The notes below the pieces were generated by a model. It had not been told where the DNA came from. It made no database searches and saw only the letters and a program-made list of their open reading frames with translations. A stretch of DNA of 64,000 nucleotides from Sulfitobacter sp. 20_GPM-1509m. Lineage in GTDB: Bacteria > Pseudomonadota > Alphaproteobacteria > Rhodobacterales > Rhodobacteraceae. Numbering within the stretch: position 1 is the stretch's first letter; every line of letters starts with the position of its first letter. The translations under genes were made by a program, and so were the position numbers. Shown one piece after another: positions 1 through 64,000 of this stretch. The stretch spans positions 186,001 to 250,000 of the forward strand of contig NZ_JIBC01000007.1 in the NCBI RefSeq assembly GCF_000620505.1, given 5' to 3'.

Positions 1-134
1 GGGTGCGGGCACGGCAACGGTCCTGTCCAAGGGGGCGCAGCACCCCGTCCGGGGCAGTCTGTGCGCACAGGACAAGCATCTGTCAACCGCAACAGGGACG
101 CGGCGCAGCGGTTATAAATATGGATGATATGAGA

Positions 135-465
135 GGAAAGTGCAGGCTTCTGTTGCCAGGTGCCTGCGAACCCCGCCTTACGCTGCTAGGCGCAAGGACT
201 TAATTTTCGATGTAGGTTACAGCTTACGCTGCAACTGCCATCGGAGCACGATTGTCATTTGCAATTGTACAGTTTTCGCCGATAACGGTGGCAGACAGCC
301 GAGACAAAGCAATACCCCTTTAGACGTTCGTCGATCCTATTTCGTCCCCATGATCCCCAAATGAAGGATGTTTGGTGGAGACGCCGGGTACCGCCCCCGG
401 GTCCGATCCGCTTATTACGAGCGCGTTTATGTCCATAGTCCCGAAGGACAACTTGAATATAGGGC
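135..465 (-). ncRNA. ssrA: tmRNA, circularly permuted (alphaproteobacterial two-piece type)
   Basis: Read on the minus strand, the acceptor piece comes first and ends in CCACCA at 378-373. The coding piece follows and begins GGGGACG at 349-343. GGGGACG pairs over seven positions with the CGTCTCC just before the CCA end, with one G-U pair, which rebuilds the acceptor stem. The tag frame at 262-224 reads GCA to TAA and encodes ANDNRAPMAVAA, a typical alphaproteobacterial proteolysis tag. Inverted repeats after the tag fit the downstream pseudoknots. tmRNA with SmpB rescues stalled ribosomes and tags the nascent peptide. The two outer ends and the processing points are estimates; the tag and CCA end are read directly. 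Confidence 0.93.
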
Positions 466-522
466 GGCATGTTGTGTCTTGCAAGGGGGATGGCAGGAAA
501 TCAACGGGTGATGTGGCGCATT

Positions 523-551
523 AATATGGCGTCTCAGCGTATTGTTTTCAA
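523..551 (-). promoter_or_regulatory. Sigma-70-type promoter of ssrA
   Basis: On the minus strand TTGAAA (551-546) and CATATT (528-523) are separated by 17 bases, close to the -35/-10 consensus and an ideal spacing. Transcription would start near 516, about 50 bases before the tmRNA acceptor piece. No other minus-strand gene lies between this site and ssrA. Confidence 0.6.
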
Positions 552-566
552 ACGTAAATAACAAGA

Positions 567-920
567 TCAGCCAAGGTTGGCAACAATCAGCCACAGCGCC
601 AGCGTTGCTTCGATCCCGCCAAAGACCAGCAGTTTCTTTATGGGTGGTTTGTCCAGAAACAACGACACAACCCGACCCGCAGCAGCCCCCGCATAGGCAA
701 AGCCGACCATCGCATAGGCCAGCGGCGCATCCAGCCAGATCGCGGCCAACCCCGACACGACGAACAACCCACCGACCGAGGCACGCATTTCGCTCAGGCC
801 CATGGTGCTGTTGGTTGGGGCCAGATCCAGCGTGTCGGCAGTATAGCGCGGGGCGATAAAGCCGAACAAGCCAAAGGCCACGGTGACAAGGGCGGCGATC
901 ACGTTGAGAATGTCGATCAT
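567..920 (-). CDS. Small membrane protein, DUF4345-like
   Basis: This 117-residue protein has about four hydrophobic segments and almost no soluble part, so it should be an inner-membrane protein. The start ATG at 920 opens MIDILNVIAALV, the first membrane helix. The pattern fits the DUF4345 family of small four-helix proteins, including the segment GLSEMRASVGGLFVVSG and the GRVVSLFLDKP stretch between helices three and four. The function of that family is not established. It lies downstream of nothing obvious and diverges from the DinB-like gene. A longer open frame running upstream on this strand is out of keeping with the family length and was not used. Confidence 0.75.
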   Translation of the reverse strand: MIDILNVIAALVTVAFGLFGFIAPRYTADTLDLAPTNSTMGLSEMRASVGGLFVVSGLAAIWLDAPLAYAMVGFAYAGAAAGRVVSLFLDKPPIKKLLVFGGIEATLALWLIVANLG

Positions 921-1151
921 ACTGGGAGCTTTCGATCTGAAGTTGGAACATTGCAAAGATGATCTTGTCAGGCAGCAGGGCAAGGGCTGTTTTGCGCTGT
1001 GGACACGAGCGCAAGGCCAGGCGGGCCGCAACGTCGGGTCAAATCGCCATTTGTGCGTTTCTCTTTGTCTTGGGCTGGCATGTCTGGCAATTTCGCGGCA
1101 CGCTGATTCAGGGCGCCAAAAAAGCGCCCGTTCGATCGGAGGAACGTCGGG

Positions 1152-1658
1152 GTGATCGACAAAAACTATGTGACGACGATGGCACGCTATAATGCGTGGC
1201 AGAACAGCCAGTTGACGGCCATCGTGACCAAGATGGACCATGACGCTCTGGTGCAGGATCGCGGTGCGTTCTTCGGCTCGATCCTTGGCACATTGAACCA
1301 TCTGCTGTGGGGTGACCGGATGTGGTTGAGCCGGTTTGGAGCAGATGTCGACGCACCGGCACGCGGCGACACCACCAAGCTCACGCCGACCATTGCCGCC
1401 TGGAGCGCCGAGCGGTTTCAGGTCGATGGCCGGACGACGATCTGGGCCAAGGGCTTGCACAACATTGATCTGGCGGGGGATCTGTCGTGGTACTCCGGTG
1501 GTCACGACAAGACGCTGACGCGGCCCTTGGCGCTGTGCGTTGCGCATTTCTTCAACCACCAGACACACCATCGTGGACAGGTGCACGCGATGCTGACCGC
1601 TGCGGGGCAGGTGGCGCCGGTCAGCGATCTGGTGTTCATGGATGACAACGGAGCGTAA
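1152..1658 (+). CDS. DinB family protein
   Basis: The 168-residue product has the DinB/YfiT four-helix layout: an N-terminal ARYNAWQN segment, a LNHLLWGDRMWLSRF helix carrying the first metal-type histidine, and a C-terminal HFFNHQTHHRGQ helix with the histidine cluster. The family comprises metal-binding proteins, some of them thiol-dependent S-transferases; the substrate here is unknown. The GTG start at 1152 is chosen because GGAGGA ends nine bases upstream and the N-terminus then fits the family. It is transcribed away from the DUF4345-like gene and may share a bidirectional promoter region with it. Confidence 0.85.
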   Translation: MIDKNYVTTMARYNAWQNSQLTAIVTKMDHDALVQDRGAFFGSILGTLNHLLWGDRMWLSRFGADVDAPARGDTTKLTPTIAAWSAERFQVDGRTTIWAKGLHNIDLAGDLSWYSGGHDKTLTRPLALCVAHFFNHQTHHRGQVHAMLTAAGQVAPVSDLVFMDDNGA

Positions 1659-1718
1659 CCAGCAGCCAACGGAACGCATGACAACGCGCATCGTTACACC
1701 GTGAGAGAGCGGGACCGA

Positions 1719-1766
1719 GGGGGGCGACCCCGCGTGCGCCCCGGGAAATTTTTGAAACAGAGAAGG
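1719..1766 (+). repeat. Intergenic repeat element, copy A
   Basis: A GC-rich inverted repeat (GGGGCG near 1720, CGCCCC near 1737) is followed by CCCCGGGAAATTTTTGAAAC and an AGAGAAGG tail. Similar C-rich, T-run, AGAGAA stretches recur at 45018, 53571 (minus strand) and 59504. It sits between the DinB-like gene and acuI, so it may act as a terminator or be a mobile non-coding element. Confidence 0.45.
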
Positions 1767-1795
1767 CAAAGGGCCTTCGGGAAGGACTGAGCAGT

Positions 1796-2779
1796 ATGTT
1801 TGACGCATTGGTTGTGAACAAGGACGAGGACGGCAAGACATCGGCGGCGGTGACACAGCTGGCGCTGGATGATCTGCCGCAGGGCGATGTTGTGGTGAAG
1901 GTCGAATATTCGACCGTAAACTACAAGGATGGCCTTTGCATCGGGCCGGGTGGCGGTCTGGTGCGGAACTATCCGCATGTGCCGGGGATCGACTTTGCCG
2001 GGACCGTCGAAAGCTCGGACGATGACCGCTACAAGGCTGGCGACAAGGTCGTTCTGACCGGCTGGCGCGTGGGCGAGGCGCATTGGGGTGGATACGCGCA
2101 AAAGGCGCGGGTCAAGGCCGATTGGCTGGTTCCGCTGCCCGAAGGGCTGGACACGCGTCAGGCAATGGCCGTGGGCACCGCCGGCTTCACCGCGATGCTG
2201 GCCGTCATGGCGCTGGAAGATCACGGGATCAAGAAAGGCCCCGTTCTGGTCACCGGCGCGGCGGGCGGTGTCGGATCAGTTGCAACGGCCATTCTGGCCA
2301 ACCTTGGCCATCAGGTGGCCGGCGTCACCGGACGCCCCGAAACTGCGGATTACCTGACATCGCTGGGCGCCACGCAGATCGTTGCGCGCGAAGAGATCAA
2401 CGAGACCGTGAAGCGCCCGCTCGAAGGCGAAACATGGGGCGGTTGTGTCGATGCCGTGGGCGGCGCGATGCTGGCGCGTGTGCTGGGCCAGATGGAATAC
2501 GGAGCCAGCGTGGCCGCGGTTGGTCTGGCGGGCGGTGCGGGGCTGCCTGCGACGGTCATCCCCTTCCTCTTGCGCGGTGTGAACCTGCTGGGAATCGATT
2601 CCGTGATGCAGCCCTATGACAACCGTGTACGGGCCTGGAACCGGATCGCTTCGGACCTGCCGATGGACAAGCTGGAGGCGATGGTTCAGCCCGCGACCCT
2701 GTCGGACCTGCCCAAGCTGGGCGCGGATATTCTGAACGGTCAGGTCAAGGGCCGTGTTGTGGTGGATGTGAACGCATGA
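1796..2779 (+). CDS. acuI: Acrylyl-CoA reductase (NADPH), AcuI/YhdH family
   Basis: The 327-residue protein is a zinc-independent medium-chain dehydrogenase/reductase of the YhdH/AcuI type. It has the N-terminal NYKDGL motif, PHVPGIDFAGTV, and a nucleotide-binding VTGAAGGVGS segment at about residues 152-161. In Rhodobacter and Ruegeria AcuI reduces acryloyl-CoA to propionyl-CoA, which is needed for DMSP-derived acrylate and 3-hydroxypropionate metabolism and protects against acryloyl-CoA toxicity. Its stop overlaps the start of the HIT gene by four bases (ATGA), so the two are translationally coupled. Two BCCT transporters follow, some of which carry DMSP in related bacteria; that link is inference. 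Confidence 0.88.
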   Translation: MFDALVVNKDEDGKTSAAVTQLALDDLPQGDVVVKVEYSTVNYKDGLCIGPGGGLVRNYPHVPGIDFAGTVESSDDDRYKAGDKVVLTGWRVGEAHWGGYAQKARVKADWLVPLPEGLDTRQAMAVGTAGFTAMLAVMALEDHGIKKGPVLVTGAAGGVGSVATAILANLGHQVAGVTGRPETADYLTSLGATQIVAREEINETVKRPLEGETWGGCVDAVGGAMLARVLGQMEYGASVAAVGLAGGAGLPATVIPFLLRGVNLLGIDSVMQPYDNRVRAWNRIASDLPMDKLEAMVQPATLSDLPKLGADILNGQVKGRVVVDVNA

Positions 2780-3189
2780 GCTATGACGACCAGAACATCT
2801 TTGCCAAGATCCTGCGCGGCGAGATTCCCAACGTCACCGTTTACGAGGACGCCGAAACCCTGTGTTTCATGGACATCATGCCGCGCGCCGACGGGCATTG
2901 TCTGGTGATCCCGAAAACGCCCTGTCGCAACATGCTGGACGCCAGCCCCGAACAACTGGCGGCCTGCATGAAGACGGTGAACAAGGTGGCGAACGCAGCG
3001 ATGACCGCGTTCAACGCCGACGGCATCACCCTGCAACAGTTCAACGAGGCCGCAGGCGGGCAGGAGGTGTTCCACCTGCATTTCCACATCCTGCCCCGGC
3101 ACGAGGGCGTGGCGACGCGTCCGCCTGGAAAAATGGGCGATATGGATGCGATCAAATCCCACGCAGAAGCGATCAAAGCCGCGTTGTAA
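2776..3189 (+). CDS. HIT family (histidine triad) nucleotide-binding protein
   Basis: The 137-residue protein carries the histidine triad HLHFHILP near residues 98-105, plus NIFAKILRGEIP at the start and GHCLVIPK in the middle, as in Hint/HinT phosphoramidases. These enzymes hydrolyse nucleoside phosphoramidates or acyl-adenylates. The exact substrate cannot be read from sequence. The gene overlaps acuI by four bases, and this coupling could mean clearance of an adenylate by-product, but that is speculation. A long inverted repeat follows the stop codon. Confidence 0.9.
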   Translation: MSYDDQNIFAKILRGEIPNVTVYEDAETLCFMDIMPRADGHCLVIPKTPCRNMLDASPEQLAACMKTVNKVANAAMTAFNADGITLQQFNEAAGGQEVFHLHFHILPRHEGVATRPPGKMGDMDAIKSHAEAIKAAL

Positions 3190-3205
3190 TTGACCTTTCC
3201 TTCCA

Positions 3206-3274
3206 CCTCATCCCCGCATTTCAAATGTCAACTGCCACTTTTCTAGGCGAAAGGTTGCCACTTCGGGGATGAGG
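3206..3274. repeat. Long inverted repeat downstream of the HIT gene
   Basis: CCTCATCCCCG (3206-3216) and CGGGGATGAGG (3264-3274) form a perfect 11-bp inverted repeat with a 47-base loop. Inside lie a small palindrome CATTTCAAATG (3217-3227) and two copies of TGCCACTT. No T-run follows, so it is not a classical terminator. It may be a structured RNA or a repeat-type element. Confidence 0.6.
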
Positions 3275-3362
3275 CCTATGCTTGTGACTGCGACCTAATT
3301 GCAGAAACGGGCGCGTTCCGGTTTTGACCTGCGCGACCCGTCACACTTGGAAGGGACAGTCC

Positions 3363-5003
3363 ATGTCAGATACCGACACCCACGGTATACCGTCACCAGA
3401 TGGTATAGCCGATGTCATCGAGACCGATTACGAGATCGGTCAGGACAACTTTGAAACGAAAATCGGACCCTTCGGTCTGGACATCCACAACCCTGTTTTC
3501 GTCATCTCGGGCGCGGCCATCGTGGTTTTCGTGCTGTATACGCTTTTGTTGCCTGAACAGGCCTCTGCCGCGTTCAAGGCGATGTTCAATTTTACCACCA
3601 CCAACTTTGACTGGTTTCTGATTGGTTCTGCCGACATCGTGGTGATCTTTGCGCTGTTGCTGATCGTGACGCCTTATGGCTCGGTCCGGCTGGGCGGGGA
3701 CGAGGCGACGCCGGATTACACCTACATGGGCTGGTTCGCGATGCTGTTCGCTGCCGGCATGGGCATCGGGTTGATGTTCTACGGCGTGTCCGAGCCGTTG
3801 ACGCATTTCTCGACCGCGTTCGGCGGCACTGCAATGGAAGATGGGCTTCGCACCGACTGGGCGCCGCTGGGAGCCGCCACTGGGGACGAGCCGGGGTCGG
3901 TCCGGTTGGGCATGGCAGCCACGATCTACCACTGGGCGCTGCACCCTTGGGCGATCTATGCGACTGTCGCTTTGGCACTGGCGCTTTTCACCTATAACAA
4001 AGGTCTGCCGCTGACGATCCGTTCGGCGTTCTATCCGATTCTGGGCGATCGTGTCTGGGGTTGGCCGGGCCACATCATCGACATCATCGCAGTGTTTGCG
4101 ACGCTGTTCGGTCTGGCGACATCGCTGGGCTTTGGCGCGACGCAGGCCAACGCAGGTCTGAACGAGCTCTTCGGTGTGCCCATCGGCAACACCACCGAGG
4201 TCATCCTGATCTCGATAATCACCGCCGTGGCCTTGGTGTCGGTTCTGCGTGGCCTTGATGGCGGCGTGAAGGTGCTGAGCGAGATCAACATGGGCCTTGC
4301 CGGTTTGCTGGCGCTGTTCACGCTGATCATCGGGCCGACCACCTTCCTGATCACCTTTTTCTGGGACAGCCTGAAGGCCTATGTCGAATATCTGCCTGCA
4401 CTGTCCAATCCCTTTGGCCGCGAGGATGTGAACTATTCCCAAGGCTGGACGGCATTCTACTGGGCGTGGTGGATCAGCTGGTCACCTTTCGTGGGCATGT
4501 TCATCGCCCGAGTCAGCCGTGGCCGCACGGTGCGTGAATTCGTTGTTTGCGTGCTGCTGATCCCTTCGATGGTCTGCGTGTTGTGGATGTCGATCTTTGG
4601 CGGCACCGCGATCCACCAGGTCCTGTACGACGGGTACACCGGCGCGCAGGACGCGGATCTGCCGTTGCAGTTGTTCCGTATGCTGGACCAGTTGCCGCTT
4701 GCTTCGATCACATCGTTCATCGGCATCATTCTGGTGGTGGTGTTCTTTGTCACCTCCTCGGATTCCGGCAGCCTGGTGATCGACACGATCACCGCCGGCG
4801 GCAAGGTCGACGCTCCGGTGCCACAGCGGGTGTTCTGGTGCATCTTCGAAGGGGCCGTCGCGATTGCGCTGTTGCTGGGCGGTGGCCTTGCGGCGTTGCA
4901 ATCCATGGTGATCTCGACGGGGCTGTTGTTCACGGTCGTGCTGCTGGTGATGTGCTGGTGCATCTTCCGTGGACTGCAAAGCGAACGAGCGAATATGCGC
5001 TGA
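3363..5003 (+). CDS. BCCT family transporter (first of a tandem pair)
   Basis: The 546-residue protein has about twelve hydrophobic segments and the BCCT hallmarks: the glycine-rich GMGIGLMFYGVSEPL stretch and the signature WTAFYWAWWISWSPFVGMF, followed by ARVSRGRTVREF. SSDSGSLVIDTITAGG follows near residue 470. BCCT carriers take up trimethylammonium-type solutes (glycine betaine, choline, carnitine) or DMSP, driven by sodium or protons. The start at 3363 is chosen over an upstream in-frame ATG at 3324 because GGAAGGG lies at the right distance and the N-terminus becomes the usual short cytoplasmic tail. Substrate is unknown; no betaine-synthesis genes are adjacent. Confidence 0.92.
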   Translation: MSDTDTHGIPSPDGIADVIETDYEIGQDNFETKIGPFGLDIHNPVFVISGAAIVVFVLYTLLLPEQASAAFKAMFNFTTTNFDWFLIGSADIVVIFALLLIVTPYGSVRLGGDEATPDYTYMGWFAMLFAAGMGIGLMFYGVSEPLTHFSTAFGGTAMEDGLRTDWAPLGAATGDEPGSVRLGMAATIYHWALHPWAIYATVALALALFTYNKGLPLTIRSAFYPILGDRVWGWPGHIIDIIAVFATLFGLATSLGFGATQANAGLNELFGVPIGNTTEVILISIITAVALVSVLRGLDGGVKVLSEINMGLAGLLALFTLIIGPTTFLITFFWDSLKAYVEYLPALSNPFGREDVNYSQGWTAFYWAWWISWSPFVGMFIARVSRGRTVREFVVCVLLIPSMVCVLWMSIFGGTAIHQVLYDGYTGAQDADLPLQLFRMLDQLPLASITSFIGIILVVVFFVTSSDSGSLVIDTITAGGKVDAPVPQRVFWCIFEGAVAIALLLGGGLAALQSMVISTGLLFTVVLLVMCWCIFRGLQSERANMR

Positions 5004-5027
5004 TCCGACAGTCAGCTTGAGAAAAAC

Positions 5028-5062
5028 AAAACGGCGGGTTTTCAACCTGCCGTTTTTTGTTT
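5028..5062 (+). terminator. Rho-independent terminator after the first BCCT gene
   Basis: AAACGGCGGGTT and AACCTGCCGTTT pair around a TTC loop, with one G-U pair, followed by a run of Ts from 5053. It separates the two BCCT genes transcriptionally. Confidence 0.85.
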
Positions 5063-5153
5063 TGTGGGTGTCGCTATCGACGCCTGTATTTTCGAACCTG
5101 CCCCGTAGCGTTGGCCGCATTAACAAAAACAAACAAAATCAGGGACAGAAAAA

Positions 5154-6815
5154 ATGGCACTAAAACCACCCCTCACGAAACTGCCGATCAAAACGGCCGC
5201 CAGCGGGTTCTACCGCGGCTTCAGCATGGACGTCACGATCACTGCCAAGATCATCATCGGCCTTCTGGTGATCTGGGCCGTGGCCTTTCCCGATCAGGCC
5301 GCATCGGTTCTGAATGGCCTGAACGGCTTTATCCTGACAAACTTTGCCACGTGGTACGTCTATGTGATGGCGGCCTTTGTTATCGTTTGTATCGTGCTTG
5401 CCGTCTGGCCAAGCGCGGGCAGGTTGAAACTGGGTCTTGATACGGACGAGCCTGAATTCGGCTACTTCTCGTGGTTCTCGATGATGTTCGGTGCGGGCAT
5501 CGGTGTCGGGATGCTGACATGGGCTGTCGCCGAGCCGATCTATCACTTTGGCAACAACCCCGACGTGATGCAGGGCTTTGCCACGGCCAAGGGCGAGGAC
5601 AACATCCTGAACGCCTATAAATGGTCCTACCTGCACTGGGGTTTTTCGGCGTGGTCGTCCTATGCGATTGCCGGTCTGGGGCTGGGGTACTTTGCCTATC
5701 GTCGCGGCCTGCCGCTGACGATCCGGTCGTCGCTGTCGCCGCTCTTTGGCGCGCGGCTGTCGGGCAATGTCGGTCACCTGGTTGATATCGTTGCGGTGGT
5801 CGCGACCATTCTTGGTGTGGCGCAGACACTGGGCTTTGGCGTGAACCAGTTCGTTGACGGCATGGCGCGTATCGGTGTCGGTGACTGGTTGATGAACGCA
5901 GAAGGCAAGCCGTCGTCGGCGGGCATCGTCTTTGCGATCGTGATCATCATGGGCGCATCGACCCTGTCGGCGCTGTCCGGTGTGGGCAAGGGCATCAAAT
6001 GGCTGTCGAACATCAACATGGCCCTGTCGATCTTCCTCCTGGGCTTCCTGATCCTTTTCGGCTCGACCTTCTTCGGCTTCCGCGCATTGTTCGTGGGCAT
6101 GTGGGAATATGTCATCGCACTGCCCGGCATGATCTTTACAATCTACAGCGGCGAAAACCCTGTTGATCAGGAGCTGGCTGGCTGGCAGGGGTCGTGGACC
6201 GTGTTCTATTGGGCTTGGTGGGTGGCCTTTGCACCCTTCGTGGGCCTGTTCCTTGCACGGATTTCCAAAGGGCGCACGATCCGCGAATTCGTACTGGGCG
6301 CGGTGATTGCCCCTTCGATCATGTGCTTTATCTGGTTCGCATGGGCCGGTGGCACCGCGATTGATCTGGAACTGTCCGGTCAGGCCGCGGGCAAGATCTT
6401 TGGCGCTACGGACGGCGGCAAGATCTTTGCGATGACCGACATCCTGTTGGGCGAGGGCGTTCTGAGCTGGCTGATGGCAGTTGTGATCGTCGTTTTGCTG
6501 ATGACCTATCTGGTCACTTCGGCGGACTCGGCTGTGCTGATCGTCAATACGATCAATGCCGCTGGCGATGAGGGCCCGAAGGCACGCCCGCACATCATCT
6601 TTTGGGGTGTCGCATTGGGTGCCGTGGTGGCGGCGCTGCTGTTGATCGGCGGGATCGGTGCGATCCAGACGGCGATGGTGATCGGTGCCTTGCCCTTCAG
6701 CGTGGTGATGGTGCTGATGGCCGTTGCTTTGATCAAGGCGATCTATCTGGACGGCAAACGCGAGGCGGCTGGCATCTCCACGACCGCGCCGGCCGACACC
6801 ACACCTGCCGAGTGA
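5154..6815 (+). CDS. BCCT family transporter (second of a tandem pair)
   Basis: This 553-residue membrane protein shares the BCCT core with its upstream neighbour: GAGIGVGMLTWAVAEPIYHF, then WTVFYWAWWVAFAPFVGLF and ARISKGRTIREF, and TSADSAVLIVNTINAAG near the C-terminus. The glycine-rich segment differs (GVGMLTWAVAEP against GIGLMFYGVSEP), so the two carriers probably differ in substrate or coupling ion rather than being a recent duplication. The ATG at 5154 follows AGGGACAG at good spacing. Its own terminator follows, so each copy looks like a separate unit. Confidence 0.92.
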   Translation: MALKPPLTKLPIKTAASGFYRGFSMDVTITAKIIIGLLVIWAVAFPDQAASVLNGLNGFILTNFATWYVYVMAAFVIVCIVLAVWPSAGRLKLGLDTDEPEFGYFSWFSMMFGAGIGVGMLTWAVAEPIYHFGNNPDVMQGFATAKGEDNILNAYKWSYLHWGFSAWSSYAIAGLGLGYFAYRRGLPLTIRSSLSPLFGARLSGNVGHLVDIVAVVATILGVAQTLGFGVNQFVDGMARIGVGDWLMNAEGKPSSAGIVFAIVIIMGASTLSALSGVGKGIKWLSNINMALSIFLLGFLILFGSTFFGFRALFVGMWEYVIALPGMIFTIYSGENPVDQELAGWQGSWTVFYWAWWVAFAPFVGLFLARISKGRTIREFVLGAVIAPSIMCFIWFAWAGGTAIDLELSGQAAGKIFGATDGGKIFAMTDILLGEGVLSWLMAVVIVVLLMTYLVTSADSAVLIVNTINAAGDEGPKARPHIIFWGVALGAVVAALLLIGGIGAIQTAMVIGALPFSVVMVLMAVALIKAIYLDGKREAAGISTTAPADTTPAE

Positions 6816-6835
6816 TTGGATCACAGCAATGTATG

Positions 6836-6867
6836 AAGGGGCCGCTCCGGTTGGGGCGGCCCTTTTT
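6836..6867 (+). terminator. Rho-independent terminator after the second BCCT gene
   Basis: AAGGGGCCGCTCC pairs with GGGGCGGCCCTT across a short loop, with two wobble pairs, and is followed by TTTTT at about 6863. Confidence 0.85.
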
Positions 6868-6949
6868 CGTGTCATGGTGAACCCTGCCGCCGCAACGTCC
6901 GCTTTATTCCCGTCTTGACCTTTGTCCGGGACAAAACCAACCTGCGCCC

Positions 6950-8152
6950 ATGACAATAGACATCGACTGGGTCCGCGCCCAATTCCCCGCCTTTTCACAA
7001 CCGTCCCTCAAGGGGCAGGCCTTTTTCGAAAACGCCGGTGGCAGCTATACCTGCCAGCCCGTGATCGACCGGCTGACGCGGTTCTATACCGAACGCAAGG
7101 TTCAGCCCTATGGCACCTTCGAGGCCAGCCGTCTGGGCGGTGAAGAGATGGACGAGGCGCGCCGCCGCATGGCCGCGATCCTGGGCGTCGAGACCGACGA
7201 GCTGAGCTTTGGGCCGTCAACCACGCAGAACACCTATGTTCTGGCGCAGGCCTTTGGCCAGATGATGAAACCGGGCGAGGCGATCATCGTGACCAATCAG
7301 GACCACGAAGCCAACAGCGGCCCGTGGCGCCGTCTGGCCGAGCGTGGTGTCGAGGTGCGCGAATGGCAGATCAATCCCGAGACCGGCAAGCTTGAGATCG
7401 AAAAACTCGAGGCGCTGCTGGACGAGCGCGTGCGGCTGGTCTGTTTCCCCCATTGTTCGAACGTCGTGGGCGAGATCAATCCGGTGGTCGAAATCACCGC
7501 CATAGCCCACGCGGCGGGCGCCTTTGTCTGCGTCGATGGCGTGTCTTACGCACCGCACGGATTTGCCGATGTGGGCCATATGGGACCGGACATCTACCTG
7601 TTCTCGGCCTATAAAACCTACGGGCCGCATCAGGGGCTGATGGTGATCCGCCGCGCCTTGGGCGCGCTGTTGCCCAACCAGGGGCATTATTTCAACGGCG
7701 ACACCCTCTATAAACGTTTCACGCCTGCAGGACCGGACCATGCGCAAGTGGCCGCTTGTGCGGGCATGGCCGATTATGTCGATGCCTTTGCTGCACATCA
7801 CGACACTGACACGCGCGGCGTACACGACGTGATGCGCGACCATGAAACGCAATTGCTGCAACATATGCTGGATGCATTGCGCGGTCGCAACGACCTGCGC
7901 ATCCTTGGCCCCACTGAGGCTGCCAGACGTGCGCCCACCGTGGCGCTGGACCTTGGGCGTGGGGCGAAGCCCGTTGCGCAGGAACTGGCAAAACATGGCA
8001 TCATGACAGCAGGCGACGATTTTTACGCCGTGCGTGCGCTGGAGGCGATGGGGGTCGACCCGGCCAAGGGCGTTCTGCGGCTGTCGTTCACCCATTACAC
8101 CACACGCGCCGAGATTGATCAGGCGCTGAGCGCGCTGGATGCGGTGCTGTAA
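6950..8152 (+). CDS. Class V aminotransferase-fold protein (cysteine desulfurase-like)
   Basis: The 400-residue protein has the fold-type I PLP layout of class V aminotransferases. The N-terminal FFENAGGSYTCQPVID segment is followed by TTQNTYVLAQAFG, NQDHEANSGPWRRL, the aspartate in CVDGVSYAPHG, and the Schiff-base lysine K222 in FSAYKTYGPHQG. It resembles the cysteine desulfurase-like subgroup, but no Fe-S assembly genes are nearby and no active-site cysteine loop of the IscS/SufS kind is evident, so desulfurase activity should not be assumed. It may act on another amino acid or amine. The gene stands alone between a terminator and the photolyase gene. Confidence 0.85.
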   Translation: MTIDIDWVRAQFPAFSQPSLKGQAFFENAGGSYTCQPVIDRLTRFYTERKVQPYGTFEASRLGGEEMDEARRRMAAILGVETDELSFGPSTTQNTYVLAQAFGQMMKPGEAIIVTNQDHEANSGPWRRLAERGVEVREWQINPETGKLEIEKLEALLDERVRLVCFPHCSNVVGEINPVVEITAIAHAAGAFVCVDGVSYAPHGFADVGHMGPDIYLFSAYKTYGPHQGLMVIRRALGALLPNQGHYFNGDTLYKRFTPAGPDHAQVAACAGMADYVDAFAAHHDTDTRGVHDVMRDHETQLLQHMLDALRGRNDLRILGPTEAARRAPTVALDLGRGAKPVAQELAKHGIMTAGDDFYAVRALEAMGVDPAKGVLRLSFTHYTTRAEIDQALSALDAVL

Positions 8153-8214
8153 TCGCTTGACCCCGACCGGAACGGGCTAGTTTGCCTTGAAACGAGCAAC
8201 GGGGGACATTGCGC

Positions 8215-9636
8215 GTGACAGACACCAAACCCACCATCCTGTGGTATCGCCGTGACCTGCGGCTGAGCGATCATGCCGCCCTGACAGCGGCGTGCAAACG
8301 CGGCGGGCCGGTGATCGCGGTGTTCATTCACGACGACCTGAGCGACGGACTGGGCGCCGCGCCAAAATGGCGGCTGGGTCTGGGTGTGGAGGAACTGGCA
8401 AAGACGCTGGAGGAGAAGGGCAGCCGCCTGATCCTGCGACGCGGCGCGGCCCTGAACGTGCTGCGCGACCTTGTGACCGAAACAGGGGCAGGGGCTGTCT
8501 ATTGGTCGCGGCTTTACGATCCTGACAGCATCGCGCGCGACACCGCTGTCAAGGAGACCTTGAAAGCAGACGGGATCGAAGCGAAATCCTTTGGCGGACA
8601 TCTGATGTTCGAGCCGTGGACAGTCGAGACAGGCTCGGGCGGGTTTTACAAGGTCTACACGCCGTTCTGGAACAACGTGAAATCGCGCGATGTTGACGCA
8701 CCACTGCCGACGCCCGCCAAAATCCCTGCACCCGACGCATGGCCCCAAAGCGACAGGTTGGACGATTGGCACATGGGGGCCGCGATGAACCGTGGTGCCG
8801 ATGTGGTGCGCCGCTTTGTCCGGCTGGGAGAAACGGCGGCGCAGGCGCGGCTGGGTCATTTCATCGCCCACATCGTTCAGGATTACAAAGCCTTGCGTGA
8901 TATTCCGGGGGAGGACGGCACCTCGAACCTCAGCGAGAATCTGGCATTGGGAGAGATCAGCCCGCATCAATGCTGGCACGCAGGCCAACGCGCGCGTCAT
9001 GAAGGCAAGCAGGGTGCCGAGACCTTTCTGAAAGAGCTGGTCTGGCGCGAGTTTGCCTATCACCTGATGCACCACACACCGCGCATTCTGACAGACAACT
9101 GGCGCGAGGATTGGGACGCCTTTCCCTGGCGCCAGGACGCCCGCGCCGCCGAGGTCTGGGCGTGGAAAAATGGGCGCACCGGGATTCCCTTTGTCGATGC
9201 CGCGATGCGCGAACTCTATGTCACGGGGCGGATGCACAACCGGGGCCGGATGATCGTGGCCAGCTATCTGACCAAGCACCTGATGACGCATTGGCGCATC
9301 GGGCTGGAGTGGTTCAACGACTGCCTGATCGACTGGGACCCGGCCAGCAACGCGATGGGCTGGCAGTGGTCCGCAGGCTCGGGCCCGGATGCAACGCCGT
9401 ATTTCCGTGTTTTCAATCCTGTCACACAGTTGGACAAATTCGACAAAAACCGGCAATATGCCAGCCGCTGGATCGCCGAAGGCCGCGCCAACCCGCATTC
9501 CGATGCGCTGGCGTTCTTTGATGCGATGCCCCGACACTGGGGGCTGTCGCCCGATGATGCCTATCCCGATCCGGTGGTGCCGGTCGACCAAGGCCGTCAC
9601 CGCGCACTGGAAGCCTATGAAAATCGGGACTTTTGA
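8215..9636 (+). CDS. phrB: Deoxyribodipyrimidine photo-lyase
   Basis: The 473-residue protein repairs cyclobutane pyrimidine dimers using blue light. The N-terminal alpha/beta antenna domain starts ILWYRRDLRLSDH. The C-terminal FAD domain contains GEISPHQCW, WREFAYHLMHH and WQWSAGSGPDATPYFRVFNP, as in class I CPD photolyases. The GTG at 8215 is preferred to a TTG at 8209 because GGGGGAC ends seven bases before it but only one base before the TTG. The C-terminus ends in HRALEAYENRDF, close to the full family length. Photoprotection fits a surface-water bacterium. Confidence 0.95.
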   Translation: MTDTKPTILWYRRDLRLSDHAALTAACKRGGPVIAVFIHDDLSDGLGAAPKWRLGLGVEELAKTLEEKGSRLILRRGAALNVLRDLVTETGAGAVYWSRLYDPDSIARDTAVKETLKADGIEAKSFGGHLMFEPWTVETGSGGFYKVYTPFWNNVKSRDVDAPLPTPAKIPAPDAWPQSDRLDDWHMGAAMNRGADVVRRFVRLGETAAQARLGHFIAHIVQDYKALRDIPGEDGTSNLSENLALGEISPHQCWHAGQRARHEGKQGAETFLKELVWREFAYHLMHHTPRILTDNWREDWDAFPWRQDARAAEVWAWKNGRTGIPFVDAAMRELYVTGRMHNRGRMIVASYLTKHLMTHWRIGLEWFNDCLIDWDPASNAMGWQWSAGSGPDATPYFRVFNPVTQLDKFDKNRQYASRWIAEGRANPHSDALAFFDAMPRHWGLSPDDAYPDPVVPVDQGRHRALEAYENRDF

Positions 9637-9700
9637 AACTAAAACGCTAAACTCAACGTATAAAGAATAACGCGCCAGAAAGGCGCGGTGAGAAACCGAC

Positions 9701-10921
9701 ATGGACACGCACATGATCCTGACCACGACCGACGGACAAACAAACCTTCCCCGCTATTTCGCCCGTGTTTTTGCCATGACCCAAGGCATGAACAACGGTC
9801 GCGTCGATTTTGTCCTGTCCGACGGGCGGACCTTTCGCGCCGAAGGGAAAAACCCCGGACCCGTGGCAGAATTGCGCATTCACAACAATGACTTGTTCGC
9901 ACGGTTGATCCGCGAGGGCGATCTGGGCTTTTGCGATGCATATCTGGACGAATGGTGGTCAACGCCCGATTTGCAGGCCTTTATGGATCTGGTCCATGCC
10001 GACAACGACAGCATCTATGACGGCTTTCCCGGGATGGGGCTGGTGCGCTTTGTCGAACGCTTCCGGTTCTGGCTGCAGCGCAACAACCGCACGCAGGCGC
10101 GTAAGAACATCAGCTATCACTATGATCTGGGCAACGAATTCTACGGTCTGTGGCTGGACGATACGATGACCTATTCCTCGGCCTTGTTCGAGACGGGACA
10201 GGAAAGCCACGAAGCTGCGCAAATCGCGAAATATGCCAGCATGATCGACCAGATGGGCGCCCAAGCAGGCGATCACATCCTGGAAATCGGCTGTGGGTGG
10301 GGCGGTTTTGCCGAATACGCGGCCAAGGAGCGGGGCATTCGGGTCACGGGGCTGACCATCAGCGAAGAGCAGATCAAGTACGCCCGCGAGCGCATTGAAA
10401 AGGCTGGTCTTTCCGATATGGTCGATTTCAAGTTGCAGGACTATCGCGACGAAAAGGGCACCTATGACGGCATCGCCAGCATCGAAATGTTCGAGGCCGT
10501 GGGCGAGCAATATTGGCCCGCATATTTCAACACCGTGCGCGAACGGCTGAAACCCGGCAAGAATGCCACCTTGCAGATCATCACCGTGCAGGACCGCCGT
10601 TGGGAAGTTTACAAACGCGGTGTGGACTTCATTCAGAAATACATCTTTCCGGGCGGCATGCTGCCCAGCCCCAAGGCGCTGCGCGATCAGGTGGTCAAGG
10701 CGGGCCTGAGCATCGAACGCTCGATCGAGTTCGGCCCCAGCTATTCCATCAGCCTGCGCCGCTGGCACGAAACGTTCAACGAACGCTGGGACCAGATTGC
10801 CGCCATGGGCTTTGACGACCGGTTTCGCCGGATGTGGAATTTTTACCTGACCTCTTGTGCTGCAACCTTTGAAAGTGCCAACTGCGACGTGACACAGATC
10901 ACGATCAAACGCCCCGTCTGA
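9701..10921 (+). CDS. cfa: Cyclopropane-fatty-acyl-phospholipid synthase
   Basis: The 406-residue protein methylates double bonds of membrane phospholipid acyl chains using S-adenosylmethionine. The SAM-binding motif ILEIGCGWGGFAEYA lies near residues 190-205, and the preceding NISYHYDLGNEFYGLWLD segment is characteristic of the family, as are the later YIFPGGMLPS and RRWHETFNERW stretches. An N-terminal domain of about 120 residues precedes the catalytic core. The gene follows the photolyase gene by 64 bases, so the two may be co-transcribed in a stress-related unit. Confidence 0.94.
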   Translation: MDTHMILTTTDGQTNLPRYFARVFAMTQGMNNGRVDFVLSDGRTFRAEGKNPGPVAELRIHNNDLFARLIREGDLGFCDAYLDEWWSTPDLQAFMDLVHADNDSIYDGFPGMGLVRFVERFRFWLQRNNRTQARKNISYHYDLGNEFYGLWLDDTMTYSSALFETGQESHEAAQIAKYASMIDQMGAQAGDHILEIGCGWGGFAEYAAKERGIRVTGLTISEEQIKYARERIEKAGLSDMVDFKLQDYRDEKGTYDGIASIEMFEAVGEQYWPAYFNTVRERLKPGKNATLQIITVQDRRWEVYKRGVDFIQKYIFPGGMLPSPKALRDQVVKAGLSIERSIEFGPSYSISLRRWHETFNERWDQIAAMGFDDRFRRMWNFYLTSCAATFESANCDVTQITIKRPV

Positions 10922-10971
10922 ACGCGGGACGGCAGTTTACCCGCCACGCGGCGGCACAATCGGGGGACACC

Positions 10972-11412
10972 ATGCCCGACGCAGCACGGCTGGTTGCAGC
11001 CATATGTCTGGCCATTCTGGCCTTTGTCGTTTCGGGGCAGATTGTGCCCTTGATGCCGGAAAGCACGGATTTTGGCTATTTCCTCTATGTGAACATCGCC
11101 CTTGGCGCGGTCGTGGGCTGGTTCGTGATGGGCAAGCGCGCCGGGCGCGGGGTGACGTCGGCGATCAACAACGGGTTGACCGGGGTTATGGTCTTCGTTC
11201 TGTGGGGACTGTTCATTCAGGCCTGTAACGAAATGGTCCGGCTGGCCATGCGCAACCGCTATGATGGCCCGCTTGAGGCAGTCGTTGACGTGTTCAAGAT
11301 CGGCGCGGAATACGGGTTGATCCTGTTGGTGCCACTGGTCATAGGAACGCTGGTTGCGGGCGGGGTTCTGGCAGGGCTGGCCACCGAAGTTGCATGGCGT
11401 AAGTGGCGTTGA
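10972..11412 (+). CDS. trgA: Tellurite resistance protein TrgA
   Basis: The 146-residue protein has about four membrane helices, roughly at residues 5-27, 36-53, 61-82 and 112-135. It is the first gene of trgA-trgB-cysK, the same order that confers tellurite resistance in Rhodobacter sphaeroides, and this context supports the name as much as the sequence does. The molecular role of TrgA is not known. trgB starts five bases after the stop, so the genes form an operon. Confidence 0.85.
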   Translation: MPDAARLVAAICLAILAFVVSGQIVPLMPESTDFGYFLYVNIALGAVVGWFVMGKRAGRGVTSAINNGLTGVMVFVLWGLFIQACNEMVRLAMRNRYDGPLEAVVDVFKIGAEYGLILLVPLVIGTLVAGGVLAGLATEVAWRKWR

Positions 11413-11416
11413 TTGA

Positions 11417-12523
11417 ATGACAAACCTGTTTTTCTATGGGACTTTGCGGCACATGCCGCTGCTCGAGATTGTGTTGGGCACGCCGGCCTCGGATCTGGAC
11501 TTTGCCGACGCCGTGTTGCCGAATCATGCGATTGTCGGGGCCGAAGGCGGGCTTTATCCCGTGATCGTACCGCAACCCGGTGCGCAGGGGCGCGGTGTGC
11601 TGGTGCGTGGGCTGAATGATGTGCAGATTGACCGGCTGACCTTTTACGAAGGCGGCTTTGACTTTGACCTGCGGCCCATGACGCTGGCGGACGGGCAGGG
11701 CGCGTTGGTCTATTTCGCCGATCCTGCGCTGGCGACGGACGGGCCGTGGTCGTTGACCGATTGGCAGGCGCAATGGGGCGATCTGTCGGTGACCGCAGCG
11801 CGCGAAGTGATGGGATATTACGGCACGCGCAGTGCGGCCGAGGTGGCACGCATGTTCCCGATGATCCGCGCGCGTGCCACGGCACAAATCAACGCGGCAC
11901 AGTCGAAACACGGCGCAATCACCGCGCGCGGCCGGGTCGACATCCAGAAACGCGAACGTGTCTATTCCAAGTTCTTCGCGCTGGACGAGATCACATTGCG
12001 ACACGAACGGTTCTCGGGCGGCATGTCCGAGCCGTTGCTGCGCGCGGTGTTTATGGCGACCGACGCGGCGATCGTGCTGCCCTATGATCCGGTGCGCGAC
12101 CGCGTGTTGCTGGTGGAGCAGATCCGCATGGGGCCAATGGCGCGCGGCGACCGCAGTGTCTGGCAGCTGGAACCCATTGCCGGGCGCATTGACGCGGGCG
12201 AAACAGCCCAACAGGCAGCTTTCCGCGAAGCGCATGAAGAGGCGGACCTGACCCTGACACAGCTTTTGCCGGTGGCCGAGGCCTATGCCTCCCCCGGCAA
12301 CGCGACCGAATTTCATTATATCTACGTGGGGCTCGCTGATCTGCCCGACAGTGTGACCGGCGTGTCAGGCAAGGAGGACGAGGCCGAGGATATCCGCAGC
12401 CATATCCTGTCGTTCGAAGCGTTGATGCAGATGGTTGATGATATGCAGGCTGCCAACACGCCGCTTCTGGTTGTGGCGCTGTGGCTCGCACGCCATCGTG
12501 ACCGTCTGCGCGAGTCCGCTTGA
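11417..12523 (+). CDS. trgB: TrgB: gamma-glutamylcyclotransferase-like domain fused to a Nudix hydrolase
   Basis: This 368-residue protein has two parts. Residues 1 to about 120 look like an AIG2/gamma-glutamylcyclotransferase domain, beginning NLFFYGTLRH. Residues from about 180 are an ADP-ribose pyrophosphatase-type Nudix domain, with the Nudix box at about 256-278 (GETAQQAAFREAHEEADL forms its core). TrgB of the Rhodobacter tellurite operon has the same association with cysK. A joint role in glutathione or cysteine turnover and nucleotide-sugar clearance during oxyanion stress is possible, but not proved. The stop lies 56 bases before cysK. Confidence 0.88.
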   Translation: MTNLFFYGTLRHMPLLEIVLGTPASDLDFADAVLPNHAIVGAEGGLYPVIVPQPGAQGRGVLVRGLNDVQIDRLTFYEGGFDFDLRPMTLADGQGALVYFADPALATDGPWSLTDWQAQWGDLSVTAAREVMGYYGTRSAAEVARMFPMIRARATAQINAAQSKHGAITARGRVDIQKRERVYSKFFALDEITLRHERFSGGMSEPLLRAVFMATDAAIVLPYDPVRDRVLLVEQIRMGPMARGDRSVWQLEPIAGRIDAGETAQQAAFREAHEEADLTLTQLLPVAEAYASPGNATEFHYIYVGLADLPDSVTGVSGKEDEAEDIRSHILSFEALMQMVDDMQAANTPLLVVALWLARHRDRLRESA

Positions 12524-12579
12524 GGTCACGGCCCCGCAGGGTTACATCCATTGAAAGACACCGCACGAGGAACGCCGCC

Positions 12580-13614
12580 ATGCGCATTGCAAACGATCTG
12601 GCCGAGGCCATTGGAAACACGCCGCTGATCAAGCTGCGGCAGGCCAGTGAGGAAACCGGTTGCACCATTCTGGGCAAGGCCGAGTTCATGAACCCCGGAC
12701 AATCGGTCAAGGACCGTGCGGCGCTGTACATCATCCGCGACGCCATCGCGCGCGGTGAATTGCGTCCCGGCGGCACGATTGTCGAAGGGACAGCAGGCAA
12801 CACCGGCATCGGACTGGCCTTGGTCGGCGCGTCGATGGGCTTTCGCACGGTTATCGTGATCCCCGAAACGCAGAGCCAAGAGAAAAAGGATATGCTGCGT
12901 CTGGCTGGGGCCGAGCTGATTCAGGTTCCGGCCGCGCCCTATCGCAATCCGAACAATTTTGTGCGCTATTCGGACCGTTTGGCGGCAGAGCTTGCCAAAA
13001 CCGAACCGAACGGTGTGATCTGGGCCAACCAGTTCGACAACACGGCCAACCGTCAGGCCCATGTCGAAACCACCGGTCCCGAGATCTGGGAACAGACCGG
13101 CGGCAAGGTCGACGGGTTTGTCGCTGCCGTGGGGTCGGGTGGCACGCTGGCAGGGGTTGCGGAATACCTTCAGCCCAAGGGTGTAAAGATCGGTCTGGCC
13201 GATCCCGACGGTGCCGCCTTGTTCAATTTTTACGACCACGGCGATCTGAGCGTCACCGACGGCTCGTCCATCAACGAAGGCATCGGGCAGGTGCGTATCA
13301 CCAAGAACCTCGAGGGGTTCACACCTGACTTTGCCTGGAACATCCACGACGACGAAGCCCTTCCGGTCGTCTTTGACCTGCTGGAGCACGAAGGCCTTTG
13401 CCTGGGCGGCTCGTCAGGCATCAACGTGGCCGGTGCGATCCGTCTGGCACGCGAAATGGGGCCAGGGCACACGATTGTGACGATCCTGTGCGACTATGGC
13501 ACGCGCTATCAGTCGAAATTGTTCAACCCCGACTTCCTGCGCGAAAAAGGGCTGCCGGTGGCCGACTGGATGACCGAAGCACCGTCCAGCATCCCCGGCG
13601 TGTTCGAGGACTGA
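12580..13614 (+). CDS. cysK: Cysteine synthase A (O-acetylserine sulfhydrylase)
   Basis: The 344-residue PLP enzyme makes cysteine from O-acetylserine and sulfide. It shows the start AEAIGNTPLIKL, the Schiff-base lysine K44 in NPGQSVKDRAA, the EGTAGNTGIGLA substrate loop and the AAVGSGGTLAG phosphate-binding loop. The ATG at 12580 follows GAGG nine bases earlier; an upstream in-frame start overlapping trgB would add 20 residues unlike the family. It closes the trgA-trgB-cysK operon, where cysteine supply is thought to support thiol-dependent handling of tellurite. Confidence 0.95.
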   Translation: MRIANDLAEAIGNTPLIKLRQASEETGCTILGKAEFMNPGQSVKDRAALYIIRDAIARGELRPGGTIVEGTAGNTGIGLALVGASMGFRTVIVIPETQSQEKKDMLRLAGAELIQVPAAPYRNPNNFVRYSDRLAAELAKTEPNGVIWANQFDNTANRQAHVETTGPEIWEQTGGKVDGFVAAVGSGGTLAGVAEYLQPKGVKIGLADPDGAALFNFYDHGDLSVTDGSSINEGIGQVRITKNLEGFTPDFAWNIHDDEALPVVFDLLEHEGLCLGGSSGINVAGAIRLAREMGPGHTIVTILCDYGTRYQSKLFNPDFLREKGLPVADWMTEAPSSIPGVFED

Positions 13615-13616
13615 GG

Positions 13617-16079
13617 GTGCGCTGGCTTTCTGGCTTTCTGACGGCCCTGTTCCTGGGGCTGGCATCCGTGACGCTGGTTGCTGCGCCTGCAGTGGCACAG
13701 CAAACTGCGGCCAATGCCCCGGACTATTCCCAATGGGAAGTGGTCGCCACACGGGCGGAAAAGGCAGTGGATACAGCCAAGGCGTCTGACGCTGCGCTGA
13801 CCGCCCTGCGGGCCCAGATTGCCGATTGGCGCAGCCAGTTCCAGGATCAGCTTTCGGGCAACGACAGCCGCATCGCAACTCTGCGTGACCAGTTGACCGC
13901 GTTGGGCGACCCGCCAGCCGAAGGCGCGCCGGCCGAGGCACCCGAGATCGCCCAGCGGCGCACCGAGTTGAACGATCAGCTGACCCGTCTGACCACGCCG
14001 CGACGCTCTGCAGAAGAGGCGTTGAGCCGCGCCAATGGCATCATTTCGGAAATTGACGCGATTTTAAGGGCACGTCAGGCCGACAAGCTGTTGAATCGCG
14101 GGCCATCGCCGGTGAACCCCGCCCTTTGGGGCGCCGCCCTCAGTGACATGGGGCAGTCGTTGCGCGCGGTGTGGAGCGGCACCTATCAGGCATGGTCAAC
14201 CCCCACACGCCGGGACGAGGCGCAGAACAATCTGCCGCTGGTTCTGGTACTGGTGGTGTTGGCGATCATTCTGTTGGCCCGGTCGCGGTCATGGAGCGAA
14301 CGGCTGGCCGTATATCTTGTGCGGCGCGATACCAAGACACGCAGCGACTTTGCCGGCTTCGTGGTGTCCTTGGGACAGATCGTATTCCCCTTGCTGGGCA
14401 TTTTCGCGCTGATCCGTGCCTTGGGGGCCACCCAGCTCTACGGACCGCGCGGCGAGCTGATCCTGACCATCCTTCCCGCAATGGGCATCTGTTTCTTTGT
14501 GTCGCGTTGGATCGGCAGCCGTATGTTCCCTGCGGACGAAGCGGTAAACAGCCCGCTGGGCCTGAGCGAAGCGCGTCGGACCGAGGGGCGCTATTATTCA
14601 ATGTTGCTGGGTCTGGCGCTGGCGGCGAACCTGCTGGTGGTGAACCTGTCCAGTTTCGACCGCTTCACCGCAGCCAGCAACAATGTGCTGGCCTTTCCGA
14701 TCATCGTATTCGCCAGCCTCCTGACATTTCGCATGGGTCAGCTGCTGCGGCGGCACGATGCTGCGCATGACGGCAGTTCGCTGACCGAGGAAAACGCCTA
14801 TCGCAACCGCCTGGTCTCGCTGCTGGGACAGGGGGCAAAGCTGGTTGCGATCGTTGCCCCCGTGCTGGGGGCTGCGGGTTATGTCACCGCATCGGCAAGC
14901 TTGATCTATCCCGCGATCCTGTCGCTGGCGCTGTTCGCCACCATCGCACTGCTGCAAGAGGCGGTGAATGATGGCTATGTGTTCTTCTCAAAGTCACCGG
15001 TCGGAACCAAAGGCCTGATGCCCACGCTGATCGGGTTCCTGTTGCTGGTCGCCTCAGCGCCACTGTTTGCGCTGGTCTGGGGCGCGCGGGTGACGGACCT
15101 GACGGAACTGTGGGCGCGCGCGCGTGCGGGTATTTCCATTGGCGACACCACGCTGTCGCCCGGTTCCTTTATCACGCTGATTGTGGTGTTTTCGATCGGG
15201 CTGTTCCTGACCCGCGCCTTGCAAGGCACGCTGAAAACGTCGCTGCTGCCAAAGACCAAGATTGATCCGGGCGGGCAGGTGGCGATGGTGTCCGGTGTCG
15301 GTTACATCGGTATCTTCCTCGCGGCGCTGGTCGCCATCACCTCGGCGGGGATCGACCTGTCATCGCTGGCCATTGTCGCCGGTGCGCTGTCGGTCGGTAT
15401 CGGTTTCGGTCTGCAAAATATCGTCAGCAACTTTGTCTCGGGGATCATCCTGCTGATCGAACGTCCGATTTCCGAAGGCGACTGGATCGAAGTCGGTGGC
15501 CAACACGGTTACGTGCGCGACATCTCTGTCCGTTCGACGCGGATCGAGACATTCGACCGCACCGACGTCATCGTGCCCAACGCCGATCTGATCAGCGGCA
15601 CCGTGACCAACTATACCCGTGGCAATACGGTGGGACGCTTGATCCTGAAGGTCGGCGTTGCCTATGGCACCGATACGATGCGCATCGACGGTATCCTGCG
15701 CGAGATCGCGAGCGCTCACCCGATGGTGTTGGCCAACCCGGCGCCGAACGTGGTGTTCATGGGCTTTGGCGCAGATTCGCTGGATTTCGAAATTCGCGCC
15801 ATCCTGCGCGATGTGAACTGGTTGCTGTCCGTGCGCAACGACATGAACCACAAGATCGCTGCGCGCTTCCAGGAAGAGGGCATCGAGATTCCCTTTGCTC
15901 AGCGCGACATCTGGCTGCGCAATCCCGAGGTCTTGCGCGGCGCGCCGCCCGAGCAGCAGGACGCCGTCAAGGTTGCCACCGCGACGGCGCCCAAACCCGA
16001 AGGTCAGCCTGACGATCCCGATCCGGATGTCGACACGGATACCGATACAGGTACGCCAGACACAGCGGACCGCGCCTGA
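13617..16079 (+). CDS. Large MscS-type mechanosensitive channel with periplasmic DUF3772-like domain
   Basis: The 820-residue protein starts at GTG 13617, two bases after cysK, which gives a clear signal peptide ending near AVAQQ. Residues about 30-170 form a periplasmic, partly coiled-coil domain of the DUF3772 kind. About ten membrane helices follow, then the MscS core: the pore helix ([19 protein letters not shown], near 580-600), then [14 protein letters not shown] in the beta domain. The tail from about 770 is acidic and Asp/Pro-rich with a [11 protein letters not shown] repeat-like stretch. It should release solutes on hypo-osmotic shock, which goes with the BCCT solute carriers upstream. 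Confidence 0.9.
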
Positions 16080-16798
16080 TGACCCGAATGTTGTTTCGTG
16101 ACGACGCCTATCTGCGTGATGCGGATGCACGCGTGATCGCCCATACGCCCGAAGGCGGCGTGGTGCTGGATGCGACGGTGTTCTATCCGACAGGCGGCGG
16201 ACAGCCCGGTGACAGCGGCGTGCTGGAATGGGACGGCATCCGTATGCCCATTGCCACGACGCTCAAGGCGCAGGGCGATCAGATCGCCCTTGTCCCGGCC
16301 GAACCGCAGCCGTTGCCGGGGATCGGCACCTATGTCACGCAATCGCTGGACTGGGATCGGCGTCACCGGCACATGCGCGTCCACACCGCGCTGCATCTGT
16401 TGTCGGTGGTTGTGCCTTTTGGCGTGACCGGCGGATCGATCAGCGCCAACCACGGGCGTCTGGATTTCGACATGCCCGATTCCCTCGAAAACCGTGAGGC
16501 CATCGAAGCCACGCTGAATGCCTATGTCATGGAAGACGCGCAGGTGTCCGAAGATTGGATCACCGCCGCCGAACTGGACGAAAATCCCGGCCTGATCAAA
16601 ACCATGGCCGTCAAGCCGCCACGCGGGGCAGGGCGGGTGCGTCTGGTGCGTATCGGTGATGTTGGCGCCCCAATCGACCTGCAACCCTGCGGAGGCACCC
16701 ACGTGGCGCGCACGGGCGAAATCGGTCAATTGCGGCTGGGCCGGATCGAGAAAAAGGGCCGGATGAACCGCCGCGTCTACATTCACCTCGACAACTGA
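16079..16798 (+). CDS. Alanyl-tRNA editing protein AlaX
   Basis: The 239-residue free-standing editing domain hydrolyses mischarged Ser-tRNA(Ala) or Gly-tRNA(Ala). The zinc ligands of the AlaRS editing site are present: HTALH at residues 102-106 and CGGTH at 204-208. The conserved [13 protein letters not shown] motif lies at 35-47. Its start overlaps the MscS gene stop by one base (TGATG), so translation is probably coupled. The length fits the AlaX type that carries a short N-terminal glycine-rich-motif domain. A serine tRNA gene follows directly. Confidence 0.9.
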
Positions 16799-16856
16799 CA
16801 AACAGTCCCGATTGCCTCTTGCATTGGCAGTCGGTCCCACGCTATGTCGCCCGAAC

Positions 16857-16946
16857 GGAGCGGTGGCCGAGTGGTCGAAGGCGCACGCCTGGAAAGTGTG
16901 TAGGCGGGAGACCGTCTCCAGGGTTCGAATCCCTGTCGCTCCGCCA
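16857..16946 (+). tRNA. tRNA-Ser (GGA)
   Basis: A 90-base class II tRNA with encoded CCA. GGAGCGG (16857-16863) pairs with TCGCTCC before GCCA, the anticodon stem-loop CACGC-CTGGAAA-GTGTG gives anticodon GGA, there is a long variable arm, and the T-arm is GGGTTCGAATCCC. Confidence 0.97.
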
Positions 16947-17089
16947 CTATCCCCATTGCGAACCGGTGACTCCGCCCAGATGGGCGCGGAATTTTCCGTG
17001 TTATCAAAGGGGTCTGCGGGAGCCAACCGAACCTCATAGACGCGCCGCCTGGCCGAGGCTGGGCTCGGAATGGCCCTCAGTCTCAGTTT

Positions 17090-17124
17090 GGGCGAACCCA
17101 AGCCATTCCGGTTCGGCCCGTTTT
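17090..17124 (+). terminator. Probable terminator downstream of tRNA-Ser(GGA)
   Basis: GGGCGAACC (17090-17098) pairs with GGTTCGGCCC (17110-17119), with a single bulged base, and is followed by GTTTTCC. Confidence 0.5.
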
Positions 17125-17295
17125 CCTATTAGCTTTCAATCCTCTGCCGCCGAACGCCACCAAAACCCAATCGCGCGATCCGAACGGCTTCGATGGCAAA
17201 ATCGACGGAACACAAGGTAGGTGCGTTGCTCGGGAGGCCACCGTAAAAAGGTAAATTGTTAGCGGTGGTTCGCAACGCGTTTCACAAGGACAAAT
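17125..17295. other. Non-coding stretch between tRNA terminator and gene remnants
   Basis: No coding frame with a ribosome binding site, no tRNA fragment and no insertion-sequence end is recognisable here. I looked for a repeat of the tRNA 3' end as an integration site and saw none. Confidence 0.5.
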
Positions 17296-17605
17296 TCATG
17301 GGCAACTGAAGTCCATGTTCGCCGCCGTGTCGAAATGCCTTGTCACACAACAGAGCCGTTCGTCGGCCGCCAACGTTACGTTGGCTCCCGGATGAATGCT
17401 GCGCTTGGCACTCACATGGGCGAGAAGTGACGCAATCGGGCAAAGCGCCTGAAGCGGGTCTCCCGAATTCTTGTCAGACCCATGATGCGGCAGCGCCAAT
17501 GCGTCCACATGCGCGAGATCAGCGGCATAACAGCTCTTCCAGTTTTCAAGGTCGGGTTCAGTCAGAAGTTCCGCGTCGCCGGTACACGCTCGCCACACGG
17601 TCGAA
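17296..17605 (-). pseudogene. C-terminal remnant of a metallo-beta-lactamase-fold protein
   Basis: On the minus strand about 100 codons read as the end of an MBL-fold protein of the ComEC C-terminal kind: GDAELLTEPDLENW, then HVDALALPHHGSDKNSG, which is the late GDAE and PHHGS metal-site pair. The stop is at 17296. The N-terminal half with the HxHxDH motif is absent; upstream the strand runs straight into the end of an unrelated gene on the other strand. The fragment has no start of its own and is not expected to make a functional enzyme. Confidence 0.6.
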
Positions 17606-18070
17606 ATGGTCGGGTCTCGCGCATTCGATCTATCGGGGACCGCGGTCAACCTGTCCATGGGGGCCGATCTCATCGCAACACGGATCATCGGGTTGGCAGA
17701 CCGCAAGGCAACCGACTGGCTTGAATTTTCGGACGAAGGCTGGCGCGAGCTGACGGATTTCCACGATATGGTGCTGAAGAACATTCAGCATGGCATCTCT
17801 GTCCTGGTATCCGAAGACGTCGGATTGGCGCGCGACCTTGTCGAGCAGAAGGAAACCCTCAGGCGGACGGTCCAGGACTTGGAGCGCAGGCATATCGAAC
17901 GGCTTAGTCAGGGCATGGCACCATCCATAGAGACAAGCGCAATTCATCTGAGCCTGCTGCGCGCGCTGAAGTCCTTGAATTCGTCTTTTGCCATGACCGC
18001 ATATTCGCAGCTGAGCGGGGCAGGAGAGTTGCTGCAAAGTCGTTTGGCGGTCCAGAGCAGGCAGGCCTGA
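17606..18070 (+). pseudogene. C-terminal remnant of a Na/Pi-cotransporter II-like protein (PhoU-like domain)
   Basis: The roughly 150 codons match only the cytoplasmic PhoU-like tail of bacterial NptA-type phosphate carriers: LEFSDEGWRELTDFHDMVL, a helix with ARDLVEQKETLR, and SIETSAIHLSLLRALKSLNS near the end. All membrane segments are missing and the frame begins abruptly near 17606-17630, exactly where the opposite-strand MBL remnant stops. I read this as a deletion or recombination scar. A soluble PhoU-like protein from ATG 17606 is possible but has no convincing ribosome binding site. Confidence 0.65.
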
Positions 18071-18268
18071 TTGCTGACGGACCGGGGCGAAACGGCTATG
18101 CAGCAGGGCCGTCCCTGACGCTTTGGATGCAGCAATTCCCCGAGGATGCCGGGGGGCTGTCGGGTTCTCCGCCTCTGAGACAGAGCGCGTGAATTTGGGG
18201 CATCCGAAGTTTTCAGCCCGACCCGTGCGCGGCAGCCCGTTCTGGGCAGGTGTGCCTCGTGGCTCCGC

Positions 18269-19060
18269 TCAGCCGAAATCGGGTCGACGCTTTTCCCGGA
18301 AGGCCGCGAGTCCACGCCCGAGGTCGTGACCCTCCACATGGCGCGCAAAGTGCTGATGTTCAGCCTCCATGCGCTGCTGTCGCCTGCGGTCGCGGGCTTC
18401 CGGGCCAGTCAGCGCCTTCAGGTGACGGGTCACTTCGGGACTGCAGGCCATGATCTCGGCGGCAAGGTCCTGCGCGCGGTCCATCAGCCGGTCTGCGGGC
18501 ACGACCTCATTGACCAGCCCCCAGTCGCGCAGCGTCTCTGCGGACTGGGTTGCGCCGGTGTAGAAAAGCTGCGCGGCCCGCGACGGTGCGATCCGTTCGG
18601 GCAGCCGCACCGTGGAGCCCGCTGCGGGGACGACGCCGTAGCAGGCATGGCCGTCGCCGATCTGCGCGCCCTCGGCGGCGATCAGGACGTCGCAGCACAG
18701 CAAAAGCTCCAGCCCGCCTGCAATCGCCACGCCGTTGACCGCGCCGATCACCGGCACCGGCAGGTCCTCGATCCGCTGGAGGATCATGGCGTTGCGCCGG
18801 AGATAATCGAGAAGCCGGTCCTGGCCCGCCGTCAGCGCCGTCTCGAATTCCAGCAGATCGCCCCCGGCGCAGAAGCCGCGCCCCGCGCCGGTGATGATCA
18901 CGGCGCGCAGATCCGGCACCTGCGACAGCGCATCAACCTGGCGGTCGAGCGCGCTCATCATCTCCTGCGACATGGCGTTGAGCGTATCCGGCCGGTCGAG
19001 CGTCAGGATCGCCAGGCCCTTGGAGAGGTCAAGCCGCACGGCCTCTGCCGACGCGGCCAT
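18269..19060 (-). CDS. Enoyl-CoA hydratase/isomerase family protein
   Basis: This 263-residue crotonase-fold enzyme has the oxyanion-hole segments GFCAGGDLLEF (62-72) and NGVAIAGGLELLLCCD (109-124). The first catalytic glutamate (E118, in GGLEL) is present, but the second, normally in a PE motif, aligns with H138 in GDGHACYG. A plain hydratase reaction on trans-enoyl-CoA is therefore uncertain; isomerase, lyase or hydrolase chemistry is possible. The ATG at 19060 overlaps the ligase stop by one base (TGATG). It is the last gene of the ABC/propeller operon. Confidence 0.85.
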   Translation of the reverse strand: MAASAEAVRLDLSKGLAILTLDRPDTLNAMSQEMMSALDRQVDALSQVPDLRAVIITGAGRGFCAGGDLLEFETALTAGQDRLLDYLRRNAMILQRIEDLPVPVIGAVNGVAIAGGLELLLCCDVLIAAEGAQIGDGHACYGVVPAAGSTVRLPERIAPSRAAQLFYTGATQSAETLRDWGLVNEVVPADRLMDRAQDLAAEIMACSPEVTRHLKALTGPEARDRRRQQRMEAEHQHFARHVEGHDLGRGLAAFREKRRPDFG

Positions 19061-20931
19061 CACGCGGACGCCGTCACGGTGAAGCCCTGCGGCAGCGGTT
19101 CCAGCGCCGCGCGCAGCGCCGTGATCTGGTCCGGGGTGGCGCCGGTAACGGCGACGCGGATCAGGGGTTTGCCGTGGGTGTCGGTGTCAAATTCGACCTG
19201 CGCCAAGGCGCCCGCGCCACAGGTGGCTTCGACCTCCAGGCGGACCTTTTCCCGGATGGCGTGATCGCGCAGCGCAGGTTTGAATATCTTGCCGACCGCC
19301 GTCACCGGCAGCGCGTCGATCTGAAGTATGTGGCGCGGCAGGGCGGGGCGTTCGTGCAGCTCTGCCTCCAACCTGTCGCGCAGGGCTTTCAGATCCGGAC
19401 GTGCGCCGGGCTCGGCAACGATGAAAAGCACCGGCACCTCGCCCGCATATTGGTCGGGCATTCCGACGGCGGCGCTGATCCCGATCCCCTCGAACCGGTT
19501 TGCCACCTCCTCGATCGCCGCAGGGTCGATATTGTGCCCGCTGCGGACAATCAGGTCCTTGGAGCGTCCGGTGAGGGTCAGGCGCCCGTCTTCCGACAGC
19601 GACCCGAGATCGCCCGTGGTGAGCCAGCCATCGGCATCAAGCACGCCTTCGTTCTGCGCCGGATCGGCATAGCCGGGAAAGACCTGCGGGCCGCGCACTT
19701 GCACGAGGCCCGGGGTGCCGGGCGGGCAGGGTGCGCCGGTATCGGACGACACGATCCGCGTTTCGGAAAACGGGGCGCGCAAGCCCACGCTGCCGGGGAC
19801 CGGCGTGCCTGCGGCAGGGTTGAAGGCGATGGCGGCGGCGGTTTCCGTCATCCCGTAGGTCTCGAACAGCGCAAGGCCGGTGACTTTGGTGAAGTGTTCG
19901 CCAACCGCAGCGGGCAGGATCGCGCCCCCTGTGCCCGCCATGCGGATACGCGAGGTGTCCATGTCCGGTGGGAAAGTGCCGGTCAATGCGCCGATGGAGG
20001 TCGGAACGCCGTTCACCATGGTCACGCCGTAATGCCGCACAAGGTCCCAGTACCGCGCAACCACCTCGGGTGGGCGCAGCGCGTAGGGGGAGGGGATGAT
20101 CATGTGCCCGCCCGCCGCGAGGACCGAAAGGCCGACGGTCACCGTGCCGCCCACATGGAACCACGGGAAGCCGTTGATGATCACGTCCGTCTCGTTATAG
20201 CCGAACACCTGCCCGAAGCCGAAGGCCGCGTGGATCTGGTTGCCATGGGTCAGGCGGACGACCTTGGGGCTTCCGGTGGTGCCGCCGGTGTGAAAGAGCG
20301 CGCAGATCGTGTCGCGGTCGGTCGCCGGGGCAAAGGCCAACCCGTCCGAAGCGGCGGCGGCCAGCAAGGGGGACAGCGGCTCATGACCCGCGCGGCCCTC
20401 GGTCTCGTCGCCGACCACGAGGATCCGCTTCAGCGAGGGCACGGCCGCCAGCAATCCTTCGGCCTTTTCCCAGCAGGTCGCGTCAAGATGGCGCGCGGGG
20501 ATCACAAGGACCTCTGCCCCCTGCACCTTAAGTAGGTCGGCGATGGCCCCGGCAGAGAGCAGGTAATTGATCGAACTGGTGATCCCGGCCACCTGCGCCC
20601 CCAGCATCAGAACCGGCACCTCGGCCAGCGTCGGGGTAAGGAAGGCCGCGACGCCTGTCCCCGGACGCAGCCCGAGCGCGTGGAACATGTTCGCCGACTG
20701 GGTGATCCCCGCCAGCAACTCTGTATGCGTGAGCGCGAGGCTTGCATCCTCCGGGTCGGGCGTGCGCAGGACCGTCAGGGCGGCACGCTCTCCATGTGCC
20801 GCGGCGGTCGCGCGGAAGAGGTCGTAGAGGTTTCGCGACGGCACGAGGTCGTCATAGGGCATGGCCTCGATCGCTTTGATGTCCTCAATGGTGCGGACAG
20901 GACGGACGGGACGGGTGGTTTTCAAGTTCAT
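19060..20931 (-). CDS. Acyl-CoA synthetase (AMP-forming)
   Basis: The 623-residue ANL-superfamily enzyme should activate a carboxylic acid with ATP and CoA. Adenylation motifs are complete: FHTGGTTGSPKVV (A3), FETYGMTETAA (A5), TGDLG (A7), GRSKDLIVRSGHNI (A8) and the catalytic lysine in TAVGKIFK (A10). About 60 extra residues after A10 make it longer than usual, as in some uncharacterised 620-630-residue synthetases. The substrate is not readable. Its start shares one base with the ATPase stop (TAATG). Placement after an importer and two propeller proteins suggests it activates the acid released from an imported ester or lactone. Confidence 0.9.
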   Translation of the reverse strand: MNLKTTRPVRPVRTIEDIKAIEAMPYDDLVPSRNLYDLFRATAAAHGERAALTVLRTPDPEDASLALTHTELLAGITQSANMFHALGLRPGTGVAAFLTPTLAEVPVLMLGAQVAGITSSINYLLSAGAIADLLKVQGAEVLVIPARHLDATCWEKAEGLLAAVPSLKRILVVGDETEGRAGHEPLSPLLAAAASDGLAFAPATDRDTICALFHTGGTTGSPKVVRLTHGNQIHAAFGFGQVFGYNETDVIINGFPWFHVGGTVTVGLSVLAAGGHMIIPSPYALRPPEVVARYWDLVRHYGVTMVNGVPTSIGALTGTFPPDMDTSRIRMAGTGGAILPAAVGEHFTKVTGLALFETYGMTETAAAIAFNPAAGTPVPGSVGLRAPFSETRIVSSDTGAPCPPGTPGLVQVRGPQVFPGYADPAQNEGVLDADGWLTTGDLGSLSEDGRLTLTGRSKDLIVRSGHNIDPAAIEEVANRFEGIGISAAVGMPDQYAGEVPVLFIVAEPGARPDLKALRDRLEAELHERPALPRHILQIDALPVTAVGKIFKPALRDHAIREKVRLEVEATCGAGALAQVEFDTDTHGKPLIRVAVTGATPDQITALRAALEPLPQGFTVTASA

Positions 20932-22427
20932 TAGTGCACCGCTGCGTACATGATGGTTTCCTCATCGGCCTGGGTGCCGACAAATTCTTCCACGATCCGG
21001 CCCTGTCGACAGACAAGGATACGGTCGGAGATATGCAGGATCTCGGGCAGGTAGGACGAAATCACCATCACCGCCACGCCGTCATCCGCCAGCCTGTTGA
21101 TCAACTGGTGGATCTCGGCGATGGCGCCGACGTCGACACCACGCGTCGGTTCGTCAAAGATCACGAGCTTGGGTTTCTGTACCAGCGCCTTGGCCACCAC
21201 GACCTTCTGCTGGTTGCCGCCTGACAGCTCGATCACCCGGGCGTCGTTGTTGATCGCCCGGACGCTCAGCGCCTCTGTCCATTCCGTTGCGATCCGCCTC
21301 ATCTCGCCCATCGAGATCGTGGCGGACTTTGTCTGCCCTCCGGCCATTGCGCCCATGTAGATGTTCTCGGCAATCGACATCGTCTCGAAGAAGCCTTCAA
21401 GCTTGCGGTCCTCGGTCACGTAGATGATCCCGTCGCGCACCGCCGGGCGGGGGACGCGGTAGCGCACCGGACGACCGTCCAGCCGCACCTGCCCGCCATG
21501 GAAGACGTCCCGTTTCATGACGCCCGAGACGACCTTCGCGGCCTCTGTCCGCCCGGACCCGATCAGGCCGAAGACTCCGGTGACCTGTCCCGAGAAGACC
21601 GAGAAGGAGGTATTCCGCACGATCTTGCCCATGGACAGGTTCTGCACGCTCAGCACCTTGCGACCGGCAGAGCGGACCTTGCGGTCATGGCTGTCGCCGT
21701 AAAGCTGATCCGTCAGGGACCGGCCCACCATGGCGCGCACGATCTTCTCACGGTCAAGCTCCGCCGTGCGGGCGGTCAGCACATGCTGCCCGTCGCGCAG
21801 GATGGTGACACGATCCGAAATCTCCAGCGCCTCTTCCAGCGCATGGCTGATGAAGATGATCGAAACGCCCCGGTCGCGCAGCCGCTCGACCAGGGCGAAG
21901 AACTGGTATTTCTCTTCGGGCGTCAGAGTCGCGGTCGGTTCGTCGAAGATGATGACCTTGGCGTTATGATGCACCGCGCGGGCGATCTCGACCATCTGTT
22001 TCTGACCGGCGCCAAGCGCTTCGACCAGCGCCGTCGGGTCGACGTTGAAGTTGAGCGACTGAAGGAACTGTTGACCCGCGATGTAGAGGCCGCGCAGCCG
22101 GTGAAAGGTCCGGTCGTCGGAAAGGTAGATGTTCTGCGCGACCGTGAGGGAGGGAACAAGGCTCGTCTCCTGATAGACCATGGCGATGCCGTGGGCGAGG
22201 GCATCTGACGGGGTGGTCAGGGTGACCTTCTGACCTGCCAGGAATATCTCGCCCGAGGTGGGGGCGACCACACCGGCCAGCATCTTGGTCAGGGTCGACT
22301 TGCCCGCGCCGTTTTCGCCAAGCAAGGCGTGGACCTCGCCGGGTTCCAGCGTGAAGGTGACGTCGCTTACGGCAGGGACGCCGCGATAGGCCTTGGTGCC
22401 GTTTCTGAGTTCAAGAAGCGGGGTCAT
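20931..22427 (-). CDS. CUT2-type (sugar) ABC transporter ATP-binding protein, double NBD
   Basis: The 498-residue protein carries two fused nucleotide-binding domains, as RbsA and MglA do. NBD1 has Walker A GENGAGKST, a degenerate signature LGAGQKQMVEIARA, and FDEPTATLTP. NBD2 has a degenerate Walker A (GSGRTEAA), the signature LSGGNQQK and FDEPTRGVDVGA. This is the family's standard asymmetry. The ATG at 22427 is preceded by AGGAGA; the open frame continuing upstream overlaps the propeller gene and is not coding. It overlaps the upstream gene by four bases, and energises the permeases encoded at 26727 and 23488. Confidence 0.93.
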   Translation of the reverse strand: MTPLLELRNGTKAYRGVPAVSDVTFTLEPGEVHALLGENGAGKSTLTKMLAGVVAPTSGEIFLAGQKVTLTTPSDALAHGIAMVYQETSLVPSLTVAQNIYLSDDRTFHRLRGLYIAGQQFLQSLNFNVDPTALVEALGAGQKQMVEIARAVHHNAKVIIFDEPTATLTPEEKYQFFALVERLRDRGVSIIFISHALEEALEISDRVTILRDGQHVLTARTAELDREKIVRAMVGRSLTDQLYGDSHDRKVRSAGRKVLSVQNLSMGKIVRNTSFSVFSGQVTGVFGLIGSGRTEAAKVVSGVMKRDVFHGGQVRLDGRPVRYRVPRPAVRDGIIYVTEDRKLEGFFETMSIAENIYMGAMAGGQTKSATISMGEMRRIATEWTEALSVRAINNDARVIELSGGNQQKVVVAKALVQKPKLVIFDEPTRGVDVGAIAEIHQLINRLADDGVAVMVISSYLPEILHISDRILVCRQGRIVEEFVGTQADEETIMYAAVH

Positions 22428-23491
22428 GGGCGGGTCTCCTCTGCGGGTAGGGCGATCACGAGGCCGTCCCCCCTGGCGGCGGCAAAGACCTGGCCATCGT
22501 GTTCCAGGACCGAGGTCACGCCGTGGGTTTGCCCGTCCGCACGGCTGTGCAGGCTGGCGACGGGTTGGAACGCCGCATCCAGACGGATGCAGAGCCCGGC
22601 CGAGAAGGTCGGCGCCCAGGGCTTCAGCCGTCCCAGCTGTTTCACCCCGCCGCCCTGAAGTGGTTCGTAGAAACTGCCGCCTGTGCGCAGACGCGGGGCG
22701 ATCCAGAAGTCGCGCTCGATGGTGGCGAGCATCTCGCCGCGGTATTTCGGCTCCCGCAGGACAAACTCGACGAGTTGGCTGCGCGGCGCGAAGGCGGCAA
22801 GCCAGTAGCCCTCCGGCGCTTTCGTGATCCGACCGGGATAGCCGGCGAGGTCGGGATAGAGGGTTTCGCGTGCCGCCGGGTTGGCAAGGTCGATGCGGGT
22901 CAGGCGATGTGCCCATGCTTCCGAGACCACAAGACCGCTGTCGGCAGAGACGACCCCTGCGGGCCAGGCCAGGTCGGTTGCAATCCGCGTGACCTCGCCA
23001 GTGGTCAGCTCGATCTGCCAGAGCGAGCCGGAGCTGTTCCGCTGCATCAGGTCAAGCTGCCAGTCGTCGGTCGTATTGGTGGCAGAGCCGTTTGCAAGGA
23101 AGAGAGAGGAGCCCGAGGCCGTCATTGCGGTGATGCAACGGGCCTCTGTCGCGATCTCGCGGCCGTCCATCTGACCGCCATGGATCTGCACCCGGCCGGA
23201 CGCCAGCGCGAGGGCAAGGGCGTCATCGCCGATCGGCGCGATGCAGGTGATCTCTGCCTCGCAGGTCCGCACGACACTCCAGGTCACGCCGTCCAGCCGG
23301 TAGAGCGCCATCCCGGACGACACATGCACCGCCCCTGCCGCAACCGCGAGGCAATCGGCCCCGGCAAGCGGCAGCCGCACCGGCGCCTGGTCAAGGGCCT
23401 GGTTGGGGCGCAGCGCCCCGTCCAGCGGCGGCACCGTCACGGCGGCGTCGCCGCGCCCGGTGAGGTTGTCCATCAGGCGGGTGAGGATCAT
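22424..23491 (-). CDS. Stand-alone SMP-30/strictosidine synthase-like beta-propeller, degenerate metal site
   Basis: The 355-residue protein has no signal peptide and shows propeller-blade repeats. WPAGVVSADSGLVVSEAWAH and PDLAGYPGRITKAPEGYWLA correspond to blades of the strictosidine synthase-like family. Compared with the propeller fused to the neighbouring permease, the metal-site asparagines are replaced: PAGV stands for PNGI and PGRI for PDNI, and the GPEDV glutamate motif is not seen. It is therefore more likely a binding or regulatory partner than a hydrolase, although the alignment is by eye. It overlaps both neighbours by four bases, so expression is tied to the transporter. Confidence 0.75.
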   Translation of the reverse strand: MILTRLMDNLTGRGDAAVTVPPLDGALRPNQALDQAPVRLPLAGADCLAVAAGAVHVSSGMALYRLDGVTWSVVRTCEAEITCIAPIGDDALALALASGRVQIHGGQMDGREIATEARCITAMTASGSSLFLANGSATNTTDDWQLDLMQRNSSGSLWQIELTTGEVTRIATDLAWPAGVVSADSGLVVSEAWAHRLTRIDLANPAARETLYPDLAGYPGRITKAPEGYWLAAFAPRSQLVEFVLREPKYRGEMLATIERDFWIAPRLRTGGSFYEPLQGGGVKQLGRLKPWAPTFSAGLCIRLDAAFQPVASLHSRADGQTHGVTSVLEHDGQVFAAARGDGLVIALPAEETRP

Positions 23492-25602
23492 GCCTTCCTC
23501 CAGTAGTTGTCCGGGCCTGTCCAGGCGGGGTCCATCCCCTCAAGCTTCAGGCGTCCGATGCGGTTGTTGGAAATGCCCCCGATGTAGAGATGCCCCTTGT
23601 GCTCGCGCATCGAGGTGATCATCGGGTGATTGTCGCCCTTCTTGTCCCAGAGGGTCTCGACCACGGTTCCTGCATCATCAAAGCGCACGACGCAGCCGGT
23701 GTTGATGTTCGGATAGAGCCATTCGTCGAAGGCGATCCGCCGGGCCATCCGCTTGCGAAAACCGGGCTGCTTCATCGCAAGGTCCATGGTCGGCGTGCGC
23801 ATCCCGACAAGCGCCAGCCAGTAGGTCCCGTCCGAGGCGCGGTTGATGTTGTCGGGGTAACCCGGCAGGTCGGGGATCACGACCTCGACCTCTCCGGCGC
23901 GGGGGCCGTCGAAGTAATAGCGGCTGATCCGGCAGGCCCAGGTTTCCGCGAAGTAGAAGCTCTGGCCGTCGTTTGCCATGCAGATACCGTTCGGGAAGAC
24001 GAGGCCTTTCAGAACCGTCCGGGTCGTGCCCCTGATGGGGTCATAGCAGATGATCCGCCCGTTGCCGCGCGACTCCAGGCTGTCGACGGACCATTCGGCC
24101 ATCTCGTAGCGGGTCGTCGCCTCGCTGAAGAAGACCCGCCCGTCCGGAGCGATGTCCAGATCGTCGGCAAGGCGCAGACGCGAGTCGTCGGTGACGGATA
24201 GAAGCGAGCGGTTCGTCTCATCTGTCAGTTTCTCGACCTTGCGGTCCTTGGTCACGCGGTACAGGCCCATGCCGCCGATGCAGACCAACAGCGCACCGTC
24301 GCGGTCGAAGGCCATGCCCAGGGGACGCCCCCCGACATGGGCGAAGATCTCTTGCCTGCTGTAGTCGGGCGCGAGGAAACGGATAATGTCACCGACGCGG
24401 TTGCCGGCATAGATGTTGTCGTCCTCGTCAAGGATGACGTCCTCCGGCCCGTCGATCTCACCCAGGCCGATCAGTTCGACACCCTGCAGTCGGTCGTTGA
24501 CGGCGTAGGGCGAGGGGGCCGTGGTGGCAGGTGCGGTCGGGAGGGTTGCGTAGGTGGGTGAGACATAGACCTTGGACAGCAGCTTGTGTTTGTTCTTCAG
24601 AAACCGCACGTCGATCGCCACCGCGCCCAGCAGGACCAGCCCGAGGAGCAGGGAGTTCGCACCGCTGTTCACGCCCATCCGGACAAGGCTGTTGACGAGG
24701 ATCATGACGGTGATCGACCCGATGACCGCTTTCGCCGCAGACCCGCGCCCTCCGCCAAGGCTGTTTCCGCCAAGCACCGCAGCCGTCAGCGCCGCGATCT
24801 CAAGCCCGACGCCGGTGTCCGCCCCGGCGCCCCCGAGACGTGAGGCAAAGAGCACACCGGCCAACGCGCAGAGCGTTCCCGAGACGACATAGGTCATGCA
24901 GATCACCCGGCGCACGGGGATGCCGACATTATGGGCCGAGCGGCGCGAGCCGCCGGTCGCCAGAACCGACCAGCCGGGGCGGGTGCGGCTGAAGACGATG
25001 TGAACCGTGATCGCGATCACGAGGGTGACGACGACCGAAACGGGGAGCGAAAAGATCGAGCCCTCGCCCAGGAAGTACCAGGCCTCGGAGTCGATGAAGG
25101 TCGAGGCGATGGAAACGGAATATGTCAGCAGCAGCATGTCCACGATGGCGCGGACGATGATCAGCGTGACGAGGGTTGTCAGAAAGGCCCGGAGCCTGAG
25201 GTATCCGACCAGCACGCCGTTCACGAGGCCAACCGCGGCACCACAGGCCATCGTCAGGACCACGACCAGCGGCCAGGGCAGGCCGCCGACGGTCAGGAGC
25301 GCGAGCGCCACGATATTACCGAGCGCGAAGGTCGACCCGACCGAGAGGTCGATGCCCCCCGCCACCATGACGATCATCAGCGCCATCACCAGCAGGGAAA
25401 ATTCGCCCCATTGCCGCAGCAGGTTGGCAATGCTCGACAGGCCGAAGAAGCCGGGGATCGCAAAGCCGAAGGCGGCGATGACGATCAGCAGGATCAACAG
25501 CGGGATCGCATTGTCGATCCAGCGCTTTGCTAGGATCTCGCCCAGCAGGTGGTCGGGGATGACGCGGTAGCGCCAGCGGAGGAAGGTATCGGCCATGCTC
25601 AT
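23488..25602 (-). CDS. ABC transporter permease fused to an SMP-30/strictosidine synthase-like propeller
   Basis: This 704-residue protein is a domain fusion. Residues 1 to about 335 form a complete CUT2-family permease with many helices and MVAGGIDLSVGSTFALGN, typical of RbsC-type permeases. A Pro/Thr/Ala-rich linker (about 345-370) leads to a full six-bladed propeller from about 375 to 704, with the family's GPEDVILDEDDNIYAGN, FPNGICMANDGQSFYFAETW and LPGYPDNINRASDGTYWLA segments. These hold the expected Glu and Asn metal ligands. In CUT2 permeases the C-terminus is cytoplasmic, so the propeller should sit at the inner face of the pore and could act on the substrate as it enters. Confidence 0.88.
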   Translation of the reverse strand: MSMADTFLRWRYRVIPDHLLGEILAKRWIDNAIPLLILLIVIAAFGFAIPGFFGLSSIANLLRQWGEFSLLVMALMIVMVAGGIDLSVGSTFALGNIVALALLTVGGLPWPLVVVLTMACGAAVGLVNGVLVGYLRLRAFLTTLVTLIIVRAIVDMLLLTYSVSIASTFIDSEAWYFLGEGSIFSLPVSVVVTLVIAITVHIVFSRTRPGWSVLATGGSRRSAHNVGIPVRRVICMTYVVSGTLCALAGVLFASRLGGAGADTGVGLEIAALTAAVLGGNSLGGGRGSAAKAVIGSITVMILVNSLVRMGVNSGANSLLLGLVLLGAVAIDVRFLKNKHKLLSKVYVSPTYATLPTAPATTAPSPYAVNDRLQGVELIGLGEIDGPEDVILDEDDNIYAGNRVGDIIRFLAPDYSRQEIFAHVGGRPLGMAFDRDGALLVCIGGMGLYRVTKDRKVEKLTDETNRSLLSVTDDSRLRLADDLDIAPDGRVFFSEATTRYEMAEWSVDSLESRGNGRIICYDPIRGTTRTVLKGLVFPNGICMANDGQSFYFAETWACRISRYYFDGPRAGEVEVVIPDLPGYPDNINRASDGTYWLALVGMRTPTMDLAMKQPGFRKRMARRIAFDEWLYPNINTGCVVRFDDAGTVVETLWDKKGDNHPMITSMREHKGHLYIGGISNNRIGRLKLEGMDPAWTGPDNYWRKA

Positions 25603-25661
25603 CTGTTACGTCTCACGTGCAAGGTTCGGCTGAAGCGCTGGGGTGTCACCGGCGCGCGGCG

Positions 25662-25687
25662 CCCTCTCCCCGGCGGGGGGGAGAGGG
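25662..25687. repeat. GC-rich palindromic hairpin between SBP and permease-propeller genes
   Basis: CCCTCTCCCC (25662-25671) pairs with GGGGAGAGGG (25678-25687) around a GGCGGG-type loop. There is no T-run. Such hairpins in GC-rich genomes often act as RNA stabilisers or dispersed repeats; here one could keep the binding-protein message more abundant than the downstream genes. Confidence 0.55.
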
Positions 25688-25708
25688 GGTGGGCGAGGGC
25701 AAAGCCCC

Positions 25709-26701
25709 TTACTGCCCGGGCAGGCTCCAGCAGGATCCCGGCTTCATGTTGGCCTTGGTCAGGAAGTCGAGCGGGGTGAAGAGGGTGGTCTTCATCGTCC
25801 CCGCTTCGGGGTTCAGCTGGAACAGCTGCTTGATCATGTCTGCCATGTCGCGGGCCTGGCCGGGGACGCTGTAGACCACGACCTCGTCATAGGTGCCGTC
25901 CTCCAGGCCGTCACAGGCCGATTGGTTGCCGCCGCCCTGCGTCAGAAGGTAGACGTCCTTGCCGCTGTCCTTGATCGCGGCGGCGGTGCCCACATCCATC
26001 ACGTCCCAGAAGCCCGCGATGGCACAGAGGTCCGGATGCTGCTGGATCACGGTCGCGGCGATGTTGCGCGCCTTGGTGGCGTCCCAGTCGGCGGCCTGGT
26101 TCGAGACAAGCTGGATCTCTGGATGCTGTTCCAGCACGGTGTTGATCCCCTTCATCTGATAGGCGGAGGCCGCCGCCGTCAGCACGCCCTGCGTAATCGC
26201 GATCTTGCCGCTGCCGCCGTTCGCGGGCGCGCAGACCTCGACCAGCCGCTCGCCGATCTGTTCGCCCATGCCGATGTAATCCGCACCGATGAAGGCGGCT
26301 GTCGAATAGCTGGAGCGCATGTTCACCTGGACGACATGAATGCCGGCATCCTCGGCCTTCTTGAGAAGCCGGGCATAGGACTGGACGTCGGGGTTGTGCA
26401 CGACCATCACGTCCGGCTTTTCGTCGATCAGTGAGGTGATCGCCTGTGCCCCTGCCGAGGTGCTCCAGTTCGGATCGCGGATTTCGAAATTGACGCCAAG
26501 CGGCTCAAGCGCGTCGCGCAGGCCCATGGCCCAGCCCTCGGTCAGGTCAAAGCCCATGGCGACGGGCACGTAAGCCACCGTGCGGTCCTTGAAGGCGTCG
26601 TAATATTCGGCCCGGGTCGGGTCGTCGATGCCCTGGGCCAGCGCCATGCCTGCGCCCGCAGTGATACCGGCCGCAAGGGCCATCGTCTTCATCATTTCCA
26701 T
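25709..26701 (-). CDS. Periplasmic substrate-binding protein of the CUT2-like ABC importer
   Basis: The 330-residue protein begins with a signal peptide (MALAAGITAGAGMALAQG, cleavage near residue 23) and continues as a type I periplasmic-binding fold: TVAYVPVAMGFDLTEGWAMG, DVMVVHNPDVQSYARLL, and QGGGNQSACDGL towards the C-terminus. This is the RbsB/sugar-binding class. The ligand need not be a sugar, because the operon also encodes propeller hydrolase-like proteins and a CoA ligase. It starts 25 bases after the first permease gene and is followed by a hairpin. Confidence 0.9.
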   Translation of the reverse strand: MEMMKTMALAAGITAGAGMALAQGIDDPTRAEYYDAFKDRTVAYVPVAMGFDLTEGWAMGLRDALEPLGVNFEIRDPNWSTSAGAQAITSLIDEKPDVMVVHNPDVQSYARLLKKAEDAGIHVVQVNMRSSYSTAAFIGADYIGMGEQIGERLVEVCAPANGGSGKIAITQGVLTAAASAYQMKGINTVLEQHPEIQLVSNQAADWDATKARNIAATVIQQHPDLCAIAGFWDVMDVGTAAAIKDSGKDVYLLTQGGGNQSACDGLEDGTYDEVVVYSVPGQARDMADMIKQLFQLNPEAGTMKTTLFTPLDFLTKANMKPGSCWSLPGQ

Positions 26702-26726
26702 TGTGTTTCCTCCCTATGGAACGGTG

Positions 26727-27701
26727 TCAGATATCCCCCTGCTGAGCGGTCTGCTCGTCGCGGGGGTTGAGGATCGTGTCGATCACGATCGCGGTAAGAA
26801 GGATGACGCCCTTGATGATGTTCTGGACGGTGTACTGGATATCCATGATCGTCATGCCGTTCAGCAGAACGCCGATCAGCAGGGTCCCGACCACGATGTT
26901 GCGCACCGCCCCGCGCCCTCCGGACAGGCCGATGCCCCCCAGAACGACAACAAGGATCACGTCGTAGACATAGGTGGAATTCGCCACCCGCGTGTTCATC
27001 GAGGCGACCGAGGCCGCGGTCACGAGGCCCGCGACAAATCCGATCATCGCCGCGATCATGTATTGCGTCAGGATCATGGGGCGGGCCGGCACGCCGGTGA
27101 TCCGGGCCGCCGCGTAATTGTCGCCGACCGCACGCAGGTAGCCGCCCGCCTTGGTGTAGCGCAGGAACAGATGCGCGATTGCGCAGACAAGGGCGAAGAC
27201 GACGATCGGGGCAGGGATGCCAAGGACCGTGCCGTCGCCCAGCCACCGCAGCGCCTCGGCGCCGGGGGTGAAATAGATGACGTCCAGATTGAACATGAAG
27301 TAGCGGCCAAAGCCGTAGATCGCCGTGCCCATGGCCAGCGTCGCAAAGATCGCCGGGATCTCGACATAGGCCACGAGAAAGCCGTTGATCAGCCCTGTCG
27401 CCAGGCTGAATCCCAGCCCGAGCACCAATGCCTGTGGCAGCGGCAGGCCGGTCGAAATCAGCTGCAATGTCGAGGCGACCGAGATCGCCATCAGCGCGAC
27501 CAGTGACAGATCAATGCCGCGTCCGATCACCACCAGCCCCATGGCTACGCCGAGAATCCCCAGGATCGAGACGCTGCGCACGAGGTTCAGGATGTTGTTG
27601 GTCGTCAGGAACCCCGGCAAGGTCAGCGCAAAGACGACGCAGAGCGTCACGGCCAGACCAAACACGATCTGTTCCTGGCTCAAACTTCCCAATCTGCGCA
27701 T
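26727..27701 (-). CDS. CUT2-type ABC transporter permease, first gene of the operon
   Basis: The 324-residue membrane protein has the RbsC-type core GLVVIGRGIDLSLVALMAIS and VILVVVLGGIGLSGGRGAV. The ATG at 27701 is preceded by GGGAGGG at good spacing; an upstream in-frame extension would add a soluble tail rich in charged residues and is rejected. With the permease half of the fusion protein it would form a heterodimeric channel, so each transporter would carry one propeller. The gene diverges from the AraC-type regulator across 236 bases. Confidence 0.92.
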   Translation of the reverse strand: MRRLGSLSQEQIVFGLAVTLCVVFALTLPGFLTTNNILNLVRSVSILGILGVAMGLVVIGRGIDLSLVALMAISVASTLQLISTGLPLPQALVLGLGFSLATGLINGFLVAYVEIPAIFATLAMGTAIYGFGRYFMFNLDVIYFTPGAEALRWLGDGTVLGIPAPIVVFALVCAIAHLFLRYTKAGGYLRAVGDNYAAARITGVPARPMILTQYMIAAMIGFVAGLVTAASVASMNTRVANSTYVYDVILVVVLGGIGLSGGRGAVRNIVVGTLLIGVLLNGMTIMDIQYTVQNIIKGVILLTAIVIDTILNPRDEQTAQQGDI

Positions 27702-27782
27702 GTCGGCCCTCCCGTTGCCTGCCCTCATGACGACGGCTGGGATCACCGTAGAAGGCAGGTCGGCCCCCCGTCTTTTCTCAGG

Positions 27783-27808
27783 GTGCAGAGGAGTTTCACG
27801 AGAGTGCA
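27783..27808. promoter_or_regulatory. Candidate AraC-type operator: GTGCA direct repeats
   Basis: GTGCA occurs at 27783-27787 and again at 27804-27808, in the same orientation, 21 bases apart (two helical turns). Direct half-sites at that spacing are usual for AraC-family proteins, and the site lies between the regulator and the operon it probably controls. The half-sites are short, so this is a weak call. Confidence 0.3.
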
Positions 27809-27937
27809 CTTTACAAATCTTGCTGAACGCGCCCTTCCAGGCTTATCATCTTACTCAGCTACTGGGCGGGACCTCGGGGCACGGACGCGGGGAGGCGTCC
27901 GCCGAAGGCCTTTCGTCCAGCGCGGAGGAGGTGTTTC

Positions 27938-28876
27938 ATGGACGAAGTGTTCTCGACCGAGCAGTTGCCGCGTGAACGGCGCTACAACGCCTGGCGCGAT
28001 GCGATCTGCGATTGTTACGTGCATGTCGACGTCACCGCGACCTACCCTCAGAATTACCGCGGCTTCATTCGTCAGGCGGTCTTCGGAAACATCGTCCTCA
28101 CCGACGTTCTGGCCTCGCAGCAATCGATCCGCCGCAATGCGCGCCACATCTCGCAACTGGAAAAGGATTGCTATTACCTGCAGTTCATCCTGCAAGGTAA
28201 CCTGCTGGTGCACCAGCGCGGCCAAAGCCATGTCTCGAATGCCGCGCGGGGGACGATGTTCTACGCCACCGAACAATATGAACTGCAGGGCCGGGACGAG
28301 GTGCGGTCCTTTTATCTGGAACTGCCGCGCGCCGATTTCGCGGACCGTTTCCCGAAGCAAAGCGTCCCGGTGTCGGCCAGTTTCGACAGCAGCCGGGGCA
28401 TGGGGCGCATCGCGACAGAATTCTGCAGCATGCTGGCGTCGGAAAGTGACGGGCTGGACTCAGGCGCACGACGGCAGCTTGGCAATCAGCTGATGGATAT
28501 GCTGGCGATCACCCTTCAGTCCTCGAACGAGGACACACCGGTGCTGGACGGGTCCGTCCGGCAGGCCAGGTTGCGCTCGGTCAAACTGTGGATCGAGGAC
28601 CGGCTGACCGATCCTGACCTCGACCTCGACGACATCGCGGCGGCGAACGGGATCTCGCGGCGGTACCTGCATCAACTCTTCAAACTGGAAGAGAAAACCG
28701 TGTCGCAATGGATCTGGGATCGGCGGCTGCAGCGCTGCTACGCCGAACTTGCCAAACGCGACGGTCGGCTGATCACCTCGATCGCCTACGAGAACGGATT
28801 TAACAGCTCGGCGCATTTCTCGACGATGTTCCGCAAGAAATACGGTGTATCCCCTCGCGAGAGCCTGGCCATCTAA
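27938..28876 (+). CDS. AraC family transcriptional regulator
   Basis: The 312-residue protein has an N-terminal ligand/oligomerisation domain of the AraC-binding-like cupin type (residues about 20-190) and a C-terminal pair of helix-turn-helix units. The first is in LDDIAAANGISRRYLHQLFK. The second is in ITSIAYENGFNSSAHFSTMF, ending FRKKYGVSPRE, the family's signature. GGAGGAGG precedes the ATG. It is transcribed divergently from the ABC/propeller operon and is its likely activator, responding to the imported compound or its CoA ester. Confidence 0.92.
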   Translation: MDEVFSTEQLPRERRYNAWRDAICDCYVHVDVTATYPQNYRGFIRQAVFGNIVLTDVLASQQSIRRNARHISQLEKDCYYLQFILQGNLLVHQRGQSHVSNAARGTMFYATEQYELQGRDEVRSFYLELPRADFADRFPKQSVPVSASFDSSRGMGRIATEFCSMLASESDGLDSGARRQLGNQLMDMLAITLQSSNEDTPVLDGSVRQARLRSVKLWIEDRLTDPDLDLDDIAAANGISRRYLHQLFKLEEKTVSQWIWDRRLQRCYAELAKRDGRLITSIAYENGFNSSAHFSTMFRKKYGVSPRESLAI

Positions 28877-29302
28877 GACGCGGCCCCGATCCTGCGAAGC
28901 CCGCGCAGGCTGGCAAACCTACCTCATGCTATCAGCCGCTTTGCCCTATCCCGCGCTGCTTGGATCAGGGAGTTCGTGGTCCGGGTCAGCAAGGGGACGT
29001 CATTGGTGGCCAGCCATTGGTTCAAGATCCCGACTAAGCAAACGCAGATGAAGTGGGTCAGCTCACCGATACTGGCAGTGTCCGTGTCGCGCACCTCCGC
29101 GCGCGCAGCTTTCGCTGTAAAGCGATTTGATCTCGCGCTCTTTCTGGTCCGCCAGACCAAAAGTTGTGGTTTTTTCTTGAGCACAGAACAGCCCCAGCCC
29201 CGGTTCAGACCGGTGGCCGTGGCGTAGGAAAACTAAAATCGCGTAACAGCGAAGTCTGCGCGCGCGGAGGCGCGCAGGTCTTTGTCAGGGTGCGGGGGCT
29301 GA
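28877..29302. other. Unexplained 426-base gap at the edge of the ABC/propeller cluster
   Basis: Both strands carry short open frames of 80-86 codons here (28924-29184 minus, 28976-29227 plus), but neither has a convincing ribosome binding site or a recognisable motif. Near 29257-29279 a GC-only palindrome (CTGCGCGC with GCGCGCAG) lies just downstream of the amidohydrolase stop and could help to end its transcript. The stretch may be the worn end of an inserted segment. Confidence 0.4.
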
Positions 29303-30982
29303 TCAGCTTGCCGAATAGGTAACCTGACCGTCGCAGATTGTGACCACCGCCTTGGCGTCTGTGATCTTTTCGGGCGCAAGCGTGGTCACGTCGTGGCTGA
29401 GGATCGCCACATCTGCCATCATCCCTGCTTTCAACTTGCCTTTGCGGTCCTCGTTGAACTCGACCCAGGCATTGTCGCGGGTGTAGCTGGCCAGCGTGTC
29501 GGTCAGGCTTTGGGTCTGGTCGCGCCACTTTGGTCCCAGATCCAGCGGGGCGATGGCCGCCTTGATCGTGTCCATCACGTCGACCTGAATAACCGGCCAG
29601 TCGGTCGAGAAGATCACCTTGGCGCCGGTGTTGCGGATGTCCTGCCAAGCATAGGCCCCGGCGATCTGGTCGTCATGCAGGTATTGGCCGACAGCCGAAG
29701 GCGGAAAGATATGGCCGCGCGGCGCATGGCCGGGCTGGATCGAGGCAACGATGCCAAGTTCGGCCAGACGCGGAATGTCGTCCAGGTGCATCACCTCAAG
29801 GTGTTCGATCCGGTGGCGGCTGTCGCGCACGCCGTTGGCCTTTTGCGCCGCCTCGTAGGCGTCGATGGTGCGCCGCACGGCGGCGTCGCCAATGGCATGT
29901 ACAGCGATCTGGAATCCAAGGCGGTCCGCCTCGATGGCGCTGGCGACGAAATGATCCTGGGTAAAGACCTCGTCGCCTGTATTCCCATCTTTGCCCAGAT
30001 CGCCGGGGTAGGGGCGCAGCATCAGCGCAGTGCCGCTTTCGATCACCCCGTCGATGAACATTTTCACGTGGTTGCAACGGAGCTTGTCGCCTTGAAACCG
30101 GGCCCGCATTTCCGGGGCATCCTGCGTCATGCGTTCGATCGGATCGGTGCCTTTCATATGAAACGGCACTTCGCACCGGCACAAAAGACGACCCTCGGTT
30201 TCAAGCTCGCTGAGCAGTTCCAGCTGATAGACGTTGCCGTCCATCAGGTGCAGGCTGGTGATGCCCTGTGCGGCACAATGTTTCAGGCCGGCCTCGATGG
30301 CATCCTTGTCCATCTCGCGCTGGTCCTTGGTGGCGGGCGGCACCGGGTCCTTGCCGGTGGTCAGGCCCATCATTTCGCGGCCCGCGTGACGCGTCATCAT
30401 CAGGATCGGACCGTAGGCACCCGGTTCCAGCAGTTCACCGCTGGCCAGTCCGTCGTCGCCCATGACGATCTGCGATCCTGCATCGACCGGTCCGCCCTGC
30501 AGCAATCCCGCGGCCTCAAGCGCTGCCGTGTTGGCCCAGACTGTATGATGATCAGGCGCGAACATCGCCAGCGGGCGATCCGGCAGGATGGTGTCCAGAT
30601 CCTGACGGGTCAGGGTCTTGCCAGTGCCCAGAATGCCGTAGTCGGCCATCACGCAAAAGATCAGCGTGTCGTCAGGGTTGGCCGCAGCATAGGGCAGGAT
30701 CTTTTCGCGCATCTCGTCCAGCCCGTGCATACCGTAAAGGCTGAGCTGGGACAGCTCGACCGAGCCGCCGAACAGGTGAACGTGGCTGTCGATGAAACCG
30801 GGCAGCACGGTGCCCCCTTTGGCGTCAATCATACGGGTGGCGTCGTCAGCCAATCCCTTGACCATGGCGTCGTCGCCGATGGCGGTGATGCGCCCGTTGG
30901 CAATCGCCAGCGCCTGTGCCTGCGGCTGATCAGGATCGAAAGTGATCAGGTTGCCGTTATGAATGATGATGTCAGCCGTCAT
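29303..30982 (-). CDS. Amidohydrolase family protein (YtcJ-like)
   Basis: The 559-residue protein belongs to the amidohydrolase_3/YtcJ group. It has the metal-binding GFIDSHVHLFGG after an N-terminal beta domain (IIIHNGNLITFDPDQPQA), HRIEHLEVMHLDDIPRL in the barrel, and FSTDWPVIQVDV with the catalytic aspartate. The family hydrolyses C-N bonds of exocyclic or cyclic amides, with poorly known substrates. The ATG at 30982 follows GAGG; an upstream ATG at 30997 lies within the terminator region. It follows the Pot-type importer genes on the same strand but a strong terminator lies between them. Confidence 0.9.
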   Translation of the reverse strand: MTADIIIHNGNLITFDPDQPQAQALAIANGRITAIGDDAMVKGLADDATRMIDAKGGTVLPGFIDSHVHLFGGSVELSQLSLYGMHGLDEMREKILPYAAANPDDTLIFCVMADYGILGTGKTLTRQDLDTILPDRPLAMFAPDHHTVWANTAALEAAGLLQGGPVDAGSQIVMGDDGLASGELLEPGAYGPILMMTRHAGREMMGLTTGKDPVPPATKDQREMDKDAIEAGLKHCAAQGITSLHLMDGNVYQLELLSELETEGRLLCRCEVPFHMKGTDPIERMTQDAPEMRARFQGDKLRCNHVKMFIDGVIESGTALMLRPYPGDLGKDGNTGDEVFTQDHFVASAIEADRLGFQIAVHAIGDAAVRRTIDAYEAAQKANGVRDSRHRIEHLEVMHLDDIPRLAELGIVASIQPGHAPRGHIFPPSAVGQYLHDDQIAGAYAWQDIRNTGAKVIFSTDWPVIQVDVMDTIKAAIAPLDLGPKWRDQTQSLTDTLASYTRDNAWVEFNEDRKGKLKAGMMADVAILSHDVTTLAPEKITDAKAVVTICDGQVTYSAS

Positions 30983-30996
30983 GTATGCCTCGTGCA

Positions 30997-31030
30997 TGAA
31001 AAAACGCGGCCCCCGTCGAAAGGGGCCGCA
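30997..31030 (-). terminator. Rho-independent terminator after the Pot-type binding protein gene
   Basis: On the minus strand GCGGCCCC (31029-31022) pairs with GGGGCCGC (31013-31006) and is followed by TTTTTT (31004-30999). It separates the importer operon from the amidohydrolase gene. Confidence 0.85.
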
Positions 31031-31043
31031 CTGAGAGAACTGT

Positions 31044-32069
31044 TTATTTCAGCAAGTCTGTCCAGATTGCCGTGTACAGCTTGGACGCCGACGGCGGACA
31101 AGTCTTCGCCACGTAAGCGGCGCCTTTCAGCTCTTCCGGCACAACGATTTCCGGCGCTGTCTTCATGTCTTCGGGCAGGAATTCCTCAGACCCGGCGATC
31201 CCGTTGGCATATCGGGCAAAAGACGACAGCATTGCCGCGTTTTCGGGGTCCATGATGAAGTTCAGGAAGATCTTGGCATTGTCGACGTTCTGCGCGTCGG
31301 CCAGAATCGCCGCGTTGTCCATCCAGACGGGATAGCCTTCTTGCGGATAGCCAAAGGCGATGTCTGCATTGTCCACGCGCGAACGGAACGAAGCGCCGTT
31401 CCAGTTTACACCGGCGGCCAGATCGCCTTTGGCAAACTTTTCGATATTGCCATAGTCCATCGACACCCAGAACGGCTTGGCCGCCTTAAGCACGTCGCGG
31501 ACCTTCATCAGCGTTTCCTTGTCGTCTGTGCATTGCTCGCCACCGACATAGTGGATTGCCATGCCCATCACGTCGTTCATTTCCGGCACCACGTTGATCT
31601 TTCCCTTCAGCTCTTCGGGTGGATCAAAGACCACTGCAGCGGTGTTGATGTCGCCACCATATACTGCGGTGTTCACGGTCACACCCACGGTGCCCCATTG
31701 CCATGGCACCGTGTAGTTGCGGCCGGGGTCAAATTCGACATCGACCCACTGCGGATCCATGTTCTTGAAGTTTTCCATCTCGTTTGGCTTGGATTCCATC
31801 AACAGACCTTCCTGGATGAAGATCGGCACATAAGTGCCTGATGGAACGACAATATCAAAGCCGTGGCCGCCAGCCTTGATCTTGGCCAGTGCGGTGTCGT
31901 TGCTGTCATAATCGGTGACCGTCACCTTGATGCCCGTCTCGGCCTCGAACTTTTCGATCATCTCGGGGCTGGTATAGTTGCCCCAGTTGTAGATGTTCAG
32001 CGCGCCATCGGCAAAGGCCGGGCTGCTGATCGCCATCAGCGCGGCGATGCTTGTCAGTGTCTTTTTCAT
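31044..32069 (-). CDS. Polyamine-type ABC transporter substrate-binding protein (PotD/PotF-like)
   Basis: The 341-residue protein starts with a signal peptide (MKKTLTSIAALMAISSPAFA). The mature part has the PotD/PotF pattern LNIYNWGNYTSPEMIEKFE, VTDYDSNDTALAKI, VVPSGTYVPIFI and later AAGVNWNGASFRSRV. The ligand is probably a polyamine or a related cationic compound, but this family also binds other amines, and the downstream amidohydrolase leaves that open. It is the last gene of the importer operon (ATPase, permease, permease, binding protein) and ends in a strong terminator. Confidence 0.9.
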   Translation of the reverse strand: MKKTLTSIAALMAISSPAFADGALNIYNWGNYTSPEMIEKFEAETGIKVTVTDYDSNDTALAKIKAGGHGFDIVVPSGTYVPIFIQEGLLMESKPNEMENFKNMDPQWVDVEFDPGRNYTVPWQWGTVGVTVNTAVYGGDINTAAVVFDPPEELKGKINVVPEMNDVMGMAIHYVGGEQCTDDKETLMKVRDVLKAAKPFWVSMDYGNIEKFAKGDLAAGVNWNGASFRSRVDNADIAFGYPQEGYPVWMDNAAILADAQNVDNAKIFLNFIMDPENAAMLSSFARYANGIAGSEEFLPEDMKTAPEIVVPEELKGAAYVAKTCPPSASKLYTAIWTDLLK

Positions 32070-32096
32070 GATAGACTCCCAGTTGATTTTTATCGT

Positions 32097-32897
32097 TCAG
32101 GTCTTGAGTTTGCTGAGGGCGGTAAAGGCGACAACCATGGTCACCGAAATCCCCAGCAGTACGGTCGAGATCGCGTTGACCTCGGGCGTGACGACGCGAC
32201 GCAACTGCCCCAGCATATAGGTGGGCAGCGTGTCTTGTCCGGCAGATTTTACAAATTCCGTGATCACCACATCATCAAGGCTGATCACAAAGGCCAGCAT
32301 CGCACCGGCCAGGATGCCGGGCCACAGTTGCGGCAAAGTGATGCGCGTGAACACGCGAAAGGGGGGCGCATAAAGGTCGGCGGCAGCCTGTTCCAGCGCC
32401 AGATCCATCCCGATCAGCCGCGCGCGGATGGGCAGATAGGCAAAGGGGATACAGAACGCCGTGTGCGCTATCACGAGATACATCAGCCCGGTGTAGCCCG
32501 TCGCCACCTTGATCATCGCGAAAAAGATCAACAGCGCCACGGCGGTGACGATCTCGGGCACCATCAGCGGTTGGTTGATCATGGCAAAGACGGCCGCCTG
32601 ACCCTTGAACTTACGCGTCCGCGTGGTGGCCAATGCAGCCAGCACCGCGAGCGTGGTTGAGATGGCCGAGGCCCAGAAGGCAATCACAAGGCTGCGAATG
32701 GTCGCTTCCTGAACCTGTTGATTGTCCCATGCAGAGACATACCAGCGCCAGGAAAACCCTTCCCAGATCGCGATGGATGTGCCCGCGTTGAACGAATAGA
32801 TCACCAGCAAAAAGATCGGCATGTACAGCAGGACAAAGGTGACGACCGCGATCGTCCTGAACCCGGGCATCTGTTGAATCTGAAAACGTTTAGCCAT
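32097..32897 (-). CDS. Polyamine-type ABC transporter permease (PotC-like)
   Basis: The 266-residue membrane protein has six predicted helices and the EAA loop near EQAAADLYAPPFRVFTRITL, where it contacts the ATPase. VISLDDVVITEFV is the conserved segment of the PotC class. It overlaps the upstream permease gene by eight bases and lies 27 bases before the binding-protein gene, so the four genes form a single unit. Confidence 0.9.
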   Translation of the reverse strand: MAKRFQIQQMPGFRTIAVVTFVLLYMPIFLLVIYSFNAGTSIAIWEGFSWRWYVSAWDNQQVQEATIRSLVIAFWASAISTTLAVLAALATTRTRKFKGQAAVFAMINQPLMVPEIVTAVALLIFFAMIKVATGYTGLMYLVIAHTAFCIPFAYLPIRARLIGMDLALEQAAADLYAPPFRVFTRITLPQLWPGILAGAMLAFVISLDDVVITEFVKSAGQDTLPTYMLGQLRRVVTPEVNAISTVLLGISVTMVVAFTALSKLKT

Positions 32898-33825
32898 GTC
32901 CCGGACCCTCTTTTCCTGCGGTGCGCACGTAAGCCATCAGCGCCACCATAACGATCGCCAGCAGGGTGATCGAAAGCGCCGCCCCAAGCGGCCAGTTGCG
33001 TCCCTGTCCGAATTGCAACTCGATCAGGTTGCCGATCATCAACTGGTTGCCGCCGCCCATCACGCGCGGCGTCACATAGGCGCCCAGCGAGGGCACGAAG
33101 ACCAGGATAGATCCTGCAATTACCCCCGGCTTGACCAGCGGCAGGATGATCCGCCGCAGCACCTTCATACGGGTGGCATAAAGATCGTATCCCGCCTCGA
33201 CCAACGAGAAATCCAGACGTTCCATAGAGGCGTACAGCGGCAGGACCATCAGCGGCAGATAGACGTAGATCATGCCGACAAGGATCGAGAATTCGGTGAA
33301 CAATATCTGGATCGGTTCGTCGATCAGGCCGGTCCACATCAACAGCGTGTTGATCGTGCCTTCGTTGCGGATCAGCTCGACCACGGCAAAGGTGCGGATC
33401 AGGATATTCGTCCAGAACGGGATGATGATCAGCAGCATCCACAGGTCGCGCTGTTGCTTGGGCCGCGTGGCGATGAAATAGGCGGTGGGAAAGCCGAAGA
33501 CGATGCAGCCCACGGTGGTCATCAACGACAGTTTGACCGACCGCCAGAAGATCGACAAATGCGCGCTGGACCAGCTGAGCGTGTCATCGAAAATATCGCG
33601 CTGCATGAACACGTTGAACCAGGCATCGCCCGTCGGTTTCCAGACGACGCCGCCATAGTCCGCCGGCGTCAGCATGGAATAGACCAGCGTGATCAGCAGC
33701 GGGCCGGAGGCGGCGAACAGCAACACGACAAGGGCAGGTGCCAACAACATCCAGCGCACACGGCTGGCGCGTTTTTCCGCGACGGTGGCGTAGGAGGCGG
33801 GGGGAGCGCTGTCTGTCATGCTCAA
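32890..33825 (-). CDS. Polyamine-type ABC transporter permease (PotB-like)
   Basis: The 311-residue protein has a short cytoplasmic N-terminus, six to seven membrane helices, and the EAA loop [31 protein letters not shown] and [17 protein letters not shown] are typical of PotB-type permeases. It pairs with the PotC-like subunit. The start overlaps the ATPase stop by four bases (ATGA), a coupling that should keep subunits in step. Confidence 0.9.
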
Positions 33826-34904
33826 TCCCTCAGAACCTGACCGACACCGGGCGCGAAATCGACGCTGATGCGGTCGCCGGTGCTGAACGCCAAAGTCTCG
33901 TTTGGCCGGTTCTGGCTGCGCACCACAAAGCCGGTGCCGTCATCCAGTGCCACGTGAAAATGGGTATCCGTGCCGAAATAGACGATTTCCGAAAGCCTGC
34001 CGGGCAGCAGCCCCGCGGCCTCTGCGCCGATGCTGGCGTGCTCGGGACGCACGGCCAGTGTGACCTTGCCCGTCAACGCGGTCCCTTCGGGCATCTTGGC
34101 CGTCACGGTCTTGCCCGACGACAGGGTGACCTGTGCGTCGTTGCCTGTGTTGGCCGCGATCTGGGCGGGTACAAAATTGGTGTCCCCGATGAAATCGGCA
34201 ACAAAGCGTTCGGCCGGACGGTCGTAGATGTCGCGCGGCCCGCCGATCTGGCGAATGGTGCCCGCACTCATCACCGCGATCCGGTCTGACATGGTCAACG
34301 CTTCTTCCTGATCGTGGGTCACGAAGATAAAGGTGATGCCGGTTTCCGTCTGCAGCCGTTTCAACTCCAGCTGCATGTCCTTGCGCAGCTTGAAATCCAG
34401 CGCGCTCAGCGGTTCGTCCAGCAGCAAAACCTTGGGGCGTGGGGCCAGTGCACGGGCCAGGGCGACGCGCTGTTGCTGACCACCCGATATCTGACCTGTC
34501 TGGCGGTCGGCCATCTGGCTCATCTTCACCAGCTCCATCATCTCGCCGACGGTCTCCTTGATTTCGTCCTTGGGTTTGCCCAGCATTTCCAGACCGAAAC
34601 CGATGTTTTGCGCGACCGTCAGGTGCGGAAACAAAGCATAGCTTTGAAACACGGTGTTCACCGGGCGTTTGTAGGGGGGCAGGTTCGTCAGATCCTCACC
34701 GTGCATCGTCAGCGTGCCGGATGTGGGGTGTTCAAACCCGGCAATCATCCGCAAAAGCGTGGTCTTGCCACAGCCCGACGGGCCAAGAAGGGTAAAGAAT
34801 TCGTTGTCCTGAATGTCGATGCTGGCATCTGCCAGGGCGACAACATCTGGCGACCCCGGATAAACTTTGCGCAGGTTGCGCGCACTGATTGCTGCTGCGG
34901 TCAC
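33822..34904 (-). CDS. Polyamine-type ABC transporter ATP-binding protein (PotA-like)
   Basis: The 360-residue protein has an NBD with Walker [11 protein letters not shown]-loop [16 protein letters not shown], signature [14 protein letters not shown] and Walker [13 protein letters not shown]-terminal TOBE-type regulatory domain runs from about residue 240 to the end ([11 protein letters not shown]). The GTG at 34904 is chosen because GGGAGA precedes it and the N-terminus matches the family; the open frame upstream has no good start site. It opens the importer operon. Confidence 0.93.
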
Positions 34905-34989
34905 GTGACGTGTCTCCCTTTGGTCCACGGGTCTGTATCGCCCGTTTTGATCATAACTCTGAGCTTGCACGCTGCCTTGAGATTCCTGA

Positions 34990-35020
34990 ACACTTGAAAA
35001 AAACCATTGTTTTAAAGTGT
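34990..35020. promoter_or_regulatory. Inverted repeat upstream of the Pot-type operon, candidate operator
   Basis: ACACTTGAAAA (34990-35000) and TTTTAAAGTGT (35010-35020) are inverted repeats matching at 10 of 11 positions, with a nine-base spacer, about 90-115 bases before the ATPase gene start. The AT-rich stretch is unusual for this GC-rich region and fits a repressor site or promoter. The remaining gap to 35342 holds only a TTTGATCAAA palindrome at 35053. Confidence 0.4.
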
Positions 35021-35342
35021 ATAGCGCTGCGGCAGGCCGGCTCTCGCGTTAATTTGATCAAATGCTAGGCTGCAAAAACGAATTCTGCAACGAAAGTCCG
35101 CGCCCTCTGCTTGTTTTTCTGTCGCAAGGTCTGCGCTGCTGATTTTTGCGGCAGCACCGGTTTGAGGGTTTCGGCGCGAGATGAAGCGGCTGTCCGAAAG
35201 TGAAAAGAGGGGGCGTGGAGCGACACTTGGGGAAATCTGCGGTCAGAGTTAAACGCCTGTTCATTCCTCGGCGTCATAACGGCAAAGAACAGGCACACAG
35301 CCATTGTCTGTATTTTAAGTTCGACACCTGGATGCTGAAAAG

Positions 35343-35486
35343 ATGAGCAAATTTGCCCAATCCTCCATGGCCATGGTTGCCACCACATTCAAACCGTCCC
35401 GGCGGCCTGCTTGCATGGATACGGAACATTTGCCCGCATGCGAAGATGAGTTTCCCAATCGCGGCGCGAAACGGGCGATGTCATGA
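35343..35486 (+). CDS. Possible 47-residue small protein coupled to cheD
   Basis: An open frame from ATG 35343 ends at TGA 35484-35486 and overlaps the cheD start by four bases (ATGA). It encodes a protein starting MSKFAQSSMAMVATTFKPSR with three scattered cysteines (none in a pair) and no membrane segment. The purine-rich CTGAAAAG before it is a weak ribosome binding site. The overlap pattern is what one sees for coupled genes, and cheD itself lacks a strong binding site of its own. It is a candidate only, with no homology that I recognise. Confidence 0.35.
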   Translation: MSKFAQSSMAMVATTFKPSRRPACMDTEHLPACEDEFPNRGAKRAMS

Positions 35487-35998
35487 CGGAAACCCGCATG
35501 CACATCACCCAAGGCCAACACGCAGCATCGGGCGAAGCCAACGTTGTGATTACGACATTGCTGGGCTCTTGCGTTGCCTGTTGTCTGTGGGACCCTAAAG
35601 CAAGGGTGGGGGGCATGAATCACATGTTGCTGACCGTGCGACAGGACGCGAACCTGACCGACAATCTGGTTGGCGTGAATGCGATGGAAGTGCTGATAAA
35701 TGCGCTGATCAAATCCGGTGCGCAGCGCGGTTCCTTGCGCGCCAAGGCCTTTGGCGGTGCGCGCATGGTGGACGGGCTGTCGGACATCGGCGAGGCCAAC
35801 GCACAGTTCACTCTGGATTTCCTCGAAAGCGAGGGGATCACCTGTGACGGTCATTCCTTCGGCGGAACCAATGCGCGCAACATCCGGTTCTGGCCAGCCA
35901 CGGGCCGGGTGCTGCAACGCATGTCTACCGACCGGCTGATCGAGCCAAAGACGATTGTTCAGGCTCCGCCCGAAGGCAACGACCTGGAGCTTTTCTGA
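35483..35998 (+). CDS. cheD: Chemoreceptor glutamine deamidase CheD
   Basis: The 171-residue protein deamidates glutamines on chemoreceptors and can interact with CheC-type phosphatases. The catalytic triad is intact: T24 and C30 in TTLLGSCVACC and H47 in GGMNHML, with the same spacing (6 and 17) as in the Thermotoga enzyme. FGGARM is also conserved. It is transcribed towards the chemotaxis operon on the other strand. The C-terminus ends DLELF, similar to the DLF end of the small protein encoded at 36136. Confidence 0.93.
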   Translation: MTETRMHITQGQHAASGEANVVITTLLGSCVACCLWDPKARVGGMNHMLLTVRQDANLTDNLVGVNAMEVLINALIKSGAQRGSLRAKAFGGARMVDGLSDIGEANAQFTLDFLESEGITCDGHSFGGTNARNIRFWPATGRVLQRMSTDRLIEPKTIVQAPPEGNDLELF

Positions 35999-36135
35999 AC
36001 GGCAGATTTTATGATGAGCCTGAAGCCCTAGGGCGCGTTCGGGCGTCTGGTCATCAGAATAGGGGCACAGCGACAGATTTATTCAATCTCCGCTGTGCCT
36101 GTCTTATCTGCTGACTTTTGCTGTAGGGTGCGGAT

Positions 36136-36474
36136 CTAAAACAGATCCAATGCGCCTGCATCATGGTGCTGCGCGGCTGCATGTCCTGCATCTTCGATCA
36201 ACCGCCGCGTGCTTTCCAGCCGCACCGTGTCGCTCAGGTTTCGAGCGTGCTGATCAGGCTCACCAAACTGCCGGACAAGCTCCGAGATATCCATCAGGGA
36301 TTGATGCAAATAATCCAGCTTTTGCATCCCCGTGAGAAAGTCCGCTTCGGTCATGTCCAGATGTTTGAAATGTGCACCGATCAACAGCTCGACTTGCCGC
36401 ACCTGTGCTGCAAGGTCGGCCAGATGCGCGCCGGTGCGCGATGTCAGATGCGTGCTTCGGGACGGCGCAGTCAT
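36136..36474 (-). CDS. Unrecognised small helical protein at the end of the chemotaxis operon
   Basis: The 112-residue protein is predicted to be mostly helical (for example the stretch around HLADLAAQVRQVELLIGAHF) and has no membrane segment or signal peptide. The start overlaps the cheY stop by four bases (ATGA), so it is co-translated with chemotaxis proteins. I do not recognise the family. A short helical protein in this position could be a phosphatase or scaffold acting on CheY, and its ALDLF C-terminus might be a docking tail, but neither idea is supported by a known motif. Confidence 0.75.
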   Translation of the reverse strand: MTAPSRSTHLTSRTGAHLADLAAQVRQVELLIGAHFKHLDMTEADFLTGMQKLDYLHQSLMDISELVRQFGEPDQHARNLSDTVRLESTRRLIEDAGHAAAQHHDAGALDLF

Positions 36475-36857
36475 AGCGGGCCAACCACGGTTTCAATACA
36501 GCGGCGCAGGTCAATGGGTTCGAACGGTTTCTTCAAATAGTTGTTCATCCCCAGTTTGCGTCCGTAATCAATGATCTGCTGTTCCGCGCGGCCCGTGATC
36601 AGAATGAACCCGATCTTTTGTGTTTCCGGCTGGCTGCGCAGGTGGTGCAAGAATTTCAGCCCGTCCATATTGGGCATGTTGTAATCGGAGATCACCAGAT
36701 GCACAGGCGTGCGCTGCAACTGGACCAGGGCTGCGGCGCCGTCGTCCGAGGTGTAAACCGTCTGAATCCCGAAGCCGTCCAGCGCCTGGGTGATCAGACC
36801 ACGGCTTGTGGACATGTCATCGACGACCATGATCCGAATTTGATCACGAAGTGCCAT
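36471..36857 (-). CDS. cheY: Chemotaxis response regulator, CheY type
   Basis: This 128-residue single receiver domain has D13 and D14 in the acidic pocket, the phosphorylated D58 in LVISDYNMPNMDG, T88, and K110 in YLKKPF. No output domain follows, so it should act by binding, either at the flagellar motor or as a phosphate sink. It overlaps cheR by 14 bases and the next small gene by four. It differs clearly from the second CheY at 40342. Confidence 0.93.
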   Translation of the reverse strand: MALRDQIRIMVVDDMSTSRGLITQALDGFGIQTVYTSDDGAAALVQLQRTPVHLVISDYNMPNMDGLKFLHHLRSQPETQKIGFILITGRAEQQIIDYGRKLGMNNYLKKPFEPIDLRRCIETVVGPL

Positions 36858-37755
36858 GTGTTATCCCCTGTCCTGCCTGCAAAATTGATGTGTTGATCTT
36901 ACGTGAGCGTATTTTCGTGTAGGTGGTCGGGCCGGTGACGGAAAAACCCAGTTTCTCGGGGTTTGACACCCGTTCAGAGTGCCCCAGGAACAACATTCCG
37001 TCAGGCAACAAGGCGTCATGGAAGCGCGGCCAAAGTGCGTCTTGTGTGGGTGCGTCGAAATAGATCACCACGTTCCGGCAAAATACTGCGTCAAAGGCCT
37101 GCCGCATCGGCCAGGCGCTCATCAGGTTCAATTCCTTGAACCGCACGAGATTCCTCAGTTTATCAGCCATTTGATGCGCAGGTTGGTCCTTCAACCGCGT
37201 CGGCTGCATGAACCGCTTGCGCAGATCCTCGGGAATGTTGTCAGTCATCCGTTCGGGATAGGTAGCAGAACGGGCAAAGGCGATGACCTTGGGATCTATG
37301 TCGGTTGCCAGGATGCGGAAATCCTTATCTTGCAGGCTAGGGTCCTTGTCCAAAAGGTGCATTACGATGGAAAACGCCTCTTGTCCGTTGGAGCAACCCG
37401 CAGACCAGATGCGAAAGCGGCCACCCGATTTCAGTCGGGATTGGGCCCGTGGCAGAACCTCGTTGGTCAGAATGTCAAAGTGATGCGGCTCCCGAAAGAA
37501 ATGGGACACATTGGTGGTCAGGGCCGAGATCATCATCCGGCGCTCGTTCACCCCTGCGTCAGAACCAACCAACGCCAGATAGGCCTCGAACGTGTCGAGC
37601 CCGGTTTCTTTCAAACGAAATCGCAGCCGCGACTGCACCATGCGTACCTTTTCCGGTAGCAGGATCAGCCCTGCCTCCCGGTAGGAGACCTGATGCAGCG
37701 CATCAAGCGTCAGCAGGCTGAGTTGGGGTTCGGATGCTTCGTCGGGCGCGATCAT
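36844..37755 (-). CDS. cheR: Chemoreceptor methyltransferase CheR
   Basis: The 303-residue enzyme methylates receptor glutamates with S-adenosylmethionine. The N-terminal helical domain ends in NVSHFFREPHHF, and the catalytic domain has WSAGCSNGQEAFS (SAM loop), ILATDIDPKVI and FDAVFCRNVVIYFD. The usual SAGCSTGEEPYS motif is slightly changed. No cheB gene accompanies it, which is uncommon, because CheR normally works against that esterase. Its start overlaps the cheW stop by four bases. Confidence 0.93.
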   Translation of the reverse strand: MIAPDEASEPQLSLLTLDALHQVSYREAGLILLPEKVRMVQSRLRFRLKETGLDTFEAYLALVGSDAGVNERRMMISALTTNVSHFFREPHHFDILTNEVLPRAQSRLKSGGRFRIWSAGCSNGQEAFSIVMHLLDKDPSLQDKDFRILATDIDPKVIAFARSATYPERMTDNIPEDLRKRFMQPTRLKDQPAHQMADKLRNLVRFKELNLMSAWPMRQAFDAVFCRNVVIYFDAPTQDALWPRFHDALLPDGMLFLGHSERVSNPEKLGFSVTGPTTYTKIRSRKINTSILQAGQGITHGTS

Positions 37756-38210
37756 GCAGCATCGCTTTGCGGGGCAGGTACGATTTCGGAGAGCTCAAGC
37801 ACACGGATCATCCGTTCATCCAGCAGAGTCAGCGCTTTGATCACACCCGGCCCTCCTGCTGAAGCCGCGTCGGGGGGCGGCTGTAAATCCGCAGATGTCA
37901 GCGCGATGATATCGGACACGGCGTCGACCAGAAGACCGGTCATCGTCTCCTCGTATTTCACCACGATGATCACATTCCGATCGGTATGTTCACGCGGCGG
38001 CAGGCCCAGCCGTTCCGCCAGATCCATCACTGGCAAGACTGTCCCACGCAGGTTGATCACGCCCTTCATGTAACTGGGGGCATGGGGCAGGGGCGTTGTG
38101 CGGGTCCAGCCGCGGATTTCACGCACACACATGATGTCGAGCGAATATTCCTGATCACTCAACCGGAAGGTCAAAAGCTCAACGGGGGCACTGGATTTGG
38201 GATCAGTCAT
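37752..38210 (-). CDS. cheW: Chemotaxis coupling protein CheW
   Basis: The 152-residue protein is a single CheW SH3-like domain, beginning with ELLTFRLSDQEYSLDIMCVREIRG and containing VINLRGTVLPVMDLAERLG. It links receptors to the CheA kinase. Four-base overlaps on both sides (with cheA and cheR) indicate coupled translation. The C-terminus carries a short Pro/Gly/Ala insert near residue 125, which is less conserved in the family. Confidence 0.94.
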   Translation of the reverse strand: MTDPKSSAPVELLTFRLSDQEYSLDIMCVREIRGWTRTTPLPHAPSYMKGVINLRGTVLPVMDLAERLGLPPREHTDRNVIIVVKYEETMTGLLVDAVSDIIALTSADLQPPPDAASAGGPGVIKALTLLDERMIRVLELSEIVPAPQSDAA

Positions 38211-40330
38211 GAAGTCAGTTCCATCAGGTTGGGAGCAATGGCCAAGGTGCTGCCCTGGGCCTGTGCAATGATGTCGGAAGGGTCGAGGATCAGGGCGATC
38301 TGCCCGTCACCCAGAATGGTGGCTGCGGCAATGCCCGGCGCGCGGTAAAAGCTTTCGTCCAGACCTTTGATGACCACTTGCCTTTGGTCCTGGATTTCAT
38401 CCACGATCAGGGCGGCACGGCTGCCTGCTTCGTCAGCGATCAGCAGAACGACAGCATCCAGATAGCTGTCCTGGGCAGACCGATAGCCAAGTTCGACACC
38501 CAGGTCGAACAGCGAGACAAATTCACCGCGCACCCGCACGACATTCAGGCCGGGGCGGGTCTGTTCGAGATTGCTGTGGTCAATGGTCAGCGTCTCGATC
38601 ACCAGATTGAGCGGAAGAACCATGGTCTCTCCGGCAACCTGCACGACCATGCCGTCCAAAACAGCAAGGGTCAGCGGCAGGGAGATGAAGAATGTCGTCC
38701 CTTCGCCGGGGGTTGAGGTGATGGTGATCCTACCGCCCAGGGCCTGGATTGCGTTCCGCACCACGTCCATACCCACACCGCGACCGGACAGATCGGAAAC
38801 CTCTGATGCCGTTGAAAACCCTGGCAAGAACAGCAGGTTGTCGATTTCGGTATCGGTCAGGGACGCATCAGCGGCGATCAGTCCTTTCTCGGTCGCAATT
38901 TGTTTGACCTTCTCGCGGTTGATGCCGCCGCCATCGTCGGACACTTCGATAATGACGCGGCCAGAACGGTGGGCGGCTGTCAGCTTGACAACGCCTTGTT
39001 CGGGCTTGCCCGCAGCAAGACGGTTCTGAGTGGATTCCAACCCGTGATCCACCGCGTTTCGGATCATATGTGTCAGCGGGTCGGACAACCTTTCGATCAC
39101 GGTCTTGTCCACTTCGGTGGTGTCGCCCTCGGTGACCAGACGCACATCCTTGCGCACGGCCGCGGAACACTCTCGCACGATCCGCGACATGCGCTGGAAC
39201 AGGGATTTGACCGGCTGCGCGCGGATCATCATCACGCTGTCCTGAATGTCGCGGGTCAGACGCTGGAATTCCTCGAGCCCGTTCATGGCGTCGGAATGAG
39301 GCGAAAGCCCCGAAGACTCAAGGCTTTGCGAGAGCATCGCCTGATTGATGACCAATTCGCCCACAAGGTTTACCAGCCGTTCGATCCGGTCCAGATCGAC
39401 CCGGACAACCGATTTTGCAGCGGATTGCGGCGTGGCCTTTGCCTTGGTGGCAGGTGCTGGCGTCTGGGGGGGCGCCGGTTCCGCCGCGCGTGCAGGCGGC
39501 GGTGTCAGTTCGGGCAGAACGGGCAGGTCAGGCAAGGGGTCGTTTGAAACCTCCTGTGTTGCGGGCGCGTCGGATTGGATCGGCGCAATGGTCAGGGCGC
39601 AAAGCCCATCAACAAATTCAAAGATCGAGACAATCTCGGCTTCCTGAACGTCCGCCGTCAGGACCACGGTCCATTTCAGATAACTTGCTTCGGGGGCAAA
39701 CTCATTCAGCTGCGGGATCTTGTCGGTCAGGCAAGTGACCTCGCAGGAGCCCAGTTCCGCAAGAGCGCGCAGGATCATGTAGGGTTCGTTGCCTGTCTCG
39801 TACATTTCAGGTTCGGGCGCGAAATTGATGGTGAACCTGGCGGGGGCAGGCGGCGGCAAATCGGCAAGACCCAGGTCCAGCGACAATCCCAGGGGTTGGA
39901 ATTCGATTTCAGCCTCGTCTTCCTCTTCAACCCCATGATCTCCCAGCAGCGCATCCAGTTCGGTCAGGATCGCGTCTCCCTCGGCTTCGGGCAGGATGCC
40001 ATCGTCGCGGGATTCCCGGACCAGGTCGGACAGGTGGTCGGCGGCCCGAAAGAACAGTTTGATCGCATCGCCATCCGCCACCAGCGTGTTGCTGCGCACT
40101 GCGTCCAGCACAGTCTCGTAACGATGGGCAAAGCGCACCAACCCCTCGAGCCCAAAGGCACCAGCGCCGCCCTTGATCGAGTGGACAGCCCGAAAGACCA
40201 CGTTGATCGTTTCAAGATCACCGGTATCTTCGGCCATCGCTTCAAGACCGTCTTGCAGGGCTTCGAGCAGTTCTTCGCATTCAATGAAGAACGAGGCTCG
40301 GATTTCAGCCATAGGGTCGGGTGCGGACAT
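38207..40330 (-). CDS. cheA: Chemotaxis sensor histidine kinase CheA
   Basis: The 707-residue kinase has the Hpt domain with H50 in AVHSIKGGAGAFG, an intermediate region of about 150 residues, a Pro/Ala-rich linker around 270-300, the dimerisation helices, and the ATPase with HMIRNAVDHGLES, VSDDGGGINREKV, GRGVGMDVVRNAI and GEGTTFFISLPL. A CheW-like domain closes the protein. CheA phosphorylates the CheY proteins encoded on either side. It starts 11 bases after the upstream cheY gene. Confidence 0.95.
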   Translation of the reverse strand: MSAPDPMAEIRASFFIECEELLEALQDGLEAMAEDTGDLETINVVFRAVHSIKGGAGAFGLEGLVRFAHRYETVLDAVRSNTLVADGDAIKLFFRAADHLSDLVRESRDDGILPEAEGDAILTELDALLGDHGVEEEDEAEIEFQPLGLSLDLGLADLPPPAPARFTINFAPEPEMYETGNEPYMILRALAELGSCEVTCLTDKIPQLNEFAPEASYLKWTVVLTADVQEAEIVSIFEFVDGLCALTIAPIQSDAPATQEVSNDPLPDLPVLPELTPPPARAAEPAPPQTPAPATKAKATPQSAAKSVVRVDLDRIERLVNLVGELVINQAMLSQSLESSGLSPHSDAMNGLEEFQRLTRDIQDSVMMIRAQPVKSLFQRMSRIVRECSAAVRKDVRLVTEGDTTEVDKTVIERLSDPLTHMIRNAVDHGLESTQNRLAAGKPEQGVVKLTAAHRSGRVIIEVSDDGGGINREKVKQIATEKGLIAADASLTDTEIDNLLFLPGFSTASEVSDLSGRGVGMDVVRNAIQALGGRITITSTPGEGTTFFISLPLTLAVLDGMVVQVAGETMVLPLNLVIETLTIDHSNLEQTRPGLNVVRVRGEFVSLFDLGVELGYRSAQDSYLDAVVLLIADEAGSRAALIVDEIQDQRQVVIKGLDESFYRAPGIAAATILGDGQIALILDPSDIIAQAQGSTLAIAPNLMELTS

Positions 40331-40341
40331 GATGCGTTCTC

Positions 40342-40707
40342 CTAACCGGCAACCATTTGCAGGGCTTTGATCAACTTCGCGGGGTCAAACGGTTTGACGA
40401 TCCAGCCTGTCGCCCCTGCAGTACGTGCGCGTGCTTTCAGTTCCGGTGCAGCTTCGGTCGTGAGCACCAGAATGGGGGTGGCGCGGTGTTTGTGCTGACC
40501 GCGCACCGCGTCAATAAAGCCAAAGCCGTCCATGCGCGGCATGTTGATGTCGGTGATGATTGCATCGGGGGCGATGCCGCTCAGAACCTCGACCCCGTGC
40601 ACGCCGTCATCGGCCGTGGTCACGGTAAAGCCCGCGGGTTCCAGCGCCAGACGGATCATGTCGCGCATGGTGCGGCTGTCGTCGACGGCAAGTATGTTCA
40701 GGCTCAT
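40342..40707 (-). CDS. cheY: Chemotaxis response regulator, CheY type (second copy)
   Basis: The 121-residue receiver domain has the acidic pair D9-D10, phosphorylated D53 in IITDINMPRMDG, T83-T84 in VLTTEA, and K105 in WIVKPFDP. It is closer to the compact CheY class encoded directly next to cheA. It overlaps the STAS gene by four bases. With two CheY proteins, one may be the motor-binding form and the other a phosphate sink, as in other alphaproteobacteria. Confidence 0.93.
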   Translation of the reverse strand: MSLNILAVDDSRTMRDMIRLALEPAGFTVTTADDGVHGVEVLSGIAPDAIITDINMPRMDGFGFIDAVRGQHKHRATPILVLTTEAAPELKARARTAGATGWIVKPFDPAKLIKALQMVAG

Positions 40708-40973
40708 GTCGCCACCTCGGCAATGGTTTCGGGTGTCATTCCCATCCAGCGCATCTGTTCCAGAACCTTGTCCGAAACATTGATCAACTGAATCCGATCC
40801 CCTGCGGTCTTGAAGGCAGAGAGGATCACCTGCATCCCCAAGGCACCGAAATGAACGACCTGACTGGCGTCCAGCACCAAAGATTCGTCCGCGGGGCGCG
40901 CCGTCAATTCGGTCAGAACAGCGGGCACGCTGGACAGGTCCAGACGTGGTGGAAGCACGATTGGGTCAGCCAT
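40704..40973 (-). CDS. STAS domain protein at the head of the chemotaxis operon
   Basis: The 89-residue protein is a single STAS fold, with LVLDASQVVHFGALGMQVIL in the region that carries the phosphoserine of anti-sigma-factor antagonists. The DSSG-type motif is replaced by FGALG, so no serine or threonine is available for the usual phospho-switch. STAS proteins open chemotaxis operons in many proteobacteria, where their role is unclear. It starts the operon, with a CtrA-like site about 90 bases upstream. Confidence 0.85.
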   Translation of the reverse strand: MADPIVLPPRLDLSSVPAVLTELTARPADESLVLDASQVVHFGALGMQVILSAFKTAGDRIQLINVSDKVLEQMRWMGMTPETIAEVAT

Positions 40974-41063
40974 TCGGCAATCCTTTCAATTCGGGGAAGG
41001 GGTGCAACATCACAATCTCCGCAAGCCTCGTCAGCAGTTGCCAACTGTCTAGCGGACGCATCG

Positions 41064-41078
41064 TTAAGAACGGGTTAC
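41064..41078. promoter_or_regulatory. CtrA-like binding site upstream of the chemotaxis operon
   Basis: TTAA-N7-TTAC at 41064-41078 (GTAA-N7-TTAA on the operon strand) departs by one base from the CtrA consensus TTAA-N7-TTAA. It lies about 90-105 bases before the STAS gene start. CtrA controls motility and chemotaxis genes in several Rhodobacterales, and the phosphorelay protein ChpT is encoded at 54904. Confidence 0.4.
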
Positions 41079-41183
41079 GGGGAATATTGTCTTGTCACAG
41101 ACCCGCCGCGAAAGGGCGACGCAGGTCGCTAAAATCGAACCAAATTCAGCATTTTCAAGCTTTTGCGCTGTCGCGATGCGCAT

Positions 41184-41215
41184 AAAAAAACCCGGAGTGC
41201 GGAACACTCCGGGTT
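41184..41215 (-). terminator. Rho-independent terminator of the corrinoid/THF operon
   Basis: AACCCGGAGTG (41189-41199) and CACTCCGGGTT (41205-41215) form a perfect 11-bp stem. Read on the minus strand it is followed by seven Ts (41190-41184), so it ends transcripts of the operon at 41241-43596. On its far side it faces the chemotaxis promoter region. Confidence 0.9.
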
Positions 41216-41240
41216 AAAATCCCTAAAACTCTAGGAAAGC

Positions 41241-42323
41241 TCATCCGCGCCGACGGCGCCCGCCTGTGCGGCCTTCGCGGCCCCGGCCTTCCTGGCCTGC
41301 CTTGGGAGCCACTTTGTTAAAGCGAATCCAGTCCGTGCCGTGCGGGTCGTTGTCGGTCAGGAAGTTGGCAGCGCGGATCGCTTCCATTTCCTTGCCCGCG
41401 CGCGGCAGGGTCGAGCCAAGGCCGAACAATTGCACGAATGTTTCGTCGTCCATGTCATCGGGCAGGATGATGCCCGCGGCCTGTGCTTCGGCACGTTTCT
41501 CGGCAATCTTCAGCGGACCGATCGGCAGGGCAATGGGGTTCATGATCGCGCTGGTCATGCCGGCCGCCATCGCCATGGGCAGGAACGCGTTGTTGATGCC
41601 GTGACGGTTGGGCAGGCCAAAGCTGATGTTGGACGCGCCGCAAGTGGTGTTCACGCCCAGTTCTTCGCGCAGACGACGCACCAGCGTAAAGACCTGAAGG
41701 CCCGCTGTCGCCATCGCGCCGATGGGCATGACCAGCGGATCGACAACGATGTCATGGGCCGGAATGCCGAAATCGGCGGCCCGCTGGACGATTTTCTTGG
41801 CCACTTCGAACCGCACGTCGGGATCTTCGGAAATGCCGGTGTCGTCGTTCGAGATTGCGACGACCGGCACGTTGTATTTCTTGACCAGCGGCAGAACCAG
41901 TTCCAGACGCTCTTCCTCGCCGGTGACCGAGTTCAGCAGCGGGCGGCCTTCGGCAGCGGCCAGACCGTTTTCCAGCGCACCGGGCACCGAGCTGTCGATA
42001 CACAGGGGCACGTCGACAATCGCCTGAACCCGCTCGACCAGGGCCTTCATCAGCATCGGCTCGACAAAGTTGTTGTCCGCATAGCGGGGATCTTCGGCCA
42101 TCTTGTTCGAGAACACGGCACCCGAGTTCACGTCCAGAATGTTCGCACCTGCCGCAACCTGCGCCAGCGCATCGGCTTCGACACGGCTGAAATCGTCGCG
42201 TTCAAGCTCTTCGGCCAGGATCTTGCGGCCCGTGGGGTTGATACGTTCCCCGATCACGCAGAACGGTTGGTCAAAGCCGATGATCGCGGTCTTGGTTTTG
42301 GATTCAACGATGGTGCGTGTCAT
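41241..42323 (-). CDS. Methyltetrahydrofolate-corrinoid methyltransferase (pterin-binding)
   Basis: The 360-residue protein has the pterin-binding fold of MtrH/AcsE-type enzymes: IGERINPTGRKILAEEL at the start, ANILDVNSGAV, PLCIDSSVPGALENGL, and NTTCGASNISFGLPNRHGIN. It moves methyl groups between tetrahydrofolate and a corrinoid protein. The ATG at 42323 follows AAGGACC. The last 20 residues are an odd Gly/Arg tail (GREGRTGGRRRRG) that could bind RNA or a partner. It follows a metF gene by 13 bases; the corrinoid protein and primary methyltransferase are not in this window. Confidence 0.9.
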   Translation of the reverse strand: MTRTIVESKTKTAIIGFDQPFCVIGERINPTGRKILAEELERDDFSRVEADALAQVAAGANILDVNSGAVFSNKMAEDPRYADNNFVEPMLMKALVERVQAIVDVPLCIDSSVPGALENGLAAAEGRPLLNSVTGEEERLELVLPLVKKYNVPVVAISNDDTGISEDPDVRFEVAKKIVQRAADFGIPAHDIVVDPLVMPIGAMATAGLQVFTLVRRLREELGVNTTCGASNISFGLPNRHGINNAFLPMAMAAGMTSAIMNPIALPIGPLKIAEKRAEAQAAGIILPDDMDDETFVQLFGLGSTLPRAGKEMEAIRAANFLTDNDPHGTDWIRFNKVAPKAGQEGRGREGRTGGRRRRG

Positions 42324-42336
42324 GTTTGTCGGTCCT

Positions 42337-43266
42337 TCAGGCGTTGGCCGGTTGGGCAGCAGCGCCGCCGTTTTCAATGGCCCAGTGAGCGTTGGTCTTG
42401 ATGCCGCCCAGCGGGAAGAAATGTACGTTTGTCACGTTAAAGTCGGGATTGGCAGCCTTATGTGCCGCAAGGTCCGAAATCACTTCGGTGGGCTCAAAGG
42501 GCAAAAGCAGTTTGGTCACGTCCTTGGCGCGGCGTTGCAGCACACGCAGGGATGCGCCCACGCCGCAAGCGACGGCGAATTTGATCATGGTTTGCAGTTT
42601 GGCAGGGCCCGCGATGCCGATGTGAATGGGCAGGTCGATGCCGGCTGCCTTGATGCTGTCGGCCCATTCGATGATCGGCTGCGCCTCGAATGCGAACTGG
42701 GTGGCCAGCGCCATTTGCGCGTCGGTGCGGTTGGAGAAATCCTGTTTCCAGCGCAGGGCATCGGCCACGTTGACACCACGACCATCGGGGTCGATGTCCT
42801 TGTTGCCTTCGGGATGTCCCGCAACATGCAGACGGGTGAACCCCGCCTTGTCGAAGGCACCGGTTTCCAGCAGTTGCATCGAGCTGTCGAAATCGCCGTG
42901 GGGTGTGGTCACACCACCGGCCAGCAGCAGGGCCTGCTTCACGTCTGCCTCACCCTGATAGCGGGCAATCCAGTCTTCCAGCATGGCGCGGTTGTGAATG
43001 ATGCGCGCGGGAAAATGCGGCATGACCGGGAAACCGTCAGCGTTCAGACGCTTTGCAGTGGCGACCATATCCTCGATGGGGGTGCCCTCGATATGGGCGA
43101 TATACACGCGCGTGCCTTCGGGCAGCAGGTCGCGGAAATTCTCGACCTTCTCGGCGGTGCGCGGCATCACCTCGATCGAATAGCCCTGCATAAAGGATTC
43201 GACCTCGGGCGAGATGCAGCCCGCAACGGGACCTTCGGGGGATTTCTTGAAACTGAGAAGTGCCAT
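42337..43266 (-). CDS. Methylenetetrahydrofolate reductase family protein
   Basis: The 309-residue protein has the MetF-type barrel: SIEVMPRTAEKVENFRDLL, VMPHFPARIIHN, LLLAGGVTTPHGDFDSS, LHVAGHPEGN and FAFEAQPIIEWADSI, with an extra C-terminal FFPLGGIKTNAHW. It interconverts methylene- and methyl-tetrahydrofolate. It differs from the methionine-biosynthetic MetF in its N-terminus, and its partner is the corrinoid methyltransferase, so it probably runs in the oxidative direction, passing methyl groups from a demethylation reaction into the one-carbon pool. Confidence 0.88.
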   Translation of the reverse strand: MALLSFKKSPEGPVAGCISPEVESFMQGYSIEVMPRTAEKVENFRDLLPEGTRVYIAHIEGTPIEDMVATAKRLNADGFPVMPHFPARIIHNRAMLEDWIARYQGEADVKQALLLAGGVTTPHGDFDSSMQLLETGAFDKAGFTRLHVAGHPEGNKDIDPDGRGVNVADALRWKQDFSNRTDAQMALATQFAFEAQPIIEWADSIKAAGIDLPIHIGIAGPAKLQTMIKFAVACGVGASLRVLQRRAKDVTKLLLPFEPTEVISDLAAHKAANPDFNVTNVHFFPLGGIKTNAHWAIENGGAAAQPANA

Positions 43267-43299
43267 GACAGGGAACCTTCTAAACAGGGAAAAGGGCGG

Positions 43300-43596
43300 T
43301 CAGGCCCAGCCTTCGTTGTCGATCAGCGCCTTGATACGGGCGCTGTCATATTCGGTTTCAAGGCGCGTTGCCTCTGCGTCGGCGATCTGGTCGGGATCGC
43401 CGTCCATTTCATAGGGGTCTGCCTTGCGCCATTCGGCCAGGTAGGCGTCGGCGTCGCGTGCATTCACTTTCATCGCGGCGCGGTCGATGGCCTGCTCGAA
43501 CCGCTCGGGCAACTGGCGTTTCGACCCGCGACGGCCCTTGCCCACGATCACCTGTGCCGGGATGTCCCGCCAATATACGATTGTCACGTCAGGCAT
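43300..43596 (-). CDS. Small protein of the 'virulence factor' domain family (PF13769-like)
   Basis: The 98-residue protein begins MPDVTIVYWRDIPAQVIVG and has GRRGSKRQLPERFEQAIDRA, matching the small domain called 'virulence factor' in databases. It is regularly found beside corrinoid methyltransferase and MetF genes in roseobacters, which argues for a role in methyl-group metabolism and against the virulence label. The true biochemical role is unknown. It is the first gene of the three-gene operon, 33 bases before the metF-type gene. Confidence 0.8.
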   Translation of the reverse strand: MPDVTIVYWRDIPAQVIVGKGRRGSKRQLPERFEQAIDRAAMKVNARDADAYLAEWRKADPYEMDGDPDQIADAEATRLETEYDSARIKALIDNEGWA

Positions 43597-43862
43597 CTGT
43601 GATTCCCCTTGGTCAATTTTGCCCTGTCTAAGGCACGGGTTCCGGCTGACGGTGGCGTTTTTCGACCGAAAGCAATCTGTCCGCGACCCTTTGCTATGCG
43701 ATGGCCCTCTGCAGGGCCAGAGGCCGGGCGGCCCAAAAGGCTCATCATCATTATGCATGGTTTCACAAGGTGCCTGCGGCAGAGCATTCAAACAAAGGTG
43801 GCCTTGCACGGGATGCATCAAAAGCCTATCGTTTGCTCAACTCGTTATGAAAGGCGCATACA

Positions 43863-44975
43863 ATGGCGCCAAAGCGTCCCAAAGGTGCGGGCGCGCTCGA
43901 ACAACCGGCTCTGAGCCCCGTGCCTCAGTCTGGATCACGTGAGCTTTATGCCGCGCTTGATCTGGGCACGAACAGTTGTCGCATGTTGATTGCCCAACCC
44001 AAGGGAACGGGCTTTCATGTTGTGGACAGTTTCTCCAAATCCGTCCAGCTGGGCGCGGGTCTGGAGCGCACCGGGCGTTTGTCGCGCGGGTCGATGGCGC
44101 GCACCATACAGGCGCTGCGCATCTGTCAGCAGAAGCTGCGCCAGCACAAGGTGCGGCGGATGAAGCTTGTCGCCACAGAAGCCTGCCGCCGGGCGGTCAA
44201 CGCACAGGAGTTCATCCAGCGCGTGCAGCGTGAAACCGGCTTGCGGCTGGACATCATCCAACCCGAGGAAGAAGCACGTTTGGCAGTGATTTCCTGCGCG
44301 CCTCTGGTCAGCCGCAAAACGCAGAACCTGCTGGTTGTCGATATCGGCGGCGGCTCGACCGAGCTGGTCTGGATCGACATTTCCAAAGTGCCCAAGAACG
44401 ACCGTCCGCAGGCCATCATGCGGTTGCACAGCGGTTTTAACACGGCTGCGGTCAAGGACGTGGCCCAGGCGCGCGTCGTCGACTGGATCAGCGTGCCGCT
44501 GGGGGTAGCGACGCTGCGGGACCAGTTCAACGACGTCGAGGATGATGCAGCCCGCTTTGCGCTGATGAGTTGGTTTTTCGAGGAGAACCTGGCCGATTTC
44601 GCGCCCTATCATGACACCAAGGTGCATGAGAAGTTCCAGATCGTTGGCACTTCGGGCACCGTGACAACGGTCGCGGCGTCGCATCTGGGCCTGAAACGCT
44701 ATGATCGGACACGGGTGGATGGGCTGAGCATGTCCTCGGCGCAGATCGACAAGGTGATCCGCAGCTATCTGGACATGGGGCCGGGCGGTCGCCGCGCCGA
44801 TCCGCGCATCGGGCAGGACCGTCAGGCGCTGATCATGTCGGGGGCTGCGATCTTGCAGGCGTTGATGCGCTGCTGGCCCACGGACCGGCTGAGCGTGGCC
44901 GATCGGGGCCTGCGCGAGGGGTTGCTTTATGCGCAGATGAGCGCCGACGGGGTCCTGAGCGACGGCGCACTTTAG
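43863..44975 (+). CDS. Ppx/GppA family phosphatase
   Basis: The 370-residue protein has an actin/hexokinase-like ATPase fold: YAALDLGTNSCRMLI (phosphate loop 1), VVDIGGGSTELVW (phosphate loop 2), IQPEEEARLAVIS and GTSGTVTTVAASHL. It is an exopolyphosphatase or guanosine pentaphosphate phosphatase. The C-terminal metal-dependent domain of large Ppx enzymes is missing, so this is the short form. The first 25 residues are basic and proline-rich with no clear role. An intergenic repeat copy and rlmE follow. Confidence 0.93.
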   Translation: MAPKRPKGAGALEQPALSPVPQSGSRELYAALDLGTNSCRMLIAQPKGTGFHVVDSFSKSVQLGAGLERTGRLSRGSMARTIQALRICQQKLRQHKVRRMKLVATEACRRAVNAQEFIQRVQRETGLRLDIIQPEEEARLAVISCAPLVSRKTQNLLVVDIGGGSTELVWIDISKVPKNDRPQAIMRLHSGFNTAAVKDVAQARVVDWISVPLGVATLRDQFNDVEDDAARFALMSWFFEENLADFAPYHDTKVHEKFQIVGTSGTVTTVAASHLGLKRYDRTRVDGLSMSSAQIDKVIRSYLDMGPGGRRADPRIGQDRQALIMSGAAILQALMRCWPTDRLSVADRGLREGLLYAQMSADGVLSDGAL

Positions 44976-45017
44976 TTAAGGGGCACTCGGGTCTGTTTGC
45001 CTCCGTTTGCGGCCATT

Positions 45018-45044
45018 CCCCCAGGATTTTTCGAACAAGAGAAC
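45018..45044 (+). repeat. Intergenic repeat element, copy B
   Basis: CCCCCAGGATTTTTCGAACA followed by AGAGAAC matches the core of copy A at 1737-1766 (C-run, T-run, GAA, AGAGAA). It lies between the Ppx/GppA gene and rlmE. Confidence 0.45.
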
Positions 45045-45116
45045 AGGGATCGTGTACCATCGCTTGAAGCGGTGGGCCCAAGCGCGTATCTGGTCGGCAA
45101 CGAAAGGCGGATTTCC

Positions 45117-45833
45117 GTGGCAAAGACACCTGATGGCAAGAACACCTCCGGACGCGGGCAGCGCGAACTGACCGTCAAGGTCAAGACGGCGCGCGGGCGC
45201 ACCACAAGCTCGACCCGGTGGCTGCAACGCCAGTTGAACGACCCTTATGTCAAACGCGCGCAGGCCGAAGGCTATCGCGGGCGCGCGGCGTTCAAGATCA
45301 TGGAGCTGGACGACAAGTTCCGCTTTCTGGTGCCGGGCGCGCGCGTGGTCGATCTGGGGGCAGCCCCCGGCGGGTGGTGTCAGGTTGCGGTCAAGCGGGT
45401 CAATGCGCTGAACGAACGGTCGGGCAAGAAGGTGGGCACCATCCTGGGCGTCGACCTGCAGGACATGGAACCGATCGCGGGCTGCGAGCTGCACGTGCTG
45501 GACTTTATGGAAGACGACGCCGATCTGGTGGTCAAGGAGTGGCTGGGTGGCAAGGCCGACGTGGTGATGTCGGACATGGCAGCGTCGAGTTCCGGCCACA
45601 AGCAGACCGACCACCTGCGGATCATCGCGCTGTGCGAAGCGGCGGCCTATTTCGCTTTTGACGTGCTGGAAGTGGGCGGCACATTTGTCGCCAAAGTGCT
45701 GGCCGGTGGTGCCGAGGGCGATTTGCAAAAGCTGCTGAAGCAACGGTTCGACAAGGTGGCGAACATCAAACCGCCGTCGTCACGCGCCGACAGTTCAGAA
45801 AAATTCGTCGTCGCAACCGGTTTTCGCGGCTAA
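45117..45833 (+). CDS. rlmE: 23S rRNA (uridine-2'-O-)-methyltransferase
   Basis: The 238-residue FtsJ/RrmJ enzyme 2'-O-methylates U2552 in the A-loop. Motifs: a basic N-terminal arm ([18 protein letters not shown]), [31 protein letters not shown] (SAM), [17 protein letters not shown] and FVAKVLAGG, giving the K-D-K-E tetrad in order. GTG at 45117 is preferred to the upstream in-frame ATG at 44997, since the extra 40 residues lie inside a non-coding stretch with the intergenic repeat, while AAAGGCGG precedes the GTG. Confidence 0.93.
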
Positions 45834-45921
45834 GATCGGCCGTCGGAATACGATTTATTAAGCGCTGCGTGCTTTGATGGCCGTGCTCCTGACGTGGGGC
45901 AGGCCACAAGGAACCAGGCAT

Positions 45922-46365
45922 ATGCTCAAGCCACTCTTTGATACGACAGTGACAGGATGGTCCGGGCAAACCGGGCTGAATGCCATCAGCAATGATGCGA
46001 TGCAGGAGTTTGCACAGCGTTTGCTGGCCAAGCAGCTGCTGTGCAAGGACGTGATCGCGGCGGTGCAGGCCTGCAATCGGTCAGGATTGTGGGGCGGTCC
46101 GGGCAGACTTGACCCGGTGTCACCCCGCAGTGACGACGCACTGAACATGCGGATGACCGCAAGGCTGTGGTCGGTCATATCGACCACGCGGGGCCGCGTT
46201 GCGGCCTTGAGCGTGATGGATCAAAGCGGGCTGATGGTGGGTCAGGCGCATTCCGCCCAAAGCGGCGCCGCGCATCACGCGCATATTTCGCTCAGCCTGG
46301 CGGACCCGAACAGCGGCACAGTGATCGGCGCAGTGGTGTTCGAGTTGGACGCTGCGCAATTCTGA
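45922..46365 (+). CDS. Cache/PDC-like domain remnant without signal peptide
   Basis: The 147-residue protein resembles the periplasmic protein encoded at 46776. The C-terminal ISLSLADPNSGTVIGAVVFE lines up with VSLSLTDPATGEMIGAVTFG there, and MDQSGLMVG with MDAQGLNVA. Between these, the roughly 30 residues with the DYWQGDE motif are missing, and there is no signal peptide. AAGGAACC precedes the ATG, so it is probably translated. It may be a duplicated and eroded sensor domain now working in the cytoplasm, or a gene in decay. Confidence 0.65.
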   Translation: MLKPLFDTTVTGWSGQTGLNAISNDAMQEFAQRLLAKQLLCKDVIAAVQACNRSGLWGGPGRLDPVSPRSDDALNMRMTARLWSVISTTRGRVAALSVMDQSGLMVGQAHSAQSGAAHHAHISLSLADPNSGTVIGAVVFELDAAQF

Positions 46366-46370
46366 CGCGG

Positions 46371-46553
46371 TCAGTCGTGCCGTGAAAAGGACTGTTTGGC
46401 GACGGCCTTGATTTGCGCGGCCTCTTCTGCGCTGATCTGCCGGATCGTGAAGCCTTTGATCCGCGCAACCGTTGTCGCGGCACGGTTCTCCTGACGCAAC
46501 AGCTCGAACAGGCGCTGGTGGCGCGGGGCAGTGTGCTGGGACAGATACGACAT
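46371..46553 (-). CDS. Small 60-residue protein of unknown function
   Basis: A minus-strand frame starts with ATG after AAGGAAAAGG, a good ribosome binding site, and encodes a basic helical protein (MSYLSQHTAPRHQRLFELLR...). It ends six bases from the stop of the convergent plus-strand gene. No family is recognised. The strong binding site and tight packing are the reasons for listing it. Confidence 0.5.
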   Translation of the reverse strand: MSYLSQHTAPRHQRLFELLRQENRAATTVARIKGFTIRQISAEEAAQIKAVAKQSFSRHD

Positions 46554-46775
46554 TGGCCTTTTCCTTTGGACGCACTGGCTGAAAGCGGTGCGCTTGCTGA
46601 TGATTGTGCATGTTTGTCAGCGGTTTGCGGCAACCGTAGGGCCGCGCAAAGGCGTGTTTGGGGAAACTCCCTACAATTCGAAAGAGATTTCCGACTGATA
46701 CGCAGCGCGGGTAACCCGCGATTCACGCCGGTTCGATAGCAATCTGTGGATCGTTTCAGCCACAGGAGATTCCCA

Positions 46776-47351
46776 ATGATCAAACGCCTTATGACGGCCG
46801 CGGCCGCACTTGTTCTGCTGACCAACCCGCTGGCCGCCGCCGAAGCGGACGGGGCAATGGCCCAATATGCCAGCGAAAGGGCGGCGGAATGGCTGATGAA
46901 TGATACGGTCGTTGCGGCGATCGTGGCCCAGAACGCGCGCACCGCTGGTCTGAGCGCGACTGAGATCGACAGCCTGGACAAGGATTGGCGCGCGCAGGTG
47001 GGGCAGGCGGATATGCCGCTGATCGCGTCGGTGGTGCACAGCCCCTTATCGGTCGAACTGACCGATCATGTCGCAGATGCGGGTGGCATGATCACCGAGG
47101 TTTTCATCATGGACGCCCAAGGCCTGAACGTCGCCGCCAGCGCCGTGACCTCGGACTACTGGCAGGGCGACGAGGCGAAATTCCAGGAAACCTATGGCGT
47201 GGGACCGGATGCAGTGCACATCAGCGAGATCGAGCTGGACGAAAGCACGCAGACCTATCAGGCGCAGGTGTCCTTGAGCCTGACGGATCCCGCCACGGGC
47301 GAGATGATTGGTGCGGTGACCTTCGGCCTGAACGCGCAGTCGTTTTATTAA
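46776..47351 (+). CDS. Periplasmic Cache/PDC-like sensor domain protein
   Basis: The 191-residue protein has a signal peptide (MIKRLMTAAAALVLLTNPLAAA) and a single extracytoplasmic domain. EVFIMDAQGLNVAASAVTSD, DYWQGDEAKFQETYG and SLSLTDPATGEMIGAVTFGL are typical of the PDC/Cache fold found in chemoreceptors and kinases, but no membrane anchor or output domain follows. It may bind a small ligand and pass it to a membrane sensor. GGAGAT precedes the ATG. The protein encoded at 45922 is a shortened relative. Confidence 0.8.
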   Translation: MIKRLMTAAAALVLLTNPLAAAEADGAMAQYASERAAEWLMNDTVVAAIVAQNARTAGLSATEIDSLDKDWRAQVGQADMPLIASVVHSPLSVELTDHVADAGGMITEVFIMDAQGLNVAASAVTSDYWQGDEAKFQETYGVGPDAVHISEIELDESTQTYQAQVSLSLTDPATGEMIGAVTFGLNAQSFY

Positions 47352-47588
47352 GGAAAAGACGAGCGGCGGGGCTGTGCAATCGGTCCCGACGCTCTTTCGC
47401 GACTGACGTAAACGTATCAACCGTATTTCAAAGCAGCGGCACCAAAAGACCATTAAGCTGCGGAAGCTTAGGAAACGGCAGTTCCGAATTTCTATCCAAA
47501 ATTCGACGCGTGCTTCCAGGTCACGCTTTGAAAACGCAAATGCCACCGCGACATGCGGCACTTGTTACAAACCTTTTCAGGAAGATTG

Positions 47589-47678
47589 TGGCGGAGAGAC
47601 AGGGATTCGAACCCTGGGAACCCGTGAAGGCTCAACGGTTTTCGAGACCGCCCCGTTCGACCACTCCGGCACCTCTCC
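47589..47678 (-). tRNA. tRNA-Ser (CGA)
   Basis: A 90-base class II tRNA with encoded CCA (minus strand, 47591-47589). GGAGAGG starts at 47678, the anticodon stem-loop GCGGT-CTCGAAA-ACCGT gives CGA, there is a long variable arm, and the T-arm is GGGTTCGAATCCC. Confidence 0.97.
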
Positions 47679-47818
47679 GCGGGGGTCTGGTCCGGTCCCA
47701 ATAATTAGGTTTATCGGGGGTGGCAAGGGGGGTTTTGCCAATGATGGCCGATGACGGGATATTTAATTGCCCGTGATCGCAAAACCCATATGCTTGGTGC
47801 AAATGCGAAAGGACCATC

Positions 47819-48646
47819 ATGATCGCTCTTGCCCGCTCAGTTTGCCTTGCTCTCACCCTTGCACTGACCGCCGCCGCCGCACAGGCCGCCGACCGCGCGC
47901 GGTTGGAAACATTTCTTGAAGTTACCGGATTCGATGTCGCCCTGGACAGCATTCGCCTGTCTGCCAGTTCCGCACCCGCGATGCTGGGACTTGAGGCAGA
48001 GGACTTTGGCACCCAGTGGACAGTGATGGCGGACGATGTGTTCAACACCGCCAAGATGCATGACATGGCGCTGGATATTCTGGGGGCGACGCTGGAGGAC
48101 GACCTGCTGGACCACGCGACTGAATTTTACGACACCGACCTGGGCCGCCGTCTGGTTGTGGCCGAAAACAACAGTCACATGGAAGACGACAGCGAGGCCA
48201 AATCCGAAGCGGGGCAGGCGATTGTCGCAGGGCTCGAGCGGATCGACTCGCCGCGTCTGGATGCGCTCAAGCGGATGAATGCCGCCAGCGACAGCGCCGG
48301 TACTGCCGTGCGCGCCATTCAGGAGGTGCAGGTGCGCTTTCTTATGGCCGCTGCCGCCGCCGGGGTGATCGAGCTGAAAATGGAAGAGCCGGACCTGCGC
48401 GAAGCGATGCGCGCCGACGAGGACGAATTGCGCCAGTCCATCGCCGAAAGCGCATTGAGCGGGGCCGCCTATACCTATCAGGCATTTTCCGACGCCGAAG
48501 TGCTGGACTATGCCAAGGCGCTGGAAGATTCCGACATGCGCAAGGTCTATGACCTGATGAACGCTGTTCAATACGAGATCATGGCCAACCGTTACGAGGC
48601 GCTGGCGGCGCGTATGCGCAACCTGCAACCCTCGCAAGAGTTGTAA
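47819..48646 (+). CDS. DUF2059 domain periplasmic protein (first of a tandem pair)
   Basis: The 275-residue protein has a signal peptide (ending in AAAAQAAD near residue 25) and two helical repeats of the DUF2059 type, for example LLDHATEFYDTDLGRRLVVAEN and VLDYAKALEDSDMRKVYDLM. The family is exported and of unknown function. Its stop lies three bases before the start of a related gene. The C-terminus reads LQPSQEL; the neighbour ends GSQEL. Confidence 0.8.
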   Translation: MIALARSVCLALTLALTAAAAQAADRARLETFLEVTGFDVALDSIRLSASSAPAMLGLEAEDFGTQWTVMADDVFNTAKMHDMALDILGATLEDDLLDHATEFYDTDLGRRLVVAENNSHMEDDSEAKSEAGQAIVAGLERIDSPRLDALKRMNAASDSAGTAVRAIQEVQVRFLMAAAAAGVIELKMEEPDLREAMRADEDELRQSIAESALSGAAYTYQAFSDAEVLDYAKALEDSDMRKVYDLMNAVQYEIMANRYEALAARMRNLQPSQEL

Positions 48647-48649
48647 AGC

Positions 48650-49468
48650 ATGCTGCGCCTGATTGCAGTCGTCTGGATGGGGCTGGCAGGCATGGCCTGG
48701 GCCGGACCCGAGGCGGACACCACGCTGCGTCTGATCCATATGGACGCGCAAATGCAGATCGCCCGCGAAGAAGGGCTGAGCCATGCCGAGACGCTGAATG
48801 AGAATATGTTGGGCGGGCAGGGCGGCGCGCTGTGGCACAGTCAGCTCGACGGTATCTATGACGTGCCCCGCATGGTCGAGGGCGCGCGCGGACCGATCGA
48901 AGCGCTCGACACCGCCACGCTCGAGCGGTTGAACCTCTTTCTGGGCAGCGAACTGGGCCAGCGGATCAGCGATCTGGAGCTGGCCGCGCGCACCGCGATG
49001 ATGGATCAGGAGAAAGAGGACGCCGCCCGTGGCGCCTATGCCGAATTGCAGGGCACCGACGATCCGCGCCTGAAGGCCGCCCTTACCATCATCGAGGCCG
49101 GTGACCTGGTGGAGCGCAATGTCAGCACCGCGCTGACTGCCAACTATCAGTTCTATCGCGCGCTGGTTGACGGTGGTGCTTATGCCATGAGCGACGAAGA
49201 GATCCTGACCGAGGTCTGGTCCCAAGAAGAGACGCTGCGCGCCGACACCGAAGCCTGGTTGATGGGGTATCTGATGTTGCTGATGCAACCGCTGGACGAC
49301 GACGACCGCGCGACCTATGTCGCGTTCATGCAGACCCCCGAAGCGGGCAGGCTGAACGCGGCACTGTTCGATGGCATGGGCTCCGTCTACAGCGATGTGA
49401 CCTATGCGCTTGGGCGGGTTCTTGCGCTGAACCTCAAGGCATTGGGGGAAGGCAGCCAGGAGCTTTGA
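48650..49468 (+). CDS. DUF2059 domain periplasmic protein (second of a tandem pair)
   Basis: The 272-residue protein starts with a short signal peptide (MLRLIAVVWMGLAGMAWAG) and shows the same all-helical pattern as its neighbour, with TLERLNLFLGSELGQRISDLE and DDDRATYVAFMQTPEAGRLN. The pair probably arose by tandem duplication but has diverged widely. Neither carries a recognised catalytic motif. Spacing of three bases implies co-translation. Confidence 0.8.
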   Translation: MLRLIAVVWMGLAGMAWAGPEADTTLRLIHMDAQMQIAREEGLSHAETLNENMLGGQGGALWHSQLDGIYDVPRMVEGARGPIEALDTATLERLNLFLGSELGQRISDLELAARTAMMDQEKEDAARGAYAELQGTDDPRLKAALTIIEAGDLVERNVSTALTANYQFYRALVDGGAYAMSDEEILTEVWSQEETLRADTEAWLMGYLMLLMQPLDDDDRATYVAFMQTPEAGRLNAALFDGMGSVYSDVTYALGRVLALNLKALGEGSQEL

Positions 49469-49651
49469 AAAATAGGGCCTGCACCGCTTGACTTTGACCC
49501 GCGTGTGGTGCATTGCGCGGCTTCGAATGGGGCTTTCGGGCCTCTTATATGTATAAACATCCCCGACGGGATGCGCAGTCCGTGGCGCAAAAATCGCACG
49601 AAATCCGGGACTTCCGGTGCCAAACGACGCGGTAGAGTAAGGAAGAACGAT

Positions 49652-50350
49652 ATGTTCGCGGTTCTCAAAACCGGCGGCAAACAGTACAAAGTTCAAGCGG
49701 GCGACACGCTGCGCATTGAAAAACTGGCCGCAAAAGCAGGTGACAAAGTTCAATTCAACGAAGTGATGATGATCGGGGGCGACACGCCCACGGTTGGCGC
49801 TCCGCTGGTTGCAGACGCAGGCGTTCAAGCCGAAGTCATCGACCACATCAAAGGCGTGAAGACCATCAACTTCGTCAAACGCCGCCGCAAGCACTCGAGC
49901 AAGCGGACCAAAGGCCACCGTCAGCAACTGACACTGGTGCGCATCACCGACATTCTCGCCTCGGGCGCGGACAAGTCGGGCGTGATGGCCGCAGTGGGTG
50001 GTGCAGGCTACACGGCTGTCTTTGCAGACGGCCAGAACGCCAAGCTGAAAACCGCGCAGGCTGAAAAAGCCCGCAAGGCCGACGCTGGTGAAGCTGCTCC
50101 CGCCAAGGCACCGAAAAAAGAGAAGGCTGCCAAAGCCGAAGCTGCTGCAGGCGCCGACGATCTCAAGCAACTGTCGGGCGTTGGTCCCGCACTTGAGAAA
50201 AAACTGCATGAAGCCGGTGTGACCACCTTTGCCCAGATCGCGGCATGGACGGAAGCAGACGTTGCTGATATTGACGAGAAACTGTCGTTCAAAGGCCGGA
50301 TCGAGCGTGAAGGCTGGATCGAACAGGCCAAAGACATGACCAAAGGCTAA
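49652..50350 (+). CDS. rplU: 50S ribosomal protein L21 with a C-terminal HhH-like extension
   Basis: The 232-residue protein is twice the usual length. Residues 1 to about 103 are bL21 ([20 protein letters not shown], then [18 protein letters not shown]). A basic Ala/Lys-rich linker (about 130-165) leads to a helix-hairpin-helix-like domain, [20 protein letters not shown]. Such domains bind nucleic acid or proteins and are seen on L21 in related alphaproteobacteria. The ATG at 49652 follows AAGGAAGAA; the upstream open frame is not family-like. rpmA follows by 11 bases. Confidence 0.95.
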
Positions 50351-50361
50351 GGAGAGACCAA

Positions 50362-50631
50362 ATGGCACATAAAAAAGCAGGTGGTTCATCCCGCAACGGC
50401 CGCGACTCAGCGGGTCGTCGTCTTGGTGTGAAACTGTACGGCGGTCAGGCCGCCATTCCCGGCAACATCATCGTGCGTCAGCGCGGGACCAAATTCTGGC
50501 CCGGCGCAGGCGTCGGCATGGGCAAGGATCACACGATCTTTGCAACCGTCGATGGCGCCGTGACCTTTCACAAGGGTCTGAAAAACCGCACCTTCATTTC
50601 GGTTCTGCCACAGGCGGAAGCTGCAGAATAA
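50362..50631 (+). CDS. rpmA: 50S ribosomal protein L27
   Basis: The 89-residue protein begins [20 protein letters not shown], the standard N-terminus that reaches the peptidyl-transferase centre without needing cleavage, followed by [20 protein letters not shown]. It is co-transcribed with rplU, and a terminator follows. Confidence 0.97.
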
Positions 50632-50658
50632 GCCGAACCTGATAGGTTAAACATCTTG

Positions 50659-50694
50659 AAGGGATCGGCGATACCGCCGGTCCCTTTCTCGTTT
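50659..50694 (+). terminator. Rho-independent terminator after rplU-rpmA
   Basis: AAGGGATCGGCG (50659-50670) pairs with CGCCGGTCCCTT (50675-50686), with one wobble pair, and is followed by a TTTCTCGTTT stretch. Confidence 0.75.
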
Positions 50695-50862
50695 CTGACA
50701 AAAACATTTAGGGGTCGCGCGATTTAACGATGTCGTGAGTTTTTTGTGCGACAGCCCCGTGTCCGACCTCGTATTGCGCGGGGTCAATTATTAACTGATC
50801 TACATCTCGTGCGCGTTTCATGTGCGGGGCGGAATTCGGACTGTTCGAGGAGGAACAAACCG

Positions 50863-51399
50863 ATGGAAATGACCAAAGTGGCCACCCAGCCAGTGATCGA
50901 AGCGGAGCGGTTCGACCTGCGTCCCCTGCGTACGTCCGACCGTGGGCTGATCGAAATGTATGCCGCCGACAAACGTGTCGCCACCATGACCACGTCGATC
51001 CCGCATCCGCTGCCCCCGGGCACGTCCGAGGCATTTGTGACACGTGCCATGTCCGCAACCCGTGAAGAGGACGTCTGGGCGATTGACGGCACCAAAGAAG
51101 GCGGTTCCGAGCTGATGGGGGTGATCTCGATGCAGCAGATCGACCGCAATCAGGCCGAGCTGGGCTATTGGGTGGCGCCTGCATTTTGGAACACTGGCCT
51201 CGCCTCCGAGGCGGTGCAGGCGCTGATCGACGCCAATCCGATGGGCAATGCAGCCCTTTTTGCAGTGGTGTTTCAGGACAACGCTGCCTCTGCCAAGGTG
51301 TTGACGCACTGTGGTTTTCAGTATCTGGGTGAAGCAGAAAGTTTTTCTGTCGCCCGCAATGCGACCGTCCCCACCTGGACGTACTCGCGCAAACTCTAA
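50863..51399 (+). CDS. GNAT family N-acetyltransferase (RimJ/RimL-like)
   Basis: The 178-residue protein has the RimJ/L-type fold: ERFDLRPLRTSDRGLIEMYA at the start, LGYWVAPAFWNTGLASEAVQALI with the acetyl-CoA loop, and FQDNAASAKVLTHCGFQYLG at the end. Its target is unknown. The ATG at 50863 follows GAGGAGGAAC; an upstream in-frame start would add about 40 residues unlike the family. It is regularly placed between rpmA and obgE in related genomes, which suggests a ribosome-related role. Confidence 0.88.
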   Translation: MEMTKVATQPVIEAERFDLRPLRTSDRGLIEMYAADKRVATMTTSIPHPLPPGTSEAFVTRAMSATREEDVWAIDGTKEGGSELMGVISMQQIDRNQAELGYWVAPAFWNTGLASEAVQALIDANPMGNAALFAVVFQDNAASAKVLTHCGFQYLGEAESFSVARNATVPTWTYSRKL

Positions 51400-51429
51400 C
51401 GGTTGCCCCGAGGGGCCCGCACAGGCTAG

Positions 51430-53567
<2,138 letters not shown>

Positions 53568-53570
53568 CGG

Positions 53571-53605
53571 CTTCTTTTGGCTGTAAATATCCCCGCCGGA
53601 GGCAT
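53571..53605 (-). repeat. Intergenic repeat element, copy D
   Basis: Read on the minus strand, GGCGGGGATATTTACAGCC and AAAAGAAG resemble the recurring C/G-run, A/T-run, GAAG element. It separates proB from proA. Confidence 0.45.
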
Positions 53606-53641
53606 AAATCAGTGCCAACACCGACCACAAGGAGCAGACCG

Positions 53642-54907
53642 ATGAAAGATCTCGCCGACATTCCCGCCCTGATGGCCGACATCGGTGCGCGCGCCAAGGC
53701 TGCCGCCGCCGAACTGGCCGTGGCTTCGGCCGAGCGCAAGCACGCCGCCTTGGTCAGCGCCGCCGCCGCCGTCTGGGCGCAGCGTGATGCGATCCTGGCC
53801 GCCAACGCCAAGGACCTCGACTTTGGCCGCGAAAAGGGTCTGTCGCCCGCGATGATGGACCGCCTGACCCTGAACGAGGACCGCATTCAGGGCATCGTTG
53901 ACGGGCTGCGCGCCGTGGCGGAACAGGCCGATCCGGTGGGCGCGGTGATCGCAGAATGGGATCAGCCCAGCGGGCTGCACATCAAACGCGTGCGCACGCC
54001 TTTGGGCGTCATCGGCGTGATCTACGAATCGCGCCCCAATGTGACCGCCGACGCCGGCGCGCTGTGTCTGAAGGCGGGCAATGCGGTGATCCTGCGCGGC
54101 GGCTCGGAAAGCTTTCATTCGTCACAGGCCATCCATGCCTGTCTGATGCAGGGCCTGCGCGATGCCGCTCTGCCCGAGGATGCGGTCCAGTTGGTGCCCA
54201 CACGCGACCGCGCCGCCGTGTCCGAGATGCTGACCATGACGGGGACCATCGACGTGATCGTGCCCCGCGGCGGCAAGGGGCTGGTGGGGCTGGTCCAGCG
54301 TGAGGCCCGCGTGCCCGTTTTTGCTCACCTCGAAGGCATTGTTCACATCTATGTGGACAAGGACGCCGACCCCGAAAAGGCCCTGCGCGTGGTGCTGAAC
54401 GCCAAGACGCGGCGCACCGGCATCTGCGGCTCGGCGGAATGTCTGCTGATCCACCGCGACGTGCTGTCCACCATTGGGCAGGGACTGGTACGGGCACTGA
54501 TGGATGCGGGCGTCGAAATGCGCGTGGACGACACGCTCAAGGCCATTGACGGCACCGTCGAGGCGCAGGACGACGACTGGGGCCGGGAATATCTGGACAT
54601 GATCATGGCCGCCCGCGTGGTCGATGACATCGACGCGGCCATTGACCACATCCGCACCTATGGCTCGCAGCACACCGAATGTATCCTGACCGAGAACGAG
54701 GACGCGGCGGCCCGCTTCATGGCGCGCCTCGACAGTGCGATCATCATGCACAACGCCTCGACCCAGTTCGCGGACGGGGGTGAGTTTGGCATGGGCGCTG
54801 AGATCGGGATCGCCACGGGCAAGATGCACGCCCGTGGTCCAGTCGGAGCCGAACAGTTGACCAGCTTTAAATACCTGGTGCGCGGCGACGGTACGACCCG
54901 CAGTTAA
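53642..54907 (+). CDS. proA: Gamma-glutamyl phosphate reductase
   Basis: The 421-residue enzyme reduces glutamyl phosphate to the semialdehyde. It has [36 protein letters not shown], and the catalytic cysteine in [19 protein letters not shown] precedes the ATG at 53642. The stop overlaps the convergent chpT end by four bases. Confidence 0.96.
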
Positions 54908-55500
54908 AAACCGATGGTCAGGTCGGTCCCATGGCCTTTGACCGTCAATTTCCGCCCTGCGTCCGCGACCACAGCGGGCAGCAGGGCGAATTGCACATGG
55001 GCCGGCTGGATTTCATCCGGTGGCACGGCTGTCTCCAGCGTGTCCCACAACGCTTTGTCCACGTTCATTTTTTCACCGCGTCCGTGAATGGTCCAGCGTT
55101 GGCGTTCGCAGGTCACTTCGATCCGGCCACCGTAAGGCATGGCGGTCTCAAGGCATTGGATCGCCAGAAATGCCATGCGCACCGCATCGCGCGGCTGTTC
55201 ATCCATCGGACCCCAGGCCACGTCCAGCCGCCCGCCACCCATCAGGTCACGCAGCACGCCCACGATTTCGGCCCGGCCCATGTCCTGCTGTCCGGCCGCG
55301 CCATAGGCGATGCGGAAAAAGCGGATGCGTGCAGTGGCACTGCCCACGGACTCGGTGATCAGTTGCATCTCCGGCCCTTCGCCGCCGCCCGTCATCCCGA
55401 GCAGTTCCAGCCCATTGTTGATTGCACCGATGGGCGATATGAGGTCATGACAAATGCGGCTGCCGATCAGAGCGGCCAGATTGACGTTACTGGTGCCCAC
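54904..55500 (-). CDS. chpT: Histidine phosphotransferase ChpT
   Basis: The 198-residue protein passes phosphate from CckA to CtrA. The phosphorylated histidine is H18 in [21 protein letters not shown], followed by a four-helix bundle and a degenerate ATPase-like domain ([14 protein letters not shown] at the end). This relay controls motility, chemotaxis and cell-cycle genes in alphaproteobacteria, and a CtrA-like site lies before the chemotaxis operon in this window. Confidence 0.92.
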
Positions 55501-55526
55501 GGGCGGCCTCCTTGAAAGGGTGACAG

Positions 55527-55712
55527 ATGGAAGATCTCAATGCCATTCTGGCTCCTGGTATGTTGGTACGCCATCCCGATTGCCCGGACTGGGGATTAGG
55601 TCAGGTCCAAAGCAACATCGACAGACGCATCACTGTCAACTTCCGCGAGCATGGCAAGGTTGTTATCGACAGCACCCGCGTCGCTTTGGTACCGGTCTTT
55701 GATGGCTCATGA
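55527..55712 (+). CDS. DUF3553 domain protein
   Basis: The 61-residue protein, MEDLNAILAPGMLVRHPDCP then WGLGQVQSNIDRRITVNF, matches the small DUF3553 domain, an SH3-like fold related to the Tudor-like segment of RNA polymerase-binding proteins. Its function is unknown. It is divergent from chpT across 26 bases, a pairing conserved in related genomes. Confidence 0.88.
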   Translation: MEDLNAILAPGMLVRHPDCPDWGLGQVQSNIDRRITVNFREHGKVVIDSTRVALVPVFDGS

Positions 55713-55814
55713 TCCTTGCGGAAAGGTTAACACATGGGCGTTCTCTTCCATATTATGTAAGTTGCGCCTGTTGCGCGCCCGCGACACAACCGGACCCAAA
55801 ACAGACTGACCCGA

Positions 55815-56597
55815 ATGCCCAAGATTTCTCCCGCCCGACAGACCACTCCGCAATTTCGGATTTCGATGGCGCGCGATGCCGATGATCTGATGGCGGCGCA
55901 GCGTTTGCGCTATGATGTGTTCGTGCGCGAATTGGGCGGCGGCGGCGACATGGTGGACCATGCGGCAGGTCTGGAACAGGACCGCTTTGATCCCTTCTTT
56001 GACCACATGCTGTTGCATGACGAGGCCCGGGGCCAGGTGGTCGGCGTTTACCGCATGTTGCGCAGCGATCAGGCGCAGGCGGCGGGTCAGTTCTATTCTG
56101 AGGACGAATACGACCTTGCGCCGCTGCGCAATTCGGGGCGCAATCTGCTGGAGCTGGGGCGGTCCTGCCTGCATCCCGACTATCGCGGTGGCATGGCCAT
56201 GCATCACCTGTGGTCGGCGCTTGCTGCCTATGTGGCGGACCACAAGATCGACATCCTGTTCGGCGTCGCCAGCTTTCACGGCACCGACACACAGGCGCTG
56301 GCAGCACCCCTGTCACTGCTGCACCACCGCCATCTGGCGCCCCCCGCGGTGCGCGTTCGGGCGCGCGAGACGTCTTTTCAGACGATGGACCTGATCGCCG
56401 AGGACGCGCTGGACCGGCGGGCTGCCATGTTGCAGGTGCCCGCGCTGATCAAGGCATATTTGCGATTGGGCGGCGTCGTGGGCGAGGGGGCGTGGATCGA
56501 CCGGACCTTCAACACCACCGATGTCTGTCTGGTGATGGACACGGCGCAGATGAACACCCGTCAAAGCCGCCTGTACACCGCGCGGGGCGATGCATGA
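55815..56597 (+). CDS. olsB: Ornithine-acyl-[ACP] N-acyltransferase OlsB
   Basis: The 260-residue acyltransferase makes lyso-ornithine lipid from ornithine and 3-hydroxyacyl-ACP. It has QRLRYDVFVRELGGGGDMVD, GVYRMLRSDQA, LLELGRSCLHPDYRGGMAM and VASFHGTDTQ, the GNAT-like core of the family. Its stop overlaps olsA by four bases. Ornithine lipids replace phospholipids under phosphate limitation. Confidence 0.93.
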   Translation: MPKISPARQTTPQFRISMARDADDLMAAQRLRYDVFVRELGGGGDMVDHAAGLEQDRFDPFFDHMLLHDEARGQVVGVYRMLRSDQAQAAGQFYSEDEYDLAPLRNSGRNLLELGRSCLHPDYRGGMAMHHLWSALAAYVADHKIDILFGVASFHGTDTQALAAPLSLLHHRHLAPPAVRVRARETSFQTMDLIAEDALDRRAAMLQVPALIKAYLRLGGVVGEGAWIDRTFNTTDVCLVMDTAQMNTRQSRLYTARGDA

Positions 56598-57445
56598 CCG
56601 TTACATGGGACGACGGCAACGTACCACCGCCGCGCCGGTTCGGGCTTGGCGACTGGCTGCGGGTGGCGCTGCGCGGGTTGACTGTGGGCACGCTGGTCTT
56701 TGGTGGTCTGGTCGTGCTGCTGCTGGTGCGGCTGGTCGAGCGGCCCTTGTGCGGGCTGCGCCGACCGGTGACGCCGTTCATCACCGTGGGCGTGTGCAAG
56801 GGCGCGCTGCGGCTGATGCATTTGCCGCTGAAGGTCACAGGCGTACCGATGCGCGGGCAGGGGGCCGTGGTGGCCAACCATTCCTCGTGGCTGGATATTT
56901 TCGTGCTGAATGCGTCAAAGCGTATTTATTTCGTGTCGAAATCCGAGGTGGCAAACTGGCCTGGCATCGGCTGGCTGGCACGCGCCACCGGGACCGTCTT
57001 TGTCGTGCGCGACCCGCGCCGCGCCGCCGAGCAGACGCAGATGTTCCAGGATCGGCTGCTGGCAGGCCACAAGTTGCTGTTCTTTCCCGAGGGCACCAGC
57101 ACCGACGGGCTGCGGGTGTTGCCGTTCAAGCCGACGCTGTTTCAGGCCTTTTTTGCGCCGGAACTGCGTGACCGGTTGCAGGTCCAGCCGGTCACTGTGA
57201 TCTATCACGCGCCCAAGGGGGCCGACGCGCGGTTTTATGGCTGGTGGGGCGATATGGAGTTCGGCACGCATCTGCTGTCGACGCTGGCGGCGCGCCGTCA
57301 GGGGCGGGTCGAGGTGGTCTATCACCCGCCGCTGAGGGTGGCCGATTTCGCAGACCGCAAGTCGCTGGCCGCCACGGCCGAACGGGCGGTGCGCGGCGCG
57401 CATGTGCTGGCAGAGACAGGACACGTGCCAGAGCTGGGAAAATAA
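56594..57445 (+). CDS. olsA: 1-acyl-sn-glycerol-3-phosphate-type acyltransferase OlsA
   Basis: The 283-residue membrane-anchored acyltransferase adds the second acyl chain to lyso-ornithine lipid. An N-terminal hydrophobic helix (about 30-52) precedes the catalytic VANHSSWLDIFVLN (NHxxxxD motif) and the FPEGTSTDG substrate motif. The start ATG at 56594 overlaps the olsB stop, which outweighs the much longer upstream frame. A long leader to rpsB follows. Confidence 0.93.
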   Translation: MTVTWDDGNVPPPRRFGLGDWLRVALRGLTVGTLVFGGLVVLLLVRLVERPLCGLRRPVTPFITVGVCKGALRLMHLPLKVTGVPMRGQGAVVANHSSWLDIFVLNASKRIYFVSKSEVANWPGIGWLARATGTVFVVRDPRRAAEQTQMFQDRLLAGHKLLFFPEGTSTDGLRVLPFKPTLFQAFFAPELRDRLQVQPVTVIYHAPKGADARFYGWWGDMEFGTHLLSTLAARRQGRVEVVYHPPLRVADFADRKSLAATAERAVRGAHVLAETGHVPELGK

Positions 57446-57523
57446 GGGCAAACCGCTCTTGCGCCCCGCAGAAAACCGGCCTATACGCGCGACACTTCAA
57501 TCCGCAGGTGGGGATTGGGCTTC

Positions 57524-57542
57524 CCGGGGGAGAAATCCCCGG
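57524..57542 (+). promoter_or_regulatory. Leader hairpin upstream of rpsB
   Basis: CCGGGG (57524-57529) pairs with CCCCGG (57537-57542) around a GAGAAAT loop, 67 bases before the rpsB start. It may be part of an S2 autoregulatory leader. No known leader family could be assigned by eye. Confidence 0.35.
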
Positions 57543-57608
57543 ATGTCCGCCGGTTGGTGCAAACGCACTGATACCCCGCCAAGGCGAAAACCGGAAAAGG
57601 AATAAGAC

Positions 57609-58481
57609 ATGGCTCTTCCCGAGTTCTCCATGCGCCAGCTGCTGGAAGCAGGCGTACACTTTGGTCACCAGACTCAGCGCTGGAACCCCCGCATGGGCCC
57701 GTACATCTACGGCGCACGCAACGGCATTCACATCATGGACCTGACACAGACTGTTCCGATGCTGGACCAGGCTCTGCAAGTCATCCGTGACACCGTCGCC
57801 AAAGGCGGCAGCATTCTCTTCGTCGGCACCAAGCGTCAGGCCGCTCAGCCCATCGCCGATGCCGCAGAGAAATGCGCACAATATTACATGAACCACCGCT
57901 GGCTGGGCGGCACGCTGACCAACTGGCAGACCGTGTCCAAGTCGATCCAGCGTCTGAAGTCCATCGACGAGCAGTCGGAACTGGGCTTTGGTGGCTTCAC
58001 CAAGAAAGAACGCCTGGGCATGGAACGCGACCAGTTCAAACTGGAAGCATCGCTGGGCGGTATCCGTGAAATGGGCGGTCGTCCTGACCTGATCTTCGTC
58101 ATCGACGTGAAAAAAGAAGCGCTGGCCATCGCCGAAGCCAACAAGCTGGGCATCCCGGTTGTGGCCGTGGTTGACACCAACTGCTCGCCTGACGGCATCG
58201 ACTACATCATTCCGGGCAACGACGACGCGGCCCGCGCCATCACGCTGTATTGCGATCTGGCAGCCCGCGCAGCCCTGGACGGCATGAGCGCCCAGCTGGG
58301 TGCGGCCGGTGTAGACATCGGTGCCATGGAAGAAGCCCCTGTCGAAGAAGCAGTGGCGGAATCGACCGGCGTTGAAACCGGCAACGTCTCGGAAGAGACA
58401 GCGCACAACGATGCCATGGCGAAAGACGCGCCCCTGGACATCGAAAGCACCAAAGAAACAGTGGCCAAAGCCGACAGCTAA
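57609..58481 (+). CDS. rpsB: 30S ribosomal protein S2
   Basis: The 290-residue protein begins [20 protein letters not shown] and has RRWNP-equivalent [45 protein letters not shown] and [21 protein letters not shown] low-complexity acidic tail of about 45 residues (from 245) is a common alphaproteobacterial addition. AAGGAA precedes the ATG. It forms an operon with tsf. Confidence 0.97.
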
Positions 58482-58508
58482 GTCTGTTACACGGCTTTGA
58501 TACAAGAC

Positions 58509-58526
58509 GGCGGGGGCAACCCCGCC
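58509..58526 (+). promoter_or_regulatory. Hairpin between rpsB and tsf
   Basis: GGCGGGG and CCCCGCC pair around GCAA, a stable tetraloop, with no T-run after it. It can pause or stabilise the message and so adjust the S2 to EF-Ts ratio. Confidence 0.4.
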
Positions 58527-58557
58527 GACCCGCAATATATCTGAGGAGACCCACCAG

Positions 58558-59433
58558 ATGGCAATTACAGCATCTATGGTCAAGGAACTGCGCGAAAGCA
58601 CCGGCGCAGGCATGATGGACGCGAAAAAAGCGTTGACCGAAAACGATGGCGACATGGAAGCAGCAGTCGATTGGCTGCGCACCAAAGGTCTGGCCAAAGC
58701 GGCCAAGAAATCGGGCCGTACCGCCGCCGAAGGTCTGGTTGCAGTCAAGGTTGACGGCAACAAGGGCATCGCGGTCGAAGTGAACTCGGAAACCGACTTT
58801 GTCGGCAAGAACGCCGAATTTCAGGGCATGGTGTCGGGCATTGCCGACGTGGCAATCACCGTCGATTCCGTTGACGCGCTGAACGCGGCTCCGATGGGTG
58901 GCAAGACTGTCGCCGAAATCGTGACCGACAAGATCGCCACAATCGGTGAAAACATGTCGGTGCGCCGCATGCAGTGGATCACTGGCGATACAGTTGTGTC
59001 CTATGTCCACAACGCAGCCGCACCCGGCATGGGCAAAATCGGCGTTCTGGTCGCAATGACCGGCGGCGACGACGCCTTTGGCAAACAGGTTGCGATGCAC
59101 ATTGCTGCCGTGAACCCTGCTTCGCTGAGCGAAGACGATCTGGACGCATCTGTCGTCGAGAAGGAAAAACAGGTTCAGATGGACATTGCCCGCGAAAGCG
59201 GCAAGCCCGAAGCGGTTATCGAAAAGATGATCGTGGGCCGTATGAAGAAATACATGTCCGAAGTGACGCTTCTGAACCAGCAGTTCGTTGTGAACCCCGA
59301 CCTGACCGTGGCCGACGCCGCGAAAGAAGCGGGTGCCACGATCACAGGTTTCGTGCGTCTGGAAGTGGGCGAAGGCATCGAAGTGGTCAAAGAAGACTTT
59401 GCCGCCGAAGTGGCCAAAGTCGGCAAAAGCTGA
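58558..59433 (+). CDS. tsf: Elongation factor Ts
   Basis: The 291-residue nucleotide exchange factor for EF-Tu begins with the UBA-like domain ([19 protein letters not shown]), then [19 protein letters not shown] and the coiled-coil dimer region near [22 protein letters not shown] precedes the ATG at 58558. It is followed by a strong terminator. Confidence 0.97.
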
Positions 59434-59468
59434 TTTCGACGCTGTAACAGGCGACAAAAGACAACAGG

Positions 59469-59503
59469 CAGGGCATCCCATCGGGGTGCCCTGTTTGCAT
59501 TTT
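59469..59503 (+). terminator. Rho-independent terminator after tsf
   Basis: CAGGGCATCCC (59469-59479) and GGGGTGCCCTG (59483-59493) form a strong stem with a three-base loop, followed by TTTGCATTTT. Confidence 0.9.
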
Positions 59504-59561
59504 GGGGGCTCTGCCCCCCGCGTCTGCGACGCGTCCCCCGGAGTTTATCCGGCAAGATGAA
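59504..59561 (+). repeat. Intergenic repeat element, copy C
   Basis: GGGGGCTCTGCCCCC (59504-59518), then GCGTCTGCGACGC, then CCCCCGGAGTTTATCCGGCA and AGATGAA form two GC-rich palindromes and the C-run/T-rich/GAA core seen in copies A, B and D. It lies immediately after the tsf terminator. Confidence 0.5.
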
Positions 59562-59646
59562 TGGCCGTTCACGCATTTGTTGGCTTGGCGGCGCGATTGA
59601 TCGCTCTAACTTGCGATCAAAGCAATCCAACAGGGGACATATCCAA

Positions 59647-60417
59647 ATGATACCGCGCAGAACCTTTCTGGCCACGACTGCAGCCGCCATCACGTTTTTG
59701 CCCTATGCTGCACGCGCAACCGCCCATGCGGGCGATAGCTTTGCCACCGACACCGGTGAGATCAAGGTGTTCCCGGTCGATCACGCGTCCTTTGTGATGA
59801 CCACGCCTGTGGGCACGATCTACAATGATCCGGTCGGCGATCCGGCGATGTACGCCGATTTTCCGGCCGCTGACCTGATCCTGGTCACCCATGAACATGG
59901 CGATCACTATAACCCCGAAACGCTGGCTGCATTGATCGGCGATACCACCATTCTGCTGGTGAACCCCGCCGTCGCCGACAAGCTGCCCGAGGAGCTGAAA
60001 TCCCGCGCAACGGTTCTGGCCAATGGCGAACATGCGCTGGTGGGCAAGATCGATGTGCGTGCGATCCCCGCCTATAACACCACCGAAGACCGCAAGCAGT
60101 TCCACCCCGAGGGGCGCGACAACGGCTATGTGCTGACCATCGACGGGTTCCGTGTCTATATTTCGGGTGACACCGAAGGCACGCGCGAGATGAAGGCGCT
60201 GAGCGATATTGATCTGGCATTCGTTTGCATGAACCTGCCGTTCACGATGGATGCGGATGCCGCAGCCGAGGCCGTGGCTGCCTTCAAGCCGACCTATGTC
60301 TATCCCTACCACTACCGTGGGCGTGATGGCGGCACACAGGACCCCGAAGCCTTTGCCGCCGCAGTGGGCGATGCCACCACTGTTAAGATGGGCGACTGGT
60401 ATCACAAGGAGGGCTGA
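59647..60417 (+). CDS. Tat-exported metallo-beta-lactamase-fold hydrolase (UPF0173-like)
   Basis: The 256-residue protein starts with a Tat-type signal (PRRTFLATTAAAITFLPYAA). The metal site THEHGDHYN (H82, H84, D86, H87) and YISGDTEGTREM carry the MBL ligands, and PYHYRGRDGGTQDP supplies the last histidine. It resembles the UPF0173 short MBL group whose substrates are unknown. The ATG at 59647 gives the signal peptide; the longer frame from 59557 starts in the repeat. GGGGAC precedes it. Confidence 0.88.
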   Translation: MIPRRTFLATTAAAITFLPYAARATAHAGDSFATDTGEIKVFPVDHASFVMTTPVGTIYNDPVGDPAMYADFPAADLILVTHEHGDHYNPETLAALIGDTTILLVNPAVADKLPEELKSRATVLANGEHALVGKIDVRAIPAYNTTEDRKQFHPEGRDNGYVLTIDGFRVYISGDTEGTREMKALSDIDLAFVCMNLPFTMDADAAAEAVAAFKPTYVYPYHYRGRDGGTQDPEAFAAAVGDATTVKMGDWYHKEG

Positions 60418-60438
60418 ACGCCCGCCAGCACAGCACAT

Positions 60439-60655
60439 AAAAAAACGGAGCCACCCGGGCATGGATGGCTCCACTCTTTGATCCTCGGGCCTTGATCACG
60501 GGGATGAGACGTGACCCTGAGGATAAGGTCCGACCCCGAAGATGGACTATACATCCCAGGGCCGGGGATCCGGAAAGTCCGGCCGGTCGGCAGAGCCCCG
60601 AAATCGCGAGGGTACCTTCCGCTGCTCCAATGGCATTAAGCCACCACTCACGGAA
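60439..60655 (-). ncRNA. Candidate structured small RNA
   Basis: On the minus strand this intergenic stretch ends in GGAGCCA...TGGCTCC (60472-60466 with 60453-60447) followed by seven Ts (60445-60439), a terminator with no protein gene before it. Just upstream of it, ATCCTC and GAGGAT with TCACG and CGTGA (60481-60525) form another stem, and CCGG-AAAGT-CCGG (60570-60582) a third. A weak promoter-like pair (TTGTTA 60689, CAGTAT 60668) precedes the predicted 5' end. It matches no RNA family that I can name; it could be the 3' end of the luxR transcript. Confidence 0.4.
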
Positions 60656-60835
60656 CACCTTGATACTGACTGTTAATGTTGGTTAACAAAAGTCAGGTTA
60701 TCCTTACCCATGGTCAGATTATTGCGGGCCGCAGGGAAGGGGAAAGAAGTTTGTGTCGCATCACCGGTGACAATTTTTGCAATTGTAACGTGGAAAATGC
60801 AACTGGCCCTATAGCAGAGACCGTAAAAAAATCCG

Positions 60836-61597
60836 TCAGGCTTCCAGGATAAACATCTGGTTGGCAAAGGCCGCTTTCAGCACCGCCTGCGCAGTCGTTT
60901 CCACCGCCAGCGCCTCGCGGGCCAGCCGCAAATGTTTCTCGACCGTCGCCGACGTCAGCCCCATCAGCACCGCAATGTCCTGCATGGTCTTGCCGTCACC
61001 AACCCATTCCAGCGCTTCTCGCTGTCGTTTGGTCAGGCCACGGTTGGGACCGGAATAGGGCAGGGTCAGGATCTTGAGGTGCGCCACGTTGTTCATCAGG
61101 TGAATGTCGCGGCCGTGCACCTCCCATATCGCGTCGATCTCGTCCTGGGTCATCCCTGCGCGCGCCGTCAGCGCAATCGCGCCCTTTGACCGCGCCGAGA
61201 CCGATTTAAAGCTGATCGTATACCCGGCGGTCACGCCCATCTTGTGATTGAACTCCACCACCCGCGCCTCGGCGGGGGTCAGGGTCTGGGTTTCGACCAT
61301 CTGCGCCAGCATCCGCCAGCTGCCCGCACCCTCGTTGTTCAGCGCCCAGCTGACCATGGGGGCATGGACATAGTGCTGCTCGCCCATGAACACGTCCGTG
61401 TAGGATTTGTCGTGGTTCGTCAGGATGATGAAATCCTCGGGATCGCCCAGGTTGTTGCCATAGCGATAGCGGGTAAAGCCGTAGATCAGCCGGTCAAAGC
61501 CGTAGCTGGCCATTTTCTCGGTGTGCGCATCCCAAAGCTCTTCCATTGTCTGGCAATTGGAAAGCCCGTGCAGATAAATACGCACATCATCGGTCAT
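60836..61597 (-). CDS. LuxR family transcriptional regulator with autoinducer-binding-like domain
   Basis: The 253-residue protein has an N-terminal autoinducer-binding-type domain (residues 1-170, with DRLIYGFTRYRYG and YVHAPMVSWALNNEG) and a C-terminal LuxR helix-turn-helix, LTKRQREALEWVGDGKTMQDI. No luxI gene is seen beside it, so it may be a LuxR solo or answer a synthase elsewhere. It overlaps aroQ by four bases, an unusual coupling. A possible small RNA lies downstream. Confidence 0.88.
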   Translation of the reverse strand: MTDDVRIYLHGLSNCQTMEELWDAHTEKMASYGFDRLIYGFTRYRYGNNLGDPEDFIILTNHDKSYTDVFMGEQHYVHAPMVSWALNNEGAGSWRMLAQMVETQTLTPAEARVVEFNHKMGVTAGYTISFKSVSARSKGAIALTARAGMTQDEIDAIWEVHGRDIHLMNNVAHLKILTLPYSGPNRGLTKRQREALEWVGDGKTMQDIAVLMGLTSATVEKHLRLAREALAVETTAQAVLKAAFANQMFILEA

Positions 61598-62037
61598 GAC
61601 GGTGTCCCCAGATGTTCGGCCAGCACCTGAAGCGCCAGATCATAGCCCTGCGAACCAAAGCCTGCGATCTGTCCCAGGGCGACGGGAGCGATATGACTGT
61701 GATGGCGGAATGTTTCGCGGGCGTGGATATTGGACAGATGCACCTCGACGACCGGCAGTTCGACCGATGCGATCGCATCGCGCAGCGCCACGGATGTATG
61801 GGTATAAGCCCCCGCGTTCAACACGATCCCGCCGTGGGTGCCCTTTGCCGCATGGATCGCGTCGATCATCGCGCCCTCGTGGTTGGACTGCATACAGACC
61901 ACGTCCAGCCCCATGTCCTTGCCTCTTGCCACACACATGTCTTCGACATCTTTCAATGTCGTGCGTCCGTAAACTTCGGGTTGGCGTGTGCCCAGCAAAT
62001 TCAGGTTCGGTCCGTTGAGGACAAGAATCGACGTCAT
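61594..62037 (-). CDS. aroQ: 3-dehydroquinate dehydratase, type II
   Basis: The 147-residue enzyme has the flavodoxin-like type II fold: ILVLNGPNLNLLGTRQPEVYG with the catalytic Tyr23, QSNHEGAMIDAIH, NAGAYTHTSVALRDAI, EVHLSNIHARE and HHSHIAPVALGQIAGFGSQG. It catalyses the third step of the shikimate pathway. The start is ATG 62037. The AT-rich stretch before it (TTGTAAATACAACGTATAG) looks like a promoter. Confidence 0.95.
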   Translation of the reverse strand: MTSILVLNGPNLNLLGTRQPEVYGRTTLKDVEDMCVARGKDMGLDVVCMQSNHEGAMIDAIHAAKGTHGGIVLNAGAYTHTSVALRDAIASVELPVVEVHLSNIHARETFRHHSHIAPVALGQIAGFGSQGYDLALQVLAEHLGTPS

Positions 62038-62115
62038 ATCAATACTCTTGTAAATACAACGTATAGTTAGCCGCACCGCACCCTTGCTGTCCAGCGCAGT
62101 GCGGTGCGCAATCGA

Positions 62116-62592
62116 TTATGCGGGTGGCGCAAAGACCGCCAGACCCAGCCAGTCGGCGATCAGGGCAGGGGTCTTTTCCCCCTCGATCTCGATAGTCAGC
62201 CCGCTTTCGCGCAGCAGGTCCGTGGCATTGCGCTGCTTGACCGAGTTGATCACAAAGCGGCCGCGCACACGCGAGCCGGCCTTGACCGGGTTCAGGAACC
62301 GCAGCTTGTTAAAGCCATAGTTGATGCCCATCACCTGACCGTCTGCCATCGAAAAACATTCGTAGGAAAACCGGCTGGCGAGGCTGAGCGTCAGGAACCC
62401 GTGCGCGATAGAGCCGCTAAAGGGCGTTTCCTTGGCAGCGCGTTCGGGGTCCACGTGAATCCACTGCTCATCCATTGTGGTCTTGGCAAATTCGTCGATC
62501 ATCGCCTGATCGACGGTGATCCAGTCGGACACACCGACCTCTTGCCCGATCAACGCTTCAAGGCGCGCTACTTCTGTTTCGATTGGTGTCAT
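62116..62592 (-). CDS. MaoC-like (R)-specific enoyl-CoA hydratase
   Basis: The 158-residue hot-dog-fold protein has the hydratase motif around DEQWIHVDPERAAKETPFSG and SIAHGFLTLSLASRF, with the catalytic Asp and His in these segments. It hydrates enoyl-CoA or enoyl-ACP. It lies between aroQ and an MDR oxidoreductase with short gaps (26 bases to the latter), so the pair may be co-transcribed in fatty-acid or polyketide-type metabolism. Confidence 0.9.
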   Translation of the reverse strand: MTPIETEVARLEALIGQEVGVSDWITVDQAMIDEFAKTTMDEQWIHVDPERAAKETPFSGSIAHGFLTLSLASRFSYECFSMADGQVMGINYGFNKLRFLNPVKAGSRVRGRFVINSVKQRNATDLLRESGLTIEIEGEKTPALIADWLGLAVFAPPA

Positions 62593-62618
62593 GTCTCTCT
62601 CCCTAAATATCTGTCATC

Positions 62619-63623
62619 TCACGACGGATCGGCGGCTACGCGCACCATCCGTTTTCCCTTGTTGTCGCCCGCCAGCAGGCCGATCAGCGCCTTGGGCGCA
62701 TTCTCCAGCCCCTCGACCACGTCTTCCGTCACCTTGATCTGACCGCTGCGCACCCATGTCTGCAACGCGCGGATCGCCTTGGCGTCGTCGTCGGCGAAAT
62801 CCATCACGATGAACCCTTCCATACGCAGCCGTTTGACCACGACCAGTCCGGGCAGGTTGCGCGGGCCGGTGGGGGCTTTGGTGTCATACTGGCTGATGGC
62901 GCCACAGCAGGCGATGCGGCCCTTTTCGTTCATCAAGGCCAATACGGTTTCCAGAACCGTGCCGCCGACGTTGTCGAAATAAACGTCCACGCCGTCAGGG
63001 CATTCCGCGCGCAGCGCCTTGAACAGCCCTGCCTCGCGGTAGTCGACGCAGGCATCAAAGCCCAGCTCGTCCACCACCCATTTGCATTTCTCAGGCCCAC
63101 CCGCGATGCCCACCACACGGCAGCCAAGCGCCTTGCCGATCTGCCCGACGTAGCCGCCGACCGATCCGGCGGCCGCAGAGACAACAATCGTTTCACCCGC
63201 CATCGGCTTGCCGACGCTGACCAGACCGTGAAAGGCCGTCTTGCCCGCGATGCCGAACACGCTGATCAGATGGCTCAGCTGGTCCACTTTCGGCAGCTTT
63301 TCGACCTTGTGGGCCGGACGCACCACGTAATCAGCCCAGACCGCTTCGGCGGCGACGATGTCACCGACGGCAACGCGCGGTGAATTGCTTTCGATGACTT
63401 CGCAGATCGAATAGGTCGCCATGACATCGCCTGCCTTGACCGCATCGCGATAGGTGGCACCCTGCATCCAACTGCGGTTGGCCGCGTCAATCGACATGAG
63501 AATAGTCTTCAACAGCACCTCGCCATCGCCTGCGGCGGGCATGGGCGTCTCTTGCAGGGCAAAGTTGTCCTCGGTCAGCGTGCCGTCGGGCAGCGTTTGC
63601 ACGACAATCTGTCGGTTGTTCAT
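62619..63623 (-). CDS. Zinc-independent MDR family NADP-dependent oxidoreductase (CurA-like)
   Basis: The 334-residue protein has the leukotriene B4 dehydrogenase/CurA pattern: RSWMQGATYRDAVKAGDVM, FGIAGKTAFHGLVSVGKP, VVSAAAGSVGGYVGQIGKALG for NADPH, and VDVYFDNVGGTVLETVLALM. Enzymes of this group reduce alpha,beta-unsaturated ketones and aldehydes. The ATG at 63623 follows AAGGAAC. It diverges from the histidine phosphatase gene across only 44 bases, which must hold both promoters. Confidence 0.93.
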   Translation of the reverse strand: MNNRQIVVQTLPDGTLTEDNFALQETPMPAAGDGEVLLKTILMSIDAANRSWMQGATYRDAVKAGDVMATYSICEVIESNSPRVAVGDIVAAEAVWADYVVRPAHKVEKLPKVDQLSHLISVFGIAGKTAFHGLVSVGKPMAGETIVVSAAAGSVGGYVGQIGKALGCRVVGIAGGPEKCKWVVDELGFDACVDYREAGLFKALRAECPDGVDVYFDNVGGTVLETVLALMNEKGRIACCGAISQYDTKAPTGPRNLPGLVVVKRLRMEGFIVMDFADDDAKAIRALQTWVRSGQIKVTEDVVEGLENAPKALIGLLAGDNKGKRMVRVAADPS

Positions 63624-63667
63624 TGTCAGCGTTCCTTTTATCAAACGTGAAAAGAGAAAGGTTTGTC

Positions 63668-64000
63668 ATGTCCCGCGAATTCCGCCAGCCCGTCTATGCG
63701 CCGCCCAAAGGGTCCGCCGACCTTCTGTTGATCCGTCACGGTGAAAGCGCGCCGGCACGCGAGGGCGTGCATTTCGACACGGTCGACGGGCACGGCGATC
63801 CGCATCTGCATCCGCAAGGGCACAAACAGGCCGAGCGTGTGGGCGAACGGCTGAAAGGCAATCCGATCCGCCAGATTTACGTGACCAAGCTGACCCGCAC
63901 GCAACAGACGGCGGCCCCGCTGGCGCAGCATCTGGGCCTGACGCCGCAGCAAAACCCCGACCTGCATGAGGTGCATCTGGGCGACTGGGACGGCGGCCTG
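63668..64000 (+). CDS. Histidine phosphatase family protein (partial, runs off the window)
   Basis: The first 111 residues are visible: LLLIRHGESAPAREG gives the catalytic RHG motif, and HPQGHKQAERVGERLKG and VTKLTRTQQTAAPLAQHLG follow the branch-2/phosphoglycerate-mutase-like pattern. The C-terminal catalytic histidine is beyond the window end. AGAAAGG precedes the ATG. Confidence 0.88.
   Translation, partial: MSREFRQPVYAPPKGSADLLLIRHGESAPAREGVHFDTVDGHGDPHLHPQGHKQAERVGERLKGNPIRQIYVTKLTRTQQTAAPLAQHLGLTPQQNPDLHEVHLGDWDGGL

Follow-up and report, generated by a model that had tools for sequence, protein, structure and literature searches.

Importers of the CUT2 class (RbsABC, AraFGH, YtfQRT-YjfF) combine one ATPase gene that carries two NBDs with BPD_transp_2 permeases and a Peripla_BP_4 binding protein, and hydrolases of the SMP-30/gluconolactonase/DFPase/paraoxonase kind share a propeller fold and a set of metal-ligand positions. 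In phosphotransferase group translocation the substrate is chemically changed on entry and so trapped. A lactonase that is joined as part of a membrane transporter-type protein has reportedly been found in QsdH. According to the excerpted text of PMC3466314 QsdH is an AHL lactonase, a GDSL hydrolase within an RND-type inner-membrane protein; the locus described here likewise places a hydrolase-type domain in a membrane transporter protein, but the domain is a propeller and the transporter an ABC importer.

The window, by which we mean the whole analysed stretch of 64,000 nucleotides from contig NZ_JIBC01000007.1 of Sulfitobacter sp. 20_GPM-1509m, contains all eight genes of the preliminary description, namely a minus-strand operon (permease 1, binding protein, permease-propeller fusion, propeller 2, double ATPase, ligase and crotonase, in that order) and a divergent AraC-type gene:

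27938..28876, plus strand: AraC-family regulator, divergent from the operon (Pfam AraC_binding_2 and HTH_18)
27772..27808, minus strand: predicted AraC operator, direct repeat TGC[AG]...TGC[AG] with a 21-base period (repeat counts)
26727..27701, minus strand: permease 1 (BPD_transp_2; Pfam on 26727-27809), with corrected ATG start at 27701
25709..26701, minus strand: substrate-binding protein (Peripla_BP_4; Pfam), N-terminus signal-peptide-like as judged by eye
23488..25602, minus strand: fusion of a permease (about residues 1-345) and a propeller (about 365-704) (Pfam, AlphaFold2, Foldseek)
22424..23491, minus strand: propeller 2, kin of the fused propeller without its metal site, probable pseudo-enzyme partner (profile alignment, model)
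20931..22427, minus strand: double ATPase (two ABC_tran stretches)
19060..20931, minus strand: acyl-CoA ligase, AMP-binding and C-terminal domain (Pfam; nearest NCBIfam PRK07529, under cut-off)
18269..19063, minus strand: crotonase-fold enzyme; of the two usual glutamates one is conserved and the other gives way to the histidine of a DGH motif (14/14 rows)

The last five genes are joined, as had been described, by overlaps of one or four nucleotides: 4 nt between fusion and propeller 2, 4 nt between propeller 2 and ATPase, 1 nt between ATPase and ligase, and 4 or 1 nt between ligase and crotonase, depending on whether the latter starts at GTG (19063) or at ATG (19060). The start of permease 1 is more likely residue 37 of the listed frame, an ATG at 27701, than the GTG at 27809, since a frame opening at the latter would take the conserved repeat at 27772-27808 into the gene. 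Among the 15 loci of the window's clade (see below), eight align only from residue 31-34 onward and four have a stop codon within the upstream part; L027, L028 and L032 align over the full length without a stop. The importer resembles the CUT2 systems in its double-NBD ATPase, its permeases and its binding protein, the distant solved relatives of which match weakly by sequence (best 1.4e-16). It differs from them in that one permease bears a propeller (predicted to be cytoplasmic), in that the transporter operon includes a further propeller gene, and in the neighbours of the cassette, which belong mostly to CoA, alcohol and aldehyde metabolism, although sugar genes lie near two loci.

The operon is composed of two joined units: a five-gene importer cassette, from permease 1 to the ATPase, and a cargo, which in the window consists of the ligase and the crotonase. 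The cassette was contiguous and in the same order in 73 of 87 loci (10 more were cut by contig ends) and the fused form was present in all 87, in two of them with its frame cut by a contig end. The sample comprised 79 distinct loci from a genome scan, in which at least 433 contigs encode a propeller relative and the fused state was examined for the best ones only, and 8 of 15 full-length plasmid records. In the annotated plasmid records listed the name given to the protein reflects just one of its halves, either the propeller (SMP-30/gluconolactonase/LRE family protein) or the permease. The set of the window recurs in a supported clade of 15 loci, with the AraC match upstream on the opposite strand in all 15, the ligase in 14 (the exception, L039, is cut by a contig end before the ligase) and the crotonase in 13, next to a partial match in L029. 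The conserved synteny of fusion and ligase that had been put forward for checking holds within this clade; outside it the importer occurs without ligase and crotonase, except in L103, where a ligase and an AraC gene, with no crotonase match, accompany a distant importer and the same 21-base-period repeat. The reverse pattern, in which ligase and crotonase would mostly lack the transporter, was not encountered: the fusion importer adjoins the ligase in four of the five sampled genomes with a close ligase orthologue (the search started from the ligase). What was not borne out is a single catabolic system, for the genes adjoining the five-gene core differ between bacteria but the order of the core does not, and we therefore reject one unit of fixed function.

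The cargo found elsewhere includes HMG-CoA reductase with a lyase, alcohol with aldehyde dehydrogenases, and others. A degradative HMG-CoA reductase scored above the NCBIfam cut-off in one cargo group (one representative scanned), and this cargo requires three changes on the tree as drawn, or no fewer than two if its starred branches are counted; the tree comprised 86 of the 88 fusion rows (length over 600), and the cargo labels were loose ones given by hand, with 42 of the 86 rows unlabelled. Neighbour families, i.e. of same-strand genes of 120 residues within 200 nt, were counted without a background set. The count covers 45 of the 71 loci that do not belong to the window's clade, since the gene caller used, which overlooked some annotated genes (for instance the HMG-CoA reductase of L018), gave no such gene in the other 26. 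Among the 110 in-operon neighbours the commonest were CoA-transferase III (9), short-chain dehydrogenase (8) and aldehyde dehydrogenase (7), with zinc alcohol dehydrogenase (7), AMP-binding (4) and crotonase (4) as further common families. The arrangement varies within the groups: four of the seven loci with PrpD-group genes (L060, L067, L072, L079) have these on the other strand, L048 is arranged divergently, L062, L078 and L089 have an extra gene of the binding-protein family, the alcohol dehydrogenase cluster is entirely absent from L071, and the acyl-CoA dehydrogenase set is shared by L065 and L088 in part only. No sugar kinase was present among the 25 of 66 neighbour families listed, and ordinary sugar catabolism is therefore not favoured for the window. 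For the cassette as such it is kept as a possibility: a dihydroxyacetone-kinase run ends 223 nt before the cassette of L023, just outside the 200-nt limit, and a xylose isomerase gene lies within 10 kb of that of L024. The recurrence beside different breakdown enzymes suggests a reusable import-and-cut device.

The fusion protein matched the Pfam domains BPD_transp_2 (best stretch residues 58-327), SSL_N, Str_synth and SGL. Its AlphaFold2 model is of moderate quality (pLDDT 80.6, pTM 0.72; the alignments behind the AlphaFold models comprised 69 and 47 rows), with segments 466-476, 497-510 and 624-633 below pLDDT 50. The best Foldseek match of the propeller part was strictosidine synthase 2fp9, followed by matches that include TGW6, DFPase, SMP30 and lactonases, and it is by these matches, not by a blade count, that the part was assigned to the six-bladed propeller family. 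The strictosidine synthase-like family, including TGW6, is closest by sequence and also ranks near the top by fold. Of the proteins with solved structures rice TGW6 (8kg3; 5.3e-30) is nearest in sequence, though a distant relative with 22% identity in the fold alignment. We compared the invariant E667 of an REHKG motif, which aligns with a QEHDG stretch of plant strictosidine synthase, with what we take to be the catalytic residue of the Rauvolfia enzyme, Glu309. Alignment to the residues that the excerpt of PMC10958001 names for TGW6 predicts a metal site at E387, D480 (closely preceded by the poorly modelled segment 466-476), N538 and N585. The four residue types are kept in 88/88 fused-propeller rows, with D at position 480 in 86 rows and N in two, which thereby have one acidic residue of four. 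TGW6, an IAA-glucose hydrolase, has in the same excerpt a partial metal site with one acidic residue and no obvious calcium peak, so that the presence of the residues is not in itself proof of metal catalysis; in the window, unlike in TGW6, D480 occupies the place of N167 and there are two acidic residues, as is expected of the metal-site hydrolases. The fused propeller thus shares fold and metal-ligand positions with the SMP-30/gluconolactonase/DFPase/paraoxonase hydrolases, and it differs from these in being joined to a membrane permease and in having a partner propeller that has lost the site.

That partner, propeller 2, matched nothing in Pfam or NCBIfam at E 0.001, but alignment of its profile with that of its fused counterpart reached 99.8% probability and its model has a mean pLDDT of 90.9. 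The four metal-ligand positions are kept in none of the 82 rows used (of 86): R stands at the N585 position in 75 and D or E still stands at the E387 position in 74. Propeller 2 is therefore a probable pseudo-enzyme, and of the two propellers the fused one alone has kept the metal-ligand positions.

The fused propeller is predicted to lie in the cytoplasm, on account of the charge bias of the permease loops: K+R per loop amounts to 4.1, 0, 1.9, 3.4, 1.1 and 3.9 on the face that bears the termini and to 0 to 0.1 on the opposite face. By hydropathy alone the permease of the fusion shows nine peaks, not ten, and a tenth helix was positioned manually with the model as guide; nine helices would put the propeller outside, but the charge pattern then fails. 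With the propeller in the cytoplasm, cleavage would accompany or follow transport.

Of the cargo enzymes, the ligase matched AMP-binding and AMP-binding_C above the Pfam cut-offs and PRK07529 with 536.7 bits, under the NCBIfam cut-off of 632. In the crotonase the first catalytic glutamate (presumably of the Glu144 type) is kept in 14/14 rows, and the second (presumably of the Glu164 type) is replaced by the histidine of a DGH motif, likewise in 14/14; because of this histidine the enzyme may be something other than an ordinary hydratase. Ligase and crotonase form a single open frame in 8 of the 14 relatives that have both. A TRAP carboxylate transporter is encoded between the ligase and the start of the crotonase match in L029, and genome G078 has ligase and crotonase without the propeller-fusion importer, alongside a carboxylesterase and an SBP_bac_5-type importer. 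Chemistry like that of the siderophore mevalonyl-CoA enzyme SidH (7oeq, crotonase match 1.1e-30) was considered and set aside, as many crotonases score higher, and the substrate could not be named from the known structures related to ligase, crotonase and binding protein, which are too remote or too unspecific for that. The regulator was best matched by FeaR (NCBIfam, 126.7 bits, under the cut-off of 199). The 21-base-period repeat is present in 17/17 upstream regions (shuffled: mean 0.6, maximum 3), its pattern occurs once in the window and twice in the whole genome, and it is a probable AraC operator, to which binding is presumed from its sequence and position. The second genomic match, on contig 1, may be due to chance.

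The explanation that we favour, with moderate confidence, is import of a lactone or ester, followed by its cleavage next to the channel and by conversion of the resulting acid to a CoA thioester. The ligand captured by the periplasmic binding protein would be a lactone or ester that is small and neutral (an acyl-sugar ester is one possibility), and the CUT2-type permease pair and the double ATPase would carry it inward. The propeller on the cytoplasmic end of the permease would then hydrolyse it by means of a DFPase/SMP-30-type metal site and thereby trap the product as a free carboxylic acid, with propeller 2 pairing with the fused propeller or regulating it. The ligase would turn the acid into a CoA thioester on which the crotonase would act, the thioester being handed over directly where the two enzymes form one chain, and AraC would sense the compound or its product and act at the direct repeat. 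The order of import, hydrolysis, CoA activation and crotonase step proposed in the preliminary description fits this anatomy. Our confidence in the explanation was lowered slightly by two findings, the count of nine peaks in hydropathy and the presence of sugar genes in the vicinity of L023 and L024. More tentatively, the cassette could be a general import-and-hydrolyse ABC machine, with a hydrolase on the permease end and a dead sister propeller and with substrates cut and trapped at the channel exit, that is refitted to different lactones or esters by exchange of neighbouring genes; the substrate of one cargo group would then probably be mevalonolactone-like.

It is also conceivable, but in our judgement unlikely, that both propellers are non-catalytic and form a cytoplasmic sensing or docking module that gates the importer by product level, with the ligase acting on an acid taken up in that form. 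The lost site of propeller 2, the TRAP carboxylate transporter that adjoins the same ligase in L029, and the missing obvious calcium peak in the TGW6 excerpt (PMC10958001) would all agree with this. The invariance of the four ligand types across the fused propellers goes beyond what the fold alone should need, however, and in G078, the sole genome found without the fusion importer, a carboxylesterase stands beside the ligase and crotonase. A special case of the favoured import-and-cut explanation, to which we give slightly less credence still, has an acyl-sugar ester such as a plant-type 1-O-acylglucose as the substrate. Its sugar half would account for the CUT2 importer and its acyl half for the ligase and crotonase, the nearest solved propeller by sequence hydrolyses IAA-glucose, and several hosts of the clade bear the names of genera that we take to be plant-associated; against it, the window operon contains no gene for a sugar-handling enzyme, TGW6 is a distant relative, and another cargo group points to mevalonate-like acids. 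That ligase and crotonase are unrelated passengers merely downstream might be read from G078 and from the importers that lack both enzymes outside the clade (L103, with its ligase, excepted), but is very improbable given the overlaps of 1 to 4 nt, the clade-wide conservation, the combination in L103 of ligase, AraC and repeat with a distant importer, and the importer beside the ligase in four of five genomes. A condensation like that of strictosidine synthase instead of hydrolysis, to which the best Foldseek match and E667 might point, can hardly be credited with the metal-ligand set of the hydrolases complete in the fused propeller and with neighbour families that look mostly catabolic.

Neither the fusion importer nor the operon was described among the matches listed in the open-licence literature, in agreement with the operon's earlier presentation as a candidate undescribed system. 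If our favoured explanation is true, a chemical change linked to import would trap the substrate as in phosphotransferase group translocation, although by unrelated proteins, by hydrolysis and not phosphorylation, and with energy from ATP; many bacteria would then carry an uncharacterised class of importer that unites transport and the first catabolic step on one chain. The reading as a general, refitted machine would, if true, amount to a form of group translocation within the ABC class. The neighbouring genes allow the substrate to be guessed group by group, above all for the group with HMG-CoA reductase.

The coordinates given in the preliminary description for the minus-strand operon and the divergent AraC gene were confirmed; with the start proposed below for permease 1, the operon spans window 18269-27701. 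Five importer genes (the cassette: permease 1, a binding protein, the permease-propeller fusion, propeller 2 and a double ATPase) are followed by cargo genes, here encoding a CoA ligase and a crotonase. The start of permease 1 is most likely the ATG at 27701, because in the longer frame 8 of the 15 related loci that form the window's clade align only from residue 31-34 and four have a stop codon upstream (three align throughout). The fusion contains:

Residues 1 to about 345: permease, BPD_transp_2 match (best stretch residues 58-327)
Residues about 365 to 704: propeller, SSL_N, Str_synth and SGL matches

A G+C-rich inverted repeat, CCCTCTCCCC...GGGGAGAGGG, lies between the binding protein and fusion genes (window 25603-25708) and may reduce the expression of the downstream membrane genes. 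The minus strand adjoining the AraC gene (window 29303-33825) encodes an Amidohydro_3 protein and, judged from the translations, a probable spermidine/putrescine-type ABC importer.

A protein search yielded 15 plasmid records with at least 80% of the fusion covered at one place, and the eight that were examined all carried the five genes in identical order; a scan of genome contigs, in which at least 433 encoded a propeller relative, supplied the 79 best further loci. Of these 87 loci, 73 had all five genes side by side in that order and 10 ran into a contig end; in three a single gene of a binding-protein family interrupted the set, and one had another arrangement. Within the taxonomic order the cassette was sparse (fused propeller in 4/244 genomes). 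Two cassettes stand in tandem on one Mesorhizobium contig (L032:2-3398 and 6842-16369), where the second fusion is 65% identical to that of the window over its last 267 residues, and genome G024 likewise holds two copies.

The fused propeller was nearest in sequence to rice TGW6 (8kg3, 5.3e-30), then to strictosidine synthases, with DFPase far behind; by fold it resembled strictosidine synthase (2fp9), TGW6, DFPase, SMP30 and lactonases. The metal-site residues named for TGW6 in its paper (PMC10958001) map by alignment onto E387, D480, N538 and N585 of the fusion. All four ligand types were present in 88/88 fusion rows (position 480 being Asp in 86 and Asn in two) and in 0/82 propeller 2 rows, in which the place of N585 is taken by Arg in 75 and that of E387 is still acidic in 74. 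The AlphaFold2 model of the fusion was moderate (pLDDT 80.6, pTM 0.72), residues 466-476 beside D480 being poorly modelled. Propeller 2 had no Pfam or NCBIfam match at E 0.001, and a comparison of its profile with the fused propeller's gave an alignment of 99.8% probability (AlphaFold2 model of propeller 2: mean pLDDT 90.9, pTM 0.89). Since other positions are kept, including S316, H323 and G324 (82/82), propeller 2 is, to judge from the alignment, under selection for some other role.

Ten membrane helices were set for the fusion: nine coincide with hydropathy peaks, and one, the eighth, was positioned by hand according to the model. In the aligned fusions the loops on the side of the termini carried on average 4.1, 0, 1.9, 3.4, 1.1 and 3.9 K+R, and those on the opposite side 0 to 0.1; under the ten-helix model this charge bias predicts a cytoplasmic propeller, located at the channel exit. 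Nine helices would place the C-terminus outside, contrary to the charge pattern. By eye, the binding protein starts like a signal peptide and propeller 2 lacks such a feature.

The cargo was read on one representative per cluster, and the recovered groups included: degradative HMG-CoA reductase (above the NCBIfam cut-off) with CoA-transferase III, crotonase and an HMGL-like protein; zinc alcohol dehydrogenase with aldehyde dehydrogenase, in some cases also with CoA-transferase III; short-chain dehydrogenase beside MmgE/PrpD and a relative of 3-hydroxyisobutyrate dehydrogenase (encoded on the other strand in 4/7 loci); and ligase with acyl-CoA dehydrogenase. Outside the window's clade, 45 of 71 loci contributed 110 neighbours lying in the operon (limit 200 nt). 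In a purely descriptive count, as opposed to an enrichment test, the commonest families were CoA-transferase III with nine members, short-chain dehydrogenases with eight, aldehyde dehydrogenase and zinc alcohol dehydrogenase with seven each, and AMP-binding and crotonase with four each; a sugar kinase was absent from the 25 listed of their 66 families. There are two counter-cases. In Pantoea sp. At-9b (L023:607-7708) a same-strand dihydroxyacetone kinase family run ends 223 nt before the cassette, a sugar-type setting at odds with the CoA pattern, and at L024 a xylose isomerase gene lies less than 10 kb away. The Pantoea run, by annotation, also includes a triose-phosphate isomerase family gene and a sugar-binding regulator. 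On Shinella sp. HZN7 plasmid pShin-02 (L018:6591-14678) a gene annotated as degradative HMG-CoA reductase directly precedes the cassette, and its fusion stands apart in the tree from those of the other HMG-CoA reductase loci. Downstream of another operon (L034:17231-19138) a protein combines AP_endonuc_2 with an HPPD N-terminal domain, a pairing known from dehydroshikimate dehydratases, which may hint at plant-derived aromatic acids.

In a quick-method tree of 86 fusions, the window fell within a set of 16 rows (support 99), all labelled ligase+AraC, including one (L039) whose contig ends ahead of the expected ligase. The cargo labels (five, hand-made and partly loose, 42 unlabelled rows being left out of the count) required 8 changes on the tree versus a shuffled mean of 24.1, and 0/200 shuffles were as low. 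A seventeenth locus, in Bradyrhizobium liaoningense (L103), lies far off in the tree (fusion 59%, ligase 55% and AraC 52% identical), with no crotonase match seen at the locus. Both ligase and crotonase matched at 14 loci, and at 8 of these the two share a single open frame; a contig end truncates the crotonase at L027, and at L029 only about 64 of its residues are visible. The first usual crotonase glutamate is kept in 14/14 rows, and the second position is His, in a DGH motif, also in 14/14 (the Glu144 and Glu164 positions in the usual numbering). The enzyme may thus hydrate, isomerise or cleave a thioester.

Searches starting from the ligase gave three genomes at ≥ 60% identity among 244 of the order (the window's own, G098 and G078; next 42%), and G000, G283 (59%) and G444 (55%) among 385 of the class (E up to 1e-150). 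The importer ATPase or the whole cassette stood beside the ligase in four of the five distinct genomes. In the exception, G078 (L139:5900-15222), the ligase-crotonase frame lacks the propeller importer and shares a same-strand run with CoA-transferase III, a carboxylesterase, a short-chain dehydrogenase and an importer whose binding protein belongs to SBP_bac_5; at L029:17477-20637 ligase and crotonase are separated by a TRAP carboxylate transporter (DctP, DctQ, DctM). These two settings hint that the ligase acts on a carboxylic acid, which in the window would be released from an ester or lactone.

Upstream regions shared a further element: two copies of TGC[AG] stand exactly 17 bases apart, giving a period of 21 bases, in 17/17 (window, 15 clade loci, L103). 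Dinucleotide-shuffled sets, which ignore the kinship of the regions, averaged 0.6 of 17 and never exceeded 3, and no other spacing between 10 and 29 occurred in more than 2. The regions are related, yet most other columns differ. In L103 the repeat lies between AraC and the ligase, there the first gene. The repeat is a predicted operator, to which AraC would bind. A longer repeat pattern matched as follows:

Window 27772-27808: sole match in the window, one of 2 in the genome

The best reading of the operon is import, hydrolysis, CoA activation and crotonase action, in that order: a neutral lactone or ester would be captured and imported at the expense of ATP, the propeller at the channel exit would hydrolyse it, the product would be activated with CoA, and the crotonase would act last, the two propellers being putatively paired. 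The anatomy of the operon and its conservation are seen in the sequences themselves, and the substrate, its conversion and any pairing of the propellers are predictions. In the main alternative reading the propellers would only sense or gate. Among the matches listed in full-text searches of open-licence papers, no description of the importer was found; its parts are of known kinds and their arrangement appears to be new.
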